A stretch of 64,000 bases of DNA from Muribaculaceae bacterium Isolate-110 (HZI) (GTDB taxonomy: Bacteria; Bacteroidota; Bacteroidia; Bacteroidales; Muribaculaceae), in NCBI GenBank assembly GCA_003762875.1, contig RIBL01000010.1:1-64000 (forward strand), written 5' to 3'. Numbering within the stretch: position 1 is the stretch's first letter; each line of letters begins with the position of its first letter. Of the stretch, positions 1 through 64,000 are shown one piece after another. The position numbers and the translations under genes were made by a program. The notes beneath the pieces are model-generated. The model saw only the letters and a list, made by a program, of their open reading frames with translations. It was not told the DNA's origin and did not search any database.

Positions 1-114
1 ACCAATGCCTCCGCCGAAGCCTTCAACTCTAAAGTCAAGATCTTCCGCTCGCAAATGCGCGGTGTCCGAGATCGCGATTTCTTCATCTTCCGCCTGGTCA
101 AACTATACGCCTGA
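1..114 (+). CDS. ISL3-family transposase, C-terminal fragment (cut by window edge)
   Basis: Frame 1 is open from the first base to a TGA at 112-114 and encodes 37 residues. The stretch NASAEAFNSKVKIFR followed by a GVRD..FF.FRL.KLYA ending is what I recall of the C-terminal end of ISL3 (IS204/IS1001/IS1165) DDE transposases. The rest of the gene lies upstream of the window, so I cannot say whether the element is intact. No convincing terminal inverted repeat can be fixed without the left end. The assignment rests on a short tail and on family knowledge. Confidence 0.7.
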   Translation, partial: TNASAEAFNSKVKIFRSQMRGVRDRDFFIFRLVKLYA

Positions 115-484
115 ATATTTAACACTTCGTTCTGCTCAATTTAACATATGCACCGGAATTTCGGCTTGAGCCGAAAATTGGTGCCAAAAATTTCTGGCAC
201 TGTTTTTGGCACCGATTTGGCACCAAAATGATTTTCGCTGAATATTCCACTGAAGACATTTTTTCCTCCGCAAGGCCTCAGATTTCTTTCAGACCATACT
301 GAATTTTCTACGCGAAGATAATAAAGATGCTTCCGACACTTGCTATGCAAATCGTTGAAGAATAATGAAATGAGTATGAATTTCAGCCATGACACCCATT
401 CGGAAGGCTCTCGCAAGCCATTGGCACCAACCGGGAACCTTCATTCCTCATCGTTCTTCATCGGCGTGCATAGGGCATATAAAA
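115..484. other. Non-coding stretch downstream of the transposase, with iterated TGGCACC words
   Basis: No convincing gene is present; the short open frames here have no recognisable product. The word TGGCAC(C) occurs at 195-200, 207-213 and 218-224, about one helical turn apart, with an inverted copy at 180-186 and a further copy inside TTGGCACCAA at 421-430. A short palindrome (TTTCGGCT, TG, AGCCGAAA) lies near 162-179. These could be subterminal transposase-binding repeats or the right end of the insertion element. Confidence 0.4.
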
Positions 485-522
485 AGCAAAACGCCGATTA
501 TATTGATAATCAGCGTTTTGCC
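485..522 (-). terminator. Rho-independent terminator of the CAT tRNA
   Basis: AGCAAAACGC/GCGTTTTGC arms enclose an inner ATTAT/ATAAT stem. Read on the minus strand the hairpin is followed by TTTTTAT. It lies about 20 nt beyond the 3' end of the tRNA. Confidence 0.75.
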
Positions 523-543
523 TTAATTTAACATTAAAATAAG

Positions 544-617
544 TGGTCCCACTAGGGCTTGAACCTAGGACCCACAGATTATGAGTCTGTTGCTCTAACC
601 AACTGAGCTATAGGACC
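544..617 (-). tRNA. tRNA with CAT anticodon (Met, or Ile2 if lysidine-modified)
   Basis: The minus strand folds into a 74-nt cloverleaf. The acceptor arms are GGTCCTA and TGGGACC with discriminator A, the D-arm contains AGCTCAGTTGGTTAGAGC, the anticodon stem-loop is ACAGA-CTCATAA-TCTGT, and the T-arm is CTAGG-TTCAAGC-CCTAG. The anticodon is CAT. Initiator features are absent, so it is an elongator tRNA-Met or the tRNA-Ile that TilS modifies. Sequence alone does not settle this. CCA is not encoded. Confidence 0.93.
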
Positions 618-669
618 AAACGTCGAGATTGGAGCACGAGATGCTTTGCTCTTTTCGTTTTTCGTTGTG

Positions 670-701
670 CAAAGTTAAACAGTTTTATTTATATGTGCAA
701 A
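670..701 (-). promoter_or_regulatory. Promoter of the CAT tRNA
   Basis: On the minus strand the -7 box TAACTTTG (670-677) is preceded by a -33 box TTTG (698-701) with exactly 20 bp between them, the Bacteroidetes primary promoter arrangement. Transcription would start near 663, about 45 nt upstream of the mature tRNA. Confidence 0.7.
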
Positions 702-911
702 CTTTTGAACGATTTTTTGTTTTTTTGTTGATAAAAAAGTGATAAATCGGGGGTGAGGTGTGTGGATTCAGCGATGAGGAGCTAAATGGTCTGAAATGTG
801 ATTTTTTAATTTAGAATGGCCGAATATTTGCACATTTGATATAAACCGTGTGTAATTTTTGATAATTTTTTGGAGTAGGGTGAAGATTATGGTAATAAAT
901 ATCGTTGAAAA

Positions 912-943
912 TTTGTGTTTTACAACATGTTTTCATATTTTTG
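912..943 (+). promoter_or_regulatory. Promoter of the ilv operon
   Basis: TTTG (912-915), a 20-bp spacer and TATTTTTG (936-943) match the Bacteroidetes consensus TTTG/TAnnTTTG. The predicted start near 950 gives a leader of about 60 nt. That leader contains a perfect 6-bp hairpin TGAGGC-TATT-GCCTCA (965-980), 32 nt upstream of the ilvD start codon. There is no run of Ile/Leu/Val codons, so this is not an obvious attenuator peptide. The rest of 618-1012 is AT-rich and shows nothing else. Confidence 0.65.
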
Positions 944-1012
944 CGCCTAAATTATTAAAATTTGTGAGGCTATTGCCTCATTGTAATTGCAAAAGATAAA
1001 CATATACACGAT

Positions 1013-2842
1013 ATGAAAATTCCGTTGAGAAGCGCAGCAAGTACCGAGGGCCGCCGTATGGCGGGAGCCCGTGCGCTGTGGCGTGCCAACGGCATGAAAG
1101 AGGAGCAGTTTGGTAAGCCCATCATTGCCGTCGTAAATTCATTCACACAGTTTGTGCCCGGTCATACACATCTTCATGAGATTGGCCAGGTGGTCAAGGC
1201 GGAGATTGAAAAGCAGGGTTGCTTTGCGGCCGAGTTCAATACGATAGCTATTGACGACGGTATTGCCATGGGGCATGACGGTATGCTTTATTCGCTTCCG
1301 TCGCGCGACATGATTGCCGACTCCATCGAGTATATGGTCAATGCTCACAAGGCCGACGCCATGGTGTGCATCTCCAACTGTGACAAGGTGACCCCCGGCA
1401 TGCTCATGGCTGCCATGCGTCTCAATATTCCCGCCATATTTGTGTCGGGCGGTCCTATGGAGGCCGGCAATGTCGAGGGCAAGGATGTAGACCTGATAGA
1501 TATTATGATAGAGGCGGCCGATGACTCGGTGTCGGATCATCGTGTGACTCTTCTGGAGCAGAAGGGATGTCCCACGTGTGGCTCTTGCTCGGGTATGTTT
1601 ACCGCCAATTCGATGAACTCGCTCAACGAGGCCATAGGTATGGCTCTTCCGGGCAACGGTACGGTGGTGGCTACCCATGCCAAACGTCGCGAGCTTTTCA
1701 AGAAAGCCGCCCGTCAGATTGTTGACAATGCCTATGCCTATTACCGCGACGGTGACGAGAGTGTGCTGCCACGCAGCATAGCTACACGTCAGGCCATGCT
1801 TAACGCTATGACGCTCGACATTGCCATGGGCGGTTCGACCAACACAGTGCTTCACCTGCTGGCTGTGGCCCATGAGGCCGGAGCCGATTTCACGATGGCC
1901 GATATAGACCGTCTTTCGCGTAAGACTCCCGTGCTCTGCAAGGTGGCTCCCAACTCGCATTACCATATACAGGATGTGAACCGAGCCGGAGGCATTCTTT
2001 CCATAATGAATATACTTGCCGAAGCCGGACTTATCGAGACCGATGTGAAGCGTGTCGACCGTATGACTCTCGGTGATGCTCTGGACAAATGGGCTGTCAA
2101 GCCGGGCCGAGAGGTGAGTCTCGAGGCCGACGAGTTGTGGAAGAGTGCGCCCGGCATGAGGCGTACTACCGAGCTTGGCTGTCAGATGAGCTATTATTCC
2201 GAACTTGACACCGACCGCGAGTCGGGATGCATACGCGATATGGAGCATGCTTATGTCAAGGATGGCGGTCTGGCCGTGCTCAAAGGCAATATAGCGCAGG
2301 ACGGCTGTGTGGTCAAGACCGCTGGTGTCGACGAGAGCATATTTCGTTTCAGCGGTCCGGCCAAAGTGTTTACTTCGCAGGAAGCGGCTGTCGAGGGCAT
2401 ACTCCGTGATGAGGTAAAGAGCGGAGATGTCGTGGTCATCACATATGAGGGACCAAAGGGTGGCCCCGGCATGCAGGAGATGCTCTATCCCACCTCTTAT
2501 ATAAAGAGCAAACATCTCGGCAAGGAGTGCGCGCTCATAACCGACGGACGATTCTCGGGCGGAACCTCGGGACTGTCCATCGGCCATATATCGCCCGAAG
2601 CAGCAGCCGGCGGCAATATCGGACTGGTGCGTGATGGTGATATTATCGAAATCGACATCCCTGCCCGCTCCATCAATGTGCTTCTCACCGACAGTGAGCT
2701 TGCCTCGCGTCGGGCCGAAGAGGAGTCGCTCGGGCGTGAAGCGTTCACAGCCCGCGACCGCGACCGCCATGTGAGCCAGGCACTGCGCGCCTATGCCGCT
2801 ATGGTCACTTCGGCCGACAAGGGCGGTGTGCGCATGCTGTAA
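1013..2842 (+). CDS. ilvD: Dihydroxy-acid dehydratase
   Basis: Converts 2,3-dihydroxy-3-methylbutanoate and -pentanoate to the 2-oxo acids, the last step shared by valine and isoleucine synthesis; cytoplasmic, iron-sulfur and magnesium dependent. The 609-residue protein has the usual family length. Visible landmarks are the N-terminal RAxxRA-type start, the [10 protein letters not shown] motif with Cys123, and [12 protein letters not shown] with Cys186, Cys189 and Cys192; Cys123 and Cys192 are the expected cluster ligands. The C-terminal half carries GPKGGPGM and [11 protein letters not shown], the lid and substrate-binding loops. First gene of an operon; ilvB follows after 38 nt. The ATG at 1013 fits the start of the homologous region and lies downstream of the promoter at 912-943. 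Confidence 0.97.
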
Positions 2843-2880
2843 TCAAACGAATAAAAATATCCAATAGGTAAGTTATTTAC

Positions 2881-4602
2881 ATGAGTGAAAAGATAAAAGG
2901 AGCCGAGGCCATGTGCCGCGCGCTTCTGGCCGAGGGAGTCGACACTATATTCGGTTATCCCGGAGGTCAGATAATGACATTTTACGATACTCTCTATGAC
3001 TATCAGGACAGGCTCCGCCACATCCTGGTGCGTCATGAGCAGGGTGCCGTGCACGCGGCCCAGGGCTATGCCCGCGCCTGCGGCAAGGCCGGAGTGGTAA
3101 CAGTGACATCAGGCCCGGCGGCCACCAATGTCATTACGGGTATCGCCGACGCGATGTCCGACTCGACTCCGCTCGTTGTCATTACCGGTCAGGTGGCAGT
3201 GTCATCGCTCGGCACCGAAGCGTTTCAGGAGACCGATGTGCTCGGCATCACGCAGCCAATCACCAAATGGTCCTATCAGATACGCACGGCCGATGAGATA
3301 CCTTGGGCGGTGGCTCGCGCCTTCTATCTTGCCTCTACAGGCCGTCCCGGTCCTGTGGTGCTCGATTTCACCAGGGATGCCCAGCTCGGCATGACCGAAT
3401 GGGACTATAAGCCCATAAACTTTATACGCAGCTATGATCCCGATCCCGAGCTGCAGCCCTCGGCTATAGCCGAAGCGGCCTCGCTGCTCAATCAAGCCAA
3501 GCGACCGCTGCTTCTTGCAGGTCACGGGGTGCTTATTTCCGAGGCCGAAGAGGCTCTGAAGGCTCTTGCTGAGAAGGCAGATATCCCTGTGGCGACCACG
3601 CTGCTCGGACTGTCGTCATTCCCGTCGGACCATCCTCTCAACAAGGGCATGGTGGGGATGCACGGTAATATCGCTCCAAATATCAAGACCAACGAGGCCG
3701 ATGTGATACTCGCAGTCGGACTCCGTTTTGACGACCGAGTGACAGGCCGCATAGACTCTTATGCCCGACAGGCCAAGATAATACATGTCGACATAGACGC
3801 GGCCGAGTTTAACAAGATTATTCCCACTGACGTACACATACATGCCGATGCCCGCAAGGCACTCGAGGCACTGCTCCCCAATATCAACAAGGCATCGCAT
3901 GCCGAGTGGCTCGCATCGTTTGACGCACCGCGGCAGGTAGAGGAAATCGAGGTGATGCAGCGCGAGCTTCATCCCATCGATACCCGCGACGGAGCCATGC
4001 GCATGGGCCAGGTGATACGCAAGGTCTCGGAGATGAGCGGCAATGACGGTATACTTGTCACCGATGTGGGACAGAACCAGATGATGGCCGCGCGTTACTT
4101 CAAATACACCCTCCCCAAGAGTGTGATTACTTCGGGCGGACTCGGCACCATGGGATTCTGTCTGCCGGCGGCCATAGGGGCCAAACTCGGAGCTCCCGGC
4201 CGACAGGTGTTTGCCTTTATGGGTGACGGCGGTTTTCAGATGACCATGCAGGAACTCGGCACCATCATGGATTACCGCATACCTGTCAAGATGATTATTC
4301 TCAATAATAATTTTCTTGGCAATGTGCGCCAGTGGCAGTCGATGTTCTACAACGACCGATTCATGGGCACACCGCTTCTCAACCCCGACTTCGCCATGGT
4401 GAGCCGTGCCTATGGCATCCCGGCCGAGGATGTGTCGGAGATGTCGCAGCTTGACGCCGCTATCGAGAGGATGATAAAGGCTGATACGGCCTATATGCTC
4501 AATGTCAATATCGAGACTGAGGACATGGTGTTTCCTATGGTTACTCCCGGATCGGCTGTTGACGAGATACTCATCAACCGTAACAAAAAATATCAGAAAT
4601 AA
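2881..4602 (+). CDS. ilvB: Acetolactate synthase large (catalytic) subunit
   Basis: Thiamine-diphosphate enzyme that condenses pyruvate with pyruvate or 2-oxobutanoate, the first committed step of branched-chain amino acid synthesis. At 573 residues it is full length. The N-terminal TPP pyrimidine domain carries GYPGGQIM and the HEQGAVHAAQGYARA segment with the catalytic Glu. A central FAD-binding domain contains LRFDDRVTG. The C-terminal domain has GDGGF...ILNNNFLG, the TPP-diphosphate-binding signature. The small subunit starts 12 nt downstream. ilvD lies 38 nt upstream, so the genes are surely co-transcribed. Confidence 0.97.
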   Translation: MSEKIKGAEAMCRALLAEGVDTIFGYPGGQIMTFYDTLYDYQDRLRHILVRHEQGAVHAAQGYARACGKAGVVTVTSGPAATNVITGIADAMSDSTPLVVITGQVAVSSLGTEAFQETDVLGITQPITKWSYQIRTADEIPWAVARAFYLASTGRPGPVVLDFTRDAQLGMTEWDYKPINFIRSYDPDPELQPSAIAEAASLLNQAKRPLLLAGHGVLISEAEEALKALAEKADIPVATTLLGLSSFPSDHPLNKGMVGMHGNIAPNIKTNEADVILAVGLRFDDRVTGRIDSYARQAKIIHVDIDAAEFNKIIPTDVHIHADARKALEALLPNINKASHAEWLASFDAPRQVEEIEVMQRELHPIDTRDGAMRMGQVIRKVSEMSGNDGILVTDVGQNQMMAARYFKYTLPKSVITSGGLGTMGFCLPAAIGAKLGAPGRQVFAFMGDGGFQMTMQELGTIMDYRIPVKMIILNNNFLGNVRQWQSMFYNDRFMGTPLLNPDFAMVSRAYGIPAEDVSEMSQLDAAIERMIKADTAYMLNVNIETEDMVFPMVTPGSAVDEILINRNKKYQK

Positions 4603-4614
4603 AGGACAGGAGAT

Positions 4615-5166
4615 ATGGAAAAGAAAATGTTCACCATCGCGGTATTTACCGAAAACCAGGTGGGATTGCTCAACCGCATCTCCATCATCTTCACTCGCCG
4701 AGGCATCAACCTCGAGAGTGTGTCATCGAGTCCGAGTGCCGAAGCCGGAGTCCACAAGATGAATTTTCTTGTGGCGGGAGAGCGCGAGGTGCTTGAGAAG
4801 GTGGTAAAGCAGATCGAAAAATGTGTCGATGTGCTCAAGGCCTTTCTCTATACCGATGATGAGATCGTGTATCAGGAGGTCGCACTCTACAAAGTGCCCA
4901 CGGTGCGCCTGCTCGACGAGCCTAATCTCGAGCGCATCATACGTGTGCACAACGCCCGTATCCTCGAGATTACGCGTGACTATACTGTCATCGAGAAGAC
5001 CGGCCACGAGACCGAGACACAGGCTCTCTACGACCTGCTAACACAGTATGGCATACAGCAGTTCATACGCTCGGGCCGCATCAGTGTCACCAAGTCGCCC
5101 ACCGAGCACTTCACCCGCTTTCTTGAGGAGCAGGAGGCACGCCGCCGCAATATCGAGGGTGTATAA
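4615..5166 (+). CDS. ilvN: Acetolactate synthase small (regulatory) subunit
   Basis: Regulatory partner of IlvB that stabilises and activates the large subunit and confers valine feedback inhibition. An ACT domain occupies about residues 3-80 (FTIAVFTENQVGLLNRISIIF is the first strand and helix). A second regulatory domain follows to residue 183. At 183 residues it resembles the longer IlvH/IlvN type of about 160-180 residues rather than the short E. coli IlvN. It sits 12 nt after ilvB, an arrangement typical of stoichiometric expression. Confidence 0.95.
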   Translation: MEKKMFTIAVFTENQVGLLNRISIIFTRRGINLESVSSSPSAEAGVHKMNFLVAGEREVLEKVVKQIEKCVDVLKAFLYTDDEIVYQEVALYKVPTVRLLDEPNLERIIRVHNARILEITRDYTVIEKTGHETETQALYDLLTQYGIQQFIRSGRISVTKSPTEHFTRFLEEQEARRRNIEGV

Positions 5167-5184
5167 CAGCAACAGAAATCTTGC

Positions 5185-5928
5185 ATGACAGAATACGTAA
5201 ACGAATTTTATCTCACGGCTGCCGAGGTCAACGCCCAGGAAGAGATGCCCCTGTCGCGTCTGGTCACGCTCATCATCGACACAGCCACCGGCCATGCCAA
5301 CAGTCTCGGGTTTGGTTATGCACACATGATGGAGACCAACACATCGTGGGTGTTGTCGCGCCTGAGTGTTGACATTAAGAGCATGCCGGGTGTCAACCGC
5401 GCATACCGTCTCATTACATGGGTGTCGAGTGTCAACCGCATATATTCCGAGCGTCTTTTTGAACTGAAGGATGCCGCTACAGACGAGACTCTCGCATGGG
5501 CCCACACCACCTGGATGGCTATTGACATGGATTCGCGCCGTCCTACCGACCTGTCGCGCCATCAGGCTCTGGTCGACATTGTCACCGAGCGCGAGTTTGG
5601 AGGTGACAAAGGGGGTAAACTGCTGCCTGTGGGAGCTGAGGCCTCGGGATATACATATATATTTAAGGTGAGCGACATTGACGTCAACCGCCACGTCACC
5701 ACCCGACGCTATATCGACCTTATCACCGACCTGTGGCCGCTTGACAAATATACCGAGAGTCGTGTGTCGCGGTTTGAGATCGCTTTCAAGCATGAGGCGA
5801 GATATGCCGAGGAGTCTGTGACCCTTATGATGCCTCGCGGAGATGCCTCCGACGATGTCTATGACACCGAAATCAGGGTAGGGGATACAAGCTGTGCCCT
5901 CGCCCGCATATATTTCACAAAACGATAA
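5185..5928 (+). CDS. Acyl-ACP thioesterase (FatA/FatB type)
   Basis: Hydrolyses acyl-acyl carrier protein to release a free fatty acid. The 247-residue cytoplasmic protein shows two tandem hotdog domains. The second contains SDIDVNRHVTTRRYIDL (about residues 161-177), the family motif bearing the Asn and His of the active site. In the first domain WVLSRLSVDI and MPGVNRAYRLITWVSS are typical of the family. It starts 18 nt after ilvN, and ilvC begins 34 nt after its stop, so it sits inside the branched-chain amino acid operon. I recall the same placement in Bacteroides. A link to branched-chain fatty acids, which derive from the same 2-oxo acids, is inference. Confidence 0.9.
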   Translation: MTEYVNEFYLTAAEVNAQEEMPLSRLVTLIIDTATGHANSLGFGYAHMMETNTSWVLSRLSVDIKSMPGVNRAYRLITWVSSVNRIYSERLFELKDAATDETLAWAHTTWMAIDMDSRRPTDLSRHQALVDIVTEREFGGDKGGKLLPVGAEASGYTYIFKVSDIDVNRHVTTRRYIDLITDLWPLDKYTESRVSRFEIAFKHEARYAEESVTLMMPRGDASDDVYDTEIRVGDTSCALARIYFTKR

Positions 5929-5962
5929 TCATATAATTGAAAAACTCATAATAATTACAATT

Positions 5963-7006
5963 ATGGCAAAACTTAACTTTGGCGGAGTAGAAGAAACCGT
6001 CATCACACGTGAAGAGTATCCGTTGAGCAAGGCTCTCGAGACTCTCAAAGACGAGACAATAGCAGTGATCGGTTACGGTGTTCAGGGTCCCGGCCAGGGC
6101 CTCGACCTGCGTGACAACGGATTTAATGTGATAGTAGGTCAGCGCGAAGGCAAGACTTATGACAAGGCCGTGGCTGACGGCTGGAAGCCCGGCGAGACAC
6201 TTTTCTCAATCGAGGAAGCCTGTGAGCGCGGTACCATCATTATGTGTCTGCTCAGCGACGCCGCAGTCATCTCTCAGTGGCCTACCATCAAGAAGCACCT
6301 TACCCCCGGCAAGGCTCTCTATTTCAGCCACGGTTTTGCCATCAACTGGAGTGACCGCACAGGCGTCGTGCCTCCTGCCGACGTAGACGTAATCATGGTT
6401 GCCCCCAAGGGCTCGGGCACAATGCTCCGCGTGCTCTTCAAGGAGGGCAAAGGCACCAACTCATCGTTTGCAGTATATCAGGACGCCACCGGCCGCGCGC
6501 TTGACCGCACTCTTGCTCTCGGCATCGGTATCGGCTCGGGCTACCTGTTCGAGACCACATTCCAGCGTGAGGCCGTCAGCGACCTCACTGGCGAGCGCGG
6601 TTCGCTCATGGGTGCTATCCAGGGTCTTCTTCTTGCGCAGTATGAAGTGCTCCGCGAGAACGGCCACACTCCCTCCGAGGCCTTCAACGAGACCGTCGAG
6701 GAGCTCACACAGTCGCTTATGCCCCTCTTTGCAGCCAAAGGTATGGACTGGATGTATGCCAACTGCTCGACAACAGCCCAGCGTGGCGCGCTCGACTGGA
6801 TGGGCCCGTTCCACGATGCCATCAAGCCCGTCGTGCGTGACCTCTATGAGAGCGTGAAGACCGGCCGTGAGGCTCAGCGCAGCATCGACTCCAATACCCA
6901 GCCCGACTATCGCGAGAAGCTCGAGGAGGAACTCAAGGCACTCCGCGAGAGCGAAATGTGGCGCACAGGTGCTGTAGTCCGCACCCTCCGTCCCGAGAAC
7001 GTATAA
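5963..7006 (+). CDS. ilvC: Ketol-acid reductoisomerase, NADP-dependent class I
   Basis: Rearranges and reduces acetolactate or acetohydroxybutyrate to the dihydroxy acid that IlvD uses. The start is taken at the ATG of MAKLNFGGVEE (347 residues). An upstream in-frame ATG at 5894 lies inside the thioesterase gene and would add a non-conserved extension. The Rossmann motif reads GYGVQGPGQGLDLRDNG, the Bacteroidetes variant of GxGxxGxxxA. Metal and substrate residues are expected in the knotted C-terminal domain containing DLTGERGSLMGAIQG and ETVEELTQSLMP. Last gene of the operon; a strong hairpin follows at 7043-7110. Confidence 0.96.
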   Translation: MAKLNFGGVEETVITREEYPLSKALETLKDETIAVIGYGVQGPGQGLDLRDNGFNVIVGQREGKTYDKAVADGWKPGETLFSIEEACERGTIIMCLLSDAAVISQWPTIKKHLTPGKALYFSHGFAINWSDRTGVVPPADVDVIMVAPKGSGTMLRVLFKEGKGTNSSFAVYQDATGRALDRTLALGIGIGSGYLFETTFQREAVSDLTGERGSLMGAIQGLLLAQYEVLRENGHTPSEAFNETVEELTQSLMPLFAAKGMDWMYANCSTTAQRGALDWMGPFHDAIKPVVRDLYESVKTGREAQRSIDSNTQPDYREKLEEELKALRESEMWRTGAVVRTLRPENV

Positions 7007-7042
7007 TCCCCGTCGTCAGCATAGATAGACGCAGGATATTAC

Positions 7043-7110
7043 AAAAGTATCAGAAGAGCCAAAAGTTTTTACAAATTCAGGTAAAAACTTTTGACTCTTC
7101 TGATACTTTT
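7043..7110. repeat. Long intergenic palindrome / bidirectional terminator between ilvC and nadK (repeat family member A)
   Basis: A 30-nt left arm (7043-7072) and a 30-nt right arm (7081-7110) pair at 29 of 30 positions around the 8-nt loop AAATTCAG. The right arm is followed by further T residues, so it can terminate ilvC, and by symmetry nadK on the other strand. The arm is unusually long for a simple terminator. Its 25 nt at 7041-7065 match the arm of the palindrome at 50655-50679 at 21 of 25 positions, which points to a dispersed repeat family. Confidence 0.85.
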
Positions 7111-7139
7111 TTGATTATTTCGGAGTGCCTGATTATACT

Positions 7140-8024
7140 CTAACGTCTCGACATGCCCCAGAGGAGTTTGGAGCTGAGGGTGTCGACAAATGTATGTCCG
7201 TCGCGATGTATGACTTTTATCACAAACGGGGCACGGGAGATGTGGAGATTGACGCTGACGGGGATCACCAGTTGCCGTCCGTCGAGATTGACGCGATAGG
7301 TGTCGGCCCTGGTCTCGACACGAGTTGTAATCATATGGTTGTCGCTCACCACGAGCGGGCGCATGGTCAGGGCGTGGGGTGCTATCGGCGAGAGAGCCCA
7401 GCAGGGGGCGGTGGGCTGTATGATGGGGCCCCCTACCGACAGATTGTAGGCAGTCGACCCTGTAGGGGTTGAAATGATGAGTCCGTCACCCTGATAGGAT
7501 GCAATCTCGATGTCGTCGAGAAACGTATGTATCGTAATCATCGAGGCCGAGTCGTGGCGCAGGATAGCCACCTCGTTGAGAGCATAGGCCCACCCTGTGA
7601 TGGACTGGCGCAAGTGTTCGCCCGAGGCCTTGACCTGGAGCAGCGAGCGCGGCTCTATGAAAAATTTGCCCGAGAGAAGATTCTCCACAATCGCCGGAGC
7701 ATCCTCGAGTGACTCTTCGGCCAGAAATCCGAGATGTCCAGTATTGAAACCGATGATGGGTATCTCCTTGGGCCCGACCCATCGGGCTGTGCGCAGAAAA
7801 GTACCGTCGCCCCCGATGCTTATGGCCACATCGGCCGTAAACTCGTCGGCGTCAAACACATCGTCGGCATCGAGCGGAGTGCCGAGGTCGCGTGTCATGG
7901 CTTCGTAGAAGTGTCGCTGCACGGCCACGAATATGCCGTTGTCAGAGAGAAGTCTGATGAGCGATGCGATGCGGGGCACATCGTCGACGCTCTGACGCCG
8001 TTTGCCGAACACTGCTATTTTCAT
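7140..8024 (-). CDS. nadK: NAD kinase
   Basis: Phosphorylates NAD to NADP in the cytoplasm using ATP or polyphosphate. The 294-residue protein shows the signature GGDGT at residues 71-75, the Asn-Glu pair at 150-151, and the glycine-rich TPTGSTAYNLSVGGP at 186-200, all conserved in the family. Length is normal. It lies 27 nt downstream of the small ACT-like gene on the same strand and probably shares its promoter. It converges on ilvC. The role of NADP in IlvC chemistry is a loose functional tie only. Confidence 0.96.
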   Translation of the reverse strand: MKIAVFGKRRQSVDDVPRIASLIRLLSDNGIFVAVQRHFYEAMTRDLGTPLDADDVFDADEFTADVAISIGGDGTFLRTARWVGPKEIPIIGFNTGHLGFLAEESLEDAPAIVENLLSGKFFIEPRSLLQVKASGEHLRQSITGWAYALNEVAILRHDSASMITIHTFLDDIEIASYQGDGLIISTPTGSTAYNLSVGGPIIQPTAPCWALSPIAPHALTMRPLVVSDNHMITTRVETRADTYRVNLDGRQLVIPVSVNLHISRAPFVIKVIHRDGHTFVDTLSSKLLWGMSRR

Positions 8025-8051
8025 CCTGTCGATGCTTTTATAGTGAGAGGT

Positions 8052-8438
8052 TTATAAATCAATGTAATACATCAGCTCGTTGAGACGGTCGGCAGCGAGC
8101 GGGTCGTCGGCCAGGGCATCATGCTCGACATCCACCACCTCATAGCCATATCTTTCGAGCGACCTTGCCACGGCCAGCGGACTGCGGTGGCTCACCCTGA
8201 GTTCGGTCACCACACGGTTGTCAAGCCGCTCGCCGTCGGTGGTGACGTTGAGGTTGAGCAGGTGGGCGTCGGCATCCTCCACGGCGCGGGCTATGCGCGA
8301 CGCGCTGTAGTCAGAGGGCAGACAGCTCACAAGCAGCCTGCTTGCCTCCTGTCTCGGCGGGTAGATGCGGTCGATTGACGGCTCTGCCGACAGCACCGGG
8401 AGAAATTCGTTGGGTGATATGATGTCTTTTGAGGTCAA
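8052..8438 (-). CDS. Small ACT-like protein; lacks the CBS pair of its usual relatives
   Basis: A 128-residue protein upstream of nadK and divergent from pdxJ. In Bacteroides I recall a protein of about 220 residues at this position with two CBS domains followed by an ACT-like C-terminal domain ending in a conserved helix (RYDxLMxYLNV). Here residues 33-128 fit only that C-terminal part: LLVSCLPSDYSASRIARAVE, then RVVTELRVSHRSPLAVARSLERYG, ending RLNELMYYIDL. The first 30 residues could be a remnant of the second CBS domain. The start used is a TTG at 8438 after an AT-rich leader; no ATG is available nearby. Function unknown; regulation of the neighbouring cofactor genes is speculation. Confidence 0.75.
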   Translation of the reverse strand: MTSKDIISPNEFLPVLSAEPSIDRIYPPRQEASRLLVSCLPSDYSASRIARAVEDADAHLLNLNVTTDGERLDNRVVTELRVSHRSPLAVARSLERYGYEVVDVEHDALADDPLAADRLNELMYYIDL

Positions 8439-8465
8439 AATTTTCGGTTTTCAGTTTTTTCTGAG

Positions 8466-8473
8466 TAAATTTG
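8466..8473 (+). promoter_or_regulatory. -7 box of the pdxJ promoter
   Basis: TAAATTTG matches TAnnTTTG. The region 20 bp upstream is T-rich (TTTTC) rather than a perfect TTTG. Transcription would begin near 8480, leaving about 77 nt of leader. Confidence 0.5.
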
Positions 8474-8500
8474 CATCCGCAATCCTGTCGGGACGTGGTA

Positions 8501-8531
8501 CAAAGTTACTAATATTCTTATATATATTCAA
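8501..8531 (-). promoter_or_regulatory. Promoter of the ACT-like gene and nadK
   Basis: On the minus strand TAACTTTG (8501-8508) has a TTG (8529-8531) exactly 20 bp upstream. The predicted start near 8494 lies about 55 nt before the TTG start codon. It faces the pdxJ promoter, so the two 5' leaders overlap by roughly 15 nt. Confidence 0.6.
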
Positions 8532-8556
8532 CCGCCCGCGGGACAAAAAGATTTAA

Positions 8557-9276
8557 ATGATGACAAATCTAAGCGTTAATATCAACAAAATAGCCACCCT
8601 GCGCAACGCGCGCGGTGAGAATGTGCCCGATCTGCTCAAAGTGGCCGCCGACTGTGAGACCTTTGGTGCGCAGGGTATTACCGTGCATCCCCGTCCCGAC
8701 CAGCGTCACATCAGGCGCGACGACGTCTACAAGCTGCGTCCGCTGGTACGCACCGAGTTTAACATCGAGGGTTACCCCGCGCCCGAGTTTATGGAGCTTG
8801 TGCTCCAGGTGCGTCCCACTCAGGTGACACTCGTGCCCGACGCGCCCGACGCACTCACTTCGAGTGCCGGATGGGATGTTGCCTCCAACATGGAGTTTCT
8901 CACCTCGGTAGTGGAGCGTCTGCGCGAGGCCGGCATACGTTCGTCGATATTTGTCGGCACCGACATTGACAACATACGTCTTGCCGCCAAGACCGGGGCC
9001 GACCGCATAGAGCTTTACACCAAGCCTTATGCCGACCTTTATCCCACCGATCCCGAACGAGCCGTGGCCCCCTTTGTCGAGGCCGCCGACGCAGCTTTCA
9101 AGTGTGGTCTCGGAGTGAATGCCGGCCACGACCTTAGCCTTGTCAATCTTGAGTGGTTTCACTCGCGCATCCCCCGCCTGAGCGAAGTGTCGATAGGCCA
9201 TGCCCTCATCTGCGACGCGCTCTATCTCGGCCTCGAGGAGACTATACACCGTTATCTGCAGTGTCTCCGTTCCTGA
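8557..9276 (+). CDS. pdxJ: Pyridoxine 5'-phosphate synthase
   Basis: Condenses 1-deoxyxylulose 5-phosphate with 3-amino-2-oxopropyl phosphate to pyridoxine 5'-phosphate in the DXP-dependent vitamin B6 route. The 239-residue TIM-barrel protein has the expected length. The phosphate and active-site motif HPRPDQRHI spans residues 44-52. The strand [10 protein letters not shown] holds the catalytic Glu near residue 72, and the [11 protein letters not shown] loop carries the late catalytic His. Two consecutive Met codons open the gene; either could be the start. It is divergent from nadK and lies 38 nt before the ExbB gene, an order I recall from other Bacteroidales. Confidence 0.96.
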
Positions 9277-9314
9277 TTCATAGATAATAATACATACTCA
9301 TATACAGCCTCAAC

Positions 9315-10022
9315 ATGTTTCAACAGCAATTTGTCGACACACTATCGGCCACGGCCGATAGCCTCACTCCCGTAATGCAGGAACAGGCCGCGCAGATGGT
9401 GCAGGAGCTTTCGGTGTGGGATCTTACCATGCGTGGCGGTTTCATCATGATACCCCTCGCCATTCTGTCCATTATAAGTATATATATATTTGTAGAGCGT
9501 TGCATCGCCATAAGCCGCGCACGCAAGGAGGACTCATCGTTCATGCAGCGCATCCGCGATTACATACATGACGGCGAAATCGAGAGCGCGCGCAATCTCT
9601 GTCACCGTACCGACACTCCCTATTCGCGACTCATCCTCAAAGGCATCTCGCGCATAGGCCGTCCGATGAACGATGTGCTCGTAGCCATCGAAAACACCGG
9701 CAACATCGAGATCGCCAATCTCGAGAAAGGTCTCTCCTGGCTCGCCACCACAGCAGCCGGCGGCCCGATGATAGGTTTTCTCGGCACAGTAATAGGTATG
9801 GTCAACGCTTTCTACAATCTTGCATCGGCCGGGACGAGTGCCAACATCGCAGTGCTTGCCGACGGCATCTATGCCGCTCTGGTGACAACAGTGGCCGGTC
9901 TTATCGTCGGCATCATCGCCCTATTTGCCTACAACTATCTCGTGGCACGTATCAATAAGGTGATGAACAACCTCGAGGCCAAGACCATGGAGTTTATGGA
10001 CCTTCTCAACGAGCCTGCATAA
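9315..10022 (+). CDS. MotA/TolQ/ExbB proton channel family protein
   Basis: Inner-membrane proton channel subunit that energises a TonB/TolA-type transducer. The 235-residue protein has three membrane segments at about residues 39-62, 138-165 and 177-210. The second and third contain AAGGPMIGFLGTVIGMVNAF and ALVTTVAGLIVGIIALFAYNY, the pore-lining helices of the family. A longer amphipathic N-terminal leader precedes the first helix, as in other Bacteroidetes members. It is 4 nt upstream of the ExbD gene, so translation is probably coupled. Whether it works in TonB- or Tol-like transport cannot be told from sequence alone. Confidence 0.92.
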   Translation: MFQQQFVDTLSATADSLTPVMQEQAAQMVQELSVWDLTMRGGFIMIPLAILSIISIYIFVERCIAISRARKEDSSFMQRIRDYIHDGEIESARNLCHRTDTPYSRLILKGISRIGRPMNDVLVAIENTGNIEIANLEKGLSWLATTAAGGPMIGFLGTVIGMVNAFYNLASAGTSANIAVLADGIYAALVTTVAGLIVGIIALFAYNYLVARINKVMNNLEAKTMEFMDLLNEPA

Positions 10023-10026
10023 AGTT

Positions 10027-10461
10027 ATGGCACTCAAGCGACAACACCGCATGATGGAAGTGTTTTCCATGGCATCCATGACCGATGTCATATTTCTGCT
10101 TCTCATCTTCTTTATGGTCACTTCGACATTTGTGTTTCCGACCGCGCTCGAAGTCAACCTCCCCGAGAGCTCCCACCAGACCGCGCTCAAGCCCTCTACG
10201 CGGGTGTTTATCGACAAGGAGTCGCGACTCTACGTGTCGCTTGCCGGAGAGGAGCCGGTGAATGTCGAGCTCGAATCGCTCGCCGCCGCGCTTCAGGAGG
10301 CACGTCTTAACGCCGACCCTTCGGCCGACGATTTCATTGCGGTCTATGCTGATGAAGAGGTGACTTACGGCACGCTCGTGAAAGTACTTGACCTCGGAGC
10401 TCAGAACAACCTCAAGATGGTGCTTGCCACCAAACCTGCTCCCGCCACGGCCAAGCCTTGA
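10027..10461 (+). CDS. ExbD/TolR family biopolymer transport protein
   Basis: Single-pass inner-membrane stator subunit. Its transmembrane helix near residues 17-37 (MTDVIFLLLIFFMVTSTFV) carries the conserved proton-relay Asp19. The remaining periplasmic part has the ExbD/TolR fold ending near residue 135, with the YGTLVKVLDLG strand typical of the family. Length 144 is normal. Only one ExbD gene is present here, whereas many Bacteroidetes TonB operons have two, so this set may be the Tol-like version. It lies between the ExbB and TonB-like genes. Confidence 0.92.
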   Translation: MALKRQHRMMEVFSMASMTDVIFLLLIFFMVTSTFVFPTALEVNLPESSHQTALKPSTRVFIDKESRLYVSLAGEEPVNVELESLAAALQEARLNADPSADDFIAVYADEEVTYGTLVKVLDLGAQNNLKMVLATKPAPATAKP

Positions 10462-10496
10462 GCCGGAGTTCATATATGTTTTTAAACAACCACTAA

Positions 10497-11300
10497 ATGT
10501 CTCCATCGCGTCGAAATAAAATAGTTGCCATGCTGGCCACACTGCTGTTTCATGTAATAGTGGTGGTGATTCTTGCCTCGCTCTATCTGCGCTATTCACC
10601 CTCCGAGCAGGCAGAGCGCAAGTGGCCTCCTGTCGACTCATCCGAAGTGCTCTTTGGAGGCGAATTTGTAATGACCGGTGACTCGCCCGAGCTTGCCGAG
10701 TCATCTCAGGAGCCGGCTCCGGCCGAGGTTCACGAGCCTACGCCACCCGCGCCTCAGGCACCCTCGGTGGAGAATATCGGCACACCGGCCCCGACACCGG
10801 CTCCGGTAGTGACATCCGAGCGGCCATCGCCCGCCAAGGTCATCAAGGAGACACCTAAGGAGCCGACCGGCCCGACAAAAGCTGAAATCGAGGCGGCTGA
10901 GCGCGCGAAGCGTGAAGCCGAGACCCGTCAGCAGATAGCTAACAAGGTGCAGTTTGGCAAGTCGGGCACAGGTTCGACCGGTCAGGGCAAGGCCGGAAGC
11001 ACCAACGGCAACTCGTCGACCGGCGCGTTGAGCGGCACACCCGGCTTCAATCTCAAAGGGCGCACAATGGACTCGTGGAGCAAACCGCAGCCCGGCCCGC
11101 TCGGCACTATCACCGTAAAGGTCAGTGTCAACCGCCAGGGACAGGTCACCGAAGCCTCCTATCAGTCAGGCACTGGGGCGGCGGCGGCAAATGCCTCGAC
11201 ACGTCAGAATTGTGTCAATGCCGCGCGAGCCTCGCGTTTTTCGGTCGACAATGACGCTCCCGCCATCCAGACCGGCACAATCACATATCGCTTTCAATAA
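10497..11300 (+). CDS. TonB/TolA-like energy transducer
   Basis: The 267-residue protein has one N-terminal membrane anchor at about residues 8-33 and a Pro/Ala-rich periplasmic linker at about 75-125. A short charged helix, EIEAAERAKREAETRQQIANK, recalls TolA domain II. A Gly/Ser/Thr-rich stretch follows, and the C-terminal domain at about 200-267 (ITVKVSVNRQGQVTEASYQSG) is TonB/TolA-like. It closes the pdxJ-exbB-exbD-tonB cluster. It would transmit the proton motive force to outer-membrane receptors such as the SusC protein encoded next, but the pairing is inferred from proximity. TolA versus TonB is unresolved. Confidence 0.88.
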   Translation: MSPSRRNKIVAMLATLLFHVIVVVILASLYLRYSPSEQAERKWPPVDSSEVLFGGEFVMTGDSPELAESSQEPAPAEVHEPTPPAPQAPSVENIGTPAPTPAPVVTSERPSPAKVIKETPKEPTGPTKAEIEAAERAKREAETRQQIANKVQFGKSGTGSTGQGKAGSTNGNSSTGALSGTPGFNLKGRTMDSWSKPQPGPLGTITVKVSVNRQGQVTEASYQSGTGAAAANASTRQNCVNAARASRFSVDNDAPAIQTGTITYRFQ

Positions 11301-11448
11301 TATTTATATCCCCTCACGATATATATAATCTCTATATAATAAGGTGTAAAGGGGGGGCGGTGCGTCTGGTATGTGCTGAAAATTTTTTGCACATGACAAC
11401 TTTTGTTAGATGATGTTGATAAAATGTTGAAAACTTTCTGTGAAAAAG
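11301..11448. other. Spacer between the TonB-like gene and the susC promoter
   Basis: AT-rich sequence without a gene. It contains a run of seven G at 11351-11357 and two copies of ATGTTGA near 11413-11430. A palindrome AAACTTT-CTGTGAA-AAAGTTT (11431-11451) touches the -33 box of the next promoter and may be an operator. Confidence 0.45.
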
Positions 11449-11480
11449 TTTGAATATATCGAAAAGTTGTTTTATATTTG
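11449..11480 (+). promoter_or_regulatory. Promoter of the susCDEF-like operon
   Basis: TTTG (11449-11452), 20 bp, TATATTTG (11473-11480): a perfect Bacteroidetes promoter. The predicted start is near 11487, leaving an unusually long leader of about 390 nt before the susC start codon. Confidence 0.75.
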
Positions 11481-11523
11481 TCGCAAGATTCTTCAAAAGC
11501 CATCAGAGGGTGATTGGGGAATA

Positions 11524-11673
11524 ATGATAAAGACAATAAAAAAAGATAATGTAGAGATTTTTTCCCCACGTAAAAAAGACAAGCCGTATATTAACTACTT
11601 GTCGGAGGTCTTGACTCCGACTCTTTCCGCAGCCACTGAAAAATCTTTCCCGACCTCTCTCGCCAAGGTGTGA
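11524..11673 (+). CDS. Possible 49-residue leader peptide in the susC 5' region
   Basis: An ATG about 37 nt after the predicted transcription start opens a 49-codon frame. The peptide begins MIKTIKKDNVEIF, is Lys-rich in its first half, and ends SLAKV. It overlaps the hairpin GTCGGAG/CTCCGAC at 11601-11621. I do not recognise it, and it may be fortuitous. Codon use is less GC-biased at third positions than the flanking genes. It is listed because it lies in a structured leader, where a short translated frame could matter for regulation. Confidence 0.25.
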   Translation: MIKTIKKDNVEIFSPRKKDKPYINYLSEVLTPTLSAATEKSFPTSLAKV

Positions 11674-11804
11674 CAACCGAGATGACCGCTTGTCGCGCAC
11701 AGTCGGACGGGACGTGAAAAACGTAATTACATTCATCTTTTTTTGAAGCGTCCTTACCACGCACGCCTATAGGCGTGTGCTTTACGGTGTGCACCGTAAA
11801 GCAC
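11601..11804 (+). promoter_or_regulatory. Structured leader RNA upstream of susC
   Basis: Three clear stem-loops lie in the transcribed leader: GTCGGAG-GTCTTGA-CTCCGAC (11601-11621), the 16-bp palindrome CACGCCTATAGGCGTG (11762-11777), and arms GTGCTTTACGGTG and CACCGTAAAGCAC (11777-11804) that pair perfectly over 13 bp around TG. None is followed by a T-run, so they are not simple terminators. ACGT-GAAAA-ACGT (11713-11725) is a smaller fourth element. I know no riboswitch class that matches. Confidence 0.5.
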
Positions 11805-11880
11805 AGATGCCGTTAGACGTCACACATTGATAATATAGAGATTACAATAACATATTTACAACGTTCTAAAAACCTCTTGC

Positions 11881-14800
11881 ATGAAGAACATTTGTCATCA
11901 AATGACCCGGAAAGTCTGGCTTGCAGCCCTCCTTACGCTGTGCTTTTCTTTCCCGGCTTTAGCGCAGAAAATCACGGTCAGTGGTACTGTGATCGACCCT
12001 GAGGGCGAACCCCTCATCGGAGCAAGTGTGCTTGTGAAGGGCGAAACGCTCGGCACTGCTACAAACATCGACGGTGAATACACCATCTCGGTCCCCTCCG
12101 ACGGTATCCTTGTATTCTCCTATGTGGGTTATGACACACAGGAGATACCCGTCAACGGCCAGACCACACTCAACGTAAGCATGAAAGAAAATTCGCTCAT
12201 GCTTGACGAAGTAGTGGCCATCGGCTACGGTACAGTAAAGAAAAGCGACGCTACCGGTTCGGTGGCTACCGTAAAGCCCTCTGAAATCGAGGCCGGTCTT
12301 GCCACTTCGGCCCAGGACCTCCTCGTCGGAGCCTCGCCCGGTGTGGTAGTGACCACTTCCGGCAATCCCTCTGAAGGCGGTAACATACAGATACGTGGCG
12401 GCGCGTCGCTTGCAGCGTCCAACGACCCCCTTATCGTGATTGACGGTGTGCCTATGGACACCAAGGGTGTGGTAGGTTCATCCAACCCCCTGTCGCTCAT
12501 CTCGCCCGAAAGCGTCGAGTCGATGACAATTCTCAAGGATGCTTCGGCCACAGCCATTTACGGTAGCCGTGCGTCAAACGGTGTGATTATCATTACCACC
12601 AAGAAGGGTGCCAAGGGTGCTCCGCAGGTGACATTCACGGCCAACGCCTATATCAACACCCCCCGCAAGCTGCTCGACATGATGTCGGCCGATCAGTTCC
12701 GCAACTTCATCATCAGTGAATACGGAGCCGAGTCAGATCAGGCAGGTGCTCTCGGCAACTACAATACCGATTGGCAGAAAGCGGCCACACGCACCACATT
12801 CTCCTCTGACTACAGCCTCAGCATCGGCGGCACGGCTGGTATACTTCCCTATCGTGTGGGCATCAGCTACTCCAACAATAACGGTATCCTCGAGTTTACC
12901 TCGATGGAGCGCACATCGGCCAACATCAATCTCTCGCCCAAATTCTTCAACGACCTTCTTTCGGTCAATGCCAATGTGCTCGGAGCATATGTCAAAAACT
13001 CATATGCCAACAACAACCTCGGCTCATGTGCAAGCATGAATCCCACACTTCCCGTGCGTGACTATGAGAACGGCTGTCCGCTATTCGGCTACTGGACTTC
13101 ATATGTAGGCGGCGGTCTGCTTGCTGGTCCCGACACCGAGGGTACGAAAATCAACTCGACCACCGCACCTCTCAACCCCATCGCCGACATGGCTGCCGTA
13201 AACTCCAACGGCAAGTCATACCAGTCGATAGGCAATCTCCAGCTTGACCTCAAGATGCCTTTCCTCACCGATCTCCGTGCCAATCTTAACCTCGGTTATG
13301 ACTATCAGCACGGCACATGGAGCGGCGGCAACTATCCCAACACCCCCAATGCATGGAACGGTGGCTATGAAGTAATCAAGGACGGTAAAATCGAGACTAT
13401 CAAGGACGGCGGCACATCATGCACCGATCAGTTCCAGACACGTGTCAACCTGCTTCTTGACTTCTATCTCAACTACAATCATTATTTCGAGTCAATCAAG
13501 TCGAGTGTCGACGTGACCGCCGGCTACTCGTGGCAGAAGTTTCACAACAAACGTCGTGAATATACTTATGTGAACTGCGTTATGGATCCCGCCAATGAGA
13601 TTTATCTCGGCATGCAGGCCCGTCCGACAAGCATCAACATCGATCCCCTCCAGCTCGTGTCGTTCTTCGGCCGTGCCAACTTTGTGTTCCTTGACAAATA
13701 TCTCGTGACAGCCACCGTGCGCCGCGACGGCACCAGCCGCTTCTCCAAAGACCACCGCTGGGGCACATTCCCCTCGGTAGCTCTCGGATGGAAGATACTC
13801 GAGGAAAACTTTATGGAAGGTGCTCGCGGCTATCTCAACGATCTCAAGCTCCGTGCCGGCTACGGTATCACCGGCCAGCAGGATCTCGGCGATGACCTCT
13901 TCCCCTATCTCCCCATCTACAGCGTGTCTGAAGACCTTGCAGGCAAATATCCATCGCTCACAAGCAATGGCGACGGTATTCTCCCCATTACCCCCGGTGC
14001 CTACAATTCAGACATCAAGTGGGAGGAGACTGCCACATGGAACGCCGGTCTTGATTTCGGTTTCATGAACAACCGCATCCTCGGCAGCATCGACTTCTAC
14101 AAGCGCAAGACCAAAGACCTCCTCACATTTGCCAACTATCCCGCAGGTTCCAACCTTACCAACAAGGGTAACATGAATATCGGCGACCTCGAGAATATCG
14201 GTGTCGAGTTTACACTCACCGCCCGTCCCATCGTTACCAAGGATTTCACCTGGACATCATCCTACAACGTAGCCTGGAACAAAAACAAGATCACACGTCT
14301 TGCCGAGGGTGCCGACACACAGACCGGTGGCATCTCGGCTGGTACAGGCGGCACTATCCAGAAACATGAGGTAGGATATCCCGCCTACAGCTTCTATGTC
14401 TACGAGCAGGTCTATGACAAGAACGGCAATCCTCTCGAGGGTGTCTTTGTTGACCGCAACGGCGACGGCCAGATCAACGAGGCCGACAAATATCTCTATC
14501 ACAGCCGCGACCCCAAGGTGACAATGACATGGAACAATACTTTCAACTGGAAGAACTGGGACTTAGGTTTCGTGCTCCGCGCCAATATCGGCAACTGGAT
14601 GTATAACAACAACCAGGCAGCCAATGTAAGCAAGCGTGCCAACGCCGCACTCCCCCTGAGCAACCTCATGGCCGACACCTTCCTCTTCGAGACATCCGAC
14701 ATCACCACCATCATGAGCGATTATTTCGTACAGAACGCTTCGTTCCTACGCTGCGACAATATCACTCTGGGTTACACATGGCAGAACCTTCTCAACAACC

Positions 14801-14949
14801 ACCTGCGTCTGCGTCTCTATGGAGCCGTACAGAATCCTTTCGTCATCACCAAATACAAAGGTCTTGACCCCGAGGTATTCTCAGGCATCGACAACGGTGT
14901 ATATCCCAAGCCCACCACATTCTCGCTTGGCGTTGTCGCATCGTTCTAA
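11881..14949 (+). CDS. SusC/RagA-type TonB-linked outer-membrane transporter
   Basis: TonB-dependent beta-barrel that imports oligosaccharides or peptides together with a SusD-type lid lipoprotein. The 1022 residues run as follows: signal peptide to about residue 29 (ending PALAQ), a carboxypeptidase-D-like regulatory domain at about 31-106 (SGTVIDPEGEPLIGASV), a TonB-box region ELxEVVAIGYGTVKK-like near 115, a plug domain at about 125-240 (DPLIVIDGVPMD; ASATAIYGSRASNGVI), then the barrel, ending in the family's terminal Phe. There is no extra N-terminal STN signalling domain, so control by an anti-sigma/ECF pair is unlikely. susD follows after 46 nt. Confidence 0.95.
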   Translation: MKNICHQMTRKVWLAALLTLCFSFPALAQKITVSGTVIDPEGEPLIGASVLVKGETLGTATNIDGEYTISVPSDGILVFSYVGYDTQEIPVNGQTTLNVSMKENSLMLDEVVAIGYGTVKKSDATGSVATVKPSEIEAGLATSAQDLLVGASPGVVVTTSGNPSEGGNIQIRGGASLAASNDPLIVIDGVPMDTKGVVGSSNPLSLISPESVESMTILKDASATAIYGSRASNGVIIITTKKGAKGAPQVTFTANAYINTPRKLLDMMSADQFRNFIISEYGAESDQAGALGNYNTDWQKAATRTTFSSDYSLSIGGTAGILPYRVGISYSNNNGILEFTSMERTSANINLSPKFFNDLLSVNANVLGAYVKNSYANNNLGSCASMNPTLPVRDYENGCPLFGYWTSYVGGGLLAGPDTEGTKINSTTAPLNPIADMAAVNSNGKSYQSIGNLQLDLKMPFLTDLRANLNLGYDYQHGTWSGGNYPNTPNAWNGGYEVIKDGKIETIKDGGTSCTDQFQTRVNLLLDFYLNYNHYFESIKSSVDVTAGYSWQKFHNKRREYTYVNCVMDPANEIYLGMQARPTSINIDPLQLVSFFGRANFVFLDKYLVTATVRRDGTSRFSKDHRWGTFPSVALGWKILEENFMEGARGYLNDLKLRAGYGITGQQDLGDDLFPYLPIYSVSEDLAGKYPSLTSNGDGILPITPGAYNSDIKWEETATWNAGLDFGFMNNRILGSIDFYKRKTKDLLTFANYPAGSNLTNKGNMNIGDLENIGVEFTLTARPIVTKDFTWTSSYNVAWNKNKITRLAEGADTQTGGISAGTGGTIQKHEVGYPAYSFYVYEQVYDKNGNPLEGVFVDRNGDGQINEADKYLYHSRDPKVTMTWNNTFNWKNWDLGFVLRANIGNWMYNNNQAANVSKRANAALPLSNLMADTFLFETSDITTIMSDYFVQNASFLRCDNITLGYTWQNLLNNHLRLRLYGAVQNPFVITKYKGLDPEVFSGIDNGVYPKPTTFSLGVVASF

Positions 14950-14995
14950 CATCTGTCACAGTTATCAACACTAACAATATTGAATTACAAGAATC

Positions 14996-16534
14996 ATGAA
15001 ATTCTCAAAATATATCATAATAGGTGGCATCGCGCTTTCGATGGGCTTTACCTCCTGTGTTGACGACCTTGACGTCAGCCCCGAGAACCCCACCAGCAAG
15101 CTGGAGCTGACCACTGCCGAAGATTATTATGCTCTCATGGCCCGAGCCTACGGAGGTCTTGTGCTCGAGGGCGGCATCGCTGTTGACGATGGTGGCGCAG
15201 GTGTCTACACCCGTCAGCTATGGAATGTACAGGAACTTCCGTCTGACGAAGCCATCGTCGGTTACAACTGGGACGACGCCGGCATCCAGGAACTCGGCTT
15301 CTCCACATGGTCGAGCGACAACCACTGGCTCTATGAGTGCTTCTCGCGTTTCAACTATCAGATAGCTCTCTGCAACGAGTTTCTCCGCACCATCGGCAAC
15401 GCTTCGGGTCTGATAGCCGAGGACGAAATCAACACACTGCGCTGCGAGGCCCGTGTGCTCCGCGACCTTTCATACTATCATATGATCGATATCTTCGGCC
15501 GCGGTCCCTGGACCGACGAAAATTCAGTTGTAGGTGCCACACCTCCCACCTACGACCGCAAGCAGCTCTTTGACGCCGTTGTGGCCGACCTTCTCGCCTC
15601 GGTTCCCGGCCTGCGTCCCGCTTCGCAGCAGGTATATGGCCGCATCTCTCGCGAGGCCGGCTATATGCTCCTCGCCAAGATGTATCTCAACGCCGAGGTC
15701 TACACCGGCCAGGGCATGTGGCAGCAGTGTGCCGACGCCTGCAACGAGATACTCAAGACCATCAATCAGCTCGCTCCCGAGTACAAATATCTCTTCTGCG
15801 CCACCAACGACAAGTATGTGGGCAACGGTGAAATCCTCTGGGGCATACCTCAGGACACCAACACCCTCCACACCTACGGTGGCACCACCTACATCTCGGG
15901 CGGTGCATACAATGCCGAGGTAGCTGTTGACAAGCCTTACGGCTGCGGTGTCGACGGCTGGGGCGGTCCCCGCGTACGTCCCGAGCTGTCACAGGCTCTC
16001 GCCAAGAATGACAAGCGTCGCCTCATCTACGAGGGCTCGTTCAATGAGAATCTCCACAATCTTGACTCCTGGACCAAGGACGGTGACGGATACATGTGTG
16101 TGAAGTTTGTCTACACTCCCGAGGACAACTATGACAACGCCGACGGCTCGTCAACCACATCGACCGTGTTCAACTCCACCGACTTCCCCCTCTTCCGTCT
16201 CGCCGATACTTATCTGATGCTCGCCGAGTGTGAGAAGCACGGAGCCTCCAACTGCAACGGTCTCGCCCGCCTCAATGACGTGCGCAACCGTGCCGGTCTC
16301 GGCTCAGTCACCTCCTATACTCTCGACGACATCCTCACCGAGCGTCTCCGCGAGCTTTACTGGGAGGGTCACCGTCGCAGCGACCTCGTGCGCTTCGGCA
16401 AGTTTGCCGGCAATGCCTACAACTGGTCATGGAAAGGCGGTGTGGAGGCTGGAGCCGCTACACAGTCATATCGCAACGTATGCTGCATCCCCGCACAGTA
16501 TGTGCCCACCCTCGGCCAGAACCCCGGCTATTAA
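14996..16534 (+). CDS. SusD/RagB-type nutrient-binding outer-membrane lipoprotein
   Basis: Surface lipoprotein that caps the SusC porin and binds its ligand. The signal peptide ends in the lipobox FTSC (Cys20), followed by acidic residues DDLD that favour surface export in Bacteroidetes. At 512 residues it has typical SusD length. TPR-like helices such as ARVLRDLSYYHMIDIFGRGPW and EAGYMLLAKMYLN, and the C-terminal ITERLRELYWEGHRRSDLVRFGKF-type segment, are family hallmarks. It is encoded 46 nt after susC and 39 nt before the first SusE-like gene, so co-transcription is clear. Ligand not deducible from sequence. Confidence 0.95.
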   Translation: MKFSKYIIIGGIALSMGFTSCVDDLDVSPENPTSKLELTTAEDYYALMARAYGGLVLEGGIAVDDGGAGVYTRQLWNVQELPSDEAIVGYNWDDAGIQELGFSTWSSDNHWLYECFSRFNYQIALCNEFLRTIGNASGLIAEDEINTLRCEARVLRDLSYYHMIDIFGRGPWTDENSVVGATPPTYDRKQLFDAVVADLLASVPGLRPASQQVYGRISREAGYMLLAKMYLNAEVYTGQGMWQQCADACNEILKTINQLAPEYKYLFCATNDKYVGNGEILWGIPQDTNTLHTYGGTTYISGGAYNAEVAVDKPYGCGVDGWGGPRVRPELSQALAKNDKRRLIYEGSFNENLHNLDSWTKDGDGYMCVKFVYTPEDNYDNADGSSTTSTVFNSTDFPLFRLADTYLMLAECEKHGASNCNGLARLNDVRNRAGLGSVTSYTLDDILTERLRELYWEGHRRSDLVRFGKFAGNAYNWSWKGGVEAGAATQSYRNVCCIPAQYVPTLGQNPGY

Positions 16535-16573
16535 TTCATCATCATTTATTCTGAATAATTACACCGATTCAAT

Positions 16574-17656
16574 ATGAAACTTCATATATTTGGCTTGATG
16601 GCATTGGCAGTTGCCGGGCTCACCTCTTGCGAGGCCGACAAGGATCCTGTGCTCCAGGAGCCGACCGAATTTAAGGTAAACACCCCTCCGTTTGTCAATC
16701 AGCTCTATGACCTCTCGCCCGACGGAGTGATGGAGATAACCTGCTCTCAGCCCAACTATGGTCTCGCGCTCGCACCGACCTACACAGCCGAAGTGTCGAT
16801 CTTTCCCGACTTCGGCGAGAGCCTTCCCGCTCCTGCTCCCGATGACGAGGATGCCATACCTTACTCTGTGCTCATCACGACCAACAACCCAAACAGCGCG
16901 GTGATGGAGATTCCCGAGAATGCTATCGCAGTAGCCATCTGCGAGATGCGCGGCATCACCGAGGAGGCACAGTATACCGACGAAGGTCCCCGCCCGCTCT
17001 ACGTCCGCGTAATAGCACAGGTGGCCGACCAGCTTTCGACCCGTATCGTCTCCGACCCTATCACATTCCCTAAGGTGCAGGGCTACTTTGCCTCTAATGT
17101 CGCCGCGCTTGACGTGCTCTACACCCCCGGCAACTCCAACGGCTGGAGCCATGACAACTCGCAGCAGCTCGTAAGCTACGAGGAGGGCAAGTATCGCGGA
17201 TTTGTCTATATCAACGGTGAATTCAAGTTTACATCCGCTCCCAACTGGGATGGTGTTAACTATGGCAGCACCGGCGTAGAGGGCGAGCTCTCTGACGACG
17301 GCGGCGCGGGCAACCTTACGCTCCCCGCCCAGGGCGAAGGTCTCTACTATGCACAGGTCAACACCAACGACCTCACTTACACTCTCACCTACATCTCGGC
17401 CGTGAATATCCCCGGCGGATTCAACGGATGGGATATCACTTCGACCATGACGTCGACCGATTATCTCCACTGGACAATAACCGCCGACCTCAACGGTGAG
17501 GAGTTTAAGTTTGCATTTAACAACTCATGGGATCTCAACCTTGGTGGAGCCATCGACGCACTTGAGTTTGGTGGCGGCAATATGGTAGGCGAGAGCGGTG
17601 AAGTGACCGTAACACTCGACCTCTCCAAGTTCCCTTACACAGCCACTTTCGAGTAA
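16574..17656 (+). CDS. SusE/SusF-like outer-membrane lipoprotein (first paralogue)
   Basis: A 360-residue lipoprotein with the signal peptide ending LTSC (Cys19). The N-terminal part (about 20-175) is the Ig-like SusE domain, starting DKDPVLQEPTEFKVN. The C-terminal part holds two carbohydrate-binding-module repeats, each built around a PGNSNGW or PGGFNGW motif (about residues 185-270 and 278-360). In Sus these modules bind starch on the cell surface. Residues from about 180 on are near-identical to the C-terminal part of the next gene. A perfect 16-bp hairpin follows the stop codon. Alpha-glucan binding is inferred from family resemblance. Confidence 0.88.
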   Translation: MKLHIFGLMALAVAGLTSCEADKDPVLQEPTEFKVNTPPFVNQLYDLSPDGVMEITCSQPNYGLALAPTYTAEVSIFPDFGESLPAPAPDDEDAIPYSVLITTNNPNSAVMEIPENAIAVAICEMRGITEEAQYTDEGPRPLYVRVIAQVADQLSTRIVSDPITFPKVQGYFASNVAALDVLYTPGNSNGWSHDNSQQLVSYEEGKYRGFVYINGEFKFTSAPNWDGVNYGSTGVEGELSDDGGAGNLTLPAQGEGLYYAQVNTNDLTYTLTYISAVNIPGGFNGWDITSTMTSTDYLHWTITADLNGEEFKFAFNNSWDLNLGGAIDALEFGGGNMVGESGEVTVTLDLSKFPYTATFE

Positions 17657-17681
17657 ACATCCTCTAAGTAAAAAATTCGAC

Positions 17682-17725
17682 TTTCAGTATGCGGGAGTCG
17701 CGGATAAGCCTCCCGCATACTGAAA
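17682..17725 (+). terminator. Strong hairpin between the two SusE/F-like genes
   Basis: Arms TTTCAGTATGCGGGAG (17682-17697) and CTCCCGCATACTGAAA (17710-17725) pair perfectly over 16 bp around a 12-nt loop. Only AAATAAAC follows, without a T-run, so it may stop transcription weakly or protect the 3' end of the upstream message rather than end the operon. Confidence 0.7.
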
Positions 17726-17748
17726 TAAACAATGAATAACACTATTAC

Positions 17749-19188
17749 ATGAAATATTCAGCATTATTCGGATTAGCTGCACTCGCGCTTGGCTTTGTGG
17801 CCTGTGATGAAATCGAGGAATCCACCGGCCTGCCCCAGACTAATCCACAGCTTCCCATACTTACGGTCGACAATGTGCCTCTGACACCCGCGGCTGCCGC
17901 ACAGCAGGGCATCAATCTTATCCAGGCCAATGATAACGGCGGCACAATCAATCTCGCCACTATCGAGACCCCTGCCGACTTTCCCGAAGGCTATCGTGCC
18001 GAGGTGCTTTCTATTGAGCTTGGCAAGGACGCCGCTTTCACCGAGAAGCAGACTATTCAGGCTGTGACCGATGCCGAGGGCAATGTGAATGTCCAGGCCG
18101 ATGACTGGGAGACAGCCCATCAGGCACTCTTCGGCAAGAATCCCGGCGCGACAACTACCTATATACGTATTCCCGCATGGGCCGTGAAGGGTGACCAGAC
18201 CATACGTCTCGGCAACGAGAACGTATATTACTCGACATTCTCCACACAGGTGACACCGTTTGACCTTTTCGACGGATATGTAATAGAGGATGCCTATTAT
18301 CTCGTAGGCTCGTTCTGCGACTGGGATTTCTCCAAGGCTCTCAAGTTCAGCCACAACGAGTATGATCCCTATGACGACCCCACCTTCACGCTCAAGGTGC
18401 CCGCATTCACTCCCGACTGGGAATGGGTGATTATCCCCGAGTCGACTCATTCTGCCGGACATTTTGTCGACGCTCCTCAGTCGAGCTTTGGCGTTGAGTT
18501 CAGCAACAGTCTCAAGGGCGCGCTCGTAATCAATGACACCCAGGACTATGGCACCCCCGGCGTGATTACTGAAAATGTAGGCATGCTCTTCAAGGTCAAT
18601 ATGCTTGACCTCACTTATGAGATTGAAGAACTCCCCTCGGTGCTCTACACCCCCGGCAACTCCAACGGCTGGAACTTTGACAACTCTCAGCAGCTCGTAT
18701 CCTACGAGACCGGCAAGTATCGCGGATTTGTCTACATCAACGGCATCTTCAAGTTTACCGATGCCCCCAACTGGGATGGTACCAACTATGGCAACTCGGG
18801 CACTGACGGTGTGCTGTCGACCGACGGCGGAGCAGGCAACCTCGAGCTTCCCGCTGAGGGCGAAGGTCTCTATTTCGCCGATGTCAACACTAACGACCTC
18901 ACCTATACCCTCACTTATATCTCGGCCGTGAATATCCCTGGCGGATTTAACGGATGGAACATCAACTCCACGATGACCTCTACCGACTATCTCCACTGGA
19001 CAGTCGTAGCCGACCTTCAGGGTGGTGAGTTCAAGTTTGCATTCAACAACTCATGGGATCTCAGCTACGGCGGTGCCGCAGACGACCTCCAGTATAACGG
19101 ACCCAACTGCAAGGCTCCCGAAGGTACATATCTCGTGACCCTCGACCTCACATCCGTGCCCTACACCTACACACTGACAGCTCAGTAA
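17749..19188 (+). CDS. SusE/SusF-like outer-membrane lipoprotein (second paralogue)
   Basis: A 479-residue lipoprotein with the signal peptide ending FVAC (Cys19) followed by DEIEE, the acidic type of surface-export signal. An N-terminal Ig-like domain (about 25-165) is followed by a module starting AYYLVGSFCDWD (about 185-290). Two further modules with PGNSNGW and PGGFNGW follow (about 300-479). The last two are duplicated from, or gene-converted with, the preceding gene. Three binding modules against two makes it the SusF-like member. The operon appears to end here with the hairpin at 19229-19264. Confidence 0.88.
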   Translation: MKYSALFGLAALALGFVACDEIEESTGLPQTNPQLPILTVDNVPLTPAAAAQQGINLIQANDNGGTINLATIETPADFPEGYRAEVLSIELGKDAAFTEKQTIQAVTDAEGNVNVQADDWETAHQALFGKNPGATTTYIRIPAWAVKGDQTIRLGNENVYYSTFSTQVTPFDLFDGYVIEDAYYLVGSFCDWDFSKALKFSHNEYDPYDDPTFTLKVPAFTPDWEWVIIPESTHSAGHFVDAPQSSFGVEFSNSLKGALVINDTQDYGTPGVITENVGMLFKVNMLDLTYEIEELPSVLYTPGNSNGWNFDNSQQLVSYETGKYRGFVYINGIFKFTDAPNWDGTNYGNSGTDGVLSTDGGAGNLELPAEGEGLYFADVNTNDLTYTLTYISAVNIPGGFNGWNINSTMTSTDYLHWTVVADLQGGEFKFAFNNSWDLSYGGAADDLQYNGPNCKAPEGTYLVTLDLTSVPYTYTLTAQ

Positions 19189-19228
19189 TGTAGAATCAAG
19201 TCAGAAAATATAACACCCTCTGATAGCG

Positions 19229-19268
19229 TCGCCCGACCATGCTCCATGTGAGCAGGCCGGGCGATTTT
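19229..19268 (+). terminator. Terminator of the susCDEF-like operon
   Basis: TCGCCCG (19229-19235) pairs with CGGGCGA (19258-19264), with an inner TGCTC/GAGCA stem, followed by TTTT. It lies 40 nt after the last lipoprotein gene. Confidence 0.7.
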
Positions 19269-19299
19269 CAAGTTGTTAGACACACTCTTATTTCAGTGT

Positions 19300-19863
19300 T
19301 TATTTCAGTGCTTTGCCATCGGAGAAAGCATTTCCGACCTTCTCACCGAGGGCGATATAGCCATTATGAACCGGGTCAAAGGTTATGAGCCGCATTTTCT
19401 CGACATCAGGTTGGCCGTCCCCTGCCAGATAATTCTCATCACAGACTATATTGACGATTTGGGCCACGATATAGTAACCCGATTCAGACTCGTAAAGTTT
19501 CTCCTTGATACGGCACTCCATTGTCATAGGGAAGCAGTCAAAAACAGGAGCATTGACATTTTCCCCTTTGACGGATTTCCATCCGGTTTTCTCTATTTTA
19601 TCGTGGTGAGTCTTGCCGCTTACAATGCCTACATAGTCGGAGGCTGTGAGAGTATCAATGGTGGCAAAGGCAACGGTGAAATCTCCGTTGCGGTTAAGAT
19701 TTTCCGTAGTGGCGTGTGCACCCATCGAAATCATGATTTCGTTCATATCCCATTGACCGCCCCAGGCGGCATTCATGGCATTGGGAGTGCCGTCGGCATC
19801 ATAAGTGCCGATGATAAGTACAGGCTGAGGAAGCAGCCATGCCTTTGGTTTGAAATTCTTCAT
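19300..19863 (-). CDS. Flavoredoxin-like flavin reductase domain protein
   Basis: An FMN-binding split-barrel protein of 187 residues. The N-terminal LLPQPVLIIGTYDADGTPNAMNAAWGG segment and HATTENLNRNGDFTVAF are characteristic of the flavin reductase-like/flavoredoxin group, which bind FMN and take part in electron transfer or flavin reduction. No signal peptide, so cytoplasmic. It lies 77 nt downstream of an HxlR-type regulator on the same strand. Such regulators often control redox or quinone-stress genes, so a role in reductive detoxification is plausible but inferred. Confidence 0.88.
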   Translation of the reverse strand: MKNFKPKAWLLPQPVLIIGTYDADGTPNAMNAAWGGQWDMNEIMISMGAHATTENLNRNGDFTVAFATIDTLTASDYVGIVSGKTHHDKIEKTGWKSVKGENVNAPVFDCFPMTMECRIKEKLYESESGYYIVAQIVNIVCDENYLAGDGQPDVEKMRLITFDPVHNGYIALGEKVGNAFSDGKALK

Positions 19864-19940
19864 TATTTCTAATTTTTACTCGTTACATAAGTTTATAACA
19901 ATCATAAGCCATATTTTACCATATCCGATAGGCCTCACGT

Positions 19941-20306
19941 TCACTTGTCACACTTGCGGCCATATTTCCGCTCAAAAATATCAAAGTGTTCCTCGCCCCA
20001 TTTTAGCATAAGGTCAATGATTGGTATCAGTGATAGCCCGAGTCCGGTGATTTTATACTCTGAGCGCGGGGGGAGTTCCGGATAGATTGTCTTTGTTACG
20101 AGGCCATCCTCCACCATCTCTTTGAGTTGAATGTCGAGCACTCGCGGAGCGGCTTCCGGCAGACATTTATGTATCTCGCTTGGTCGCTGCGGCTCACCGT
20201 TTCTCAATTCGTCAAGGATACAAGACTTCCATTTCGACTCGATCAGACTCATTGTAAGCCGTAACGGACAGTCCAGATCCACAGGTATTTTCTTTTCGTA
20301 TGCCAT
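19941..20306 (-). CDS. HxlR-family winged-helix transcriptional regulator
   Basis: 121 residues with the full HxlR pattern: Cys14 in DLDCPLRL near the N-terminus, then the IESKWKSCILDELRNG helix, a recognition helix around PSEIHKCLPEAAPRVLDIQLKEM, and the wing LPPRSEYKITGLG. In characterised relatives the N-terminal Cys senses electrophiles or disulfide stress. It is divergent from the SnoaL-like gene and upstream of the flavoredoxin gene. A 12-bp direct repeat at 20376-20406 in the shared intergenic region is a good operator candidate. Confidence 0.92.
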   Translation of the reverse strand: MAYEKKIPVDLDCPLRLTMSLIESKWKSCILDELRNGEPQRPSEIHKCLPEAAPRVLDIQLKEMVEDGLVTKTIYPELPPRSEYKITGLGLSLIPIIDLMLKWGEEHFDIFERKYGRKCDK

Positions 20307-20335
20307 CGGTTAAGTTTTTATTTTCTTTACGGTTA

Positions 20336-20343
20336 CAAAGTTA
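20336..20343 (-). promoter_or_regulatory. -7 box of the HxlR regulator promoter
   Basis: TAACTTTG on the minus strand, 30 nt upstream of the start codon. No clear -33 TTTG is present 20 bp upstream, consistent with a promoter needing help or being weak. Confidence 0.5.
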
Positions 20344-20375
20344 GTCAATAACTGTTTAATTTACATATACAGAAA

Positions 20376-20406
20376 AATTTTTCGGTATATGAATAATTTT
20401 TCGGTA
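20376..20406. promoter_or_regulatory. Direct-repeat operator candidate for the HxlR regulator
   Basis: AATTTTTCGGTA occurs at 20376-20387 and again at 20395-20406, with a 19-bp period. The second copy abuts the TTG -33 element (20408-20410) of the divergent SnoaL-like gene, so binding would block that promoter. Confidence 0.5.
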
Positions 20407-20407
20407 C

Positions 20408-20438
20408 TTGATTTTGGGATATTACCATAGTAATTTTG
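20408..20438 (+). promoter_or_regulatory. Promoter of the SnoaL-like gene
   Basis: TTG (20408-20410), 20 bp, TAATTTTG (20431-20438), start predicted near 20445, 25 nt before the ATG. Confidence 0.6.
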
Positions 20439-20469
20439 CACTCAGATAATCAAATAAATATATAAAATT

Positions 20470-20853
20470 ATGCGAGACAAAATCAAAGAATACGAAGCAG
20501 TGGCACGTGCCGCCGAGAAGTTTGTAAAGAGTGTAGCCGAGGGCAACAGTGAGTATGCAAAGACTCTGTTTACCGACGATGCCGTCCTGTTCGGCATACT
20601 GAACGGCACCGTTGAGCGCGGCTCCATAGAGCAGTTCTACCACAATGTCGATACCGTTGGAGCAGGAGCAGAGTTCAAAGCCCGAATAGATGTGTTGGCA
20701 GTCGAGGAGACCGTGGCGGTCGTCCGCGTTCTTGAAGAGGGGTGGGGTGGCACCATTGACTTCACCGACTTCCTTCTGTTGCTCAAACTCGATGGCGAAT
20801 GGAAGTGTGTGGCCAAGGCATACAACCAGAACTCGGACACCATCAATAAGTAA
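20470..20853 (+). CDS. SnoaL-like / NTF2-fold protein
   Basis: A 127-residue cytoplasmic protein with the NTF2-like pattern: an N-terminal helix (YEAVARAAEKFVKSVAEGN), the LFTDDAVLFGILNGT turn, and alternating strands ending TDFLLLLKLDGEWKCVAKAYNQ. Members of the fold are small binding proteins or enzymes with very diverse substrates, so no reaction can be assigned. It is monocistronic and divergent from the HxlR regulator. The shared operator candidate suggests it is the main regulated target. Confidence 0.8.
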   Translation: MRDKIKEYEAVARAAEKFVKSVAEGNSEYAKTLFTDDAVLFGILNGTVERGSIEQFYHNVDTVGAGAEFKARIDVLAVEETVAVVRVLEEGWGGTIDFTDFLLLLKLDGEWKCVAKAYNQNSDTINK

Positions 20854-20911
20854 GAGCTACTCACCAGTCACCAATCCACTTTGAAAATCAGCCGATTTGC
20901 CCAAATAAGAA

Positions 20912-20943
20912 AAAAGTGGTAATTTTGTACGTCAAAAGTGGTA
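20912..20943 (+). promoter_or_regulatory. Direct repeat AAAAGTGGTA flanking a -7 box upstream of the DUF3737 gene
   Basis: AAAAGTGGTA lies at 20912-20921 and 20934-20943, a 22-bp period (two helical turns). The first copy runs into the -7-like box TAATTTTG at 20920-20927. A second -7-like box TAATTTTG lies at 20988-20995, 31 nt from the start codon. Activator or repressor binding is inferred. Confidence 0.45.
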
Positions 20944-21026
20944 GGTATATCCGAAAGAATGGTTCAATACATTTCCTGAGAGCTTGTTAATTTTGCATCA
21001 AGTATTAAACCAATCAAAATCAACTT

Positions 21027-21869
21027 ATGGAAATCATCAAGGACAAAGAGTTTGGCGGAGAGCGTCCGCTGTTTGCAAGTCATGATATAGAGCTCGATAA
21101 CGTTACAATCCATGTCGGCGAGTCGGCCCTGAAATGCTGTACAGACGTAGTGGCGCGCAACTGTCGTTTTGAAGGTAAATATCCTTTCTGGCATGTCAGA
21201 GGATTTGTGGTCGAGCATTGCCTCTTCACGCCCGGAGCGCGTGCCGCTCTGTGGTACTCGTCGGGGCTGCGCATGACCGACACACAGGTCGACGCGCCCA
21301 AGATGTTTCGCGAAATGGACGGCATAGAGATGGAGCGTGTAAATATACCCGACGCTCAGGAGACACTCTGGCACTGCCGCAACGTGATGATGCGTGACGT
21401 CGATGTCAGAAATGCCGACTACCTGTTCATGCATTCCGAAAATATCGACATCGACCGCTATCGTCAGGAGGGCAACTATTCATTTCAGTATTGCCGCAAC
21501 GTAGTGATACGCAACGCCGAGATTCACTCCAAGGATGCTTTCTGGAACACCGAGAATGTCACCGTCTATGACTCCACGCTATCGGGCGAATATCTCGGCT
21601 GGCACTCGCGCGGTCTGCGGCTGGTGCGCTGCCGCATAGCCGGCACACAGCCGTTGTGTTACTGTGAGGGTCTGGTGCTTGAGGACTGCACTTTTGACGC
21701 TGACGCCGACCTTGCCTTTGAGGACTCGGACGTGCGCGCCACAATCATGTCGCCTGTCACAAGTATCAAAAATCCACGCACAGGCTCGATCATTCTCCCG
21801 TCGGTAGGCGAGCTAATACTCGACGCCAATATCCTCCCGCCGGCCGATTGTAAAATTGAAACACGATAG
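21027..21869 (+). CDS. DUF3737 family protein, predicted right-handed beta-helix
   Basis: 280 residues made of short repeated strand-turn units: WHVRGFVVEHCLF, WYSSGLRMTDTQV, WHCRNVMMRDVDV, QYCRNVVIRNAEI, WNTENVTVYDSTL, WHSRGLRLVRCRI and YCEGLVLEDCTF. Each coil opens with an aromatic residue and Cys, Ser or Asn and repeats about every 20 residues, as in a parallel beta-helix. The opening IIKDKEFGGERPLFAS is typical of DUF3737. No signal peptide, so probably cytoplasmic. No catalytic residues are evident and its function is unknown. The MalY-like gene starts within a few bases of its stop, so the two are co-translated. Confidence 0.85.
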   Translation: MEIIKDKEFGGERPLFASHDIELDNVTIHVGESALKCCTDVVARNCRFEGKYPFWHVRGFVVEHCLFTPGARAALWYSSGLRMTDTQVDAPKMFREMDGIEMERVNIPDAQETLWHCRNVMMRDVDVRNADYLFMHSENIDIDRYRQEGNYSFQYCRNVVIRNAEIHSKDAFWNTENVTVYDSTLSGEYLGWHSRGLRLVRCRIAGTQPLCYCEGLVLEDCTFDADADLAFEDSDVRATIMSPVTSIKNPRTGSIILPSVGELILDANILPPADCKIETR

Positions 21870-21873
21870 TCAT

Positions 21874-23013
21874 ATGCTTGTATCCCCTGACCGAGCCGGC
21901 TCAGGTTCATATAAATGGGACGAATATCCCGGCACCATACCGCTCTGGGTGGCCGACATGGACTTTGCCACCGCACCGTGTGTCATCAATGCTCTCCGCC
22001 GCAGGGTAGAGCACGGAGTCTTTGGCTACACACTCGTGCGAGACGAGTATTACGAGGCACTGACACGATGGTTTGCCTCACGCCATGGCTATACGTTCAC
22101 CCGCAATGATGTCATCTACACATCGGGTGTTGTGCCCGCTCTCTCGGCCATTATCAAAGCTCTTGTGCGGCCGGGCGACGGAGTCATAGTCATGACTCCG
22201 GTCTACAACTGCTTTTTCTCATCGATACGCAACAACGGATGCCGCATTGTCGAGTGTCCGCTGGTGACTGTGTCTGCTGGCGAGGGAGAGTTTTCCTACC
22301 GCATGGACTTTGACGCATTCGACCGTCTGGCGGCCGACTCAGCCAACACCATGCTGCTCTTGTGCAATCCTCACAATCCCGGTGGCCGCGTATGGACTCC
22401 CGAGGAGCTGCGGAGCGTGCGAGACATCTGCGCGTGTCACGGAGTGCAGGTGGTGAGTGACGAGATACATTGCGAACTGACAATGCCTGGTTATGCCTAC
22501 ACCCCTTACGGCACAGTCGATCCCGAGGCCATAGTGTGCGTGTCGCCCTCAAAGGCTTTCAACACTGCCGGGCTTCAGATAGCCAATATCATAAGTACGT
22601 CGGCCCGAAAGCGCGCGCTAATCGACCGAGCCATCAATATCAACGAGGTGTGTGACGTTAATCCTTTCGGAGTCGAGGCTCTCATAGCCGCTTACAGCGA
22701 CGAAGGAGCCGTGTGGCTTGACGGACTCAAGGAGTGTCTGGCCGACAACTGGGAGTATACGCGTCGGTTTTTCCATAACCGTTTCCCGCAGTGTGCACTC
22801 GCCCGTCTGGAGGCTACTTATCTGCCTTGGGCCGACATTTCATCTCTCGGACTCACAGGGACAGAGTTTGCCCGTATGGCGGAGGAGAAGTGCAGGGTGA
22901 AAATCAATGACGGAGCCATGTATGGCGACGACCGTTATATCCGTCTCAACATAGCCTGTCCGCGCCCGCGACTCGAAGAAGCATTCGGAAGGATTATGAA
23001 ATCAGATTTTTAA
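21874..23013 (+). CDS. MalY/PatB-type PLP-dependent C-S lyase / aminotransferase
   Basis: Fold-type I PLP enzyme, in this subfamily usually a cystathionine beta-lyase that cleaves C-S bonds. The ATG at 21874 gives 379 residues and begins shortly before the family's KWDEYP...PLWVADMDF opening. A TTG at 21856 would overlap the upstream gene and adds nothing conserved. Landmarks are NPHNPGGRVW, the DEIHCEL segment with the PLP-ring Asp, and SPSKAFNTAGLQ with the Schiff-base Lys. It lies between the DUF3737 gene and a MATE exporter, suggesting a small thiol/amino-acid module. The substrate is unknown. Confidence 0.92.
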   Translation: MLVSPDRAGSGSYKWDEYPGTIPLWVADMDFATAPCVINALRRRVEHGVFGYTLVRDEYYEALTRWFASRHGYTFTRNDVIYTSGVVPALSAIIKALVRPGDGVIVMTPVYNCFFSSIRNNGCRIVECPLVTVSAGEGEFSYRMDFDAFDRLAADSANTMLLLCNPHNPGGRVWTPEELRSVRDICACHGVQVVSDEIHCELTMPGYAYTPYGTVDPEAIVCVSPSKAFNTAGLQIANIISTSARKRALIDRAININEVCDVNPFGVEALIAAYSDEGAVWLDGLKECLADNWEYTRRFFHNRFPQCALARLEATYLPWADISSLGLTGTEFARMAEEKCRVKINDGAMYGDDRYIRLNIACPRPRLEEAFGRIMKSDF

Positions 23014-23033
23014 ACAACTGTCAAGTGTCCCTT

Positions 23034-24431
23034 ATGGCCAATTCGCTCATCAACCACTCGACCCATCTCACTTTAGGGCAGCAGCTCAAGCTGACCGCCA
23101 GGCTGTCATGGCCAGCCATGATGGCCCAGTTGTCGAGTATCATGATGCAGTATATCGACGCGGCCATGGTGGGACGCCTCGGTGCCGACGATTCGGCATC
23201 GGTCGGACTCGTCTCCACCTCGCTGTGGCTCTTCTGGGGCATCTGTTCGGCCGTCACTATGGGATTTTCCGTACAGGTAGCCCACAGTATAGGCGCGGGT
23301 GAACACGAGCGTGCGCGACGCATACTCCGTCAGGGCATCACGGAGTGTCTGATATTCAGTGTAGCTGTGGCTGTGACGGGTGCGTGCATCGCCGGACAGT
23401 TGCCTCATTGGCTCGGTGGAGACGCGGCCGTGTGTCCCAAGGCATCGCTCTATTTTCTCGTGTTTGTGCTCGCACTCCCGCTTCTGACGATGAACTATCT
23501 CGGCGGAGGCATGCTGAGATGTGCAGGCAATATGAAAGTGCCGGGCGGACTTAACGTCATGATGTGTGTGCTCGACGTGATATTCAATTTCATGCTCATA
23601 TTTCCCACACGTCCTATCGAGATAGCCGGCATAGGTTTTACGATGCCCGGGGCCGGACTCGGAGTGCTCGGAGCCGCCCTCGGCACAGTGTCGGCCGAAA
23701 TAGTCACGGCCGGAGCCATGATGTGGTATCTCTGCTTTCGTCAGGACGGTCTGGCCATAGGGCGTGAGCACGGCAGCTTCCGACCGGTGCGCGACGTGTT
23801 GCGCAAGGCTCTCAAGGTCTCGGCTCCGATGACACTCGAGCATGCCGTGATATGCGGAGCGCAGATAGCGGTGACGGTGATAGTGGCCCCGCTCGGGGTC
23901 ATGGCCATAGCGGCCAACGCCTTTGCCGTCACAGCCGAGAGCATCTGCTATATGCCCGGCTACGGGATAGGCGACGCGGCCACGACACTTGTAGGGCAGA
24001 GCTACGGCGCGAAACGGCTCGACCTGGCCAGGCGTTTTGGCTATATAACCGTGGTGCTCGGCATGGTGACCATGACAGTTATGGGCATAGTGCTCTATGT
24101 CTTTGCCCCTTGGGTCATGGAGATGATGTCGCCGGTAGGGGAGATTGTCGACCTCGGCGTGCGCTCGCTGCGTATCGAGGCTTTTGCCGAACCGATGTTT
24201 GCCGCCTCGATTGTAGCCTATGGCGTAATGATAGGAGTCGGCGACACCATAATGCCGGCGGCCATGAACTTTGGCAGCATATGGCTGGTGCGTCTGCCGC
24301 TTGCCGCGCTTCTCGCGCCGACAATGGGGCTTGCGGGAGTGTGGACGGCCATGTGTATAGAACTGATGTTCCGCGGGGCCATATTTCTGTGGCGGCTCCT
24401 CTCGGGTGCGTGGCTCAGAAAGGGATTGTGA
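23034..24431 (+). CDS. MATE family efflux transporter
   Basis: Cation-coupled multidrug/toxic compound exporter of the inner membrane with about twelve membrane helices. The start at ATG 23034 is preferred; a GTG at 23025 is also in frame. MATE landmarks are the N-terminal SWPAMMAQLSSIMMQYIDAAMVGRLG, the QVAHSIGAGEHERAR loop, and the half-repeat starting KVSAPMTLEHAVICGAQ with the GQSYGAKRLDLARR loop. 20 nt separate it from the MalY-like gene. The three-gene set with DUF3737 looks like one operon, and export of a product of the PLP enzyme is possible. Confidence 0.92.
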   Translation: MANSLINHSTHLTLGQQLKLTARLSWPAMMAQLSSIMMQYIDAAMVGRLGADDSASVGLVSTSLWLFWGICSAVTMGFSVQVAHSIGAGEHERARRILRQGITECLIFSVAVAVTGACIAGQLPHWLGGDAAVCPKASLYFLVFVLALPLLTMNYLGGGMLRCAGNMKVPGGLNVMMCVLDVIFNFMLIFPTRPIEIAGIGFTMPGAGLGVLGAALGTVSAEIVTAGAMMWYLCFRQDGLAIGREHGSFRPVRDVLRKALKVSAPMTLEHAVICGAQIAVTVIVAPLGVMAIAANAFAVTAESICYMPGYGIGDAATTLVGQSYGAKRLDLARRFGYITVVLGMVTMTVMGIVLYVFAPWVMEMMSPVGEIVDLGVRSLRIEAFAEPMFAASIVAYGVMIGVGDTIMPAAMNFGSIWLVRLPLAALLAPTMGLAGVWTAMCIELMFRGAIFLWRLLSGAWLRKGL

Positions 24432-24469
24432 AGTGACTGCGGCGATGACTCGCGCGGATACAAATCGTG

Positions 24470-24500
24470 TTGTATAATTGCGCGAATTATTATAATTTTG
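24470..24500 (+). promoter_or_regulatory. Promoter of the trkA-trkH operon
   Basis: TTG (24470-24472), 20 bp, TAATTTTG (24493-24500). Start near 24507, about 17 nt before the ATG. This supports the ATG at 24524 over upstream in-frame codons. Confidence 0.65.
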
Positions 24501-24523
24501 CCGGTCACATCAAATCAGATAAA

Positions 24524-25858
24524 ATGAAAATCATCATAGCCGGCGACGGAGAGACCGGCACGCATCTTGCCGAAATGCTCTCGGTCGAGAATCAAAATAT
24601 AGTGCTGATGGGCACCAATGCCGAGCATCTGGCCGAGCTTGATGCCGCTGGCAATTTCATAACATTTGAAGGCTCTCCGCTCTCGGTGGGTAATCTCATG
24701 CAGTGCGGGGCCGACGCCGCCGACCTGTTTGTGGCTGTGACGCCCGACGAGACGGTCAATATCATAGCCTGCGAGATGGCCCGGATGTGTGGCACGCGAC
24801 GGTGCGTGGCAAGGGTAGACAATCCGGAGTTTGACCGAGACGATGTAAAGGCGATGCTCAAGGCCCACGGTGTCGACATGATAGTCTATCCCGAGCGTCT
24901 TGCGGCTGTGGAGATAGCACAGTTTATCGAACACAACTGGGTCAGCGAGTGGTTTCAGCTCCATCGCGGGGCCTTGTATGTGGTGGGTGTGCGCATGCAG
25001 GCGTCGGGCACGCTCTGCGGTAAATATCTGCGCGATGTGCCCAATACGCCACGACTGTTTCACGTCTCGGCAATAAGACGCAAGAACGAAATCATCATTC
25101 CCGGTGGCAATGACTGTCTGCTTGAGGGTGACACCGTATACTTCTCGGTGCTTCCCGATAACGTCGATATGTTGCGTGACCTGTGTGGTCAGAGCGAGAG
25201 CCGCGTGAGACACATCATGGTGTCGGGGGCGGGGCGCGTGACAGAAAATCTTCTCGGACTCATCGGCAACAAATATAAGGTGACGGTGATAGACCCCGAC
25301 CGCGAGCGTTGCATGGCTGTCTCGCGCCGTTTTCCGGGAGTGGTGGCGGTCAACGCTTCGGCCAACGATGTGGCCACGCTCAAGGATGAGGGCATAGACC
25401 GTTGCGACATGTTTCTGGCCCTCACCGGCAGCTCGGAGACTAATATAGTGTCATGCATGGTGGCACGTGAGCACGGAGTGCGTAAGACTCTGGCAAGAAT
25501 CGAGGAGCTTCAGTACATGCCCGAGGCCGAGAGCCTGTCGATTGACAAGATTATCAACAAGAAACTGCTTAATACCGGCAGGATACTCAATGTGCTTCTC
25601 GACTCCAATGTGGCCACGACCCAGTGTATGTCGCTCGACAAGGCCGAGATAACCGAAATGATAGCTCCCGAAGACTCCAGAATAGTGTCAAAGCCTGTGG
25701 CCGAACTGTCGTTGCCGCGCGACATCACCGTCGGCGGTCTCATACGCGACGGCGTAGGGATGCTTGTTGAGGGGCGTTCACGCATACAGCCCGGCGACCA
25801 TGTGGTCATCTTTTGTGTCTCCGGCATGATTTCACGACTCGAACGTCTGTTCAGATAG
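24524..25858 (+). CDS. trkA: Trk system potassium uptake regulatory protein TrkA
   Basis: Cytoplasmic NAD-binding gating subunit of the Trk potassium channel. The ATG at 24524 gives 444 residues starting MKIIIAGDGETGTHLAEML. Two RCK units are present: Rossmann domain 1 with GDGETG (about residues 6-11) followed by a TrkA-C domain, and a second Rossmann domain with VSGAGRVTENLLG (about 228-240) followed by a second TrkA-C domain. The second glycine motif is degenerate. TrkH is encoded 22 nt downstream, giving the complete transporter. Confidence 0.94.
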   Translation: MKIIIAGDGETGTHLAEMLSVENQNIVLMGTNAEHLAELDAAGNFITFEGSPLSVGNLMQCGADAADLFVAVTPDETVNIIACEMARMCGTRRCVARVDNPEFDRDDVKAMLKAHGVDMIVYPERLAAVEIAQFIEHNWVSEWFQLHRGALYVVGVRMQASGTLCGKYLRDVPNTPRLFHVSAIRRKNEIIIPGGNDCLLEGDTVYFSVLPDNVDMLRDLCGQSESRVRHIMVSGAGRVTENLLGLIGNKYKVTVIDPDRERCMAVSRRFPGVVAVNASANDVATLKDEGIDRCDMFLALTGSSETNIVSCMVAREHGVRKTLARIEELQYMPEAESLSIDKIINKKLLNTGRILNVLLDSNVATTQCMSLDKAEITEMIAPEDSRIVSKPVAELSLPRDITVGGLIRDGVGMLVEGRSRIQPGDHVVIFCVSGMISRLERLFR

Positions 25859-25880
25859 CGGCAATGGGAGGGATTGACTG

Positions 25881-27344
25881 ATGAAGACTGCATTGGATTT
25901 CAATTCGATAGGGAGGATAATGGGGCGGCTGATATTGATAGAGTCGCTGATGTTGCTTGTGCCTATGGCTGTGAGCCTTGTCTACCGTGAGAGCGACTGG
26001 AAGGGCTTTGCTGTGGCAGCCGCGGCGGCGTTTGCCGTCGGTGGTGCGGCCAAACTGTCGACACGCCGTAGGGAGACTCCGATACGTCGTCGTGAAGGTT
26101 TTTTTATCACGGCACTTATATGGATAGTGTTTTCGTTTTTCGGCATGATACCGTTCATGCTCAGCGAGAGGCCGCTGGGATTTACCGACGCGATGTTTGA
26201 GGTGATTTCGGGATTCACAACCACCGGTGCGAGCATGATTGCCGATGTCGACAGCCAGTCACACGGCATACTGTTCTGGCGGGCGTTCACTCAATGGATA
26301 GGCGGACTTGGCATCATACTCTTCATGCTTGCCGTATTGCCCGAGCTCAACAGGCCGTCGGGCATATCGATGTTCAACGCCGAGGCCACCGGCATAACGC
26401 ACGACAAGCTGCATCCTCGCATCCGTCAGACGGCACTTTCGCTCTGGGGAGTGTATGTGGTCATAACCGTGGCCTCGACTCTATTGCTATGGGCCGGCCC
26501 GGTCAATCTCTTCGACAGTGTGTGTCAGACGTTTGCCGCAGTTGCCACAGGTGGATTTTCGACCCACAACGCAGGCATAGCCTATTGGGCTTCGGACTAT
26601 GTGTATGTAGTGCTTACTGTCGTGATGTTTCTTGCCGGTCTCAACTTCATGCTGCTTTATCACGTGTGGCGCAACGGTGTGAGAGGAGTGTTGCGTAATG
26701 ATGTGTTTGTAGCGTTTGTCGCAGTGCTGGCCGTAGCCTATGTGTTGTTGCTGGCGTCGGCATTGCTGCGCGGAGCCACCGGAGGAGTCGGTGAGTTGCT
26801 TGTATATCCGGCGTTTCACATAGTGTCGGCCATAACGTCGACAGGTTTCTCCATCGCCGAGGCCGAGACATGGGGACCGTTCTCATTGTTTCTGACCATA
26901 CTGCTTATGCTGTGTGGCGCGTGTGCCGGCTCGACCTCGGGCGGCATAAAGATAGACCGTCTCGTAGTGTTGTGGCGCAACTTTTCCAACGAACTCAAAC
27001 GCACGGTGTTTCAGAAACGAGTCTATGTGGTCAGTCTCAACGGCAGCGCGCTCCAGAGCAATCTTGTGACGCGCATATCGGCGTTTGTGACGATTTATAT
27101 GCTGGTAGTGGTCATCTCGACCGGATTCATAACCATGTTTGGCTACACGTTTACCGACTCGTTCTTCATGGTGTGTTCATGTATCGGCTGTAACGGACTC
27201 GGCTATGGAGCCACCGGAACTGAGGGCGGATTTGCCTGCCTGCCATGTGCGGTCAAGTGGCTTCTTACGGTCGTGATGCTCATAGGCCGCCTCGAGCTGT
27301 TTACATTTCTCGTCTTGCTCTTTCCCTCCTTCTGGCGGCGGTGA
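25881..27344 (+). CDS. trkH: Trk-type potassium transporter membrane subunit TrkH
   Basis: Ion-conducting subunit, 487 residues, with the four pore repeats of the SKT family. Filter segments are visible at FTTTGAS, ATGGFSTHN, ITSTGFSIAE and CIGCNGLGYGATG, each with the conserved selectivity Gly. About ten membrane helices surround them, and SGGIKIDRLVVL is the conserved cytoplasmic loop. It works with TrkA, encoded just upstream. Length and motif order are normal. The operon promoter lies before trkA. Confidence 0.94.
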   Translation: MKTALDFNSIGRIMGRLILIESLMLLVPMAVSLVYRESDWKGFAVAAAAAFAVGGAAKLSTRRRETPIRRREGFFITALIWIVFSFFGMIPFMLSERPLGFTDAMFEVISGFTTTGASMIADVDSQSHGILFWRAFTQWIGGLGIILFMLAVLPELNRPSGISMFNAEATGITHDKLHPRIRQTALSLWGVYVVITVASTLLLWAGPVNLFDSVCQTFAAVATGGFSTHNAGIAYWASDYVYVVLTVVMFLAGLNFMLLYHVWRNGVRGVLRNDVFVAFVAVLAVAYVLLLASALLRGATGGVGELLVYPAFHIVSAITSTGFSIAEAETWGPFSLFLTILLMLCGACAGSTSGGIKIDRLVVLWRNFSNELKRTVFQKRVYVVSLNGSALQSNLVTRISAFVTIYMLVVVISTGFITMFGYTFTDSFFMVCSCIGCNGLGYGATGTEGGFACLPCAVKWLLTVVMLIGRLELFTFLVLLFPSFWRR

Positions 27345-27392
27345 GCAGGATGGATAAAACTGTGGTTTTACATAGTACATATATGGTAATAT

Positions 27393-27424
27393 TTTGTTAT
27401 TCTGTTACAAAATAGTTAACTTTG
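27393..27424 (+). promoter_or_regulatory. Promoter of the DUF3822-rsmD operon
   Basis: TTTG (27393-27396), 20 bp, TAACTTTG (27417-27424); start near 27431, about 35 nt before the ATG. Confidence 0.7.
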
Positions 27425-27465
27425 TGTGTGAAAAATCCCCCCTTTAATTATAGCCGATAGATACA

Positions 27466-28287
27466 ATGACAGACGGGACTCTTGACAAGGATATGGTGGC
27501 TGACACGACGATATGCAATATGATGATGCGTGTCGGAGCCGATCGTGTGGATGCGGTGGTATATTCAGTAGTGGCCGACGGCACACTCATCTACCGCTCA
27601 TATCCGCTTACCCCTCCCATGAACGGAGTCAAGGGGCTGGAGGAGGTCGTGTATGACAATCCGCTGCTGCTCGGCGAGTTTCGCAAGACCTATATACTTG
27701 TCGACACGCCCGACTATCTGCTGCTGCCCGACGGCATGGACGAGGCGTCGGCCCGTGAGGCTTTCGCCGCACTCCATCCGGCCTATGACTGCACAGTGTG
27801 TCACGCCGACATGGCCACGCGCAATGCCTCGGTGGCCTATGGCCTCGGTCATGACCTTTACGGCTTTATCCACCGCACATTTCCGACGGCTGTCGTAGTC
27901 CCGCATATAGCTCCGCTCGTGCGCTATTTTGCGTCAAAGCCGGGCCGGGGCAATTCGCGACGCATGATATGCAACTTCCGTCCGTCCTCGCTTGATGTCA
28001 TCGTCATTGACGGCAACAGTCTGTTGCAGGCCAATACTCTGAGTTTTCGCGCACCGATGGATGCCGTCTATTACATACTTGCCTGTCGGGCGTCCCATGG
28101 CCTCGACCCTCATGGCGACGAAGTGTTGCTCTCGGGCGATCAGGCCTTGCGCGAGGAGGTGACACCGGTGTTGCGCACATACATCTCGCGAGTGATGCCG
28201 GCTATATTCCCGCCGCAGATGTTTCGTGCCGGCAAGGAGTCGATGAGGGCACCATTTGATTTAATAGTCTCACCATTATGCGAATAA
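27466..28287 (+). CDS. DUF3822 family protein, actin-ATPase-like fold
   Basis: 273-residue cytoplasmic protein of a Bacteroidetes-specific family usually encoded directly before rsmD. Strand-rich N- and C-terminal halves (YILVDTPDYLLLPDGM; NFRPSSLDVIVIDGNSLLQANTLSFRAPMDAVYYILA) resemble the duplicated actin/PilM-like fold predicted for the family. No catalytic motif can be named. Its stop overlaps the rsmD start by 10 nt, indicating translational coupling and perhaps a role linked to ribosome or rRNA modification. Function unknown. Confidence 0.85.
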   Translation: MTDGTLDKDMVADTTICNMMMRVGADRVDAVVYSVVADGTLIYRSYPLTPPMNGVKGLEEVVYDNPLLLGEFRKTYILVDTPDYLLLPDGMDEASAREAFAALHPAYDCTVCHADMATRNASVAYGLGHDLYGFIHRTFPTAVVVPHIAPLVRYFASKPGRGNSRRMICNFRPSSLDVIVIDGNSLLQANTLSFRAPMDAVYYILACRASHGLDPHGDEVLLSGDQALREEVTPVLRTYISRVMPAIFPPQMFRAGKESMRAPFDLIVSPLCE

Positions 28288-28853
28288 TAAGAGGAAAATA
28301 TGGCCGACGCCGCTTCAGCGTTCCGACCAATATCACCGCGCGTCCCACCACAGATTTCGCGCGTGAAAACATATTTAATGTCATAGAGAATATCATCGAC
28401 ATAGAGGGTGCGCGCTGTCTCGACCTGTTTGCGGGCACCGGGGCAGTCTCGTTTGAATTTTTGTCGCGCGGAGCGTCTTCGGTCACTTCGGTAGAGAAGT
28501 CGCCGGTGCAGGGACGGTTCATAGAGAAAGTGGCCCGTGAGCTGCATGACGACAATCTGCGTCTGCTGCGCACCGATGCGGTGAGATACATACGCGACGC
28601 GTCCGCTCAGCCTTATGACATAGTGTTTGCCGACCCTCCTTATGATATGCCGGGGTTTGGCGACATCCCCGGAGCCGTGTTGGCGAGCGGGCTGCTCAAG
28701 CCGGGCTCGGTGTTCATAATGGAACACTCCAAAGCTTATGATTTCTCTTCGCTGCCCCATTTTGACCATCATCGGGCCTACGGGTCGGTGAATTTTTCAA
28801 TCTTCATAGTGCCCGACGAGGACTCTGAGGAAGAAAAAAACGAGGGAGAGTAG
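28278..28853 (+). CDS. rsmD: 16S rRNA (guanine966-N2)-methyltransferase RsmD
   Basis: SAM-dependent methyltransferase acting on G966 of 16S rRNA in 30S subunits. The 191-residue protein begins MRIIRGKYGRRRF, the family's conserved start. The SAM-binding motif is LDLFAGTGAVSFEFLSRGA (about residues 49-67). The catalytic (N/D)PPY motif reads ADPPYD (about 116-121). Only a short acidic tail extends beyond the fold. It overlaps the DUF3822 gene by 10 nt. Confidence 0.94.
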   Translation: MRIIRGKYGRRRFSVPTNITARPTTDFARENIFNVIENIIDIEGARCLDLFAGTGAVSFEFLSRGASSVTSVEKSPVQGRFIEKVARELHDDNLRLLRTDAVRYIRDASAQPYDIVFADPPYDMPGFGDIPGAVLASGLLKPGSVFIMEHSKAYDFSSLPHFDHHRAYGSVNFSIFIVPDEDSEEEKNEGE

Positions 28854-28875
28854 ACAAAAATAGCCTGTTAAGTGT

Positions 28876-28883
28876 TAACTTTG
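28876..28883 (+). promoter_or_regulatory. -7 box upstream of the YqeY gene
   Basis: TAACTTTG, 61 nt before the ATG. No TTTG lies 20 bp upstream. Confidence 0.45.
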
Positions 28884-28944
28884 CAGGACAATTCCGCAGG
28901 CCCGAGGGTCTGCCAATCAACGTTTCAACAAAAATACCCGAAAT

Positions 28945-29394
28945 ATGGACTTATTTGACAGAATTTCGGCCGACATAAAGGCTGCTATGCTGGCCCGCGA
29001 GAAAGTGAGACTCGAGACACTCCGCGGCATCAAGAAAGAATTTCTCGAGGCCAAGACCGCCAAGGGCGGTGACGGCACTCTCTCGGACGATGCCGCAATG
29101 AAGATACTTGCCAAGATGGCCAAGCAGCGCAAGGAGACAGCCTTGATATATGACGAGCAAAACCGTCTTGACCTGCGCGACAACGAGCTGGCCGAGGCTG
29201 CAGTGATAGAGGAATATCTGCCCAAGCAGCTTTCGGAGGAAGAACTGACCGAGGAACTTAAAAAAATCATAGCCCAGACTGGTGCCACTTCGGCCAAAGA
29301 GATGGGCAAGGTGATGGGCGTAGCTTCAAAGGCTTTCGCCGGACGTGCCGACGGCAAGGTGATTTCAGCCAAGGTGCGCGAGTTGCTTGGTTAA
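28945..29394 (+). CDS. GatB/YqeY domain-containing protein
   Basis: 149 residues, almost wholly helical and Lys/Glu-rich, matching the YqeY family, which resembles the C-terminal tRNA-recruiting domain of the amidotransferase subunit GatB. Conserved pieces visible are LFDRISADIKAAMLAREK at the start, RLETLRGIKKEF-like helix 2, and the closing GKVMGVASKAFAGRADGK segment. The stand-alone protein's role is unclear; a link to tRNA or translation is usually assumed. serS follows 100 nt later on the same strand. Confidence 0.9.
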   Translation: MDLFDRISADIKAAMLAREKVRLETLRGIKKEFLEAKTAKGGDGTLSDDAAMKILAKMAKQRKETALIYDEQNRLDLRDNELAEAAVIEEYLPKQLSEEELTEELKKIIAQTGATSAKEMGKVMGVASKAFAGRADGKVISAKVRELLG

Positions 29395-29494
29395 ATAAAG
29401 TCAGAAGAGGCGGACAAGTCAAGACAACAGCTCTCGGACAATAATTACCCACAATAATACGGCAATTGCTAATTGCTGATAACTAATTGACAAA

Positions 29495-30766
29495 ATGCTT
29501 ACTTTACAACAGATAAAAGAGGATCCTGAGCGCGTCATCGCGCGCCTCGCCGTGAAAGGTTTTGACGGCAAACAGGGTGTAAACGACGTAATCGACTTTG
29601 ATGACGAGCGCAAGAATCTCCAGTTTCAGAACGACAATCTTGCCGCACAGCTCAAAAAGAAGGCCGACTCCATAGGTCGTCTCATGAAGGAAGGCAACAA
29701 GGCCGAGGCCGAAGAGGCCAAGAAAGAGGTAGCCGAAATGAAGGAGAAGCAGAAGGAGCTGGCCGAGCGTCTCGCCACAACCGAAAACGCTATCCGCGAC
29801 ATACTTCTCGGTATTCCCAACATCCCCTGCGACATGGTGCCCGAAGGCCGCACGGCCGAGGACAACGTGGTAGAGAAGACCGGCGGCCAGATGCCCGAGC
29901 TTCCAGCCGACGCGCTTCCCCATTGGGATCTCGCCAAGAAGTATGACATCATAAACTTTGACCTCGGTGTCAAGATCACAGGCCCCGGATTTCCGGTGTA
30001 TGTGGGCAAGGGTGCCAAACTCCAGCGCGCGCTCATCCAGTTTTTCCTCGACCGTGCTTCCGAAGCCGGCTATCTTGAGATACAGCCCCCTTATGTAGTG
30101 AACGAGGCTTCGGGCTACGGCACAGGCCAGCTTCCCGACAAAGAGGGTCAGATGTATTTCATCAACGAGGACAAGCTCTATCTCATCCCGACAGCCGAGG
30201 TGCCCGTCACCAACCTGTATCGCGACGTGATAATCCCAGCCGACAAGCTCCCCATCAAGAATTGCGCCTACTCGGCATGCTTCCGTCGCGAGGCCGGCAG
30301 CTATGGCAAGGATGTACGCGGTCTCAACCGTCTGCATCAGTTTGACAAGGTGGAAATCGTGCGCATCGAGAAGCCCGAAAACTCCTATGCCGCCCTCGAG
30401 GAGATGAAAGACCACGTGCAGGGTCTGCTCGAGAGTCTCGGATTGCCTTGGCACATACTTCGTCTCTGTGGCGGCGACATGAGCTTCACATCGTCCATCA
30501 CCTTTGACTTCGAGGTCTATTCGGCAGCCCAGGGCCGCTGGCTTGAAGTGTCGTCAGTGTCAAACTTCGAGACCTATCAGGCCAACCGTCTGAAGTGTCG
30601 TTACCGTGGCGAGGACAAGAAGACACACCTGTGTCACACGCTCAACGGCTCGGCTCTCGCCCTTCCCCGCATCATGGCCGCTATCCTTGAGAACAACCAG
30701 ACTCCCGAGGGTATCATCGTGCCTGAGTGCCTGAGAAAGTATACCGGCTTTGACATCATCAACTAA
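29495..30766 (+). CDS. serS: Seryl-tRNA synthetase
   Basis: Class II synthetase charging tRNA-Ser and tRNA-Sec. 423 residues, normal length. The N-terminal antiparallel coiled coil spans about residues 30-105 (charged Lys/Glu repeats) and grips the long variable arm of tRNA-Ser. The catalytic domain carries motif 2, CFRREAGSYGKDVRGLNRLHQF (split here as FRREAGSYG and RLHQFDKVE), and motif 3, GSALALPRIMAAILE, near residue 385. Begins with ATG 29495 after a 100-nt AT-rich spacer in which I see no clear promoter. Confidence 0.97.
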   Translation: MLTLQQIKEDPERVIARLAVKGFDGKQGVNDVIDFDDERKNLQFQNDNLAAQLKKKADSIGRLMKEGNKAEAEEAKKEVAEMKEKQKELAERLATTENAIRDILLGIPNIPCDMVPEGRTAEDNVVEKTGGQMPELPADALPHWDLAKKYDIINFDLGVKITGPGFPVYVGKGAKLQRALIQFFLDRASEAGYLEIQPPYVVNEASGYGTGQLPDKEGQMYFINEDKLYLIPTAEVPVTNLYRDVIIPADKLPIKNCAYSACFRREAGSYGKDVRGLNRLHQFDKVEIVRIEKPENSYAALEEMKDHVQGLLESLGLPWHILRLCGGDMSFTSSITFDFEVYSAAQGRWLEVSSVSNFETYQANRLKCRYRGEDKKTHLCHTLNGSALALPRIMAAILENNQTPEGIIVPECLRKYTGFDIIN

Positions 30767-30793
30767 TCCTGCCGGGGATTGTTGTAAAAATAT

Positions 30794-31129
30794 ATGGAAA
30801 CAACAAGACAAGCTAAAATAGCAAGGCTTCTTCAGAAGGAGCTGAGCGAGATATTCCGTCAGCAGACGGCCAAGACACACGGTGTGCTGGTGTCGGTGAG
30901 CGCGGTGCGCGTATCGCCCGACCTCAGCATAGCCAAGGTGTATCTTTCGATATTCCCGGCCGACAAGTCGCAGGAGCTCATCGAGAGCATTACAGCCAGT
31001 GCAAAGACCATACGTTACGAACTGGCTCAGAAGGTGAGATTTCAGCTCAGGAAGTGCCCCGAACTGAGTTTCTACATCGACGACTCGCTCGACTATATAG
31101 AGAATATCGACAAGCTCCTGAAAAAATAA
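30794..31129 (+). CDS. rbfA: Ribosome-binding factor A
   Basis: Cold-adaptation and 30S maturation factor that binds 16S rRNA near helix 1. 111 residues with the KH-like fold: N-terminal helix ARLLQKELSEIFRQQ, strand VSVSAVRVSPDLSIAKVYLSIFP, and a C-terminal VRFQLRKCPELSFYIDDSLDYIENIDKLL that matches the family ending. Lies 28 nt after serS and is probably co-transcribed with it. A palindromic repeat follows before the next gene. Confidence 0.94.
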   Translation: METTRQAKIARLLQKELSEIFRQQTAKTHGVLVSVSAVRVSPDLSIAKVYLSIFPADKSQELIESITASAKTIRYELAQKVRFQLRKCPELSFYIDDSLDYIENIDKLLKK

Positions 31130-31135
31130 ACATGT

Positions 31136-31262
31136 CAGGAAGATACAAAAGGATATAAGCCGCATGAAGAGACAAAAGACTGTCAGTTAGTCGGTAGACG
31201 TAATTGACAGACGAAAGAGACTTTTGTTTAAAGTGGGGTTTGTGTCCTTTTGTATCTCCCTG
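31136..31262. repeat. Imperfect long palindrome between rbfA and the LolC-like gene (repeat family member C)
   Basis: An 18-nt arm CAGGAAGATACAAAAGGA (31136-31153) pairs with 31245-31262 with one mismatch. Inside it, ACAAAAG (31172-31178) pairs with CTTTTGT (31221-31227) and CTGTCA (31180-31185) with TGACAG (31205-31210). The internal AAGAGACAAAAG (31167-31178) matches the arms of the palindromes at 7041 and 50655 at 11 of 12 positions. The outer word GGAGATACAAAAG (reverse strand, 31247-31259) recurs exactly at 43979-43991. Confidence 0.7.
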
Positions 31263-31284
31263 TCGTTTTCGACCCGATTGCATT

Positions 31285-32490
31285 ATGCTGTCATTGCGCG
31301 TCGCGCTTCGCTATCTTTTCGCTCCCAAGAGCCATGCTGCTGTCAATATCATATCACTGATATCGATGGCCGGTATAGCTGTGGCCGCTTTTGCCATGGT
31401 GTGTGTGCTATCGGTGTTCAACGGTTTTGCCGATCTGGCCGCTTCGCGCCTTTCGGCTATCGACCCTGAGATTAAAATCACACTTCCCTATGGCGAGGTG
31501 ATAGCCGACGGCGACTCGCTTGCCGCGGCCGTTGCCGCAGTCGACGGAGTGGCCGATGTGAGGCAGGTGCTTGAGCAGCGAGCCCTCGCGGTGAGTGACG
31601 GCGACCAGATGCCGGTAAGAGTAAGAGGCATAGCCGACAATTACTCTGACGTGTCATCGCTCTCCGACCTTGTCATCGACGGCGAGATGCTCGACGGTCC
31701 GGGCATGGAGTATGCTCTGCTGAGTGTAGGCGTGGCTGTGCACACAGGCGCGCGTCCGTCGCTCGAGCGGCCTTTCATGCTCACGGTGCCCCGCCGTCTG
31801 GGTCGCATCAATCCGGCTTTCCCTATGGCCGCGTTTCGCACTGACACGCTGTATGTGAGCGGAGTCTATCAGACCAATCAGGGAGAGTATGACGAAGATC
31901 TTGTGTATATCCCGCTCTCATCGGCCCGGCGGCTGTTTGACTACACCACCGAAATCACCTCGCTTGACGTGGCTGTCGACGAGGGGCGCGACCCGTCGGA
32001 TGTGGCCGGAGACATAAGCCGTCAGCTCGGCGGAGTGTATGTGGTGGCCGACCGCATGCAGCAGCAGGAGGCTTCGTTCCGCATGATACGTATAGAGAAG
32101 TGGATAACCTTTCTGATGCTCCTTTTCGTGTTGGTGATGGCGTCGTTCAACATTCTTTCCACCATGTCGATGCTCATAATCGAGAAGGAGGACAATATGC
32201 GCATACTAACGGCCCTCGGAGCCTCGCGAAGCATGCTCAGGCGCATATTTCTTGACGAGGGATTACTTATAGCCCTGACGGGTGGATTTATCGGTATCGC
32301 CATAGGGGTGATATTGTGTCTGCTCCAGCAGCATTTCGGACTCATATCGCTCGGAGGCGACCCCTCCCAGTTGTCGATTGACCATTATCCGTGCCGTCCG
32401 GCTGTCGCCGACATTCTCATCACCGCGTGTGTGGTTGTGGTGATAGGTTTTGTGTCGGGCTTCATCTCCTCACGTGCTGTCAAAGAATAG
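31285..32490 (+). CDS. LolC/LolE-type lipoprotein-releasing ABC transporter permease
   Basis: Inner-membrane permease of the FtsX/MacB superfamily that helps extract lipoproteins toward the outer membrane. The start at ATG 31285 (401 residues) begins MLSLRVALRYLFAPKSHAAVNIIS, as expected; an upstream ATG lies in the repeat. One membrane helix is near residues 20-45 (ISMAGIAVAAFAMVCVLSVFNGF), a periplasmic MacB-like core follows to about 270, and three C-terminal helices contain MASFNILSTMSMLIIEKE and the GASRSMLRRIFLDEGLLIALTGG loop. The ATPase partner is not in this neighbourhood. Confidence 0.9.
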   Translation: MLSLRVALRYLFAPKSHAAVNIISLISMAGIAVAAFAMVCVLSVFNGFADLAASRLSAIDPEIKITLPYGEVIADGDSLAAAVAAVDGVADVRQVLEQRALAVSDGDQMPVRVRGIADNYSDVSSLSDLVIDGEMLDGPGMEYALLSVGVAVHTGARPSLERPFMLTVPRRLGRINPAFPMAAFRTDTLYVSGVYQTNQGEYDEDLVYIPLSSARRLFDYTTEITSLDVAVDEGRDPSDVAGDISRQLGGVYVVADRMQQQEASFRMIRIEKWITFLMLLFVLVMASFNILSTMSMLIIEKEDNMRILTALGASRSMLRRIFLDEGLLIALTGGFIGIAIGVILCLLQQHFGLISLGGDPSQLSIDHYPCRPAVADILITACVVVVIGFVSGFISSRAVKE

Positions 32491-32623
32491 TTATAGAAGA
32501 GGAAGAGAGTAAAAAAATGTTACTCTAAACTTTTTTAAACAACCTCTTAACACCCAACTTTAAACTTTTTTTACTAACTTAGCGGATATAACAGATCTGC
32601 AATAATAGCTATAATAAAATATT

Positions 32624-33703
32624 ATGATGTCTCATCGTTACTGTGTGATTATGTGCGGTGGAGTCGGCAGCCGTTTCTGGCCCTATTCCCGCGAAGACCG
32701 TCCCAAACAGTTTATAGATTTTCTCGGTACCGGGAGGTCGCTGCTTCAGATGTCGTATGACCGCATACTTCCCCTTGTGCCCAAGGAAAACATAGTAGTC
32801 GTCACAAACGAGAAATATGCTCCGCTCATACGCGAGCAGCTCCCCGAAGTGCTCCCCCACAATATACTTCTCGAGCCGGCACGCCGCAACACAGCCCCCT
32901 GCATAGCTTGGGCCGCCTATCACATACACGCTCTCGATCCCGAGGCTTCGATGATAGTGGCTCCGAGCGACCATCTCATAACGGGCGAGGCCATGTATTG
33001 CGACTGTGTGAGACGCGGATTTGAATTTGTTGAGGCCAACGACGCCCTGCTGACGCTCGGCATCAAGCCCGTGCGTCCCGAGACCGGTTATGGCTACATA
33101 CAGGTAGGTGCGGAGGTGCTTCCCGGCATTAACAAGGTAAAGACTTTTACCGAGAAGCCCAATCTCGAGCTTGCCAAAGTATTTCTTGACTCGGGCGAAT
33201 TTTTCTGGAACGCCGGCATCTTCCTGTGGCGCGCGTCGGTCATTATCGACGCCCTGCACAAGTATGACACTGATCTGACTGACCTCTTTGACAAGGGAAA
33301 GGCCGACTTCGGGACACCGGCCGAGACTGCATTCATCAGTCAGAACTTTGAGTCGTGCCCGGCCAATTCCATCGACTACGCGGTGATGGAGAAGGCTGAC
33401 AATGTGTATGTCGAGTGTGCACTTTTCGGATGGAACGATCTCGGCACCTGGAGCGCGCTTTATGATAACTCTCCGGCTGATGAAAACCGTAACGTCTCGC
33501 AGGGTGCGGGCGTGATAGCCTATGAGTCGGAGGGTAACATATTTGTCACTACCGCAGGCAAACTTGTGGTAGCCGACGGTCTCAACGACTACATCGTTGC
33601 CGATGCCGGTGACGTGCTGCTCATCTGTCCCAAGGCTCGCGAGCAGCATATCAAGCAGATGGTCAATGACGTGAGAATGCGTTATGACGAGAAATTTCTG
33701 TAA
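32624..33703 (+). CDS. manC: Mannose-1-phosphate guanylyltransferase
   Basis: Makes GDP-mannose from mannose 1-phosphate and GTP for capsule, O-antigen or fucose synthesis. 359 residues: only the nucleotidyltransferase part, without the phosphomannose isomerase domain of bifunctional enzymes. The signature GGVGSRFWPYSREDRPKQF is at about residues 13-31. The FTEKP motif is near 177 and GWNDLGTWSALYD near 274. It is preceded by a 133-nt AT-rich spacer with a small AGAGTAA/TTACTCT hairpin (32506-32526) that may end the upstream gene. No perfect TAnnTTTG promoter was found. Confidence 0.94.
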   Translation: MMSHRYCVIMCGGVGSRFWPYSREDRPKQFIDFLGTGRSLLQMSYDRILPLVPKENIVVVTNEKYAPLIREQLPEVLPHNILLEPARRNTAPCIAWAAYHIHALDPEASMIVAPSDHLITGEAMYCDCVRRGFEFVEANDALLTLGIKPVRPETGYGYIQVGAEVLPGINKVKTFTEKPNLELAKVFLDSGEFFWNAGIFLWRASVIIDALHKYDTDLTDLFDKGKADFGTPAETAFISQNFESCPANSIDYAVMEKADNVYVECALFGWNDLGTWSALYDNSPADENRNVSQGAGVIAYESEGNIFVTTAGKLVVADGLNDYIVADAGDVLLICPKAREQHIKQMVNDVRMRYDEKFL

Positions 33704-33720
33704 AAGTAAATAACAACTAT

Positions 33721-33778
33721 GGAGATGTATCATCGTGTCGCGGTTTTCTTGCCCGTATGACATCATGATACATCTTCC
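33721..33778. repeat. Inverted repeat between manC and the RSH gene
   Basis: GATGTATCAT (33724-33733) pairs perfectly with ATGATACATC (33765-33774). Flanking ATGG and TTCCAT extend the stem with a bulge, and TGTC/GACA forms an inner stem. It could be a terminator or processing site between manC and the downstream gene. It resembles the other intergenic palindromes only in its GGAGAT start. Confidence 0.6.
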
Positions 33779-33799
33779 ATCAATAACCGCTATAGTACC

Positions 33800-36058
33800 A
33801 TGGACGTCTACAACCTCACTCCCGAGCAGGAGAACAAGCTCATAGAAGACGAGTTTGCCGATTTGCTTAACGGCTATCTTGCAAGTAACCACCGCAAGAA
33901 GGTCGATATAATCGAGCGGGCATTCAAGTTTGCCCGCGCGGCCCATTACGGGGTGAGGAGACGCTCGGGCGAGCCTTATATACTCCATCCCATAGCGGTG
34001 GCCAAGATTGCCTCGCGCGAGATAGGTCTCGGTTCCACATCCATCTGCGCGGCCCTGCTGCACGATGTCGTTGAGGACACGGAGTATACGGTCGAGGACA
34101 TAGAGCGTCAGTTTGGCAAGAAGATTGCCGAGATTGTGGCCGGACTCACCAAGATTTCGGGTGGTATATTCGGAGACAGAGCCTCGGCCCAGGCCGAAAA
34201 TTTCCGAAAACTCCTGCTCACCATGAGCCAGGACATACGCGTGGTGCTCATCAAGATGGCCGACCGTCTGCACAACATGCGCACCCTCGGCTCCATGGCT
34301 CCCAACAAGCAATATAAGATAGCCGGCGAGACGCTCTATATCTATGCTCCGCTGGCTCATCGTCTGGGTCTCTTCGGCATCAAGACCGAACTTGAGGACC
34401 TCAGTTTCAAGTATGAGCATCCGACCGAGTATGCCCGCATAGCCTCGCTGCTCAAGGGGAGCGAGGAGAAGCGCGAGATGGTTTACAATAACTTTGCCAT
34501 GCCAATCCACCAGCGTCTTGCGGAGATGGGGCTCACCTATGACGCCAAGGCGCGGGTCAAGTCGGTCTACTCCATATGGCGTAAGATGGAGACCAAGCGC
34601 ATACCTTTTGAGGAGGTCTATGACCTTTATGCCATGCGTATCATCTTTGACCCGCCGCAGGGGGTGGGAGAGAAGGAGATGTGTTATCGCATCTATGCCG
34701 CGCTGACCGACCTGTACACACCTCATCCCGAGCGAATACGCGACTGGGTGACTGTGCCCAAGGCCAATGGCTATCAGGCTCTGCACGTCACATTGATGGG
34801 GCCCGACGGCAACTGGATAGAGGTGCAGATACGCTCGCGCCGCATGGACGAGATTGCCGAAAAGGGATTTGCCGCCCATTGGAAATATAAAATCGGGGGT
34901 GAATCGGAGGAAGAGAGTGAGCTGACAGTGTGGCTGCGCACCATCAAGGATATACTTGATGACCCCAACCCAAATGCCATCGACTTTCTCGATACACTCA
35001 AACTCAATCTCTTTGCGAGCGAGATTGTGGTGTTTACGCCCAAAGGCGAACTGCTTACACTCGCAGCCGGCGCGACCGTGCTCGACGTGGCCTACACGCT
35101 CCACTCCGAGATAGGCAACCGGTGCATAGCCGGAAAGGTCAACCATAAACTCGTGCCCCTGTCGCAGAAACTCAATTCGGGCGACCAGGTGGAGGTGCTC
35201 ACCTCGCAGTCGCAGACACCCAAGGCCGAGTGGATGAATTTTCTTGCCACAGCCAAGGCCAAGACCCGTCTGCGCAAGGAGCTGCGCCGCGTGCAGCAGC
35301 CGTTTATCGAGGAGGGAAAGAAGATTTTTGACAAGTTTCTTGCCGACAACAATATCACGCTCAACAACGATGTCATCACCAAGATACTTGGCCGCTATCA
35401 GGTGCAGACGCGCGAGGAGCTGTTTCTCAAGCTCGGCAACGGCGAGGCTTCTATTGACGATTATCTGAATGTCAACACCTCGAGCCGGGCCAAATCGCTC
35501 GTGAGCCGTCTGTTACGCCTCGGATTTCCGGGCAAGGGCGGCGGCAAGAAAAAAATGTCGCAGCAGGAGGAGCAGGTGTCCCGGTCGGGCGAAGCAGCTC
35601 CCAAAATCAACACCAAGGAGGTGTATATACTCCATGACGACGGTTCGAAACGCAATTTCACTCTTGTCGACTGCTGCCGTCCGATACCCGGCGACGATGT
35701 GATGGGCTATCTTACCTATGACGGGCGGGTGGAGATTCACTCGCTCACATGCCCGCATGGCCAGAAGCTGAAGGCGAGCCACGGCGACCGTCTGCTTGCC
35801 GTGGAGTGGGACCGTGTGGACCGCGATTTCATTGCGAGTGTGCGCATAGAGGGTATCGACCGCCGTGGCATACTCCAGGAGCTTACCGGTGTCATCTCGA
35901 GCGCACTCGAGATGGATCTGCGCCGGCTTAACATCGAGGCGCGCGGCGAAGTGTTTACCTGTGAGCTTGACGTCAAGGTCAGCGACACGCGCCAGGTCGA
36001 TGCTCTTTGCTCGCGTGTGCTCAAAATCTCAGGCATACGGCGCGCGGCGCGTGTATGA
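33800..36058 (+). CDS. Bifunctional (p)ppGpp synthetase/hydrolase (RelA/SpoT homologue)
   Basis: Stringent-response enzyme that makes and degrades (p)ppGpp. 752 residues with the complete Rel/Spo layout: HD hydrolase domain at about 50-200 with LLHDVVEDT (intact HDxxED), synthetase domain at about 235-350 with YDLYAMRIIF and KANGYQALHVT, TGS domain at about 405-465 (VVFTPKGELLTLAAGATVLDVAYTLH), a helical and zinc-finger-like linker (VDCCRPIPGDDVMGY), and a C-terminal ACT domain from about 670. Both active-site signatures appear intact, so it is predicted to be bifunctional. The stop is followed by a strong hairpin shared with the convergent lipoprotein gene. Confidence 0.95.
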   Translation: MDVYNLTPEQENKLIEDEFADLLNGYLASNHRKKVDIIERAFKFARAAHYGVRRRSGEPYILHPIAVAKIASREIGLGSTSICAALLHDVVEDTEYTVEDIERQFGKKIAEIVAGLTKISGGIFGDRASAQAENFRKLLLTMSQDIRVVLIKMADRLHNMRTLGSMAPNKQYKIAGETLYIYAPLAHRLGLFGIKTELEDLSFKYEHPTEYARIASLLKGSEEKREMVYNNFAMPIHQRLAEMGLTYDAKARVKSVYSIWRKMETKRIPFEEVYDLYAMRIIFDPPQGVGEKEMCYRIYAALTDLYTPHPERIRDWVTVPKANGYQALHVTLMGPDGNWIEVQIRSRRMDEIAEKGFAAHWKYKIGGESEEESELTVWLRTIKDILDDPNPNAIDFLDTLKLNLFASEIVVFTPKGELLTLAAGATVLDVAYTLHSEIGNRCIAGKVNHKLVPLSQKLNSGDQVEVLTSQSQTPKAEWMNFLATAKAKTRLRKELRRVQQPFIEEGKKIFDKFLADNNITLNNDVITKILGRYQVQTREELFLKLGNGEASIDDYLNVNTSSRAKSLVSRLLRLGFPGKGGGKKKMSQQEEQVSRSGEAAPKINTKEVYILHDDGSKRNFTLVDCCRPIPGDDVMGYLTYDGRVEIHSLTCPHGQKLKASHGDRLLAVEWDRVDRDFIASVRIEGIDRRGILQELTGVISSALEMDLRRLNIEARGEVFTCELDVKVSDTRQVDALCSRVLKISGIRRAARV

Positions 36059-36088
36059 CAATTATATAACCGCAGATACAAAAAAACA

Positions 36089-36133
36089 TCAAAGCCATCG
36101 CGCGTTGTCGAGATAACCGTGCGATGGCTTTGA
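36089..36133. terminator. Bidirectional terminator between the RSH gene and the lipoprotein gene
   Basis: TCAAAGCCATCGC (36089-36101) and GCGATGGCTTTGA (36121-36133) pair perfectly over 13 bp. A-rich sequence precedes the left arm, giving a U-run for the minus-strand transcript. Confidence 0.8.
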
Positions 36134-36189
36134 GCGGATATTTGAGGGCTTAAAATTGTCCTGCGGTGGAGAAAGGAGATGAGTATGCG

Positions 36190-36723
36190 TTATTTGCCTA
36201 AGGCTTCTTTTACTTTGTCGGCTCCGGCCTGAACGGCGTCGGCTGTCTTCTGCTTGACGTCGGAGGCCTTGTCGGCAACTGCATTGCCTACTTCAGAGGC
36301 TTTGTCGGAGACAGCATTGCCTACTTCGGCAGCTTTGTCCTTGGTAGCGTCGACCGCACCTTTGACGGCTTCACCGGTCTTGGTAGCTGCGCTGTCAACC
36401 GCGTTTTTTGCAGTGGTGAGCGCGCTGTCGGCCTCGGCCTTGAGTCCCGAGAAAACACCTGCGGCCGAGGGGTCCTTGGCCTGAACTACGGGTGCCACTT
36501 CGCTGAGATATGCCTTGGCGGCTGAGTCATCACCGTCCTTTACGAGTTTGGCAGCATAGTCCTTAGCCTGCTGCACATATATCTTGAGACTGTCAGGATT
36601 AGTGCAATTTTCAATTTTAGCCTTTATAACAGCCCCTTCGTCTTCGGCTTTCTTTACGGATGTGCCGCATGATGTGGCGGCGAGTGTAGCCAATACAGCA
36701 AATGATAAAATCAGCTTTTTCAT
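36190..36723 (-). CDS. Small lipoprotein with LEA/apolipoprotein-like 11-residue repeats
   Basis: 177 residues. The signal peptide ends AATSC (Cys19). Residues 25-95 form a mixed helical region. From about residue 98 the sequence is an amphipathic 11-mer repeat (TKDKAAEVGNAVSDKASEVG, then NAVADKASDVKQKTADAVQ) of the late-embryogenesis-abundant type. At the DNA level two 33-bp units, 36268-36300 and 36301-36333, are near-identical tandem copies. Such proteins are usually envelope-stress or desiccation-associated, but no function can be assigned. Monocistronic; it converges on the RSH gene. Confidence 0.82.
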   Translation of the reverse strand: MKKLILSFAVLATLAATSCGTSVKKAEDEGAVIKAKIENCTNPDSLKIYVQQAKDYAAKLVKDGDDSAAKAYLSEVAPVVQAKDPSAAGVFSGLKAEADSALTTAKNAVDSAATKTGEAVKGAVDATKDKAAEVGNAVSDKASEVGNAVADKASDVKQKTADAVQAGADKVKEALGK

Positions 36724-36856
36724 AAATAATTGAAATGATATGTTAGGGTGTAGTGGCTGACTGGGGTTTCAGACCACTTACCCTTTATTAACCATTGCAG
36801 TCAGAAAAAGTTCATTATCATCGGCTGAAAAATTTACATGCCGTCAATGTGATATG

Positions 36857-39800
36857 TCAGAAGGGAGCGACAGCTATGCGTTTGGCCACTGACGATGATG
36901 TGGCCGGAGCGTCGGAAGTGGCTTCGGTGGTCACAGTAGCCCGGTAGACGTAGATGTCGCGACCCACACGTGCGCCGGTCGAGTTGGTGAGGTTCCAGTT
37001 GACAGGCGAGGTGAGTAACATGTCGGCGCGTCCGCGCTCGGTGGCACTCCATATGGGCTGGCCCGAGAGATCGTAGATGTCGATTCTCACGGTGAGCATG
37101 GCGTCGGGCCGGTTGTGGGCTATGTAGAAATTGGCCTCGACCGTGGCTGGATTGGCATCGGTGTAGACGTCAAATATCTTGGGCGCGAGAGTCGGATCGA
37201 CGATGAAGTCGATTGAGGCCGTGGCCGAATTGCCGCCGATGTCCCATACTTTGAGCGTGGCCCTGTGTACGCCGGCCGTAAGTTCGGGCAACTGATACAC
37301 TATGTCGCCGGCAGGCATACCGTCGCTGTCGGGGATGAACGATGACGAGAGGTCGCTGAGATGGATGTTATCGTCAATGCGCAGCGACATCTGGTGGCCG
37401 ATGCCGGCGAGCGACATATTGAGGCCCATGTCGTCGCTCACGCGGGCGAGGAGCAGAGGTGTGACGTTGACGGGGTCGCCGCTGGCAAAGGTCTCATGGT
37501 TGAGATACATGCTCTCGATTACGGGTGCCTTGTCGTCGGTGATAGAGTTTTCGTCATAGCCATACACGTAGAAGTCTCTGTTGGCACCGCCGGCCGAGAG
37601 TGATGCGTCGTCGGTCTGGGCATACATTGCGAGAGTGGCGTTGCGGAAGTTGTCGGCAATGTCGGCCGGAAGCACAAACGAGCATTCCCACTTGCCGTTG
37701 ACCACTTTGGCGCGGCCTGTGTAGAGCTGGTCGCCCTGCTCGTCATAGACATATCCGTCTGCCGTTTCGTTGCCTCGGCCCTGTGTCGTGAAGCTGCGCT
37801 CCGCGTCATAGAGTGTGAGGTCGATATATCCGTTGAACGAGTCGAGCAGATGTCCGTCGGATGAGAGCACAGAGCCGCGGAGTGTCGTTGTGGCAAGAGC
37901 CTGTATCACCAGGGGCTCTGACTCTCCGTCGTCGGGGACTACGGCCACGTCATTTATATAGTCGAGCGTAGCTATGGCCGACGGGATGGCCAGGCGCATG
38001 GCCGGGTCGCCAAGCAGCACGTAGCGCAGCTTGTTGGAGTCGGAACCGATGCCGTTTTTGGCACGGCGGAGCACTTCGCCTATCGGACGTATGTTGCCGT
38101 TGCCGTCGGTGGCGAAAAGTTCCTGACCCAGACCCTTGGTGAGAATTCCGTTGCGGGTGATGTAGACGGAGCGTGTGGCCGAGATGCCGCCGATGACGCC
38201 GCCGGCGTCGGAGAGTGTGAGCATTTCGAGTCCGCTGTATTCGTCACCGTCCCAGTGGGCAAACGAGCAGGTGGCACCGTAATAGAACGGTGCGCGGCGC
38301 AGATAGAGGTTGTTGATGTCGGTGAGTCCGAGCAGTCCCTCGCTGCCCATGGTGGTTATGGAGGAGTGGCCTACATAGTTCCACCACACGGTGCCGTCGT
38401 TGAGAAGATTGTAAAATTTGTCGCGTGCCACCTGCACGACACCTCCGATTTTGTCATAGGTGTCGACATATACTTTGGAATATGTCATCTCGCGTCCGCG
38501 TTTCTGAGAGCGGAAGAGGCGTTCCATATCCTCGGTCTGTGACATGTGTATGTTTTCGTTTCCGTCATCGGCCACAAACATTATGCGGTTGCGCCACTGT
38601 CCGCCGGACGGAGCTGTGGAGTAGGCTATGAGCCTGTCGACATACACTTTGGCCTCGGCGGCCGTGTGGGCCGGTATGCGTCCGACAGCCACGTTGAGCA
38701 TGTCGGCCTCAAGATTGAGTCCGGAGTTGTCGGCGAGTATGCCATAGGCGTCGTCGGTGCTGTAAGAGTAGTTTTCGAGATGGCCGTTGTCGGTCTGCCA
38801 TATGGGGATTGTGGCCTGAGTGTTACGCTGCCATGCGGCTGTGAGCTTGCGGTGGTCATAGTTCGCGCTGCCCATGAGCAGTACATATTGCAGTCTGTGG
38901 CCCTTGGAGTCGGTGCCACGGTCATAAAACATTTTGAGCATGCGACGCAGTCCGTTTATGTCGGGAGTGCCGCTGCTGAACTCGTTGTAGACTGTCTCGG
39001 GTGTCACCACAAGAACGCGCATGGTGTCGATGGTCTCGGTATGGAGCTTGGCAATGCGGTTGGCCTGTTCTTTGAGTGCGCTGTGGGTGATTATCACCAT
39101 GTCGGGAGTCTTCTCACCGTGGAGATTCTGGTTCTTGATGACACCGGCGACCTTAGGGGTGAGAAATTGCGCGTTTTCGTTCCATGCGGCATATGTGCGT
39201 CGGCCATAGTAGTCGTTGTTCCATCCGGCTATGCCGTCGGTGACCGAGTGGTTCATTCTTACGATGGCCAGAGGATTGGTCACGTCCCAGATGCGTGTGT
39301 TTTCTCCAGCTCCTTCGAGCGATGACGCTAAGCCTGTAAACTCCAGCCGGTGAGACGCAGGGAGCGCGATGCGACGCTGATAGTTGACGGTAATCTTGTC
39401 GAGGTGGGCCTGGGTGAGGGTACCCATCTGTGAGGCTGTGACGGTGAGATTAAGCTGTTGGCCCGAGGTCGGGACAAAGGTGCGGCGCATGGTGGCGAGT
39501 TCGCCCCAGTCTCCTGTGCCCGACACGCGGTCGGAGGTGGAGGCGGGAAGGGTGTTGCCGTTTTCGGCAAAAGTCAGTTGCACTCCGCCGCTTGCTTTGG
39601 CGAAGAACACACATTGCATTGTTATCTCGCTGTCGTCCTCACGGCCGGGGAGCTGGATGGTGAAGCGTCGGGTGGGGGTGAAGCGGAAATCTTCGCCCAC
39701 CATGAGGTGGCCGCTTCCGGCCGGGCTCACGGCATCGGTCTCGTGGACGGCGGTCTCGGTGAAGTACTGGCCCGGCTGACCAGTCGCCGGCCGTCCTTCT

Positions 39801-40249
39801 ACCGGGATAGTACGCTCTTCGGCTTCATTGTCGCTGATGAAGTAGTAGCCGAGGGTCGAGTAGGGGTTGGTGGTGTGGAAGATGGTGCCGTAGATGTCGG
39901 AGGTGGGTGTGAGCGGACCTTCAGCGTAGAATACTATGCCGCGTGAGGTCAGTTCGCTCTGGAGCATCGGCAGGTCATCGGTGTAGTTGTCGAATGTAAA
40001 CCTGTCGGATATGCGTTTGCCTCCGTAGCCGTATATCCTGACTTTGGAAGGATTGTCAAAGCCCCATGCGCGCAGGTCGGCGAGAGAAATCATGTGCAGG
40101 CCTGTCTGCGACACGCTCAGCTTGACCCATCTGCCGCGACTCAGTGCCGACGACTTGGTGTAAGTGTCGGGCGAGAATGCTCTTGTCAGGCCTGTCGAGG
40201 CGAGAAGAAGGAGCAGAGAGAGAATATATCGTAGATGCTGTGATTTCAT
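36857..40249 (-). CDS. porU: Type IX secretion system sortase PorU
   Basis: Outer-membrane C25-family peptidase that removes the C-terminal signal of T9SS cargo and attaches the cargo to lipopolysaccharide. 1130 residues, normal for PorU: signal peptide to about residue 24, an N-terminal beta-rich prodomain, the gingipain-like catalytic domain at about 380-760, then Ig-like and FlgD-like C-terminal domains ending in VAPF. The catalytic His628 lies in NYVGHSS and the catalytic Cys661 in GATCSFAHWD, both intact. No porV gene is adjacent, unlike several other Bacteroidetes. The GH25 gene lies 18 nt upstream on the same strand. Confidence 0.93.
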   Translation of the reverse strand: MKSQHLRYILSLLLLLASTGLTRAFSPDTYTKSSALSRGRWVKLSVSQTGLHMISLADLRAWGFDNPSKVRIYGYGGKRISDRFTFDNYTDDLPMLQSELTSRGIVFYAEGPLTPTSDIYGTIFHTTNPYSTLGYYFISDNEAEERTIPVEGRPATGQPGQYFTETAVHETDAVSPAGSGHLMVGEDFRFTPTRRFTIQLPGREDDSEITMQCVFFAKASGGVQLTFAENGNTLPASTSDRVSGTGDWGELATMRRTFVPTSGQQLNLTVTASQMGTLTQAHLDKITVNYQRRIALPASHRLEFTGLASSLEGAGENTRIWDVTNPLAIVRMNHSVTDGIAGWNNDYYGRRTYAAWNENAQFLTPKVAGVIKNQNLHGEKTPDMVIITHSALKEQANRIAKLHTETIDTMRVLVVTPETVYNEFSSGTPDINGLRRMLKMFYDRGTDSKGHRLQYVLLMGSANYDHRKLTAAWQRNTQATIPIWQTDNGHLENYSYSTDDAYGILADNSGLNLEADMLNVAVGRIPAHTAAEAKVYVDRLIAYSTAPSGGQWRNRIMFVADDGNENIHMSQTEDMERLFRSQKRGREMTYSKVYVDTYDKIGGVVQVARDKFYNLLNDGTVWWNYVGHSSITTMGSEGLLGLTDINNLYLRRAPFYYGATCSFAHWDGDEYSGLEMLTLSDAGGVIGGISATRSVYITRNGILTKGLGQELFATDGNGNIRPIGEVLRRAKNGIGSDSNKLRYVLLGDPAMRLAIPSAIATLDYINDVAVVPDDGESEPLVIQALATTTLRGSVLSSDGHLLDSFNGYIDLTLYDAERSFTTQGRGNETADGYVYDEQGDQLYTGRAKVVNGKWECSFVLPADIADNFRNATLAMYAQTDDASLSAGGANRDFYVYGYDENSITDDKAPVIESMYLNHETFASGDPVNVTPLLLARVSDDMGLNMSLAGIGHQMSLRIDDNIHLSDLSSSFIPDSDGMPAGDIVYQLPELTAGVHRATLKVWDIGGNSATASIDFIVDPTLAPKIFDVYTDANPATVEANFYIAHNRPDAMLTVRIDIYDLSGQPIWSATERGRADMLLTSPVNWNLTNSTGARVGRDIYVYRATVTTEATSDAPATSSSVAKRIAVAPF

Positions 40250-40267
40250 GGATAGAGATTATCGCAT

Positions 40268-41005
40268 CTATTTTAACGCGGATTTGACACTTTTTATTGT
40301 GTCGGAAACCGATATGCCTGAGGCAAATGTGGGCCAGTCGGTGCGTGATGAGGTGAATATGTTTATGTCCACGTCGTGGTCCACTCCTTTCACCCGTCCG
40401 TGGTGTGTGGCCTGCCATATGTCGCAGTCCATGTCGTCGGGGAGCGATCCGAGCGAGCAGAGCCACAGTGGATAGGTCTCGAGGCGGCCGTTGATAAATC
40501 GTGCGTGGCCTTTCTTGTTGGTGTAGAGCATCACACGATAGCCGTGGCTCTCGAGATGATCGGCCATTTCGGTCACGCGGTTCATCACCAGTTTGGTGGT
40601 CTGGAAATTTGGGTTGGTAAACTCTTCAATGTCTATCACGGCGGGCAGGTCGAGGTTGCGCCCGTGGATGGAGTTGACAAAGTTGAGTCCCTGCATGTAG
40701 CCGGGGGTGTCGAAGCGAAAGAAGTGATAGGCTCCGACTTTCAGGCCGGCTTTGCGGGCTTTGCGCACATTGTCGACAAAGCGTTTGTCCTTGAAAGTGC
40801 TCCCTTCGGTGGCTTTTATGAATACAAACTCTATGCCCTCGGCTTTCACTCGGTCAAAGTCGATGTCACCGTTATGCGCGCTCACGTCGATGCCCACGAT
40901 TTCATAATCGCTGAAGCCCGGCACAGTGTGCGGTGCCCGTCTGTCTTGGCGACATCCGGCCACCACGGCGGCGAGAATCAATATGAACGGAATGTAACGT
41001 AACAC
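40268..41005 (-). CDS. GH25 lysozyme-like lipoprotein
   Basis: Predicted N,O-muramidase cleaving peptidoglycan glycan strands. 245 residues with the lipobox VVAGC (Cys18). The GH25 barrel starts GIDVSAHNGDIDFDRVKAEG with the first catalytic Asp. FVFIKATEGSTFKD and VGAYHFFRF follow, and VIDIEEF carries the DxE catalytic pair near residue 125. The C-terminal DIWQATHHGRVKGVDHDVDINIF is the closing strand of the barrel. It lies between porU and the AlbA_2 gene, spaced by 18 and 40 nt. A housekeeping envelope role is likely. Confidence 0.92.
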   Translation of the reverse strand: MLRYIPFILILAAVVAGCRQDRRAPHTVPGFSDYEIVGIDVSAHNGDIDFDRVKAEGIEFVFIKATEGSTFKDKRFVDNVRKARKAGLKVGAYHFFRFDTPGYMQGLNFVNSIHGRNLDLPAVIDIEEFTNPNFQTTKLVMNRVTEMADHLESHGYRVMLYTNKKGHARFINGRLETYPLWLCSLGSLPDDMDCDIWQATHHGRVKGVDHDVDINIFTSSRTDWPTFASGISVSDTIKSVKSALK

Positions 41006-41045
41006 TTGAAATCGTGGGGTGAGTTAATTGTGATTTAATATAAAT

Positions 41046-41705
41046 CTAAGCCGTGCAGACCATGGTGAAGCGTGTCCCGTCATAGCGGAAATCTATCACT
41101 CCCATGCTGTAAAGGCTTATGGCGAGCTCTTCGGCCATGGCGCGCGATATGTGGGCCTCGACCATGAAGTCCTCGAGCGTTACACCGCTGTCGTCCGAGG
41201 CCATGCTGAGCAGTTGCCGGCCGTGCGAGTCGAGGCCGAGTATTGAGCCTGACGACTGCTCTGCGGCGCGCTGCCATGCCTTGACGAGCAATGGCGGCGC
41301 GGCTATGTTCTCGTCGCGCACCCGATAGTAGGCACGCAAGTGGCCTTCGGCCTCTTTGACCTGCACGGGGCGCGCGGGCGCGCGGTCTATCTCGACCCTG
41401 ACCACGGTGTGCCCCCCTTCGGTCTTGAAGGCTGTGACACGCAGTTGCTGGGGTGGAACACAATACATCTCGGCGGCCTGCTCCACGAGATATATGTCCT
41501 CTTCGTTGCGCACTCCGGCTATGGCTCCGTTGTCCTTCACGCCTATGAGCAGACGGCCTCCGTCGTTGTTGGCAAAGGCTGATAGAGAACGGGCTATCTT
41601 GCGGGCGTCGGAGATGGCAAACTTGAAGTCCTGATGCTCATGCTCCCCCTCTTCGATAAGCGAGGCTATATAGAATTTTCCTTTTATACCCTTGAGGTCT
41701 TTCAC
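41046..41705 (-). CDS. AlbA_2 (Schlafen-type) domain protein
   Basis: 219-residue cytoplasmic protein. Residues about 18-130 match the AlbA_2 domain: EEGEHEHQDFKFAISDARKIARSLSAFANNDGG with the acidic/FK motif, then GRLLIGVKDNGAIAGV, and the closing YYRVRDENIAAPPLLV segment. The C-terminal 60 residues (HISRAMAEELAISLYSMGVIDFRYDGTRF) look like a winged helix. AlbA_2 proteins bind nucleic acids or ATP in various contexts; no reaction can be assigned. Its start overlaps the luxS stop by 4 nt, so it is translated with the AI-2 pathway genes. Confidence 0.82.
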   Translation of the reverse strand: MKDLKGIKGKFYIASLIEEGEHEHQDFKFAISDARKIARSLSAFANNDGGRLLIGVKDNGAIAGVRNEEDIYLVEQAAEMYCVPPQQLRVTAFKTEGGHTVVRVEIDRAPARPVQVKEAEGHLRAYYRVRDENIAAPPLLVKAWQRAAEQSSGSILGLDSHGRQLLSMASDDSGVTLEDFMVEAHISRAMAEELAISLYSMGVIDFRYDGTRFTMVCTA

Positions 41706-42184
41706 TGTGGGTAGCAGAGATTTTCGGGGGTTATACGGTCGAGCACTTCGTCGATGTAGGTGCGTGCTGCCCGTCGTGCACCGTCGAGGTCCATAAAGGA
41801 GTAGTTGCCGCAGTCACGCGGTGACGCTCCGGGTATGTCGCCTTCATATCGTGCCACAAACTCCATGGTCTCGCGCATGAGCGGCACAATGTCGGCCGGT
41901 TGGGGCGAGCCCTGTATCAGCAGGTAGTTGCCTGTGCAGCATCCCATCGGACCCCAGTAGACCACTCGGCTGCTCCAGTCGGGATTGTTGCGCAGATAGG
42001 TGGCGGCGAGGTGCTCCATGGCGTGAAGTGCCTCGGGGGTGAGTGCCGGCTGACGGTTGGGTTCGGTCATGCGTATGTCAAAGGTGGTGATTACATCGCC
42101 CGAAGGTGTGAGGTCGCGGCGCGATACGTAGATGCCGCGGAGCAGACGCTCGTGGTCGATGGTGAAACTCGGTATCTTTTCCAT
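41702..42184 (-). CDS. luxS: S-ribosylhomocysteine lyase
   Basis: Cleaves S-ribosylhomocysteine to homocysteine and the AI-2 precursor DPD. 160 residues. The metal site is His54, His58 and Cys125 (HAMEHL and RDCGNY), with the catalytic Glu57 and Cys82 in MGCCTGNY. Residue 83 is Cys where Arg or Gln is usual, which puts an extra thiol beside the catalytic Cys. Length is normal. mtnN, which makes the substrate, ends 5 nt upstream. Confidence 0.95.
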   Translation of the reverse strand: MEKIPSFTIDHERLLRGIYVSRRDLTPSGDVITTFDIRMTEPNRQPALTPEALHAMEHLAATYLRNNPDWSSRVVYWGPMGCCTGNYLLIQGSPQPADIVPLMRETMEFVARYEGDIPGASPRDCGNYSFMDLDGARRAARTYIDEVLDRITPENLCYPQ

Positions 42185-42189
42185 GTCAG

Positions 42190-42858
42190 TTACAATGAGT
42201 CTATGAGTGACTTGATGAGTCCGAACGACTGGCGGGGTGCATCCTCCCAGAAGTCTTCATACTGGCGTGAGTTGTCGTGGTGACACCAAGGGGTGTCGCT
42301 GATGACGCGCATGCAGAAAAACGGCACGCCTCTCAGGTGACAGGCCTGGGCTATGGCCGCGCTCTCCATGTCGATGGCCATGACGCCGGGAAAGTTTTTC
42401 CTGATGGCGTCGACCTGTTCGGCCGAGGTGATGAAGAGTTCGCCCGAGGCTATGAGTCCGCGTTTCACGTTTGGAGCATCGACAGCTTCGGCATATGTGC
42501 GTGCGGGAAATGTACGCGGACATCCGGGCACTCGTCCCCACTCCTCGCCTATGCACCAGAAGTCGTGATGAGCGACTTCGGTCGCGACAACGGCGTCCAT
42601 TACGGCTACATTCTCGCCGGCTCCGGCTGCCACGCCTGTATTGATTACGAGGTCGGGGTGAAATGTGTCAATGAGTGTGACGGCTCCGATGGCGGCGTTG
42701 ACTTTGCCTATGCCGCACTCCATGAGTGCCACTCTGTTGGTGCCTATGTTGCCGAGGTGAAACTCGGTGCCGCCTACCTTGCGGGTCTCGCGGTTATCCA
42801 TGAGCGGCAGGAGCAGGTTGAGCTCCTTGGTCATGGCTACGATTATTCCTATTGTCAT
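42190..42858 (-). CDS. mtnN: 5'-methylthioadenosine/S-adenosylhomocysteine nucleosidase
   Basis: Hydrolyses SAH and MTA to adenine plus S-ribosylhomocysteine or methylthioribose, feeding LuxS. 222 residues of the purine nucleoside phosphorylase fold. Visible residues are Glu12 in MTKELN, the ribose-binding Met164-Glu165 in AIDMESAAIA, and the catalytic Asp188 in RVISDTPW. Encoded 5 nt before luxS, so the two enzymes of SAH detoxification are co-produced. tatC ends 34 nt upstream on the same strand. Confidence 0.95.
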   Translation of the reverse strand: MTIGIIVAMTKELNLLLPLMDNRETRKVGGTEFHLGNIGTNRVALMECGIGKVNAAIGAVTLIDTFHPDLVINTGVAAGAGENVAVMDAVVATEVAHHDFWCIGEEWGRVPGCPRTFPARTYAEAVDAPNVKRGLIASGELFITSAEQVDAIRKNFPGVMAIDMESAAIAQACHLRGVPFFCMRVISDTPWCHHDNSRQYEDFWEDAPRQSFGLIKSLIDSL

Positions 42859-42892
42859 GTTTTTACTCGGTCTTCGACCGCAGGTTATAAGG

Positions 42893-43690
42893 TTATGAGG
42901 TTGTTTTTATCTGATTTGACGGTTGTCGGGGAGTTTTCCACGGCACGGTCAGTGACGATGCTTCCCACAGGATGTAGAGGGGAAGAAATACGACGGTCAG
43001 TGTGAACGGGTCGCCGGTCGGGGTTATGACGGCGGCCGCTATGAGCAGGGATACGATTGCGTGACGGCGGAAGGTGTGGAAAAATTCGCGTCCCAGCACT
43101 CCGGTGCGTCCCAGCAGCCATGCGACTACCGGGAGCTGAAACACGATGCCCATGACGAGCACGAGCATCATGAAGTTGTCGATATAAGAGTCGAGCGAAA
43201 TCTGATTGGGTATTGACGCGCTGAGCTGATAGCCGGCAAGAAACCGCAGTGTGAGCGGAAACACAAGGAAATAGCCTGTTGCGACACCGAGATAAAACAT
43301 CACGTTGGCTCCGGCTATCACCGGACCTATGCCGCGCTTCTCATGTTCATAGAGTCCGGGGGCCACGAAGCTCCATATAAGATAGAGGAGCAGGGGAAAG
43401 GCTGTGATGACGGCTATCCACAGCGAGGTGGACATGTGTATGAAAAATTGCGAAGCGAGCTGTATGTTGATGAGCTCGATGTCCTTGCCGTCACCCTCGA
43501 GCGGACCGCCGATGTGACGCAGCAGAGAGTAGAGCGGAAAGTCGGCGCGGCATGGCGCGAGAATCACCTTGTCGAAAAGCTCAGGCATCACGGCAAAGTA
43601 GACACACATAAGCCCAACGACAATCCCGACACCCCGGAGAATGACTTTTCTCAGAGCCTCGGCATGGTCCCAAAATCCGCTGTCGCTCAA
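42893..43690 (-). CDS. tatC: Sec-independent protein translocase TatC
   Basis: Multi-spanning core of the twin-arginine translocase that recognises RR signal peptides. 265 residues with six membrane helices. The conserved N-terminus MSDSGFWDHAEALRKVILRG corresponds to the family's HLxELRxR cap with His replaced by a related sequence. The segment FVAPGLYEHEKR carries the conserved Glu of the first cytoplasmic loop, and LFFPLTLRFLAGY-like helix 4 is present. tatA overlaps it by 4 nt. Confidence 0.93.
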   Translation of the reverse strand: MSDSGFWDHAEALRKVILRGVGIVVGLMCVYFAVMPELFDKVILAPCRADFPLYSLLRHIGGPLEGDGKDIELINIQLASQFFIHMSTSLWIAVITAFPLLLYLIWSFVAPGLYEHEKRGIGPVIAGANVMFYLGVATGYFLVFPLTLRFLAGYQLSASIPNQISLDSYIDNFMMLVLVMGIVFQLPVVAWLLGRTGVLGREFFHTFRRHAIVSLLIAAAVITPTGDPFTLTVVFLPLYILWEASSLTVPWKTPRQPSNQIKTTS

Positions 43691-43884
43691 TTTTCCCCGG
43701 ATTTGTCTTTATCTATGTTGTCAATCTGGTCGGAGACTTCATTGAGCCCTTTACGAAACGAGTTGACACCGCGTCCGAGACCGCGTGCCAGTTCGGGGAT
43801 ACGCTTGGCTCCGAAGAGCAGCAACACCACCACGAGAATGATGATAATCTCGCCTGTGCCGAGATTAAAGAGGCATGGTATCAT
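43687..43884 (-). CDS. tatA: Sec-independent protein translocase TatA
   Basis: 65-residue pore-forming subunit. A single N-terminal membrane helix (GEIIIILVVVLLLFGAKRIPELARGLGRG, given here as IIIILVVVLLLFGAKRIPEL) is followed by the amphipathic helix and a short charged tail, as in TatA/TatE. The FG hinge is intact. Its stop overlaps the tatC start by 4 nt. The cluster contains no separate TatB. A -7-like box for the operon lies at 43910-43917. Confidence 0.93.
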   Translation of the reverse strand: MIPCLFNLGTGEIIIILVVVLLLFGAKRIPELARGLGRGVNSFRKGLNEVSDQIDNIDKDKSGEN

Positions 43885-43909
43885 AGTCCGAAGTATAAGA
43901 TGAATGATA

Positions 43910-43917
43910 CAAAATTA
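43910..43917 (-). promoter_or_regulatory. -7 box upstream of tatA
   Basis: TAATTTTG on the minus strand, 26 nt before the tatA start codon. A TTTG at the ideal 20-bp distance is lacking. This probably starts the tatA-tatC-mtnN-luxS-AlbA_2 transcript. Confidence 0.45.
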
Positions 43918-43925
43918 CTGAAAAT

Positions 43926-44052
43926 GTGACAAAAAGAAGATGTCACGTCTGATAATAGATGTTAAAGTCTTCTGACATGGAGATACAAAAGACACAGTTG
44001 CTGTGTCAGGCGACAGGAGAAGCAAACACAACAGCCGTATCTTTTATGCCAA
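43926..44052. repeat. Repeat fragment with two hairpins between tatA and the NUDIX gene
   Basis: Contains GTGAC/GTCAC and GACACAG-TTG-CTGTGTC stem-loops and the word GGAGATACAAAAG (43979-43991), an exact match to the reverse strand of 31247-31259. It looks like a degraded member of the intergenic palindrome family (member D). The 188-nt gap holds no gene. Confidence 0.45.
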
Positions 44053-44072
44053 TCTCAGGCGGTCTGAGTTTA

Positions 44073-44645
44073 TTATATTTTGTGATTCAGGGCGAAGTGT
44101 CGCCAGAGCGGGGCGGCCATGAGGGCCTGTTTGATGTCATCGTTAAGGAGCATTCCGCGCACTTCGTCTTCCGACAGGAGTTCCACGCTGATGTCCTCGG
44201 TCGTGTCGAGATGTTGCTCGGCTACCTTGACCACGTTGCGGGCCGTGTAGCAGTAGGCGAGATTGTTCTGGCTCCCCGGGTTGGCCGAAATCTCCATAGT
44301 GAGTTCCCATTCGCCGCCGGCATATCCTGTCTCCTCGAGCAGTTCGCGCTTGGCTCCTTCGAGCGGATCCTCGCCATCCTCCACAACGCCGGCACACAGT
44401 TCGGTGGCCACTACTCCGAGGCCGTGGCGATATTGCTTGACCATCACATATTTGCCTTCGGGAGTTATGGCTATGATGTTGATCCATTTGGGATATTCGA
44501 GCACATAATATTCTGGATGGACTGTGCCGTCGGGCAGACGTACGGTGTCGCGTCTCACCGTGAGCCACGGGCGTCTGAAGAGGTATTCGGTGTCCTCAAC
44601 AGTCCATTTCATGTTGTCATCGGCCGGATTGTCGGTATATTTCAT
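44073..44645 (-). CDS. NUDIX hydrolase, ADP-ribose pyrophosphatase type
   Basis: 190-residue cytoplasmic hydrolase. The Nudix box G-x5-E-x7-REUxEExGU is complete at residues 86-108 (within AGVVEDGEDPLEGAKRELLE and ETGY). The N-terminal strands EYYVLEYPKWINIIAITPEGKYV resemble ADP-ribose pyrophosphatases, which hydrolyse ADP-ribose to AMP and ribose 5-phosphate; the substrate is inferred. It lies 15 nt after recQ on the same strand and appears to be the last gene of that operon. Confidence 0.92.
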   Translation of the reverse strand: MKYTDNPADDNMKWTVEDTEYLFRRPWLTVRRDTVRLPDGTVHPEYYVLEYPKWINIIAITPEGKYVMVKQYRHGLGVVATELCAGVVEDGEDPLEGAKRELLEETGYAGGEWELTMEISANPGSQNNLAYCYTARNVVKVAEQHLDTTEDISVELLSEDEVRGMLLNDDIKQALMAAPLWRHFALNHKI

Positions 44646-44660
44646 ATCAATATCGGATTA

Positions 44661-46838
44661 TTAAACGCTTTTCTTGCGAAGCAGGAAATTACTGATGGCT
44701 ATGGCCACTCGTGGTAGACCCTGGGGCATCTCGTCGGTCAGTAATTCGTAAAAAGTCTCGGGATGAGCCTTTGCCACCGACATGACACGCAGATATTGTT
44801 CGCGTGTGATGATGGACGAGAAGTCGGTGAGTTTGTCATTGTTGATAAGCTCCACGAGGTGGGTATATACGGTATAGGGCTTGATGCCTTTGGCGTCGGC
44901 TATGGCATTGACGTCATAGCCTGCGTTAAGCAGCAGCAAAGTCTCCTCGACCGAGAGGCCTGAGCTGAGTTTTTCGGTGATGCCCTTGAATTTGCGTATG
45001 GCCGTGACAAACGGACGCCAGTATTTTACGGTCTTGCGCTCGCCTACGCCCTCCACTTTTGAGAAAGTCTCCATGTCGGTAGGCTCCACACGCACCATCT
45101 CGAGCAATGCCTTGTCGGTAAACACGATGTAGGGGGGCACCTGCTCTTTGCGGGCAATCTTCTCGCGCACGGCTTTGAGCGATTCGAGCAACTGTTCGGC
45201 CGGCGATAGCTGAGGGACTTCCTGCTCGGCCTTGCGTCTGGCGGCTCCGCGGCGCGACTCCATGGGAGTGTATCGGGCCAGCAGCACTTCGCCGCGCTCA
45301 TTGAGGATTTTGCGTCCGTAAGGGGTGATTTTGAGATGGTTGTGCTCGTTGTAGGCTATGTCTATCAGCCCGAGCTGTATCATTTGGGAAATGTAGGCGT
45401 TCCATTCGCCGAAACTGAGGTCGCGTCCTGCTCCGTAGGTCTTGATTTTGTCAAAACCGCGCTGCACCAGTTCCTGTCGCGACATGCCGCGGAGAATGTC
45501 GATGAGCATCGTGATTCCGGCCGCGCCGTTGATGCGTACGATCGCGCTGAGAGCTTTTAGCACAAGCACGGTGCCGTCAATGCGTTCGGGCGGGTCGAGA
45601 CACACGTCACAGTTGCCGCAGTCGTGGTCCATGGTCTCGTTGAAATAGCTCAGGAGTATGCGGCGGCGGCAGAGCGAGGCTTCGGAGTATTCTTTCATGC
45701 GGGCCAGCTTCTCGGCATTGATGGCCTGCTGTCCGCTCTCGTCGACAAAGCTGCGCAGGGTGGCTATGTCGCCATAGGAGTAAAACATCACGGCCTCGGC
45801 CTTGGCTCCGTCACGGCCTGCGCGGCCTATCTCCTGATAGTAACACTCGATGTTGCGCGGCATATTGTTGTGCACCACCCATCTGATGTTGCTCTTGTCG
45901 ATGCCCATGCCGAAGGCTACGGTGGCACACACCACCTGCACCTCTCCGTTGATAAACTTGTCCTGAGCCTCGTTGCGCTCGCTTACCGAGAGGCCGGCAT
46001 GATACACCGTCGAGCGATAGCCGCGTCCGCGCAGTTGCTTGTCGGTCTCTTCGGCCGTCTTGCGGCTCAGGCAATATACTATGCCCGAGTCGTTGCGATA
46101 ACGCTCTATCATTGAGCATATGTAGTTGATGCGCTGGTTTTTGCCCGGATTGGTCATGACGCGCAGCGATATGTTGGGACGGTCAAACGAGCCGATGAAC
46201 AGGCGCGGGTCGCGCAGTGTGAGCTGGGTGGCTATGTCATCGCGGGTCAGACGGTCGGCGGTGGCCGTGAGTGCCATCACCGGCACGTCGGGATAGACTT
46301 CCTTGATGCGTCTGAGCTGAGTGTAGCCGGGGCGGAAATCATGGCCCCATTGCGATATGCAGTGGGCCTCGTCGATGGCAAACAGGGCTATGTTGAGGTC
46401 TCTCGACCAGCGGTCGATTTCGGTGAGAAGCCGTTCGGGTGAGATGTAGAGTATGCGCACACGTCCGCTGAACAGTTGTTCGAGTATCTCGCGGTTGTTC
46501 TCCTCGGTCTGCATAGAGTTGACCGCAGCGGCGGGTATGCCGTTTGATGCGAGTGCCGTGACCTGGTCTTTCATCAGGGCTATGAGCGGTGACACCACAA
46601 TCACGACTCCCGTGCTCAGCAGGGCGGGCATCTGATAGCATATCGACTTGCCGCCGCCTGTGGGCATGAGCACCACTGAATCGCGCCCCTCCATGGCTGT
46701 CGCGATGATGTCGAGCTGGAGAGGGCGGAATGTGCTGTAGCCGTAGAATCGGCTCAGCAGACCTGTGGCGCGTGCGGCCAGGTCGGGCGTTACGTTGACT
46801 GAGGGGGGGGTGGCGGGAGTGGTGTGGTCAGAATGCAT
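44661..46838 (-). CDS. recQ: ATP-dependent DNA helicase RecQ
   Basis: 3'-5' DNA helicase for recombination and stalled-fork repair. 725 residues. Walker A is MPTGGGKS (residues 58-65), the DEAH box sits in AIDEAHCISQWGHDF, and motif VI is QEIGRAGRDG. The zinc-binding Cys set spans CRRRILLSYF to CGNCDVCLD, followed by the RQC winged helix, an HRDC domain (EQVPPYIVFTDKALLEM) and a C-terminal YqxK-like helical domain with VNAIADAKGIKPYTVYTHL. The start overlaps the upstream gene by 11 nt. Codons 10-12 contain a run of eight C (46803-46810), so slippage there would frameshift the gene. Confidence 0.96.
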   Translation of the reverse strand: MHSDHTTPATPPSVNVTPDLAARATGLLSRFYGYSTFRPLQLDIIATAMEGRDSVVLMPTGGGKSICYQMPALLSTGVVIVVSPLIALMKDQVTALASNGIPAAAVNSMQTEENNREILEQLFSGRVRILYISPERLLTEIDRWSRDLNIALFAIDEAHCISQWGHDFRPGYTQLRRIKEVYPDVPVMALTATADRLTRDDIATQLTLRDPRLFIGSFDRPNISLRVMTNPGKNQRINYICSMIERYRNDSGIVYCLSRKTAEETDKQLRGRGYRSTVYHAGLSVSERNEAQDKFINGEVQVVCATVAFGMGIDKSNIRWVVHNNMPRNIECYYQEIGRAGRDGAKAEAVMFYSYGDIATLRSFVDESGQQAINAEKLARMKEYSEASLCRRRILLSYFNETMDHDCGNCDVCLDPPERIDGTVLVLKALSAIVRINGAAGITMLIDILRGMSRQELVQRGFDKIKTYGAGRDLSFGEWNAYISQMIQLGLIDIAYNEHNHLKITPYGRKILNERGEVLLARYTPMESRRGAARRKAEQEVPQLSPAEQLLESLKAVREKIARKEQVPPYIVFTDKALLEMVRVEPTDMETFSKVEGVGERKTVKYWRPFVTAIRKFKGITEKLSSGLSVEETLLLLNAGYDVNAIADAKGIKPYTVYTHLVELINNDKLTDFSSIITREQYLRVMSVAKAHPETFYELLTDEMPQGLPRVAIAISNFLLRKKSV

Positions 46839-48225
46839 TGTTGTCCTTTTGAAACATGCCTACAAAGGTACGGATTATAATCTTGCAGTCAAAGAGAAAA
46901 CTCCAGTGTTCCATGTACCAGATGTCATGTTCGATGCGGCGTTGCATCTGCCACAGCTCGTCGGTCTGTCCGCGATAGCCTCTCACCTGGGCCCAGCCGG
47001 TGATGCCCGGTTTGATGAGGTGGCGCACCATGTATTTTTCGAGCAGACGGCTGTAGTCTTCGGTGTGTTTGAGCATATGCGGACGTGGACCCACCACCGA
47101 CATGTCGCCTAAAAAGACGTTGATAAACTGTGGCAGCTCGTCGATGGACGTGCGGCGCAGAAACTCGCCCACTCTCGTGGTGCGCGGGTCGTGGCGTGTG
47201 GCCTGGATGGTGTCAGACTCTTTGTTGACCCGCATGGTGCGGAATTTCCAGCAGTAAAAGTCGCTACCCTTGTAGCCTGTGCGCAACTGGCGGAAAAACA
47301 CGGGGCCCGGCGATGACAGCTTGACGGCTATGGCCACGGGGATGAATATGAGGGGCGACACTATCAGGAAGGCTCCCGAGAAAAGTATGTCGAACGAGCG
47401 TTTGATAAATGTATTGACGGGATTGTCGAGCGGATTGCTTCTCACGCCAAGCACCGGCACGGCTCCGATGTTTTCAGGACGCAGATTGCGAGCGAGATAT
47501 GACGACATCTGTGGCACGAAGTTAAATCTCATCATCTTGCGGTCACATAGTCCCAGCAGACGGCGCACCATGGCTCCGTCCTCGCCCGAGAGCGTGTAGA
47601 ACACCTCGTCGACCTTGACCCTGTCGAGACAACGCTCGAAGTCGTCGATATTGCCGCGATACATCTCCTTATATTTGAAGTCGGGAGGACAATATATGTC
47701 ATAGAATCCGAGCACGTCATAGCCGTAGCCGGTGTCGTGCATCATCTCCTCATAGAGACGTTCGGCCGTGGTGCGGCATCCGATTATGATTGTCTGACGC
47801 GTGTTGCCTCCGTGGCTGCGGTAACGCTTGAGTATCCATTGCGAGACCACTCTCCACAGCAGAAAGCACACACACTGCATGATGCAAAACTCCATGAGCA
47901 CATGCCATGGTAGCTCGTCGTCACCCATCACGTAGAGCAGGGCGAGAAATACGATGAGATGTGTCACCGAAGTCATGAGGGCTGCCCTCATCACGCGGTC
48001 CATCTGCATGGCCCGCTCCATGCAGATGGGTTTGAGCCATTGCCACGCCGGGATGAAGGCCACGTTCATGAGAAGCCATGTCAGCCGACGGTGCAGTCCG
48101 GCGATGTCGGGGTTGACCAGACACACCGAAAGAAACACAAGATTGAGTACGACAAAATCGGCCGCCATGAATATGCGGCTCAGATATCGACCATATTTGC
48201 CCGTCTCAAACAATGCGTTTCGCAA
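46828..48225 (-). CDS. Polyprenyl glycosylphosphotransferase (undecaprenyl-phosphate sugar transferase)
   Basis: Initiates exopolysaccharide, capsule or O-antigen assembly by moving a sugar 1-phosphate onto undecaprenyl phosphate. 465 residues: N-terminal membrane helices (about 15-150), a soluble Rossmann-like domain with TIIIGCRTTAERLYEEM, one further helix near 285 (FDILFSGAFLIVSPLIFIPV), and the catalytic bacterial sugar transferase domain with SSPGPVFFRQLRTGYKG, CWKFRTMR, SIDELPQFINVFLGDMS and VGPRP. The sugar cannot be deduced; glucose is common in this subgroup. First gene of the operon with recQ and NUDIX. Confidence 0.93.
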   Translation of the reverse strand: MRNALFETGKYGRYLSRIFMAADFVVLNLVFLSVCLVNPDIAGLHRRLTWLLMNVAFIPAWQWLKPICMERAMQMDRVMRAALMTSVTHLIVFLALLYVMGDDELPWHVLMEFCIMQCVCFLLWRVVSQWILKRYRSHGGNTRQTIIIGCRTTAERLYEEMMHDTGYGYDVLGFYDIYCPPDFKYKEMYRGNIDDFERCLDRVKVDEVFYTLSGEDGAMVRRLLGLCDRKMMRFNFVPQMSSYLARNLRPENIGAVPVLGVRSNPLDNPVNTFIKRSFDILFSGAFLIVSPLIFIPVAIAVKLSSPGPVFFRQLRTGYKGSDFYCWKFRTMRVNKESDTIQATRHDPRTTRVGEFLRRTSIDELPQFINVFLGDMSVVGPRPHMLKHTEDYSRLLEKYMVRHLIKPGITGWAQVRGYRGQTDELWQMQRRIEHDIWYMEHWSFLFDCKIIIRTFVGMFQKDNNAF

Positions 48226-48320
48226 TTTCGGTTATACACATAATATATACTATAACGTGTAGGGATAGGTCTGTATTACATCCATTGTTAAATTTGTTTA
48301 CCATGTGTGACGAAAAATGA

Positions 48321-48360
48321 AAAAAGCCGTGGATGCAACTTGTGTCGCATCCACGGCCTT
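48321..48360 (-). terminator. Terminator of the DUF349 gene
   Basis: GCCGTGGATGC (48326-48336) pairs perfectly with GCATCCACGGC (48347-48357). The minus-strand transcript ends in TTTTTT immediately after, a classical Rho-independent terminator. Confidence 0.85.
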
Positions 48361-48378
48361 AAACTTTAAGATATAAAC

Positions 48379-50271
48379 TTATAGCTTGCTGTCGATAGCC
48401 TTGATTTTGCTCTCAAGCTCGGCAAGGTCGTCTTTCAGACGCTGCATTCTGCGCTGCATGTCGCGCAGCATCGAGTCGGCGTTTTTCGACTTGGCCGAGA
48501 GGAAGCCCATGTTGTTCTCATAGGTCTGGAGCTCGCCGCGACGCTGCTCATAGGCTCGCAGCAGACGCTCACGCTCGCGATATAGACGGTTGGTGTCACC
48601 GCCCATCTCGGAGAGGCTGCTCTCAAACGATTCCATTCTCGAGCCGCGACGGGCCATGTCAAACTTGCCGTAAATCTTGTTGACGACACCGCGATAGGCC
48701 TCATAGATGGTATCTTTCTCGGCAAAGGGCACGTGGCCTACGCTCTGCCACTCTGCCTGAAGGTCTTTGAGAGTCTTGAGAGCTACCTCGCGTTCGGGGG
48801 TATCGGCATCGAGAGCCTTGAGTTTCTCGATGATTTCCTGTTTCTGTTCGAGGTTGGCGCGCTCGTTGCGGCGGGTGCCCGAGGTGTTTTTTTTCTTCTG
48901 TTCGAAGAAATAGTCACAGGCGGCCATGAAGCGGTGCCACACCTGGTCGGAGTGTTTCTTGGCAACGGCTCCGATGGTCTTCCACTCTTTCTGCATGCGG
49001 GTGAGCTCGTCGGCTGTGGCACGCCAGTCGGTGCTGTCTTTCAGAGCCTCGGCACGCTCGCAGAGAGCCATCTTGCGTTCGAGATTGGTGGCAAGCACGT
49101 CCTTCATCTGCTTGAAAAACTCGGCCTTAGCGGCAAAAAACTTGTCGCACACGGCTCTGAAGCGGGCAAACAGTTCGGTGTTGGCCTTGCGGGAGGCATA
49201 GCCGAGTTTTTTCCAGTCGGCCTGAGCGTTCATAAACTCTTTGGTCATGGCATCCCATGCGGAATAGGTGCCGAGCGACGAGAAGTCGAGAGCCTCGATG
49301 CGCTCGCATATTGCGGTCTTGGCCTCCTCGTTTTCACGTTCTTTGGTCTTGCGCTCTATGAAGAAATCCTGATAACGCTTGTTGATTTCGGTTGACAGTT
49401 CCTTGAAACGTCCCCATATCTGCTCGCGCACGTCCTTGGGCACGGGGCCGATGGCACGCCACTGGGTGTGAAGCTCCTGCAGACGCTTGAAGGCTACGAT
49501 TACATCCTCCTCGGCCTGAAGTTTCTCAGCCTCGGCCACCAGGGCCTCCTTCTCGGCGAGATTCTTCTTGAAGTCATAGTCGCGCAGCTCCTTATTGATT
49601 TTGAGCTGGTCGTAAAATTTCTCCACGGCCTCCTGATAGCTCTTCCATATGTCGCTGGAGTATTGCTGGGGCACGTCGCCTATTTCCTTAAACTTGGTCT
49701 GGAGCTCGCGCACTTCGGGGAACACACGGTTTACATTATCGGCATCCGCGCTCATTTCCACAAGTTTGTCGACGATTTCCTTTTTGCGGTCATAGTTGGC
49801 CTGGAGTTCTGCCTCGAGAGCTGCTCTCTGGGCCGCTTTTTTCTCCTTGATGACACCCAGCAGTTCCTTGAACGTCTCTTCGTCAGGGTCGGCCGACGGC
49901 ACAAACGCTTCGGGGTCGTTACCCTCGACAGCCTCGTAGGCCTCGCGCTCGGCGCGCACATCTTCATTGCGCAGCGAGTAGAACTGCTGTTTCAGACGGG
50001 CCACGTCCTCGGCCGGTATTTCGGCCGCTTCGAGGCCCGAAAGTCGGGTCACTTCCTCGAGTATTTCAGGCTTGGTGAGTGAACGGCGCACAGTGTGTTC
50101 CGTCTCGGCGGCCTCTGCAGGCTCGGCCTCGGCGGGTGTGTCTCCCGGTGATACTGTTTGGGCCGAGGGTTCGGACTCCACCGGGGTTTCGGCAACTGCT
50201 GCGTTAAGCTCTTGATTCAAGGTGGGCTCCTTTACCTCTTCAGGTGTCAGGATGGGGTCATTCAATTCCAT
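48379..50271 (-). CDS. DUF349 domain-containing protein
   Basis: 630 residues with an acidic, Glu/Pro/Ala-rich, probably disordered N-terminus (1-65). Repeated DUF349 units of about 70 residues follow from 150 to 520 (for example LQTKFKEIGDVPQQYSSDIW, LHTQWRAIGPVPKDVREQIW, MQKEWKTIGAVAKKHSDQVW, LQAEWQSVGHVPFAEKDTIY). A C-terminal coiled coil (545-630) completes it. The repeated W...G..P pattern is clear. No signal peptide, no enzymatic motif; function unknown in this phylum, with a scaffold or nucleic-acid-associated role sometimes proposed. Monocistronic, ending in the terminator at 48321-48360. Confidence 0.9.
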   Translation of the reverse strand: MELNDPILTPEEVKEPTLNQELNAAVAETPVESEPSAQTVSPGDTPAEAEPAEAAETEHTVRRSLTKPEILEEVTRLSGLEAAEIPAEDVARLKQQFYSLRNEDVRAEREAYEAVEGNDPEAFVPSADPDEETFKELLGVIKEKKAAQRAALEAELQANYDRKKEIVDKLVEMSADADNVNRVFPEVRELQTKFKEIGDVPQQYSSDIWKSYQEAVEKFYDQLKINKELRDYDFKKNLAEKEALVAEAEKLQAEEDVIVAFKRLQELHTQWRAIGPVPKDVREQIWGRFKELSTEINKRYQDFFIERKTKERENEEAKTAICERIEALDFSSLGTYSAWDAMTKEFMNAQADWKKLGYASRKANTELFARFRAVCDKFFAAKAEFFKQMKDVLATNLERKMALCERAEALKDSTDWRATADELTRMQKEWKTIGAVAKKHSDQVWHRFMAACDYFFEQKKKNTSGTRRNERANLEQKQEIIEKLKALDADTPEREVALKTLKDLQAEWQSVGHVPFAEKDTIYEAYRGVVNKIYGKFDMARRGSRMESFESSLSEMGGDTNRLYRERERLLRAYEQRRGELQTYENNMGFLSAKSKNADSMLRDMQRRMQRLKDDLAELESKIKAIDSKL

Positions 50272-50445
50272 AATTTGGAGATGGGGTGAAGTGAAAATAA
50301 TCGATTCAGACTGCTAATTTATAAACAATTTATTGTAATTCCACAAAATTTCCATAATTTTTTACTCCACAATGAGAAAAATGCGTAAAAATAGGGCTGA
50401 AACATTGATATTGCTGCCATTTTTGTCCACTTTTCAGTGCTTATG

Positions 50446-50477
50446 TTTGCAAAATACGCAAAATCGCCGTATCTTTG
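50446..50477 (+). promoter_or_regulatory. Promoter of tRNA-Leu
   Basis: TTTG (50446-50449), 20 bp, TATCTTTG (50470-50477). Transcription start near 50484, 15 nt before the mature tRNA. The remaining 50272-50445 is AT-rich and shows nothing else. Confidence 0.75.
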
Positions 50478-50498
50478 CACAGATAATTCACATTACCC

Positions 50499-50580
50499 GC
50501 GCATGTGGCGTAATTGGTAGCCGCGTTAGACTTAGGATCTAATGACTCAGGTCGTGGGGGTTCGAGTCCCTTCATGCGCA
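50499..50580 (+). tRNA. tRNA-Leu (anticodon TAG)
   Basis: 82-nt cloverleaf of class II: acceptor arms GCGCATG and CATGCGC with discriminator A, D-arm GGCGTAATTGGTAGCC, anticodon stem-loop TTAGA-CTTAGGA-TCTAA giving anticodon TAG, a long variable arm, and T-arm GGGGG-TTCGAGT-CCC. Reads CUN leucine codons. CCA is not encoded. Confidence 0.95.
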
Positions 50581-50643
50581 CGGATAAATCCATTGCAGCT
50601 CATTTGGCCGCAATGGATTTTTTGTTGTTTCTACAGGTGAGGA

Positions 50644-50728
50644 GATACAAACAGACAAAAGTTTCAAAAGGGACAAAAGTTTATAATATGCTTTTGTCCC
50701 TTTTGAAACTTTTGTATTCTTATGTATC
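50644..50728. repeat. Long perfect intergenic palindrome between tRNA-Leu and malQ (repeat family member B)
   Basis: A 25-nt arm (50655-50679) and its exact reverse complement (50691-50715) flank an 11-nt AT-rich loop. An outer AGATACA/TGTATCT pair extends the structure to 50728. It begins with GGAGATACAAA (50641-50651), the word shared with members C and D, and its arm matches member A at 21 of 25 positions. It is positioned to terminate both the tRNA and the convergent malQ transcript. Confidence 0.85.
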
Positions 50729-53419
50729 TTATCTTCCCGAGTTGCGCACCATGTCACTGATGTGGTTGTTAAACTCGTCGGAGGCGTTGAGCTGCTCGAG
50801 GGTCAGATGCATGCGGTAACGCCAGTAGTGACGCGGGTTGGCGGGGATATTGATAAGCTCCTCGCGCGGGTCGGTGCGGCGGAGCACACCGTCGGTCGAC
50901 AGCCAGTCCTGGAGCGGAAGGATACACAGCATGGACGATGAGTCGAGATGCATTCTGATGATGCGCTCGCATATCCACGGCTCGGCATACTGCGGTGCTT
51001 CGCCCGGCTCGCGCAACACTTCGTTGAAGTATTTCTGCGTGGTGGCGCGGTCGGCCTCCCACCAGCGGCGTATGCCGTCCATGTCGTGGGTCGAAGTGGT
51101 GCACACCGAATAGTAGGGATAGGTCCAGGTGTTGCCAAACGGGGTGGTGGGGTCCTTGGGCATGCGCTGTATCTCGAGCACGAGTATTTCGAGCGCGCTC
51201 ATGACCGCGGGCACGCATGCGGGTATCATGCCGAGGTCTTCGGCACACACGAGCATGTCGGTGGCGTCGATGAGCGGCGGCATCTTCCACATGGCTTTGC
51301 CATACCAGAAGTCGTTGTTGCGGCGATAGTAGAAGTCGTTGTAGAGACGGTTGAAACACCACTTTTCGTAGTCGTTGAGACAACGGTACTGATAGGTGTA
51401 CTGGGCCGAAATGCGGGGGTGATATTTGCCCTTCTCATAGGGGTCTTCGATAAAGAGCACGTCGTCGATGAGTCCGAGCAGGGCCTGGCATATGCGGTCG
51501 TTCTCCTCCGAGCCTTCGCCGTTTTCGGCCAGGGTGGCGAAGTGGTCGGCCACCTTGCGCTGGGTGTCAAACTCCTCGCGCAAACGATAGCGTCCGTCAC
51601 CCATAGGCATGAGATAGCGGTCGCGACACTCGTCGGCTTTGTCACCGAAGAAGTCTTTGAGCATCCATTCGAGTATGAGCGGGTGGGTCTGGCGGTCGGT
51701 GTCGAGCCAGAAGTCATAGTTGTGGCGCAGCTCGTCGGCCGAGAAGGGGAGAGCGCGGTTGAAGATGCCGAGCAGTCCGTGGATGGCATCCATCGGTATC
51801 TGCCATATGCGGAAAAATCCGAGCACGTGGTCTATGCGGTAGGCGTCGAAATATTCCGACATCTTGCGGAAACGGGCTTTCCACCATGCGAAGCCGTCTT
51901 TGGCCATCTCTTCCCAGTTGTAGGTCGGTAATCCCCAGTTCTGTCCCAGCACCGAGAAGTCATCCGGCGGCGCGCCGGCCTGGCAGTCGAGGTTGAAGAG
52001 GCGGGGAGAAATCCAGGCGTCGACACTGTTGCGCGAGATGCCGATAGGTATGTCGCCCTTGATGGCTACGCCGTGGGCGCGGGCATAGTCGTGGACCATG
52101 CGCATCTGGCGGTCGAGGTGATACTGCTGGTAATATACATAATATATGTCATCGAGGTGTGCGGCGATAAATCCCTTGACTTTCTCCTCGTCATAGACGG
52201 CATATTCGCCCCAGCGGCTCATGTCGGAGGTGCAGTTGAGGTCGCGCAGCACGCAGAATGCCGCATAGGGCGTGAGCCACGATGCGTTGCGGCTGAGGAA
52301 GCTCTGAAATTCGGGCGTAGACATGTCGGCATGACCGTTTTGGGCAAAGAGCTCGCGGGTATACTGGTTCTTGGCCTTGTTGACGCGTTCATAGTCGATC
52401 TGCGGCAGGCGGTTGAGTTCACGGCCGAGCTCGTCGAAGTAACGCTGACGCTCCTCGTTGTCGAGCCGTCCCATCTCGCTCAGACGCAGATACATCGGGT
52501 GGAGGGCAAAGGTCGAGTTGGCGTTGTAGGGATAGGAGTCGGTCCATGTGTGGGTCATGGTGGTGTCGTTGATGGGGAGCACCTGCACGAAATTCTGATG
52601 AGTGCGCACGGCCCAGTCGACCATCTTTTTCAGGTCCATGAAATCGCCCACGCCGAAATCCTCCTCGCTGCGCAGCGAGAATACCGGTATGGCCACACCA
52701 GCACCGCGCCAGGGACTCAGGGGGTTGACCAGACGCTGGCCGGCATCTATGACTGCCGCGCCGTCGGCGTGAGGGGGTATGTTGAACCAACGGTTGTCGC
52801 GTCCCTCCCAGGCCACTACATCGCCGGTGGCTTTCTTTACTATAAGAAACTTATATTCGCTTGAGTCGGCGATAGCGTCGAGTGGCAGATTGATGCGCCA
52901 TGTCGGATATTCCGCATCGCTCATGCGTGGTGCTTTGGCTGGGTCCCACGCGCCGAGGGCTGCTGACGCGCCGCTTACGGCCACCGCCTCGTCGGGACGT
53001 ATCATCGGGGCGTCTACGCAGAGTGTGAGCATGCCGCGGACAGCCTCTACTGCCGGAGTCCTGTCGGCGCGGTTGCATATGCAGTCGGTAAACGCGCTCG
53101 CATAGTAGGGTTTGTCCCAAGGCTGGTCGTGCCATCGGTCGAGAATGGTTATTTCCGAAGTGTCGGCCGAGCGTTCGAAGCGATGGCCTTTGCCCCATTC
53201 GCGTTTCACGGAGCCGTTGTCATGACGCACGAAGTAACAATAGTTGATTACATCGAGCGAGTCGGGCAGTTCCACTGTCACCTGCCATGTCTCATGACCG
53301 TTGAGTGTCATGGCCACGGCCTTGTCGGTGTCGCCGCCACCCAATGCTTCGGGTGTGCCCGACAAAAACAGGCTTTCGCCCCACTCGGTACGGTAATTGA
53401 CTTCAAATGTAAGTTTCAT
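50729..53419 (-). CDS. malQ: 4-alpha-glucanotransferase (amylomaltase) with N-terminal CBM20-like domains
   Basis: GH77 enzyme that transfers alpha-1,4-glucan segments between maltodextrins. 896 residues, long because two CBM20-like starch-binding domains precede the catalytic part: about 1-110 (VNYRTEWGESLFLSGTPEALGG) and about 125-235 (VAVSGASAALGAWDPAKAPRM). The catalytic barrel (from about 245) starts RGAGVAIPVFSLRSEEDFGVGDF. It carries YRIDHVLGFFRIW with the nucleophile Asp, VCAEDLGMIP with the acid/base Glu, and STHDMDGIRRWWE with the third Asp. No signal peptide, so cytoplasmic. Monocistronic with its own promoter. Confidence 0.94.
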   Translation of the reverse strand: MKLTFEVNYRTEWGESLFLSGTPEALGGGDTDKAVAMTLNGHETWQVTVELPDSLDVINYCYFVRHDNGSVKREWGKGHRFERSADTSEITILDRWHDQPWDKPYYASAFTDCICNRADRTPAVEAVRGMLTLCVDAPMIRPDEAVAVSGASAALGAWDPAKAPRMSDAEYPTWRINLPLDAIADSSEYKFLIVKKATGDVVAWEGRDNRWFNIPPHADGAAVIDAGQRLVNPLSPWRGAGVAIPVFSLRSEEDFGVGDFMDLKKMVDWAVRTHQNFVQVLPINDTTMTHTWTDSYPYNANSTFALHPMYLRLSEMGRLDNEERQRYFDELGRELNRLPQIDYERVNKAKNQYTRELFAQNGHADMSTPEFQSFLSRNASWLTPYAAFCVLRDLNCTSDMSRWGEYAVYDEEKVKGFIAAHLDDIYYVYYQQYHLDRQMRMVHDYARAHGVAIKGDIPIGISRNSVDAWISPRLFNLDCQAGAPPDDFSVLGQNWGLPTYNWEEMAKDGFAWWKARFRKMSEYFDAYRIDHVLGFFRIWQIPMDAIHGLLGIFNRALPFSADELRHNYDFWLDTDRQTHPLILEWMLKDFFGDKADECRDRYLMPMGDGRYRLREEFDTQRKVADHFATLAENGEGSEENDRICQALLGLIDDVLFIEDPYEKGKYHPRISAQYTYQYRCLNDYEKWCFNRLYNDFYYRRNNDFWYGKAMWKMPPLIDATDMLVCAEDLGMIPACVPAVMSALEILVLEIQRMPKDPTTPFGNTWTYPYYSVCTTSTHDMDGIRRWWEADRATTQKYFNEVLREPGEAPQYAEPWICERIIRMHLDSSSMLCILPLQDWLSTDGVLRRTDPREELINIPANPRHYWRYRMHLTLEQLNASDEFNNHISDMVRNSGR

Positions 53420-53467
53420 ATAATAAGTATGATATAATATATTTTATATGCTTTATGTTACAAATGA

Positions 53468-53498
53468 CAAAATTAGTGTTTTTTGTAATAAACGGCAA
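53468..53498 (-). promoter_or_regulatory. Promoter of malQ
   Basis: On the minus strand TAATTTTG (53468-53475) has TTG (53496-53498) exactly 20 bp upstream. The start near 53461 gives a leader of about 42 nt. Confidence 0.6.
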
Positions 53499-53522
53499 CA
53501 ATCCGAGAGATGTTTTTAAACA

Positions 53523-53556
53523 GCAATAATCAAAGCTGATCAAAGCTGATTATTGC
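53523..53556. repeat. Hairpin with tandem 10-bp repeat between malQ and the glycosyltransferase gene
   Basis: GCAATAATCA (53523-53532) and TGATTATTGC (53547-53556) pair perfectly. The interior contains CAAAGCTGAT twice in tandem (53531-53540, 53541-53550). It sits between divergent promoters, so it is more likely a binding site than a terminator. Confidence 0.5.
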
Positions 53557-53585
53557 GCCGTAATGTGATGTTTTTGGTATTGTAA

Positions 53586-53616
53586 TTGGAAATGAGGCGA
53601 ATTATGATTAATTTTG
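53586..53616 (+). promoter_or_regulatory. Promoter of the GT2-GT4 gene pair
   Basis: TTG (53586-53588), 20 bp, TAATTTTG (53609-53616). Start near 53623. This excludes earlier in-frame start codons and supports the ATG at 53640. Confidence 0.65.
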
Positions 53617-53639
53617 TCGCCCCAATTAACGATATAGAT

Positions 53640-54458
53640 ATGACCCAACCAAAGGCATCGCAGAAGATAACTGTCGTGACGGTGTGCTATAACGCTGTCA
53701 AAGAGATAGAGAAGACTATCCAATCGGTTATCAGCCAGACTTATGATAATGTGGAATATATAATAGTCGACGGCGGTTCGACCGACGGTACACTGGATAT
53801 AATCCGTAAATACTCGTCGCGCATCACCCGTTGGGTCAGTGAGCCGGACAAGGGCATATTTGACGCCATGAACAAGTCGGCGCGTATGGCCACCGGCGAA
53901 TATATCAATTTCATGAATGCCGGCGACCTGTTTTTTGACGAGAAAGTGCTCTCCGACATTTTTGCCGGCCGCAGCTATGACGAGGATGTGCTCTACGGGT
54001 CCACAATCCTGCATTACAAAGGGGGATACAAGCCCCACCGCTCGGCCACGATCGACCGCATGCTGGTGTGTATGCCTTTCTGCCATCAGAGCTCGTTTAC
54101 AAAAGTGTCGGTGTTGCGCGAACATCCGTTTGACACCACATTTCTCTCCATAGCCGACTGTGTGTTTTTCCGTCAGCTCTACAATAGCGGCGGCACATTC
54201 CGCGATGTGAAAAAATACATTGCCATCTATGACATGTATGGCTACGTATCCAACACTTCGCTGAAGTGTTATTTCGAGTCATGTCTCGTACACCGTCAGA
54301 ATCCCACTCTCGGAGGCTATCTGCGTCGTCTTGTCGACATCAATTTCCGTCCTCTGCGCTACTGCTCGCTGCGGTTCATGTATGCCGAGCGCAAGAAGCC
54401 CGGCAAATACTCGCGCACACTCGAGGCTTTCAGACAGACGTATGACGACAAGGCCTGA
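53640..54458 (+). CDS. Glycosyltransferase family 2
   Basis: GT-A fold transferase using a nucleotide sugar, 272 residues from ATG 53640. The start is set by the promoter whose -7 box ends at 53616; earlier in-frame codons (53592, 53604) lie in the promoter. Motifs are KITVVTVCYNAVKEIEKTI at the N-terminus, EYIIVDGGSTDGT for the nucleotide, and FMNAGDLFF for the DxD-like site. No membrane helix. Donor and acceptor unknown. It belongs with the GT4 gene 53 nt downstream, and both probably act on a surface glycan. Confidence 0.88.
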   Translation: MTQPKASQKITVVTVCYNAVKEIEKTIQSVISQTYDNVEYIIVDGGSTDGTLDIIRKYSSRITRWVSEPDKGIFDAMNKSARMATGEYINFMNAGDLFFDEKVLSDIFAGRSYDEDVLYGSTILHYKGGYKPHRSATIDRMLVCMPFCHQSSFTKVSVLREHPFDTTFLSIADCVFFRQLYNSGGTFRDVKKYIAIYDMYGYVSNTSLKCYFESCLVHRQNPTLGGYLRRLVDINFRPLRYCSLRFMYAERKKPGKYSRTLEAFRQTYDDKA

Positions 54459-54511
54459 GGCCGGCATTGACCTGTTTTTCCAACTATTTTTTAGCTGATT
54501 CGACACACATT

Positions 54512-55660
54512 ATGATTGCTTATCTTATATATGACCTCAATGTCCGTGGCGGCACACACAAGCAGTTTCTGAAACTGCTTGAATACACCGAAGCCCAGGG
54601 TGAACCGTTTTTCATCGTGACCCGTTTTCTCGACTTCGACAAGACCTATCCCGAGTTTCGCAGATATGCCGACCGCATACGGGTCCTGGAGGAAGAGCGC
54701 GGCAGCCGCTCGGTGGTGGCGCGTGTGGCACGCACCCTTCGGGCACGACGTCGCCTGGCCGAGATGGTGAGCGATGCCGATGTGGTCAACATCCACGACT
54801 GTGGATTTGAGACTCTGCTGCCGGCCTTCAAGGGCAAACGTGTCGTGTGGCAGATCAACGACCTGTATTACGTATTTCAGACGGGAGTTTCCGCCTCAAG
54901 CCGTCAGTCTCTACGCAACAGGGCCTTGAAGCGGATCATACTTAACGGCTTGAAATATGTCGACGAGATTACCGTCAATGTCACCAAAAATGCCGAGCGT
55001 GTGAAGCGTTGCATGGGGCGTGACGCCACGGTGCTCTATTGCGGAGTCGAGCCTGTGGGCATAACACGCGACATCAACGAGACTTTCGGCCGGTTTGACA
55101 GCCGTCGGGTCAACCTGCTCTCGAGCGGTGTGTGGTTTCCCTACCGCAACTATGAGGCTCAGGTCGAGACGGTGAGTCTTCTTGTATCCCGCGGCTATGA
55201 CGTTCATCTCGACATCATAGGCTCCACCTCCCTTGCCCCCGATTATGTCAGGAAGATTGAGGAGATGATAGCCTCCCGTGGTCTCGGTGACCGCATAGAG
55301 ATATGCGGCATGGTCGATGAGAAACGATTCAGGGAGCTGCATGAGCGGGCCGACATGTTTTTGTTTGTCAACGTCGATCAGAGCTGGGGCCTGGCTGTGT
55401 TTGAGGCCATGAGCTGCGGACTGCCCGTGATAGTGAGCGAGAGTGTCGGGGCTACCGAGATACTCCACGACGGGGTCGACTCACTGTTTGTCAATCCCAA
55501 GTCGCCCGAGGCCATAGCCGGCCGCATCGAGAACCTTATGGACGACCGCTCTCTATATACACGCATCTCCGATACAGCCTCTCGCTTTCACCAGCAATAT
55601 ACTTGGGACAAGGCCTACTCCGCCCCCATGCTGAAATTACTGAAAAAGAGCGAAAAGTAG
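54512..55660 (+). CDS. Glycosyltransferase family 4
   Basis: GT-B fold transferase, 382 residues from ATG 54512 (MIAYLIYDLNVRGGTHKQF, the typical first strand and glycine loop). Upstream in-frame starts lack conserved sequence. The C-terminal domain carries RVNLLSSGVWFPYRN, DRIEICGMVDEKRFRELHER and the nucleotide-sugar motif WGLAVFEAMSCGLPVIVSE (EX7E type). Adds a sugar to a polysaccharide or lipid-linked glycan; specificity not deducible. Probably co-transcribed with the GT2 gene. A small hairpin (55694-55719) follows. Confidence 0.9.
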   Translation: MIAYLIYDLNVRGGTHKQFLKLLEYTEAQGEPFFIVTRFLDFDKTYPEFRRYADRIRVLEEERGSRSVVARVARTLRARRRLAEMVSDADVVNIHDCGFETLLPAFKGKRVVWQINDLYYVFQTGVSASSRQSLRNRALKRIILNGLKYVDEITVNVTKNAERVKRCMGRDATVLYCGVEPVGITRDINETFGRFDSRRVNLLSSGVWFPYRNYEAQVETVSLLVSRGYDVHLDIIGSTSLAPDYVRKIEEMIASRGLGDRIEICGMVDEKRFRELHERADMFLFVNVDQSWGLAVFEAMSCGLPVIVSESVGATEILHDGVDSLFVNPKSPEAIAGRIENLMDDRSLYTRISDTASRFHQQYTWDKAYSAPMLKLLKKSEK

Positions 55661-55693
55661 AAAAAAACATTTGTCTTTGTAGGAAAATTAGAA

Positions 55694-55719
55694 TAGCCGA
55701 CGGTCATTCGTGTCGGCTA
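55694..55719 (+). terminator. Possible terminator after the GT4 gene
   Basis: TAGCCGAC (55694-55701) pairs with GTCGGCTA (55712-55719) around a 10-nt loop. It is followed by AATTACG rather than a strong T-run, so confidence is moderate. Confidence 0.45.
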
Positions 55720-55726
55720 AATTACG

Positions 55727-55734
55727 TACCTTTG
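55727..55734 (+). promoter_or_regulatory. -7 box of the metX operon
   Basis: TACCTTTG fits TAnnTTTG; start near 55741, about 33 nt before the metX ATG. The -33 region overlaps the preceding hairpin and lacks a clear TTTG. Confidence 0.5.
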
Positions 55735-55773
55735 TTGGCTAAAATCAGAACCGAAAAATAACACCAAAGGGCA

Positions 55774-56784
55774 ATGACACAATATTACGACCACAACTCA
55801 CCTTTCGCACTCGAATTTGGCGGCACGCTCGAGCGTCTGCGCATCGCTTACAATACCTATGGCACGCTCAACGAGCAGCGCGACAACGTCGTGTGGGTGT
55901 GTCATGCCCTGACTGCCAACAGTGACGTGCAGGACTGGTGGCCCCACACGGTGGAGGAAGGTATGTTTCTCGACCCTACACGTTATTTTATAATATGTGC
56001 CAACTTCATCGGCTCGCCCTATGGCACCACGTGCCCGCTGCATGAAAATCCCGCCACGGGTCGCCCCTATTACGGCGATTTTCCCAAGTACACCATACGA
56101 GATGTGGTCAATGCCCACCGCATACTGGCCGACGCCCTCGGCATCGGACACATCCACACACTCGTAGGCTGCTCGGTAGGCGGTTTCCAGGCTGTGGAGT
56201 GGGCCGTGATGGAGCCGGAGCGTTTTGAGCGTCTCGCCCTCATGGCCACCGACGGCGTGGCCACCCCCTGGACAATAGCCATCAACGAGAGCCAGCGCAT
56301 GTGCATCGAGGCCGATGCCACCTATGGCGAGTCGCGTCCCGACGCAGGAGCCGCCGGTCTGGCAGCCGCACGGGCCATAGGTCTGCTCAGCTATCGCGGG
56401 CCTTCGGGCTATAACCTCACCCAGCGCGACACGGAGGAGTATCCCGCGCCGCGCCGCGCCGTGTCCTATCAGCGTTATCAGGGCGAGAAGCTCGTGCGCC
56501 GCTTTGACGCTTATTCCTATCACGCAATTCTTGACTCGTTTGACACCCACGACGTGGGCCGCGGCCGCGGAGGCATGTATGCAGCCCTCTCGACCATCAA
56601 GGCCAAGACGCTTGTGGTAGGTCTTACCACCGATATAGTTTTCCCGCCGGCCGACATGATAGCTCTAGCCGCACGCATACCACGCGCCCGTTATGCCGAG
56701 ATACATTCGCCCTTCGGTCACGACGGATTTCTTGTGGAAAACTATCAGCTCAACGCACTAATGAAACCGTTTATGCAGAAATGA
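55774..56784 (+). CDS. metX: Homoserine O-acetyltransferase
   Basis: Acetylates homoserine from acetyl-CoA, the first committed step of methionine synthesis by the direct-sulfhydrylation route. 336-residue alpha/beta hydrolase. The nucleophile elbow is GCSVGGFQ (Ser near residue 142), with the catalytic Asp in LTTDIVFP and the His in FGHDGFLVE. The oxyanion and substrate segment FIGSPYGTTCPLHENPATG is diagnostic of MetX. A succinyltransferase activity has been seen in some relatives, so acyl specificity is inferred. The EamA gene overlaps its stop by 4 nt. Confidence 0.94.
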   Translation: MTQYYDHNSPFALEFGGTLERLRIAYNTYGTLNEQRDNVVWVCHALTANSDVQDWWPHTVEEGMFLDPTRYFIICANFIGSPYGTTCPLHENPATGRPYYGDFPKYTIRDVVNAHRILADALGIGHIHTLVGCSVGGFQAVEWAVMEPERFERLALMATDGVATPWTIAINESQRMCIEADATYGESRPDAGAAGLAAARAIGLLSYRGPSGYNLTQRDTEEYPAPRRAVSYQRYQGEKLVRRFDAYSYHAILDSFDTHDVGRGRGGMYAALSTIKAKTLVVGLTTDIVFPPADMIALAARIPRARYAEIHSPFGHDGFLVENYQLNALMKPFMQK

Positions 56785-57710
56785 AACCTACCACCAAAGG
56801 TTATATCCTCGGTGCCGTGGCAGCAGTGAGCTATGGCACTAATCCGCTTTTTGCCGTACCCCTCTATGAGCTCGGCCTGAGTGTCGGCTCGGTGTTGTTT
56901 TACCGTTACGTGGTTGCCACCCTGCTGCTCGGACTGGTGATGTGGCAGCGCGGCTACAGCTTCCGGCTCGCGCCGCGCCAGATACCGCTTATGTTTTTGC
57001 AGGGTGTCCTGTTCGCGCTCTCGTCGGTAGGACTCTTTGAGGCCTACAAATATATGGACGTGGGCATCGCATCGACAATGCTCTTTGTCGAACCTGTGCT
57101 CATAGCCTTGATACTATGGATATTCTATCGGCAGAAAATCTCTCTGTCGACCGCTCTGGCGATACTCATATCGCTCGGTGGAGTCGTGTTGCTGGCCAAT
57201 CCCGGGCCAGGAGCCAACGTCTCGACACGAGGTGTCACGCTTGTCATACTGTCGGCCCTGAGCTATGCACTCTATATGATATTTATCAATAAGACGTCGC
57301 TGCAACACCTCTCGGGTCCCACACTGACATTCTATTCACTGCTTTTCGGCATCACAGTCATGGTGGTCAAGGTGGGTTGGCTCACGGAGCTTCAGTCCAT
57401 ACCGATGACACCTATGGGGCTTGTGTGTGCCACAGGCCTGTCGGTGTTTCCCACCATTGTGTCGATACTCACCGTGGCTGTGGCCGTGCAACTCATCGGA
57501 TCGGTGCCGGTGTCGATACTCGGCGCACTGGAGCCTGTGACCGGAGTGCTTGTAGGAGTACTGATATTTGGAGAGATACTCACATTCAAGGCTGTGCTGG
57601 GCATAGTGCTCATCCTCGCGGCCGTGTTTGTGCTGGTGTCCCATCCGCGTAAACTGATAAAAAATGGTAAAGCAATGTTTCATCATTTTCGGCTGTCTGG
57701 CCGTAGGTGA
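56781..57710 (+). CDS. EamA/DMT family transporter
   Basis: Drug/metabolite transporter with ten predicted membrane helices in two repeated halves of five (first EamA unit at about 5-138, second at about 150-288). 309 residues. Repeat signatures include SYGTNPLFAVPLY, LFVEPVLIALILWIF and ALEPVTGVLVGVLIFGE. Overlaps metX by 4 nt (ATGA). This family often exports amino acids or metabolites, so export of a methionine-pathway intermediate is conceivable but unproven. Confidence 0.9.
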   Translation: MKPTTKGYILGAVAAVSYGTNPLFAVPLYELGLSVGSVLFYRYVVATLLLGLVMWQRGYSFRLAPRQIPLMFLQGVLFALSSVGLFEAYKYMDVGIASTMLFVEPVLIALILWIFYRQKISLSTALAILISLGGVVLLANPGPGANVSTRGVTLVILSALSYALYMIFINKTSLQHLSGPTLTFYSLLFGITVMVVKVGWLTELQSIPMTPMGLVCATGLSVFPTIVSILTVAVAVQLIGSVPVSILGALEPVTGVLVGVLIFGEILTFKAVLGIVLILAAVFVLVSHPRKLIKNGKAMFHHFRLSGRR

Positions 57711-58011
57711 GATTATCGTATGGCTCACGGGTATATCTATTCCCGGGAGCATACTGGGCATGCTTCTCATGACGTTTCTGCTTGAGAAGAAGTTGCTGAA
57801 AGTTGAGGATGTAGCCCCGATGTGCCGTTTTCTGGTCTCCAACATGGGTTTTTTCTTCGTGCCGCCCGGCGTGGCTCTTATGCTCTATTTCGATGTGATA
57901 GCCGATTCGTGGCTTGCCATCACTGTGGCAACGGTGGTGAGCACCGCGCTCGTGCTGCTTGTGACAGGTCGTGTACATCAATTATTCCGCCATGGATTTC
58001 ATAGAAAGTGA
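57664..58011 (+). CDS. LrgA/CidA family membrane protein
   Basis: 115-residue, four-helix membrane protein (VKQCFIIFGCLAVGEIIVWLTG, GSILGMLLMTFLL, MGFFFVPPGVALML, ITVATVVSTALVLLVTGR). The FFVPPGVALM loop is the family hallmark. LrgA/CidA proteins were described as holin-like regulators of murein hydrolase activity; related pairs transport pyruvate or glycolate. Its start overlaps the EamA gene by 47 nt and its stop overlaps lrgB by 20 nt, so it is translationally coupled on both sides. Confidence 0.9.
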   Translation: MVKQCFIIFGCLAVGEIIVWLTGISIPGSILGMLLMTFLLEKKLLKVEDVAPMCRFLVSNMGFFFVPPGVALMLYFDVIADSWLAITVATVVSTALVLLVTGRVHQLFRHGFHRK

Positions 58012-58681
58012 CATATTTCTTGTGGCCCTCACCTTTGGTGTGTATTTCGGGGCCATGCGTCTGCGCGACATCACAGGAGTGTCGGCATTTCATCCCGTGC
58101 TTGTGACCGTGGCCGTGCTGATCGGTTTTCTGCAACTTACAGGCATCAGCTATGAGACATATTCGCGTCCGGGCCATATGATAGAGTTCTGGCTCAAACC
58201 GGCCATCGTGGCTCTCGGCCTTCCGCTCTATACCCAGTTGAAAGTCATACGCAAGCAGTTCATCCCGATACTCATGTGTGAGCTTGCGGGCTGTGTGGTG
58301 GGCATCATTTCGGTAGTGTTGATAGCCAAATGGATGGGAGCCTCGCGCGAGGTCATAATATCGCTCGCTCCCAAATCGGTGACCAATGCCATAGCCATCG
58401 AGATTACCGGCCATCTTGGCGGCATACCTTCACTCACGGCATCGATAGTTGTGCTTGTCGGTTTGCTTGGAGCCGTTGTCGGGCTTAAAGTGTTGAGTCT
58501 CGGTAATATATCGAGTCCGGTGGCCCAGGGCATAAGCATGGGCACTGCCGCCCATGTCATCGGCACAAGCCGTGTCAACCAGCTTTCCGAACGTTATGGA
58601 GCCTATGCGACAGTCGGACTAATCATCAACGGCGTGCTCACTTCCGTCCTCGCCGGCCCGCTCCTGACACTATTGTTGTAA
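57992..58681 (+). CDS. LrgB/CidB family membrane protein
   Basis: 229 residues from the ATG at 57992 (an upstream GTG lies within lrgA). Six to seven membrane helices. Characteristic segments are WLKPAIVALGLPLYTQL, SLAPKSVTNAIAIEI and GTAAHVIGTSRV. It is the partner of the preceding LrgA protein and probably forms a transport unit with it. A perfect 24-bp hairpin directly follows, so it is the last gene of the operon. Confidence 0.91.
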   Translation: MDFIESDIFLVALTFGVYFGAMRLRDITGVSAFHPVLVTVAVLIGFLQLTGISYETYSRPGHMIEFWLKPAIVALGLPLYTQLKVIRKQFIPILMCELAGCVVGIISVVLIAKWMGASREVIISLAPKSVTNAIAIEITGHLGGIPSLTASIVVLVGLLGAVVGLKVLSLGNISSPVAQGISMGTAAHVIGTSRVNQLSERYGAYATVGLIINGVLTSVLAGPLLTLLL

Positions 58682-58692
58682 TAAACGTCCGT

Positions 58693-58746
58693 AATATAAT
58701 GGCAGCGGCATCAGAATATGACTTCTGATGCCGCTGCCATTATATT
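58693..58746. terminator. Perfect 24-bp bidirectional terminator hairpin
   Basis: Arms 58693-58716 and 58723-58746 are exact reverse complements around the 6-nt loop TATGAC. T- and A-rich ends flank the GC core on both sides. It lies between the convergent lrgB and TolC-family genes and can serve both. Confidence 0.9.
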
Positions 58747-58758
58747 GCATTTTACCGA

Positions 58759-59937
58759 TCAGTTGTATCGGTTGAGGCGTGAGAGCGTGAGATTATACTC
58801 GTAGAGAGTGTCGATATAGTCGCGGCGGGCTGCTATGAAATAGTTTGACTCTTGGATAAATGTCAGGAAATTAATCTGACCGGCTTTGAGGGCCTTTTGG
58901 AGCAATTCATAGTTGGCCTTGTCATTGATCACCGGCTCATACTCGTCTATCGTAGCGCGAAGAGCGTCGAGTTGTCGGCGGTCAGCATCCATTTCGGCCA
59001 CACGGCGCGCAAGAGCCATCTCCGCATCCATAAGGGCCGCTTCTGCCTCGAGTCCTGACGCCTTGATTTGATGTTTGCGACCCCACATGGGCAGTGTTAT
59101 ACCTATGGAGAAGCCGTTGAAAGTCTCCGATCCTTCCACCTCGTGTTCGTAGCCTATGGAGAATCCCGGTATGCGTGAGCGTTTCTCAGCCTTTACCATC
59201 GATTTGGCTGCATCAAGCGATGCCTGAGCCGCCGCAATCTGCGGGTCGCGTTCCTTGATGGTTTCGGCCGAGAGGATGCCGGGAGCCGGCATAATCGGAT
59301 AGACCGAGCCGAGACGCAGAGCCATATCCGTCACATCCTTGCCTCCGTTGAGGGTCTGGAGCGATGCGAGCAGGGCGGCGCGTGAGGCCTTGAGAGTGTT
59401 GAGTTCGCGGTGGGCGGCCATGCGTTCAAGCACGGTCTTGTTGTAGTCAAGACGGGTTTCCGCACCGGCCTCGGCCGCTTTTTTATAGAACATTTCCATG
59501 CTGTCCATGCGTTCGGCCAGTTGCGACTGCATCTCGATGAGCTGGGCATTGTGGATTATATCTATAAGCAGGTTGCGTGTTTCCTGACGCAGATCCAGGA
59601 GTGTCGACTCCCTGAGAAAGTGCATCGCGCTACGGGAAGAGCGGGTGGCCTCGCGACGTGCGGCATATACTCCGGGCCAGTCGAATGACTGGCTCACCGA
59701 GAGCGACCACTTGTTTTCACCGCCCGACTCGGTGTTCCATACACGGCTGAACTCCACTTCCGGAGCTTCGAGAGTATTTTCTCCATATAAGCCTTCCACC
59801 TGTGCTTCGGCGCGGGCATTCTCGGCGCGGACGGTGAGATTGTTGTACATCACCTCCGACATTATTTCATCAAAAGTGTCGGCTCCGGCGGCAAGAGGGA
59901 GCATCGACATTAGGGCTATGATAAATCTGCGTGTCAT
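58759..59937 (-). CDS. TolC-family outer-membrane efflux protein
   Basis: Outer-membrane channel of a tripartite efflux pump. 392 residues with the signal peptide ending LAAGA (about residue 19). Two outer-membrane efflux repeats of long helices follow, for example AEMDADRRQLDALRATIDE and ALKAGQINFLTFIQESNYF, matching the CusC/CzcC subtype in length. Its start overlaps the stop of the RND pump gene by 4 nt, so it is the last gene of the adaptor-pump-channel operon. Confidence 0.92.
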   Translation of the reverse strand: MTRRFIIALMSMLPLAAGADTFDEIMSEVMYNNLTVRAENARAEAQVEGLYGENTLEAPEVEFSRVWNTESGGENKWSLSVSQSFDWPGVYAARREATRSSRSAMHFLRESTLLDLRQETRNLLIDIIHNAQLIEMQSQLAERMDSMEMFYKKAAEAGAETRLDYNKTVLERMAAHRELNTLKASRAALLASLQTLNGGKDVTDMALRLGSVYPIMPAPGILSAETIKERDPQIAAAQASLDAAKSMVKAEKRSRIPGFSIGYEHEVEGSETFNGFSIGITLPMWGRKHQIKASGLEAEAALMDAEMALARRVAEMDADRRQLDALRATIDEYEPVINDKANYELLQKALKAGQINFLTFIQESNYFIAARRDYIDTLYEYNLTLSRLNRYN

Positions 59938-62900
59938 GCTTTAGAGGATTCTTTTTTACAGTTGGTGAGATAATACATGATAGGCACCACAAAGATGTTG
60001 AGCAGGGTCGACGACAACAGTCCGCCGAGTATCACGATGGCCAGAGGCGACTGTATCTCGTTGCCAGGCTGGTGGCCGTTGACGGCAAGAGGTATGAGAG
60101 CCAGAGCCGAGCTGAGCGCGGTCATGAGTATGGGATTGAGACGGTCGGCCGAGCCGTGGAGCACACGTTCCATCAGTCCCTGACCCTCCTGTCGGAGAGT
60201 GTCGTAGCGCGACATGAGCAGCATGCCGTTACGAGTGGCGATGCCCATGAGCGATATGAATCCTATGATGGCCGGGATGTTCATCTCGCCCGAGGTCAGG
60301 CGCAGGATGAGTATTCCGCCTATGAGCGCGAGCGGCATGTTGAGGAGTATGATGCCCGACTGCACGGCGTTGTGATACTGGCCGTAGAGCAGCAGGAAGA
60401 TTATCACAAGAGCCAGGAGCGACACGATGAGAAGCGTGCGCGACGCACTTGCTTCGCTCTCAAACTGTCCGCCATAGTTCACATAGTAGCCTTCGGGCAG
60501 GTCTATCTCCTCGTCGACTTCGCGCATGATGTCGTTGACCACACCGCGAAGGTCGCGACCCTCGACGTTGGCCGAGATGACTATGCGGCGGCTCACGTTC
60601 TCGCGGTTGATGGAGTTGGGGCCGGCTGTCGAGCGCACATCGGCCACCGCGCTGAGGGGTATCTTGCCTTTGGGTGAGTCGATCATGAGCGACGCCACCT
60701 GGTCGATGCTGCCGCGCGCGTCCGACTCCATCTTGAGCACGAGGTCAAAGGGGCGTCCCTTCTCATAGACCTGCGATACGGTCTCGCCTGCAAGAGCCAC
60801 GCGTATGAAGTCGGCAAACTGGCTCATGGGTATTCCGTAATAGGCAAGCATGTCGCGGCGCGGACGTATGTCGAGTTGCGGACGTTCCATCTGCTGCTCT
60901 ATGTTGGCGTCGACCACTCCGGGCACTTCGGCCGCCACGGCCTTGATTTTATTACCTAAGGCAAAGAGCTTGGTGAGGTCGTCGCCAAACAGTTTGATGG
61001 CTATCTGGGCTTCGGTGCCCGAGAGCATAGCGTCGATGCGGTGTGATATGGGCTGGCCTATCTCGATGTTTACACCGGGCAGATGCGACAGCTTATGGCG
61101 CAGATCGGCCACCATCTCCTTGCGCGAGCGGCCGTGGTCGAGGGTATAGGGTGCCTCGATTTCGCTCACGTTCACACCGAGCGAATGTTCGTCAAGCTCG
61201 GCGCGGCCGGTCTTGCGGGCTACGGTGGTGATTTCGGGCATGGAGAGGATAATCTTTTCGGCCTCACGTCCGAGACGGTCACTGTTGTCGAGCGATATGC
61301 CGGGCAGAGTGCTGACATTGATGGTGAGCGACCCCTCGTTGAACGGCGGGAGGAAGCTGCGTCCGAGTGTGAAGAAAATGCCTATGCACACAACGAAAAG
61401 GAGCGATACGCCGATTAATATTGGCTTGATGTGCGACATTGAGGCCTCAAGAGCGCGGTGATACCACTGGCTGAGCTTGCGCGAGAGCCACGGCTCCTTC
61501 TCGAGCTGCGAGGCTATGCGCTTGTCTCCGAGCAGATAGGTACACATCACCGGGGTGACAGTGAGGGCTACGATGGTCGAGGCTATGAGCGACACCACAA
61601 ACGAGATGCCCAGAGGTATGAGCATGCGCCCCTCGATGCCCTGGAGGAAAAACAGAGGCAGGAAGCTGGCGATGATGATGAGCGATGAATTGAAGATGGG
61701 CATTCTCACCTCCTTGCTCGCCTCGTAGACCACCTGGACTATGGGGCGGCCGGCCTTGAGGTTTTGTCGCAGACGTTTGTAGACATTCTCCACGTCCACG
61801 ATAGCGTCGTCGACCAGCGAACCTATCGCGATGGCAATGCCGCCGAGACTCATGGTATTGATGGTCAGACCCATGAAGTGGAGAGCTATGATGGTGACGA
61901 TTATCGACAGCGGCAGGGCTATGAGCGAAATCAGAGTGGTGCGCAGATTCATCAGGAAGAAGAACAGCACTATGATTACGAAGATGGCTCCGACAAAGAG
62001 CGACTCCTGCAGATTGCCTATCGAGCGGGCTATGAAGTCAGACTGGCGGAATATGTCGGTGTTGACCTTCACGTCGTCGGGAAATGTACGTTGCAGGTCG
62101 TCGAGTTTGGCGTCAATCTTTTCGGTCAGCTCGATTGTGCCGGCACCGGGCTGTTTGGTCACGGTGATGAGTACGGCAGGAGAGGCGTTGACCGATGCCG
62201 CACCCAGTCTGGGCTCTTGCGGACGGGCAGCCACCTCGGCTATGTCCGACAGTCTTACGATGCGTGACGGGTCGCTGATTATTACTGTGTTGGCTATAGC
62301 GGTGACATCGTTGGTGGTGATGTCGCCTTTGATGATATACTCGTTGCCATAGTCATAGAGCACACCGCCGGCCGCGTTGCTGTTCATGCCGGTCACGGCG
62401 TCGCGCACGTCGGTGAGTGTCACGCCGAAACGTTGCATCTTGGCCGGGCAGAGCAATATCTGAAACTCCTTTGCATCACCGCCTATCACCGATACCGATG
62501 CCACGCCGGGGAGCGAGAGCAAACGTGGGGCCACCTCGCGGTCGGCGAGTGTGCGCAGATCCATCTGGGTGGTTACCGAGTCGGCCGTCAGACCTATGAT
62601 CATTATTTCGCCGAGTATAGATGACTGCGGGCCGAGTGTCGGAGAGCCTGCTCCAGGAGGAAACGTGCCCTCGAGCTGTGTGAGTTTTTCCGACACAATC
62701 TGACGTGCCAGATACACGTCGGTGTCCCAGCCAAACTCTACCCACACCACTGAAAAGCCCGGAGTGGACGATGAGCGCACGCGTCTCACGCCCGAGGCTC
62801 CGTTGACAGCCGTCTCGACGGGATAGGTGATAGTGGTCTCGATTTCTTCGGGTGCCATGCCCGGAGCCTCGGTCATGACCACTACGGTCGGGGCATTGAG

Positions 62901-63023
62901 GTCGGGAAATATGTCGACCTCGGTGCGCATCAGCACTATCATTCCGTAGATGAGAATGAGTCCTGACAGCACGATTATCGCAAGACGGTTGTCGAGCGAA
63001 AATTTTATTATCCTGTTTAGCAT
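59934..63023 (-). CDS. CusA/CzcA-type heavy-metal RND efflux pump
   Basis: Proton-driven inner-membrane pump of the HME-RND class. 1029 residues with twelve membrane helices and two large periplasmic loops. Landmarks are the N-terminal IIKFSLDNRLAIIVLSGLIL, ETTITYPVETAVNGASGVRRVRS, and in helix 4 the GSLVDDAIVDVENVYKRL segment with two Asp and a Glu of the proton relay. The C-terminal half holds PLALIGGILILRLTSGEMN and FISLMGIATRNGMLL. Metal specificity (Cu/Ag versus Zn/Co/Cd) cannot be read off with confidence. The adaptor gene lies 71 nt upstream. Confidence 0.93.
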   Translation of the reverse strand: MLNRIIKFSLDNRLAIIVLSGLILIYGMIVLMRTEVDIFPDLNAPTVVVMTEAPGMAPEEIETTITYPVETAVNGASGVRRVRSSSTPGFSVVWVEFGWDTDVYLARQIVSEKLTQLEGTFPPGAGSPTLGPQSSILGEIMIIGLTADSVTTQMDLRTLADREVAPRLLSLPGVASVSVIGGDAKEFQILLCPAKMQRFGVTLTDVRDAVTGMNSNAAGGVLYDYGNEYIIKGDITTNDVTAIANTVIISDPSRIVRLSDIAEVAARPQEPRLGAASVNASPAVLITVTKQPGAGTIELTEKIDAKLDDLQRTFPDDVKVNTDIFRQSDFIARSIGNLQESLFVGAIFVIIVLFFFLMNLRTTLISLIALPLSIIVTIIALHFMGLTINTMSLGGIAIAIGSLVDDAIVDVENVYKRLRQNLKAGRPIVQVVYEASKEVRMPIFNSSLIIIASFLPLFFLQGIEGRMLIPLGISFVVSLIASTIVALTVTPVMCTYLLGDKRIASQLEKEPWLSRKLSQWYHRALEASMSHIKPILIGVSLLFVVCIGIFFTLGRSFLPPFNEGSLTINVSTLPGISLDNSDRLGREAEKIILSMPEITTVARKTGRAELDEHSLGVNVSEIEAPYTLDHGRSRKEMVADLRHKLSHLPGVNIEIGQPISHRIDAMLSGTEAQIAIKLFGDDLTKLFALGNKIKAVAAEVPGVVDANIEQQMERPQLDIRPRRDMLAYYGIPMSQFADFIRVALAGETVSQVYEKGRPFDLVLKMESDARGSIDQVASLMIDSPKGKIPLSAVADVRSTAGPNSINRENVSRRIVISANVEGRDLRGVVNDIMREVDEEIDLPEGYYVNYGGQFESEASASRTLLIVSLLALVIIFLLLYGQYHNAVQSGIILLNMPLALIGGILILRLTSGEMNIPAIIGFISLMGIATRNGMLLMSRYDTLRQEGQGLMERVLHGSADRLNPILMTALSSALALIPLAVNGHQPGNEIQSPLAIVILGGLLSSTLLNIFVVPIMYYLTNCKKESSKA

Positions 63024-63094
63024 TGTATTATGTAAGGTTAAACAGCCTGTGTTTCAGTTTTTATAGATAATATGTCACGTGGTGTCATCGTGAA

Positions 63095-64000
63095 TCAGTG
63101 GTTGTGAGAATGACCCTCGGGTGCTACGGTAGCCTGCTCGGCCAGACGCACGAATGTCGCGCCCTTGACCACGGCAGTCTCTCCGGGATTTATTCCGCTG
63201 ATTATTTCCACGCGCGAGCCGTCGGAGTTACCGAGTTTCACAGGGCGTTTCATATACACATGGTCACCCTTGCGTACAAATACGAATGTCTCGCCCATCT
63301 GTTCCACGATAGCGTCGACAGGTAGCGAGATGACCTCGCTGCGGCCCGAGCCTTTGAGATAGACTTCGGTCGCGCTGCCGGGGATTACGGGAGCGGTGCC
63401 GTTAAAGCTGAAGTAGACAGGTATATATCCGGGGGTCTCGCCGGCCGAGGCGGGTGCGGATGATAGCAGACGGCCGTTGAAATCGTCAATGTCAACGGTC
63501 AGTCCGCTGTGAAAACTCATCACGGCTCCTCCTACGCGGGGCAGAAACTCAGCCTTGGCCACAGGCACGAGGGCACGGAGCGTGAGCGAACTGTTGGCGG
63601 CCACGGTAGCAATTGCCTGGCCGGTCTCGACATACTCACCGTCGCTCACGTTGACCGAAGTGATGACACCCTGACGCGGAGCGGTGGCTATGCCTGATGC
63701 GGCGGCAGGACTGTAAGCGGCCTTGGCTGCCTCATAGGCGGCAAGAGCATCGTTATATTCTTTTTTGGTAATCAGACCGTCGGCCAGCAGTGGGGTCACG
63801 CGGTCAAGTTCTCGCTTGGCATTGTCGACGGCCACCTTGGCGGCATTGTCGGCATCGCCGCCGCTGATGTTGCGGGCTGTGATTGAGGCTATGGCCTGAC
63901 CGGCTCTTACCTGCGTGCCGGCGTTGATACCCAGATTGAGCCGTATCACACCCGATGTGGGGGCCGACACTACTCCGCGGTCTGTCGAGGAGGGAAGCAC
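63095..64000 (-). CDS. RND efflux periplasmic adaptor protein (CusB/CzcB type), N-terminus beyond the window
   Basis: The 301 residues present are the C-terminal part of a membrane-fusion adaptor linking the RND pump to TolC. Order: lipoyl-like edge (VIRLNLGINAGTQVRAGQAIASI), helical hairpin (NAKRELDRVTPLLADGLITKKEYNDALAAYEAAK), beta-barrel domain, and membrane-proximal domain (VFVRKGDHVYMKRPVKLGN; GINPGETAVVKGATFV). The extreme C-terminus is EGHSHNH, a His-rich tail that may bind metal. The start and signal peptide lie to the right of position 64000. Confidence 0.92.
   Translation of the reverse strand: MLPSSTDRGVVSAPTSGVIRLNLGINAGTQVRAGQAIASITARNISGGDADNAAKVAVDNAKRELDRVTPLLADGLITKKEYNDALAAYEAAKAAYSPAAASGIATAPRQGVITSVNVSDGEYVETGQAIATVAANSSLTLRALVPVAKAEFLPRVGGAVMSFHSGLTVDIDDFNGRLLSSAPASAGETPGYIPVYFSFNGTAPVIPGSATEVYLKGSGRSEVISLPVDAIVEQMGETFVFVRKGDHVYMKRPVKLGNSDGSRVEIISGINPGETAVVKGATFVRLAEQATVAPEGHSHNH

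Follow-up and report, generated by a model that had tools for sequence, protein, structure and literature searches.

A long susC leader in Duncaniella marked by a recurring GUAGAGA word and a start-anchored GAGA element: a candidate site of control in the mRNA

The susC gene that opens a susCDEF-like operon in a Muribaculaceae genome is preceded by a leader that is real and conserved, and its hallmark is the heptamer GUAGAGA in combination with a GAGA element anchored to the start codon, rather than the hairpin pair and the open frame to which a sequence-only reading of the same DNA had drawn attention. Our judgment is evenly balanced on whether the 400 nt before susC form an undescribed regulatory mRNA leader, at which a protein or small RNA acting at GUAGAGA would set translation or mRNA survival. 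For the glycan-uptake loci of gut Bacteroidota, regulation has mostly been described at the promoter. GUAGAGA, found in 23 of the 24 orthologous leaders and also ahead of a second starch gene, provides a sequence handle with which to find such a factor in a common gut genus; annotators and strain builders should meanwhile keep the 100- to 500-nt leader together with this susC.

We analyzed a stretch of 64,000 nucleotides (contig RIBL01000010.1 of Muribaculaceae bacterium Isolate-110 [HZI]; here, “the window”), and the features of the leader and of the operon behind it are collected in Table 1. A promoter ending at 11480 and a susC start at 11881, both named in the sequence-only reading, are present and leave about 400 nt between the -7 element and the ATG, close to the leader of roughly 390 nt that it had proposed, with the transcription start predicted from the promoter. 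The pattern TTTGN{17,23}TANNTTTG has 8 matches in the window against 0.43 expected, and the -7 element at this locus is the sole TAnnTTTG within 900 nt 5' of susC. The earlier observation that no ECF sigma factor, SusR, or hybrid two-component gene is next door holds for the 14 proteins scanned against Pfam (5894-20850), among which the sole regulator is an HxlR protein (19941-20306, minus strand). On its upstream side, susCDEF adjoins exbB, exbD, and a TonB-like gene (9315-11300); a tonB match upstream of susC was also seen in two related loci, L004 and L005, and in none of the other loci, which have short flanks.

Table 1. Features of the susC leader and operon in the window
Feature	Position	Strand	Evidence or remark
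Promoter TTTG-N20-TATATTTG, Bacteroidota type	11449-11480	+	Exact TTTG-N20-TAnnTTTG also in 13 of 23 genus loci
Long susC 5' leader	11481-11880	+	Transcription start predicted from promoter; folding z -4.4
CATCAGAGGGT element	11501-11511	+	CAGAGGG common to 7 leaders (7 of 29 sequences, 0 antisense)
Arms TGGGGAATAA / TTTTTCCCCA, which could enclose the distal GTAGAGA	11515-11568	+	11515-11524 and 11559-11568, 90% complementary
Distal GTAGAGA	11551-11557	+	70 nt past -7 element; heptamer in 23 of 24 genus leaders
Linker stem-loop GTCGGAG/CTCCGAC, 7 bp	11601-11621	+	Fold, sequence
HP1, perfect palindrome CACGCCTATAGGCGTG	11762-11777	+	18 of 18 cells paired, two-sided changes in 1 of 6 pairs (L003, L004, L005)
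HP2, GTGCTTTACGGTG-TG-CACCGTAAAGCAC, 13-bp stem abutting HP1	11777-11804	+	32 of 33 cells paired, two-sided changes in 6 of 11 pairs (L003, L004, L005)
Conserved tail AGATGCCGTTAGACG	11805-11819	+	AGATACCCTTAGATG in L004 and L005; no dispersed repeat
Proximal element TATAGAGATTA	11834-11844	+	About 45 nt 5' of ATG
CATATTTACA element, 3' of proximal GAGA	11851-11860	+	Seen in alignments
Frozen translation start region CTCTTGC-ATGAAGAACATTTGTCATCAAATG	11874-11904	+	Synonymous conservation; possible CATTTG/CAAATG hairpin
susC, TonB-linked outer membrane protein, SusC/RagA	11881-14949	+	TIGR04056, 783 bits
susD-like	14996-16534	+	NF033071 SusD, 278 bits, below cutoff of 725; PF07980
susE-like, SusF_SusE domain	16574-17656	+	PF16411
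susF-like, SusF_SusE domain	17749-19188	+	PF16411

With the leader and the susC start as queries, 23 susC orthologues were recovered from 27 genomes of the genus (the window's own locus is L003). A protein search added a 24th in G010, with a leader equal to that of L067, so that 24 of the 27 genomes are represented; no orthologue was found in G006, G019, or G022 at the thresholds used. Close relatives of the window susC include those of Duncaniella muris DSM 103720 and of other Muribaculaceae, which places the genome near Duncaniella. We took as the leader, in all 24 orthologues, the stretch that separates the -7 element from susC; up to the ATG, it measures 105 to 538 nt. Since the -7 element was picked by consensus, its presence in 24 of 24 is no independent evidence. 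Such leaders are unusual in length, given that in Bacteroides thetaiotaomicron the median 5' untranslated region is 32 nt long and 13.5% are longer than 100 nt (PMC7366714). A natural minimal leader occurs in L067 (1915-2019), where a stem-loop, three copies of GTAGAGA, and the proximal element fit within about 105 nt.

GTAGAGA is the most frequent 7-mer in 29 upstream regions, occurring in 23 of them, and its orientation is uniform, with 35 copies sense and none antisense. Upstream of the promoter there is no copy, nor is there any between -900 and -600. Within the 24 leaders of the genus, the 35 copies fall in 23 leaders, whereas 500 shuffles averaged 0.4 copies and never exceeded 4; the sole leader without the heptamer, L025, has ATATAGAGATTA, with TAGAGA at -75. 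Six extra upstream regions were considered, of which L067 has its three copies and L059, L070, L071, L072, and L074 have none, and in other genera of Muribaculaceae, the word was present in one of seven loci (L128) and in neither of two more (L132 and L135). As a general feature of susC genes, GTAGAGA was rejected: 43 other susC-type matches were found in the window's genome, 29 of them with loci whose starts were set mechanically and are in several cases doubtful, and no copy lay within 700 nt of these 29 genes except one at -500 in L045. A small RNA carrying the complementary word was also discarded, as the two intergenic antisense matches in the window's genome were placed by eye at the start of a zeta-toxin-like gene and before a restriction-type gene. 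We found no description of a GUAGAGA leader element among the titles and abstract beginnings of the open-licence PMC literature.

The first distal GTAGAGA lies 26 to 160 nt past the -7 element, at 82 to 88 nt in 10 of 22 leaders. In most species, it is preceded by a stem-loop, with a mean of -9.3 kcal/mol before the motif (n = 23) compared to -5.0 kcal/mol in other leader windows (P = 2e-4) and -1.6 kcal/mol just past the motif (P = 5e-5; Wilcoxon, n = 23, the species being related, so that both P values overstate independence). The window is an exception, at only -1.0 kcal/mol before GUAGAGA, i.e., with no preceding stem-loop. For eight distal modules, RNAalifold gave no common structure and not a single pair, and in most leaders, the unpaired probabilities of single-sequence folds do not put GUAGAGA above average in openness. 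By eye, GAAATAAAGG-like words past GTAGAGA could pair with CCTTATTTC-like words beyond the variable linker in one clade, in six leaders (L012, L014, L015, L018, L019, and L021).

Closer to the gene, GAGA is found between -62 and -28 from the ATG in 28 of 38 leaders that represent several genera of the Muribaculaceae; 16 of the 38 have TAGAGA there, and 1 has TCTC. In 20 leaders of the genus, the distance from this proximal GAGA to the ATG has a standard deviation of 4.6 nt, versus 100 nt for the distance to the promoter, which ties the element to the start codon. The pattern TAGAGATTAN{4,14}ATATTTAC has a single occurrence in the window's genome. The translation start region that follows is frozen at synonymous sites: identity is 0.89 over codons 2 to 10 and 0.48 over codons 29 to 60 of 35 susC sequences, and at codons 2, 3, 5, and 7, the same residue is written with the same codon across species (35 loci, family-wide), which sets these codons apart from the others among the first 60. 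Among 393 genomes of the order, a search for TTGCATGAAGAACATTTGTNNNCAAATG that allowed up to three mismatches recovered it in 4, in each case once and as an exact match; the 4 include the window's own genome, and all belong to its family. This segment can possibly form a CATTTG/CAAATG hairpin, the arms of which are nearly invariant where they are kept.

The layout recurs before a second gene. Searched genus-wide, TATTTGN{62,92}TGTAGAGA matched 33 times, in 16 of the 27 genomes, compared to 14 times for the backward pattern; 30 of the 33 were made into loci, and 28 of these were placed. Nine are susC leaders, and most of the others fall within longer open frames or run antisense to them. Two of the loci, L147 and L148, are intergenic and have the promoter, GTAGAGA at 84 and 83 nt past the -7 element, respectively, and, ahead of the start codon, ATATCTATTTACA. 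The gene that follows encodes a protein (912 amino acids in L196) containing three starch-binding modules of the CBM26 family and adjoins a putative esterase gene. A further intergenic match, L139, has a gene start 62 nt on. Only these two species have the CBM26 gene in closely related form (96% identity), so the case counts as one independent event, but one whose function fits; weaker matches (32 to 39%) exist in G008, G019, and G021, with no GTAGAGA in the DNA examined there. The matching layout and spacing suggest a starch regulon. We advance only tentatively, as a possibility short of an even chance, the idea that the Muribaculaceae have an undescribed post-transcriptional starch regulon whose recognition word is GUAGAGA. 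One RNA-binding regulator or small RNA would read the word in the leaders of susC and of the secreted CBM26 protein and would thereby coordinate starch uptake with starch binding at the surface, with no adjoining regulator gene.

Searches for other candidate members centered on related patterns. TAGAGAN{5,35}TATTTACA had 16 matches and its backward control 19, so that the total is not above control; 9 of its matches (in 8 leaders) fall outside open frames with a gene start no more than 70 nt downstream, all of them at susC or the CBM26 gene, with 2 of the 9 overlapping a short antisense frame. A pattern combining TGTAGAGA and GAAATAA had 13 matches, 7 of which are susC leaders by position. In the window's genome, ATGTAGAGA has 42 matches versus 22 for the control, and the full layout is found only at the susC leader; as inspection of all 42 turned up one lookalike without a consensus promoter, the species of the window itself shows no sign of a regulon. 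The lookalike, ATGTAGAGATTATATCATACTTACACAAC near position 51,614 of contig C36 in G000 (L183, minus strand), is a near copy of the proximal element and lies, by eye, between glycosyltransferase and amide-hydrolase-like genes, with neither a consensus promoter nor a near gene start.

Given signals that are strand specific, occur only past the promoter, and keep their place relative to the start codon, together with synonymous freezing of the start region, recognition of the mRNA is the best explanation, and the recurrence at a second starch gene favors a trans-acting factor over a purely internal switch. In the mechanism that we propose, a trans-acting RNA-binding protein or small RNA would recognize GUAGAGA or GAGA in the susC mRNA and, via the copy near the start codon, would turn up or down either the translation of the starch-uptake operon or the survival of its mRNA. 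In most relatives, the distal module is predicted to be a stem-loop close to the 5' end and then an unstructured stretch with GUAGAGA; its GUAGAGA copies may serve to load or bridge the factor. A fast-changing linker with species-specific hairpins (HP1 and HP2 in the window) could hold the spacing or protect the RNA, and the proximal module, UAGAGAUUA..CAUAUUUACA about 45 nt 5' of the ATG, would lead into the frozen start region. The sequence-only reading had suggested that control may act in the RNA. This idea gains from a long leader that is kept with susC across the genus, from strand-specific motifs that occur only past the promoter, and from compensatory changes in three species. The features on which it was built fared less well: the hairpin pair is clade specific and the 49-codon frame is not conserved, while GUAGAGA, the proximal GAGA, and the start region, which are conserved, had not been listed.

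The same word could instead be read in the DNA, a prospect that we regard as improbable, though less so than the other rivals: a transcription factor, SusR-like or other and encoded elsewhere, would bind GTAGAGA as direct repeats and act as a roadblock or activator, with the leader RNA passive. Direct-repeat DNA sites could show the uniform direction of all copies, and the spacing shared by 10 of 22 leaders is nearly that of the second gene (83 to 84 nt); SusR homologues also adjoin susC in some Muribaculaceae starch loci, as stated in the available part of PMC8636109. A DNA site fits poorly with the full range of promoter distances, with the complete lack of copies upstream of the promoter, and with a proximal copy spaced to the start codon and not to the promoter. 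The frozen codons 2 to 7 of susC and the stem-loop before the motif in most species likewise count against it.

Targets of TRAP and CsrA are leaders bound by RNA-binding proteins at repeated short sites. The Duncaniella leaders resemble them in that a short word is repeated both toward the 5' end and close to the start codon, and they differ in the word and in the phylum. Within the Bacteroidota, the roc leader of B. thetaiotaomicron mediates the silencing of a gene of a polysaccharide utilization locus (PUL) by glucose and fructose through the mRNA leader and independently of the promoter, in sugar silencing that runs through Cur/BT4338 (PMC10294740); its authors favor a small RNA or RNA-binding protein as the silencing factor, not yet identified in that paper. 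Both cases concern a PUL-encoded gene and an mRNA leader, with leader-level control here a proposal. The roc leader, however, is 54 nt long and precedes a different gene, and GUAGAGA is not mentioned in the available part of PMC10294740, whereas the Duncaniella leaders are 105 to 538 nt long with repeated motifs. The FopS small RNAs and RbpB exert post-transcriptional control at susC start regions (PMC11697453, available part) and thus share with our case a susC-type mRNA and its translation start region; as described there, FopS acts beside the start codon, whereas the Duncaniella heptamer recurs far upstream. DonS-type cis-antisense RNAs, named in PMC7366714, likewise combine susC homologues with control by RNA, which we propose here. 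Unlike at those genes, a consensus antisense promoter (TTG-TAnnTTTG) between -450 and +500 of susC is lacking in 22 of the 23 orthologues, and only L010 has a match, at -431; DonS-type control was rejected, as 0 of the 23 have such a promoter near the susC start. Rfam small-RNA families gave no match in the loci scanned.

The leader is markedly more structured than shuffled sequence. Its RNA folds at -112.6 kcal/mol, compared to -89.2 ± 5.3 kcal/mol for 100 dinucleotide shuffles (z = -4.4; no shuffle was as good), and its 14-bp perfect inverted repeat is longer than any stem found in 300 dinucleotide shuffles (maximum, 10). At least three stem-loops without T runs, two of them back to back, had been reported from the sequence, and they were found at 11601-11621, 11762-11777, and 11777-11804, with no sense-strand terminator within the window leader. 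HP1 and HP2 overlap by one base, at 11777. Over L003, L004, and L005, 50 of 51 cells of the two hairpins are paired, with two-sided changes in 7 of 17 pairs; HP2 in particular keeps its symmetry despite much sequence change, a behavior more like that of an RNA stem, though a DNA palindrome could change alike. Covariation of the stems is thus seen in these three loci, but most relatives are without these hairpins (the L067 leader has only about 105 nt), and the pair with its tail is recognizable only in L003, L004, and L005. A dispersed, REP-like repeat was considered and set aside, since in its own genome the hairpins occur only at the leader. The tail word AGATACCCTTAGATG has four matches in 27 genomes with at most one mismatch, two of them outside susC leaders and without hairpins. 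A different adjoining hairpin pair is found in L022 to L024, where 48 of 48 cells are paired and 2 of 16 pairs show two-sided changes; in controls, slid partners were 21 to 46% paired, and column shuffles equaled the observed value in 66 of 500 cases, so that this control is weak alone.

Hairpins and a C-rich linker might also form a platform for premature termination, Rho dependent or intrinsic, with GUAGAGA as an antitermination or entry signal, which we consider unlikely. Many leaders do contain C-rich, G-poor 78-nt stretches (e.g., 36 C and 7 G in L011 and L015), and in L010, L023, and L024, hairpins followed by T runs, noted by eye between the leader hairpins and susC, resemble intrinsic terminators. 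However, the skew of C over G is 0.13 in leaders, hardly above the 0.10 just upstream, the T-run hairpins are not conserved, and neither the window leader, with no terminator in the sense direction, nor the short leader of L067 fits such a platform well.

Translation in Bacteroidota prefers an A/U-rich region before the ATG, and such a region is present here. The leader could accordingly be merely long and loosely constrained, its motifs being translation enhancers and stability hairpins with no regulation, and the linker sequence is indeed not conserved. We think this quite unlikely: it leaves unexplained the distal GUAGAGA up to 400 nt away, its recurrence with equal spacing at the second starch gene, and the absence of GUAGAGA at 29 other susC-type genes save for the copy at -500. 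A ligand-sensing riboswitch of a new class is very unlikely, for although a long structured leader (z = -4.4) and compensatory changes in hairpins would suit it, what is conserved amounts to short words and no folded core (eight relatives yielded no fold in common), hairpin sequences and linker turn over freely, and Rfam gave no match.

At the gathering score, Rfam matched only two tRNAs in the window and nothing in 20 loci, in agreement with the earlier remark that no riboswitch of this shape was known; a scan of the leader alone gave one chance microRNA match (E = 3.7). The 49-codon frame noted earlier does exist, at 11524-11673, but is encoded by no relative (best E = 0.93) and was ruled out as a leader peptide for lack of a counterpart. 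Returning to the hairpin pair, the HP1-HP2 unit is doubled in tandem in L005 (1693-1795, minus strand). By eye, the 3' arm of HP1 (GGCGT) could alternatively pair with the tail (ATGCC) in the window (11762-11819). This alternative is compensated in L005 (GGTGT/ATACC) and broken in L004, and a two-state switch is conceivable.
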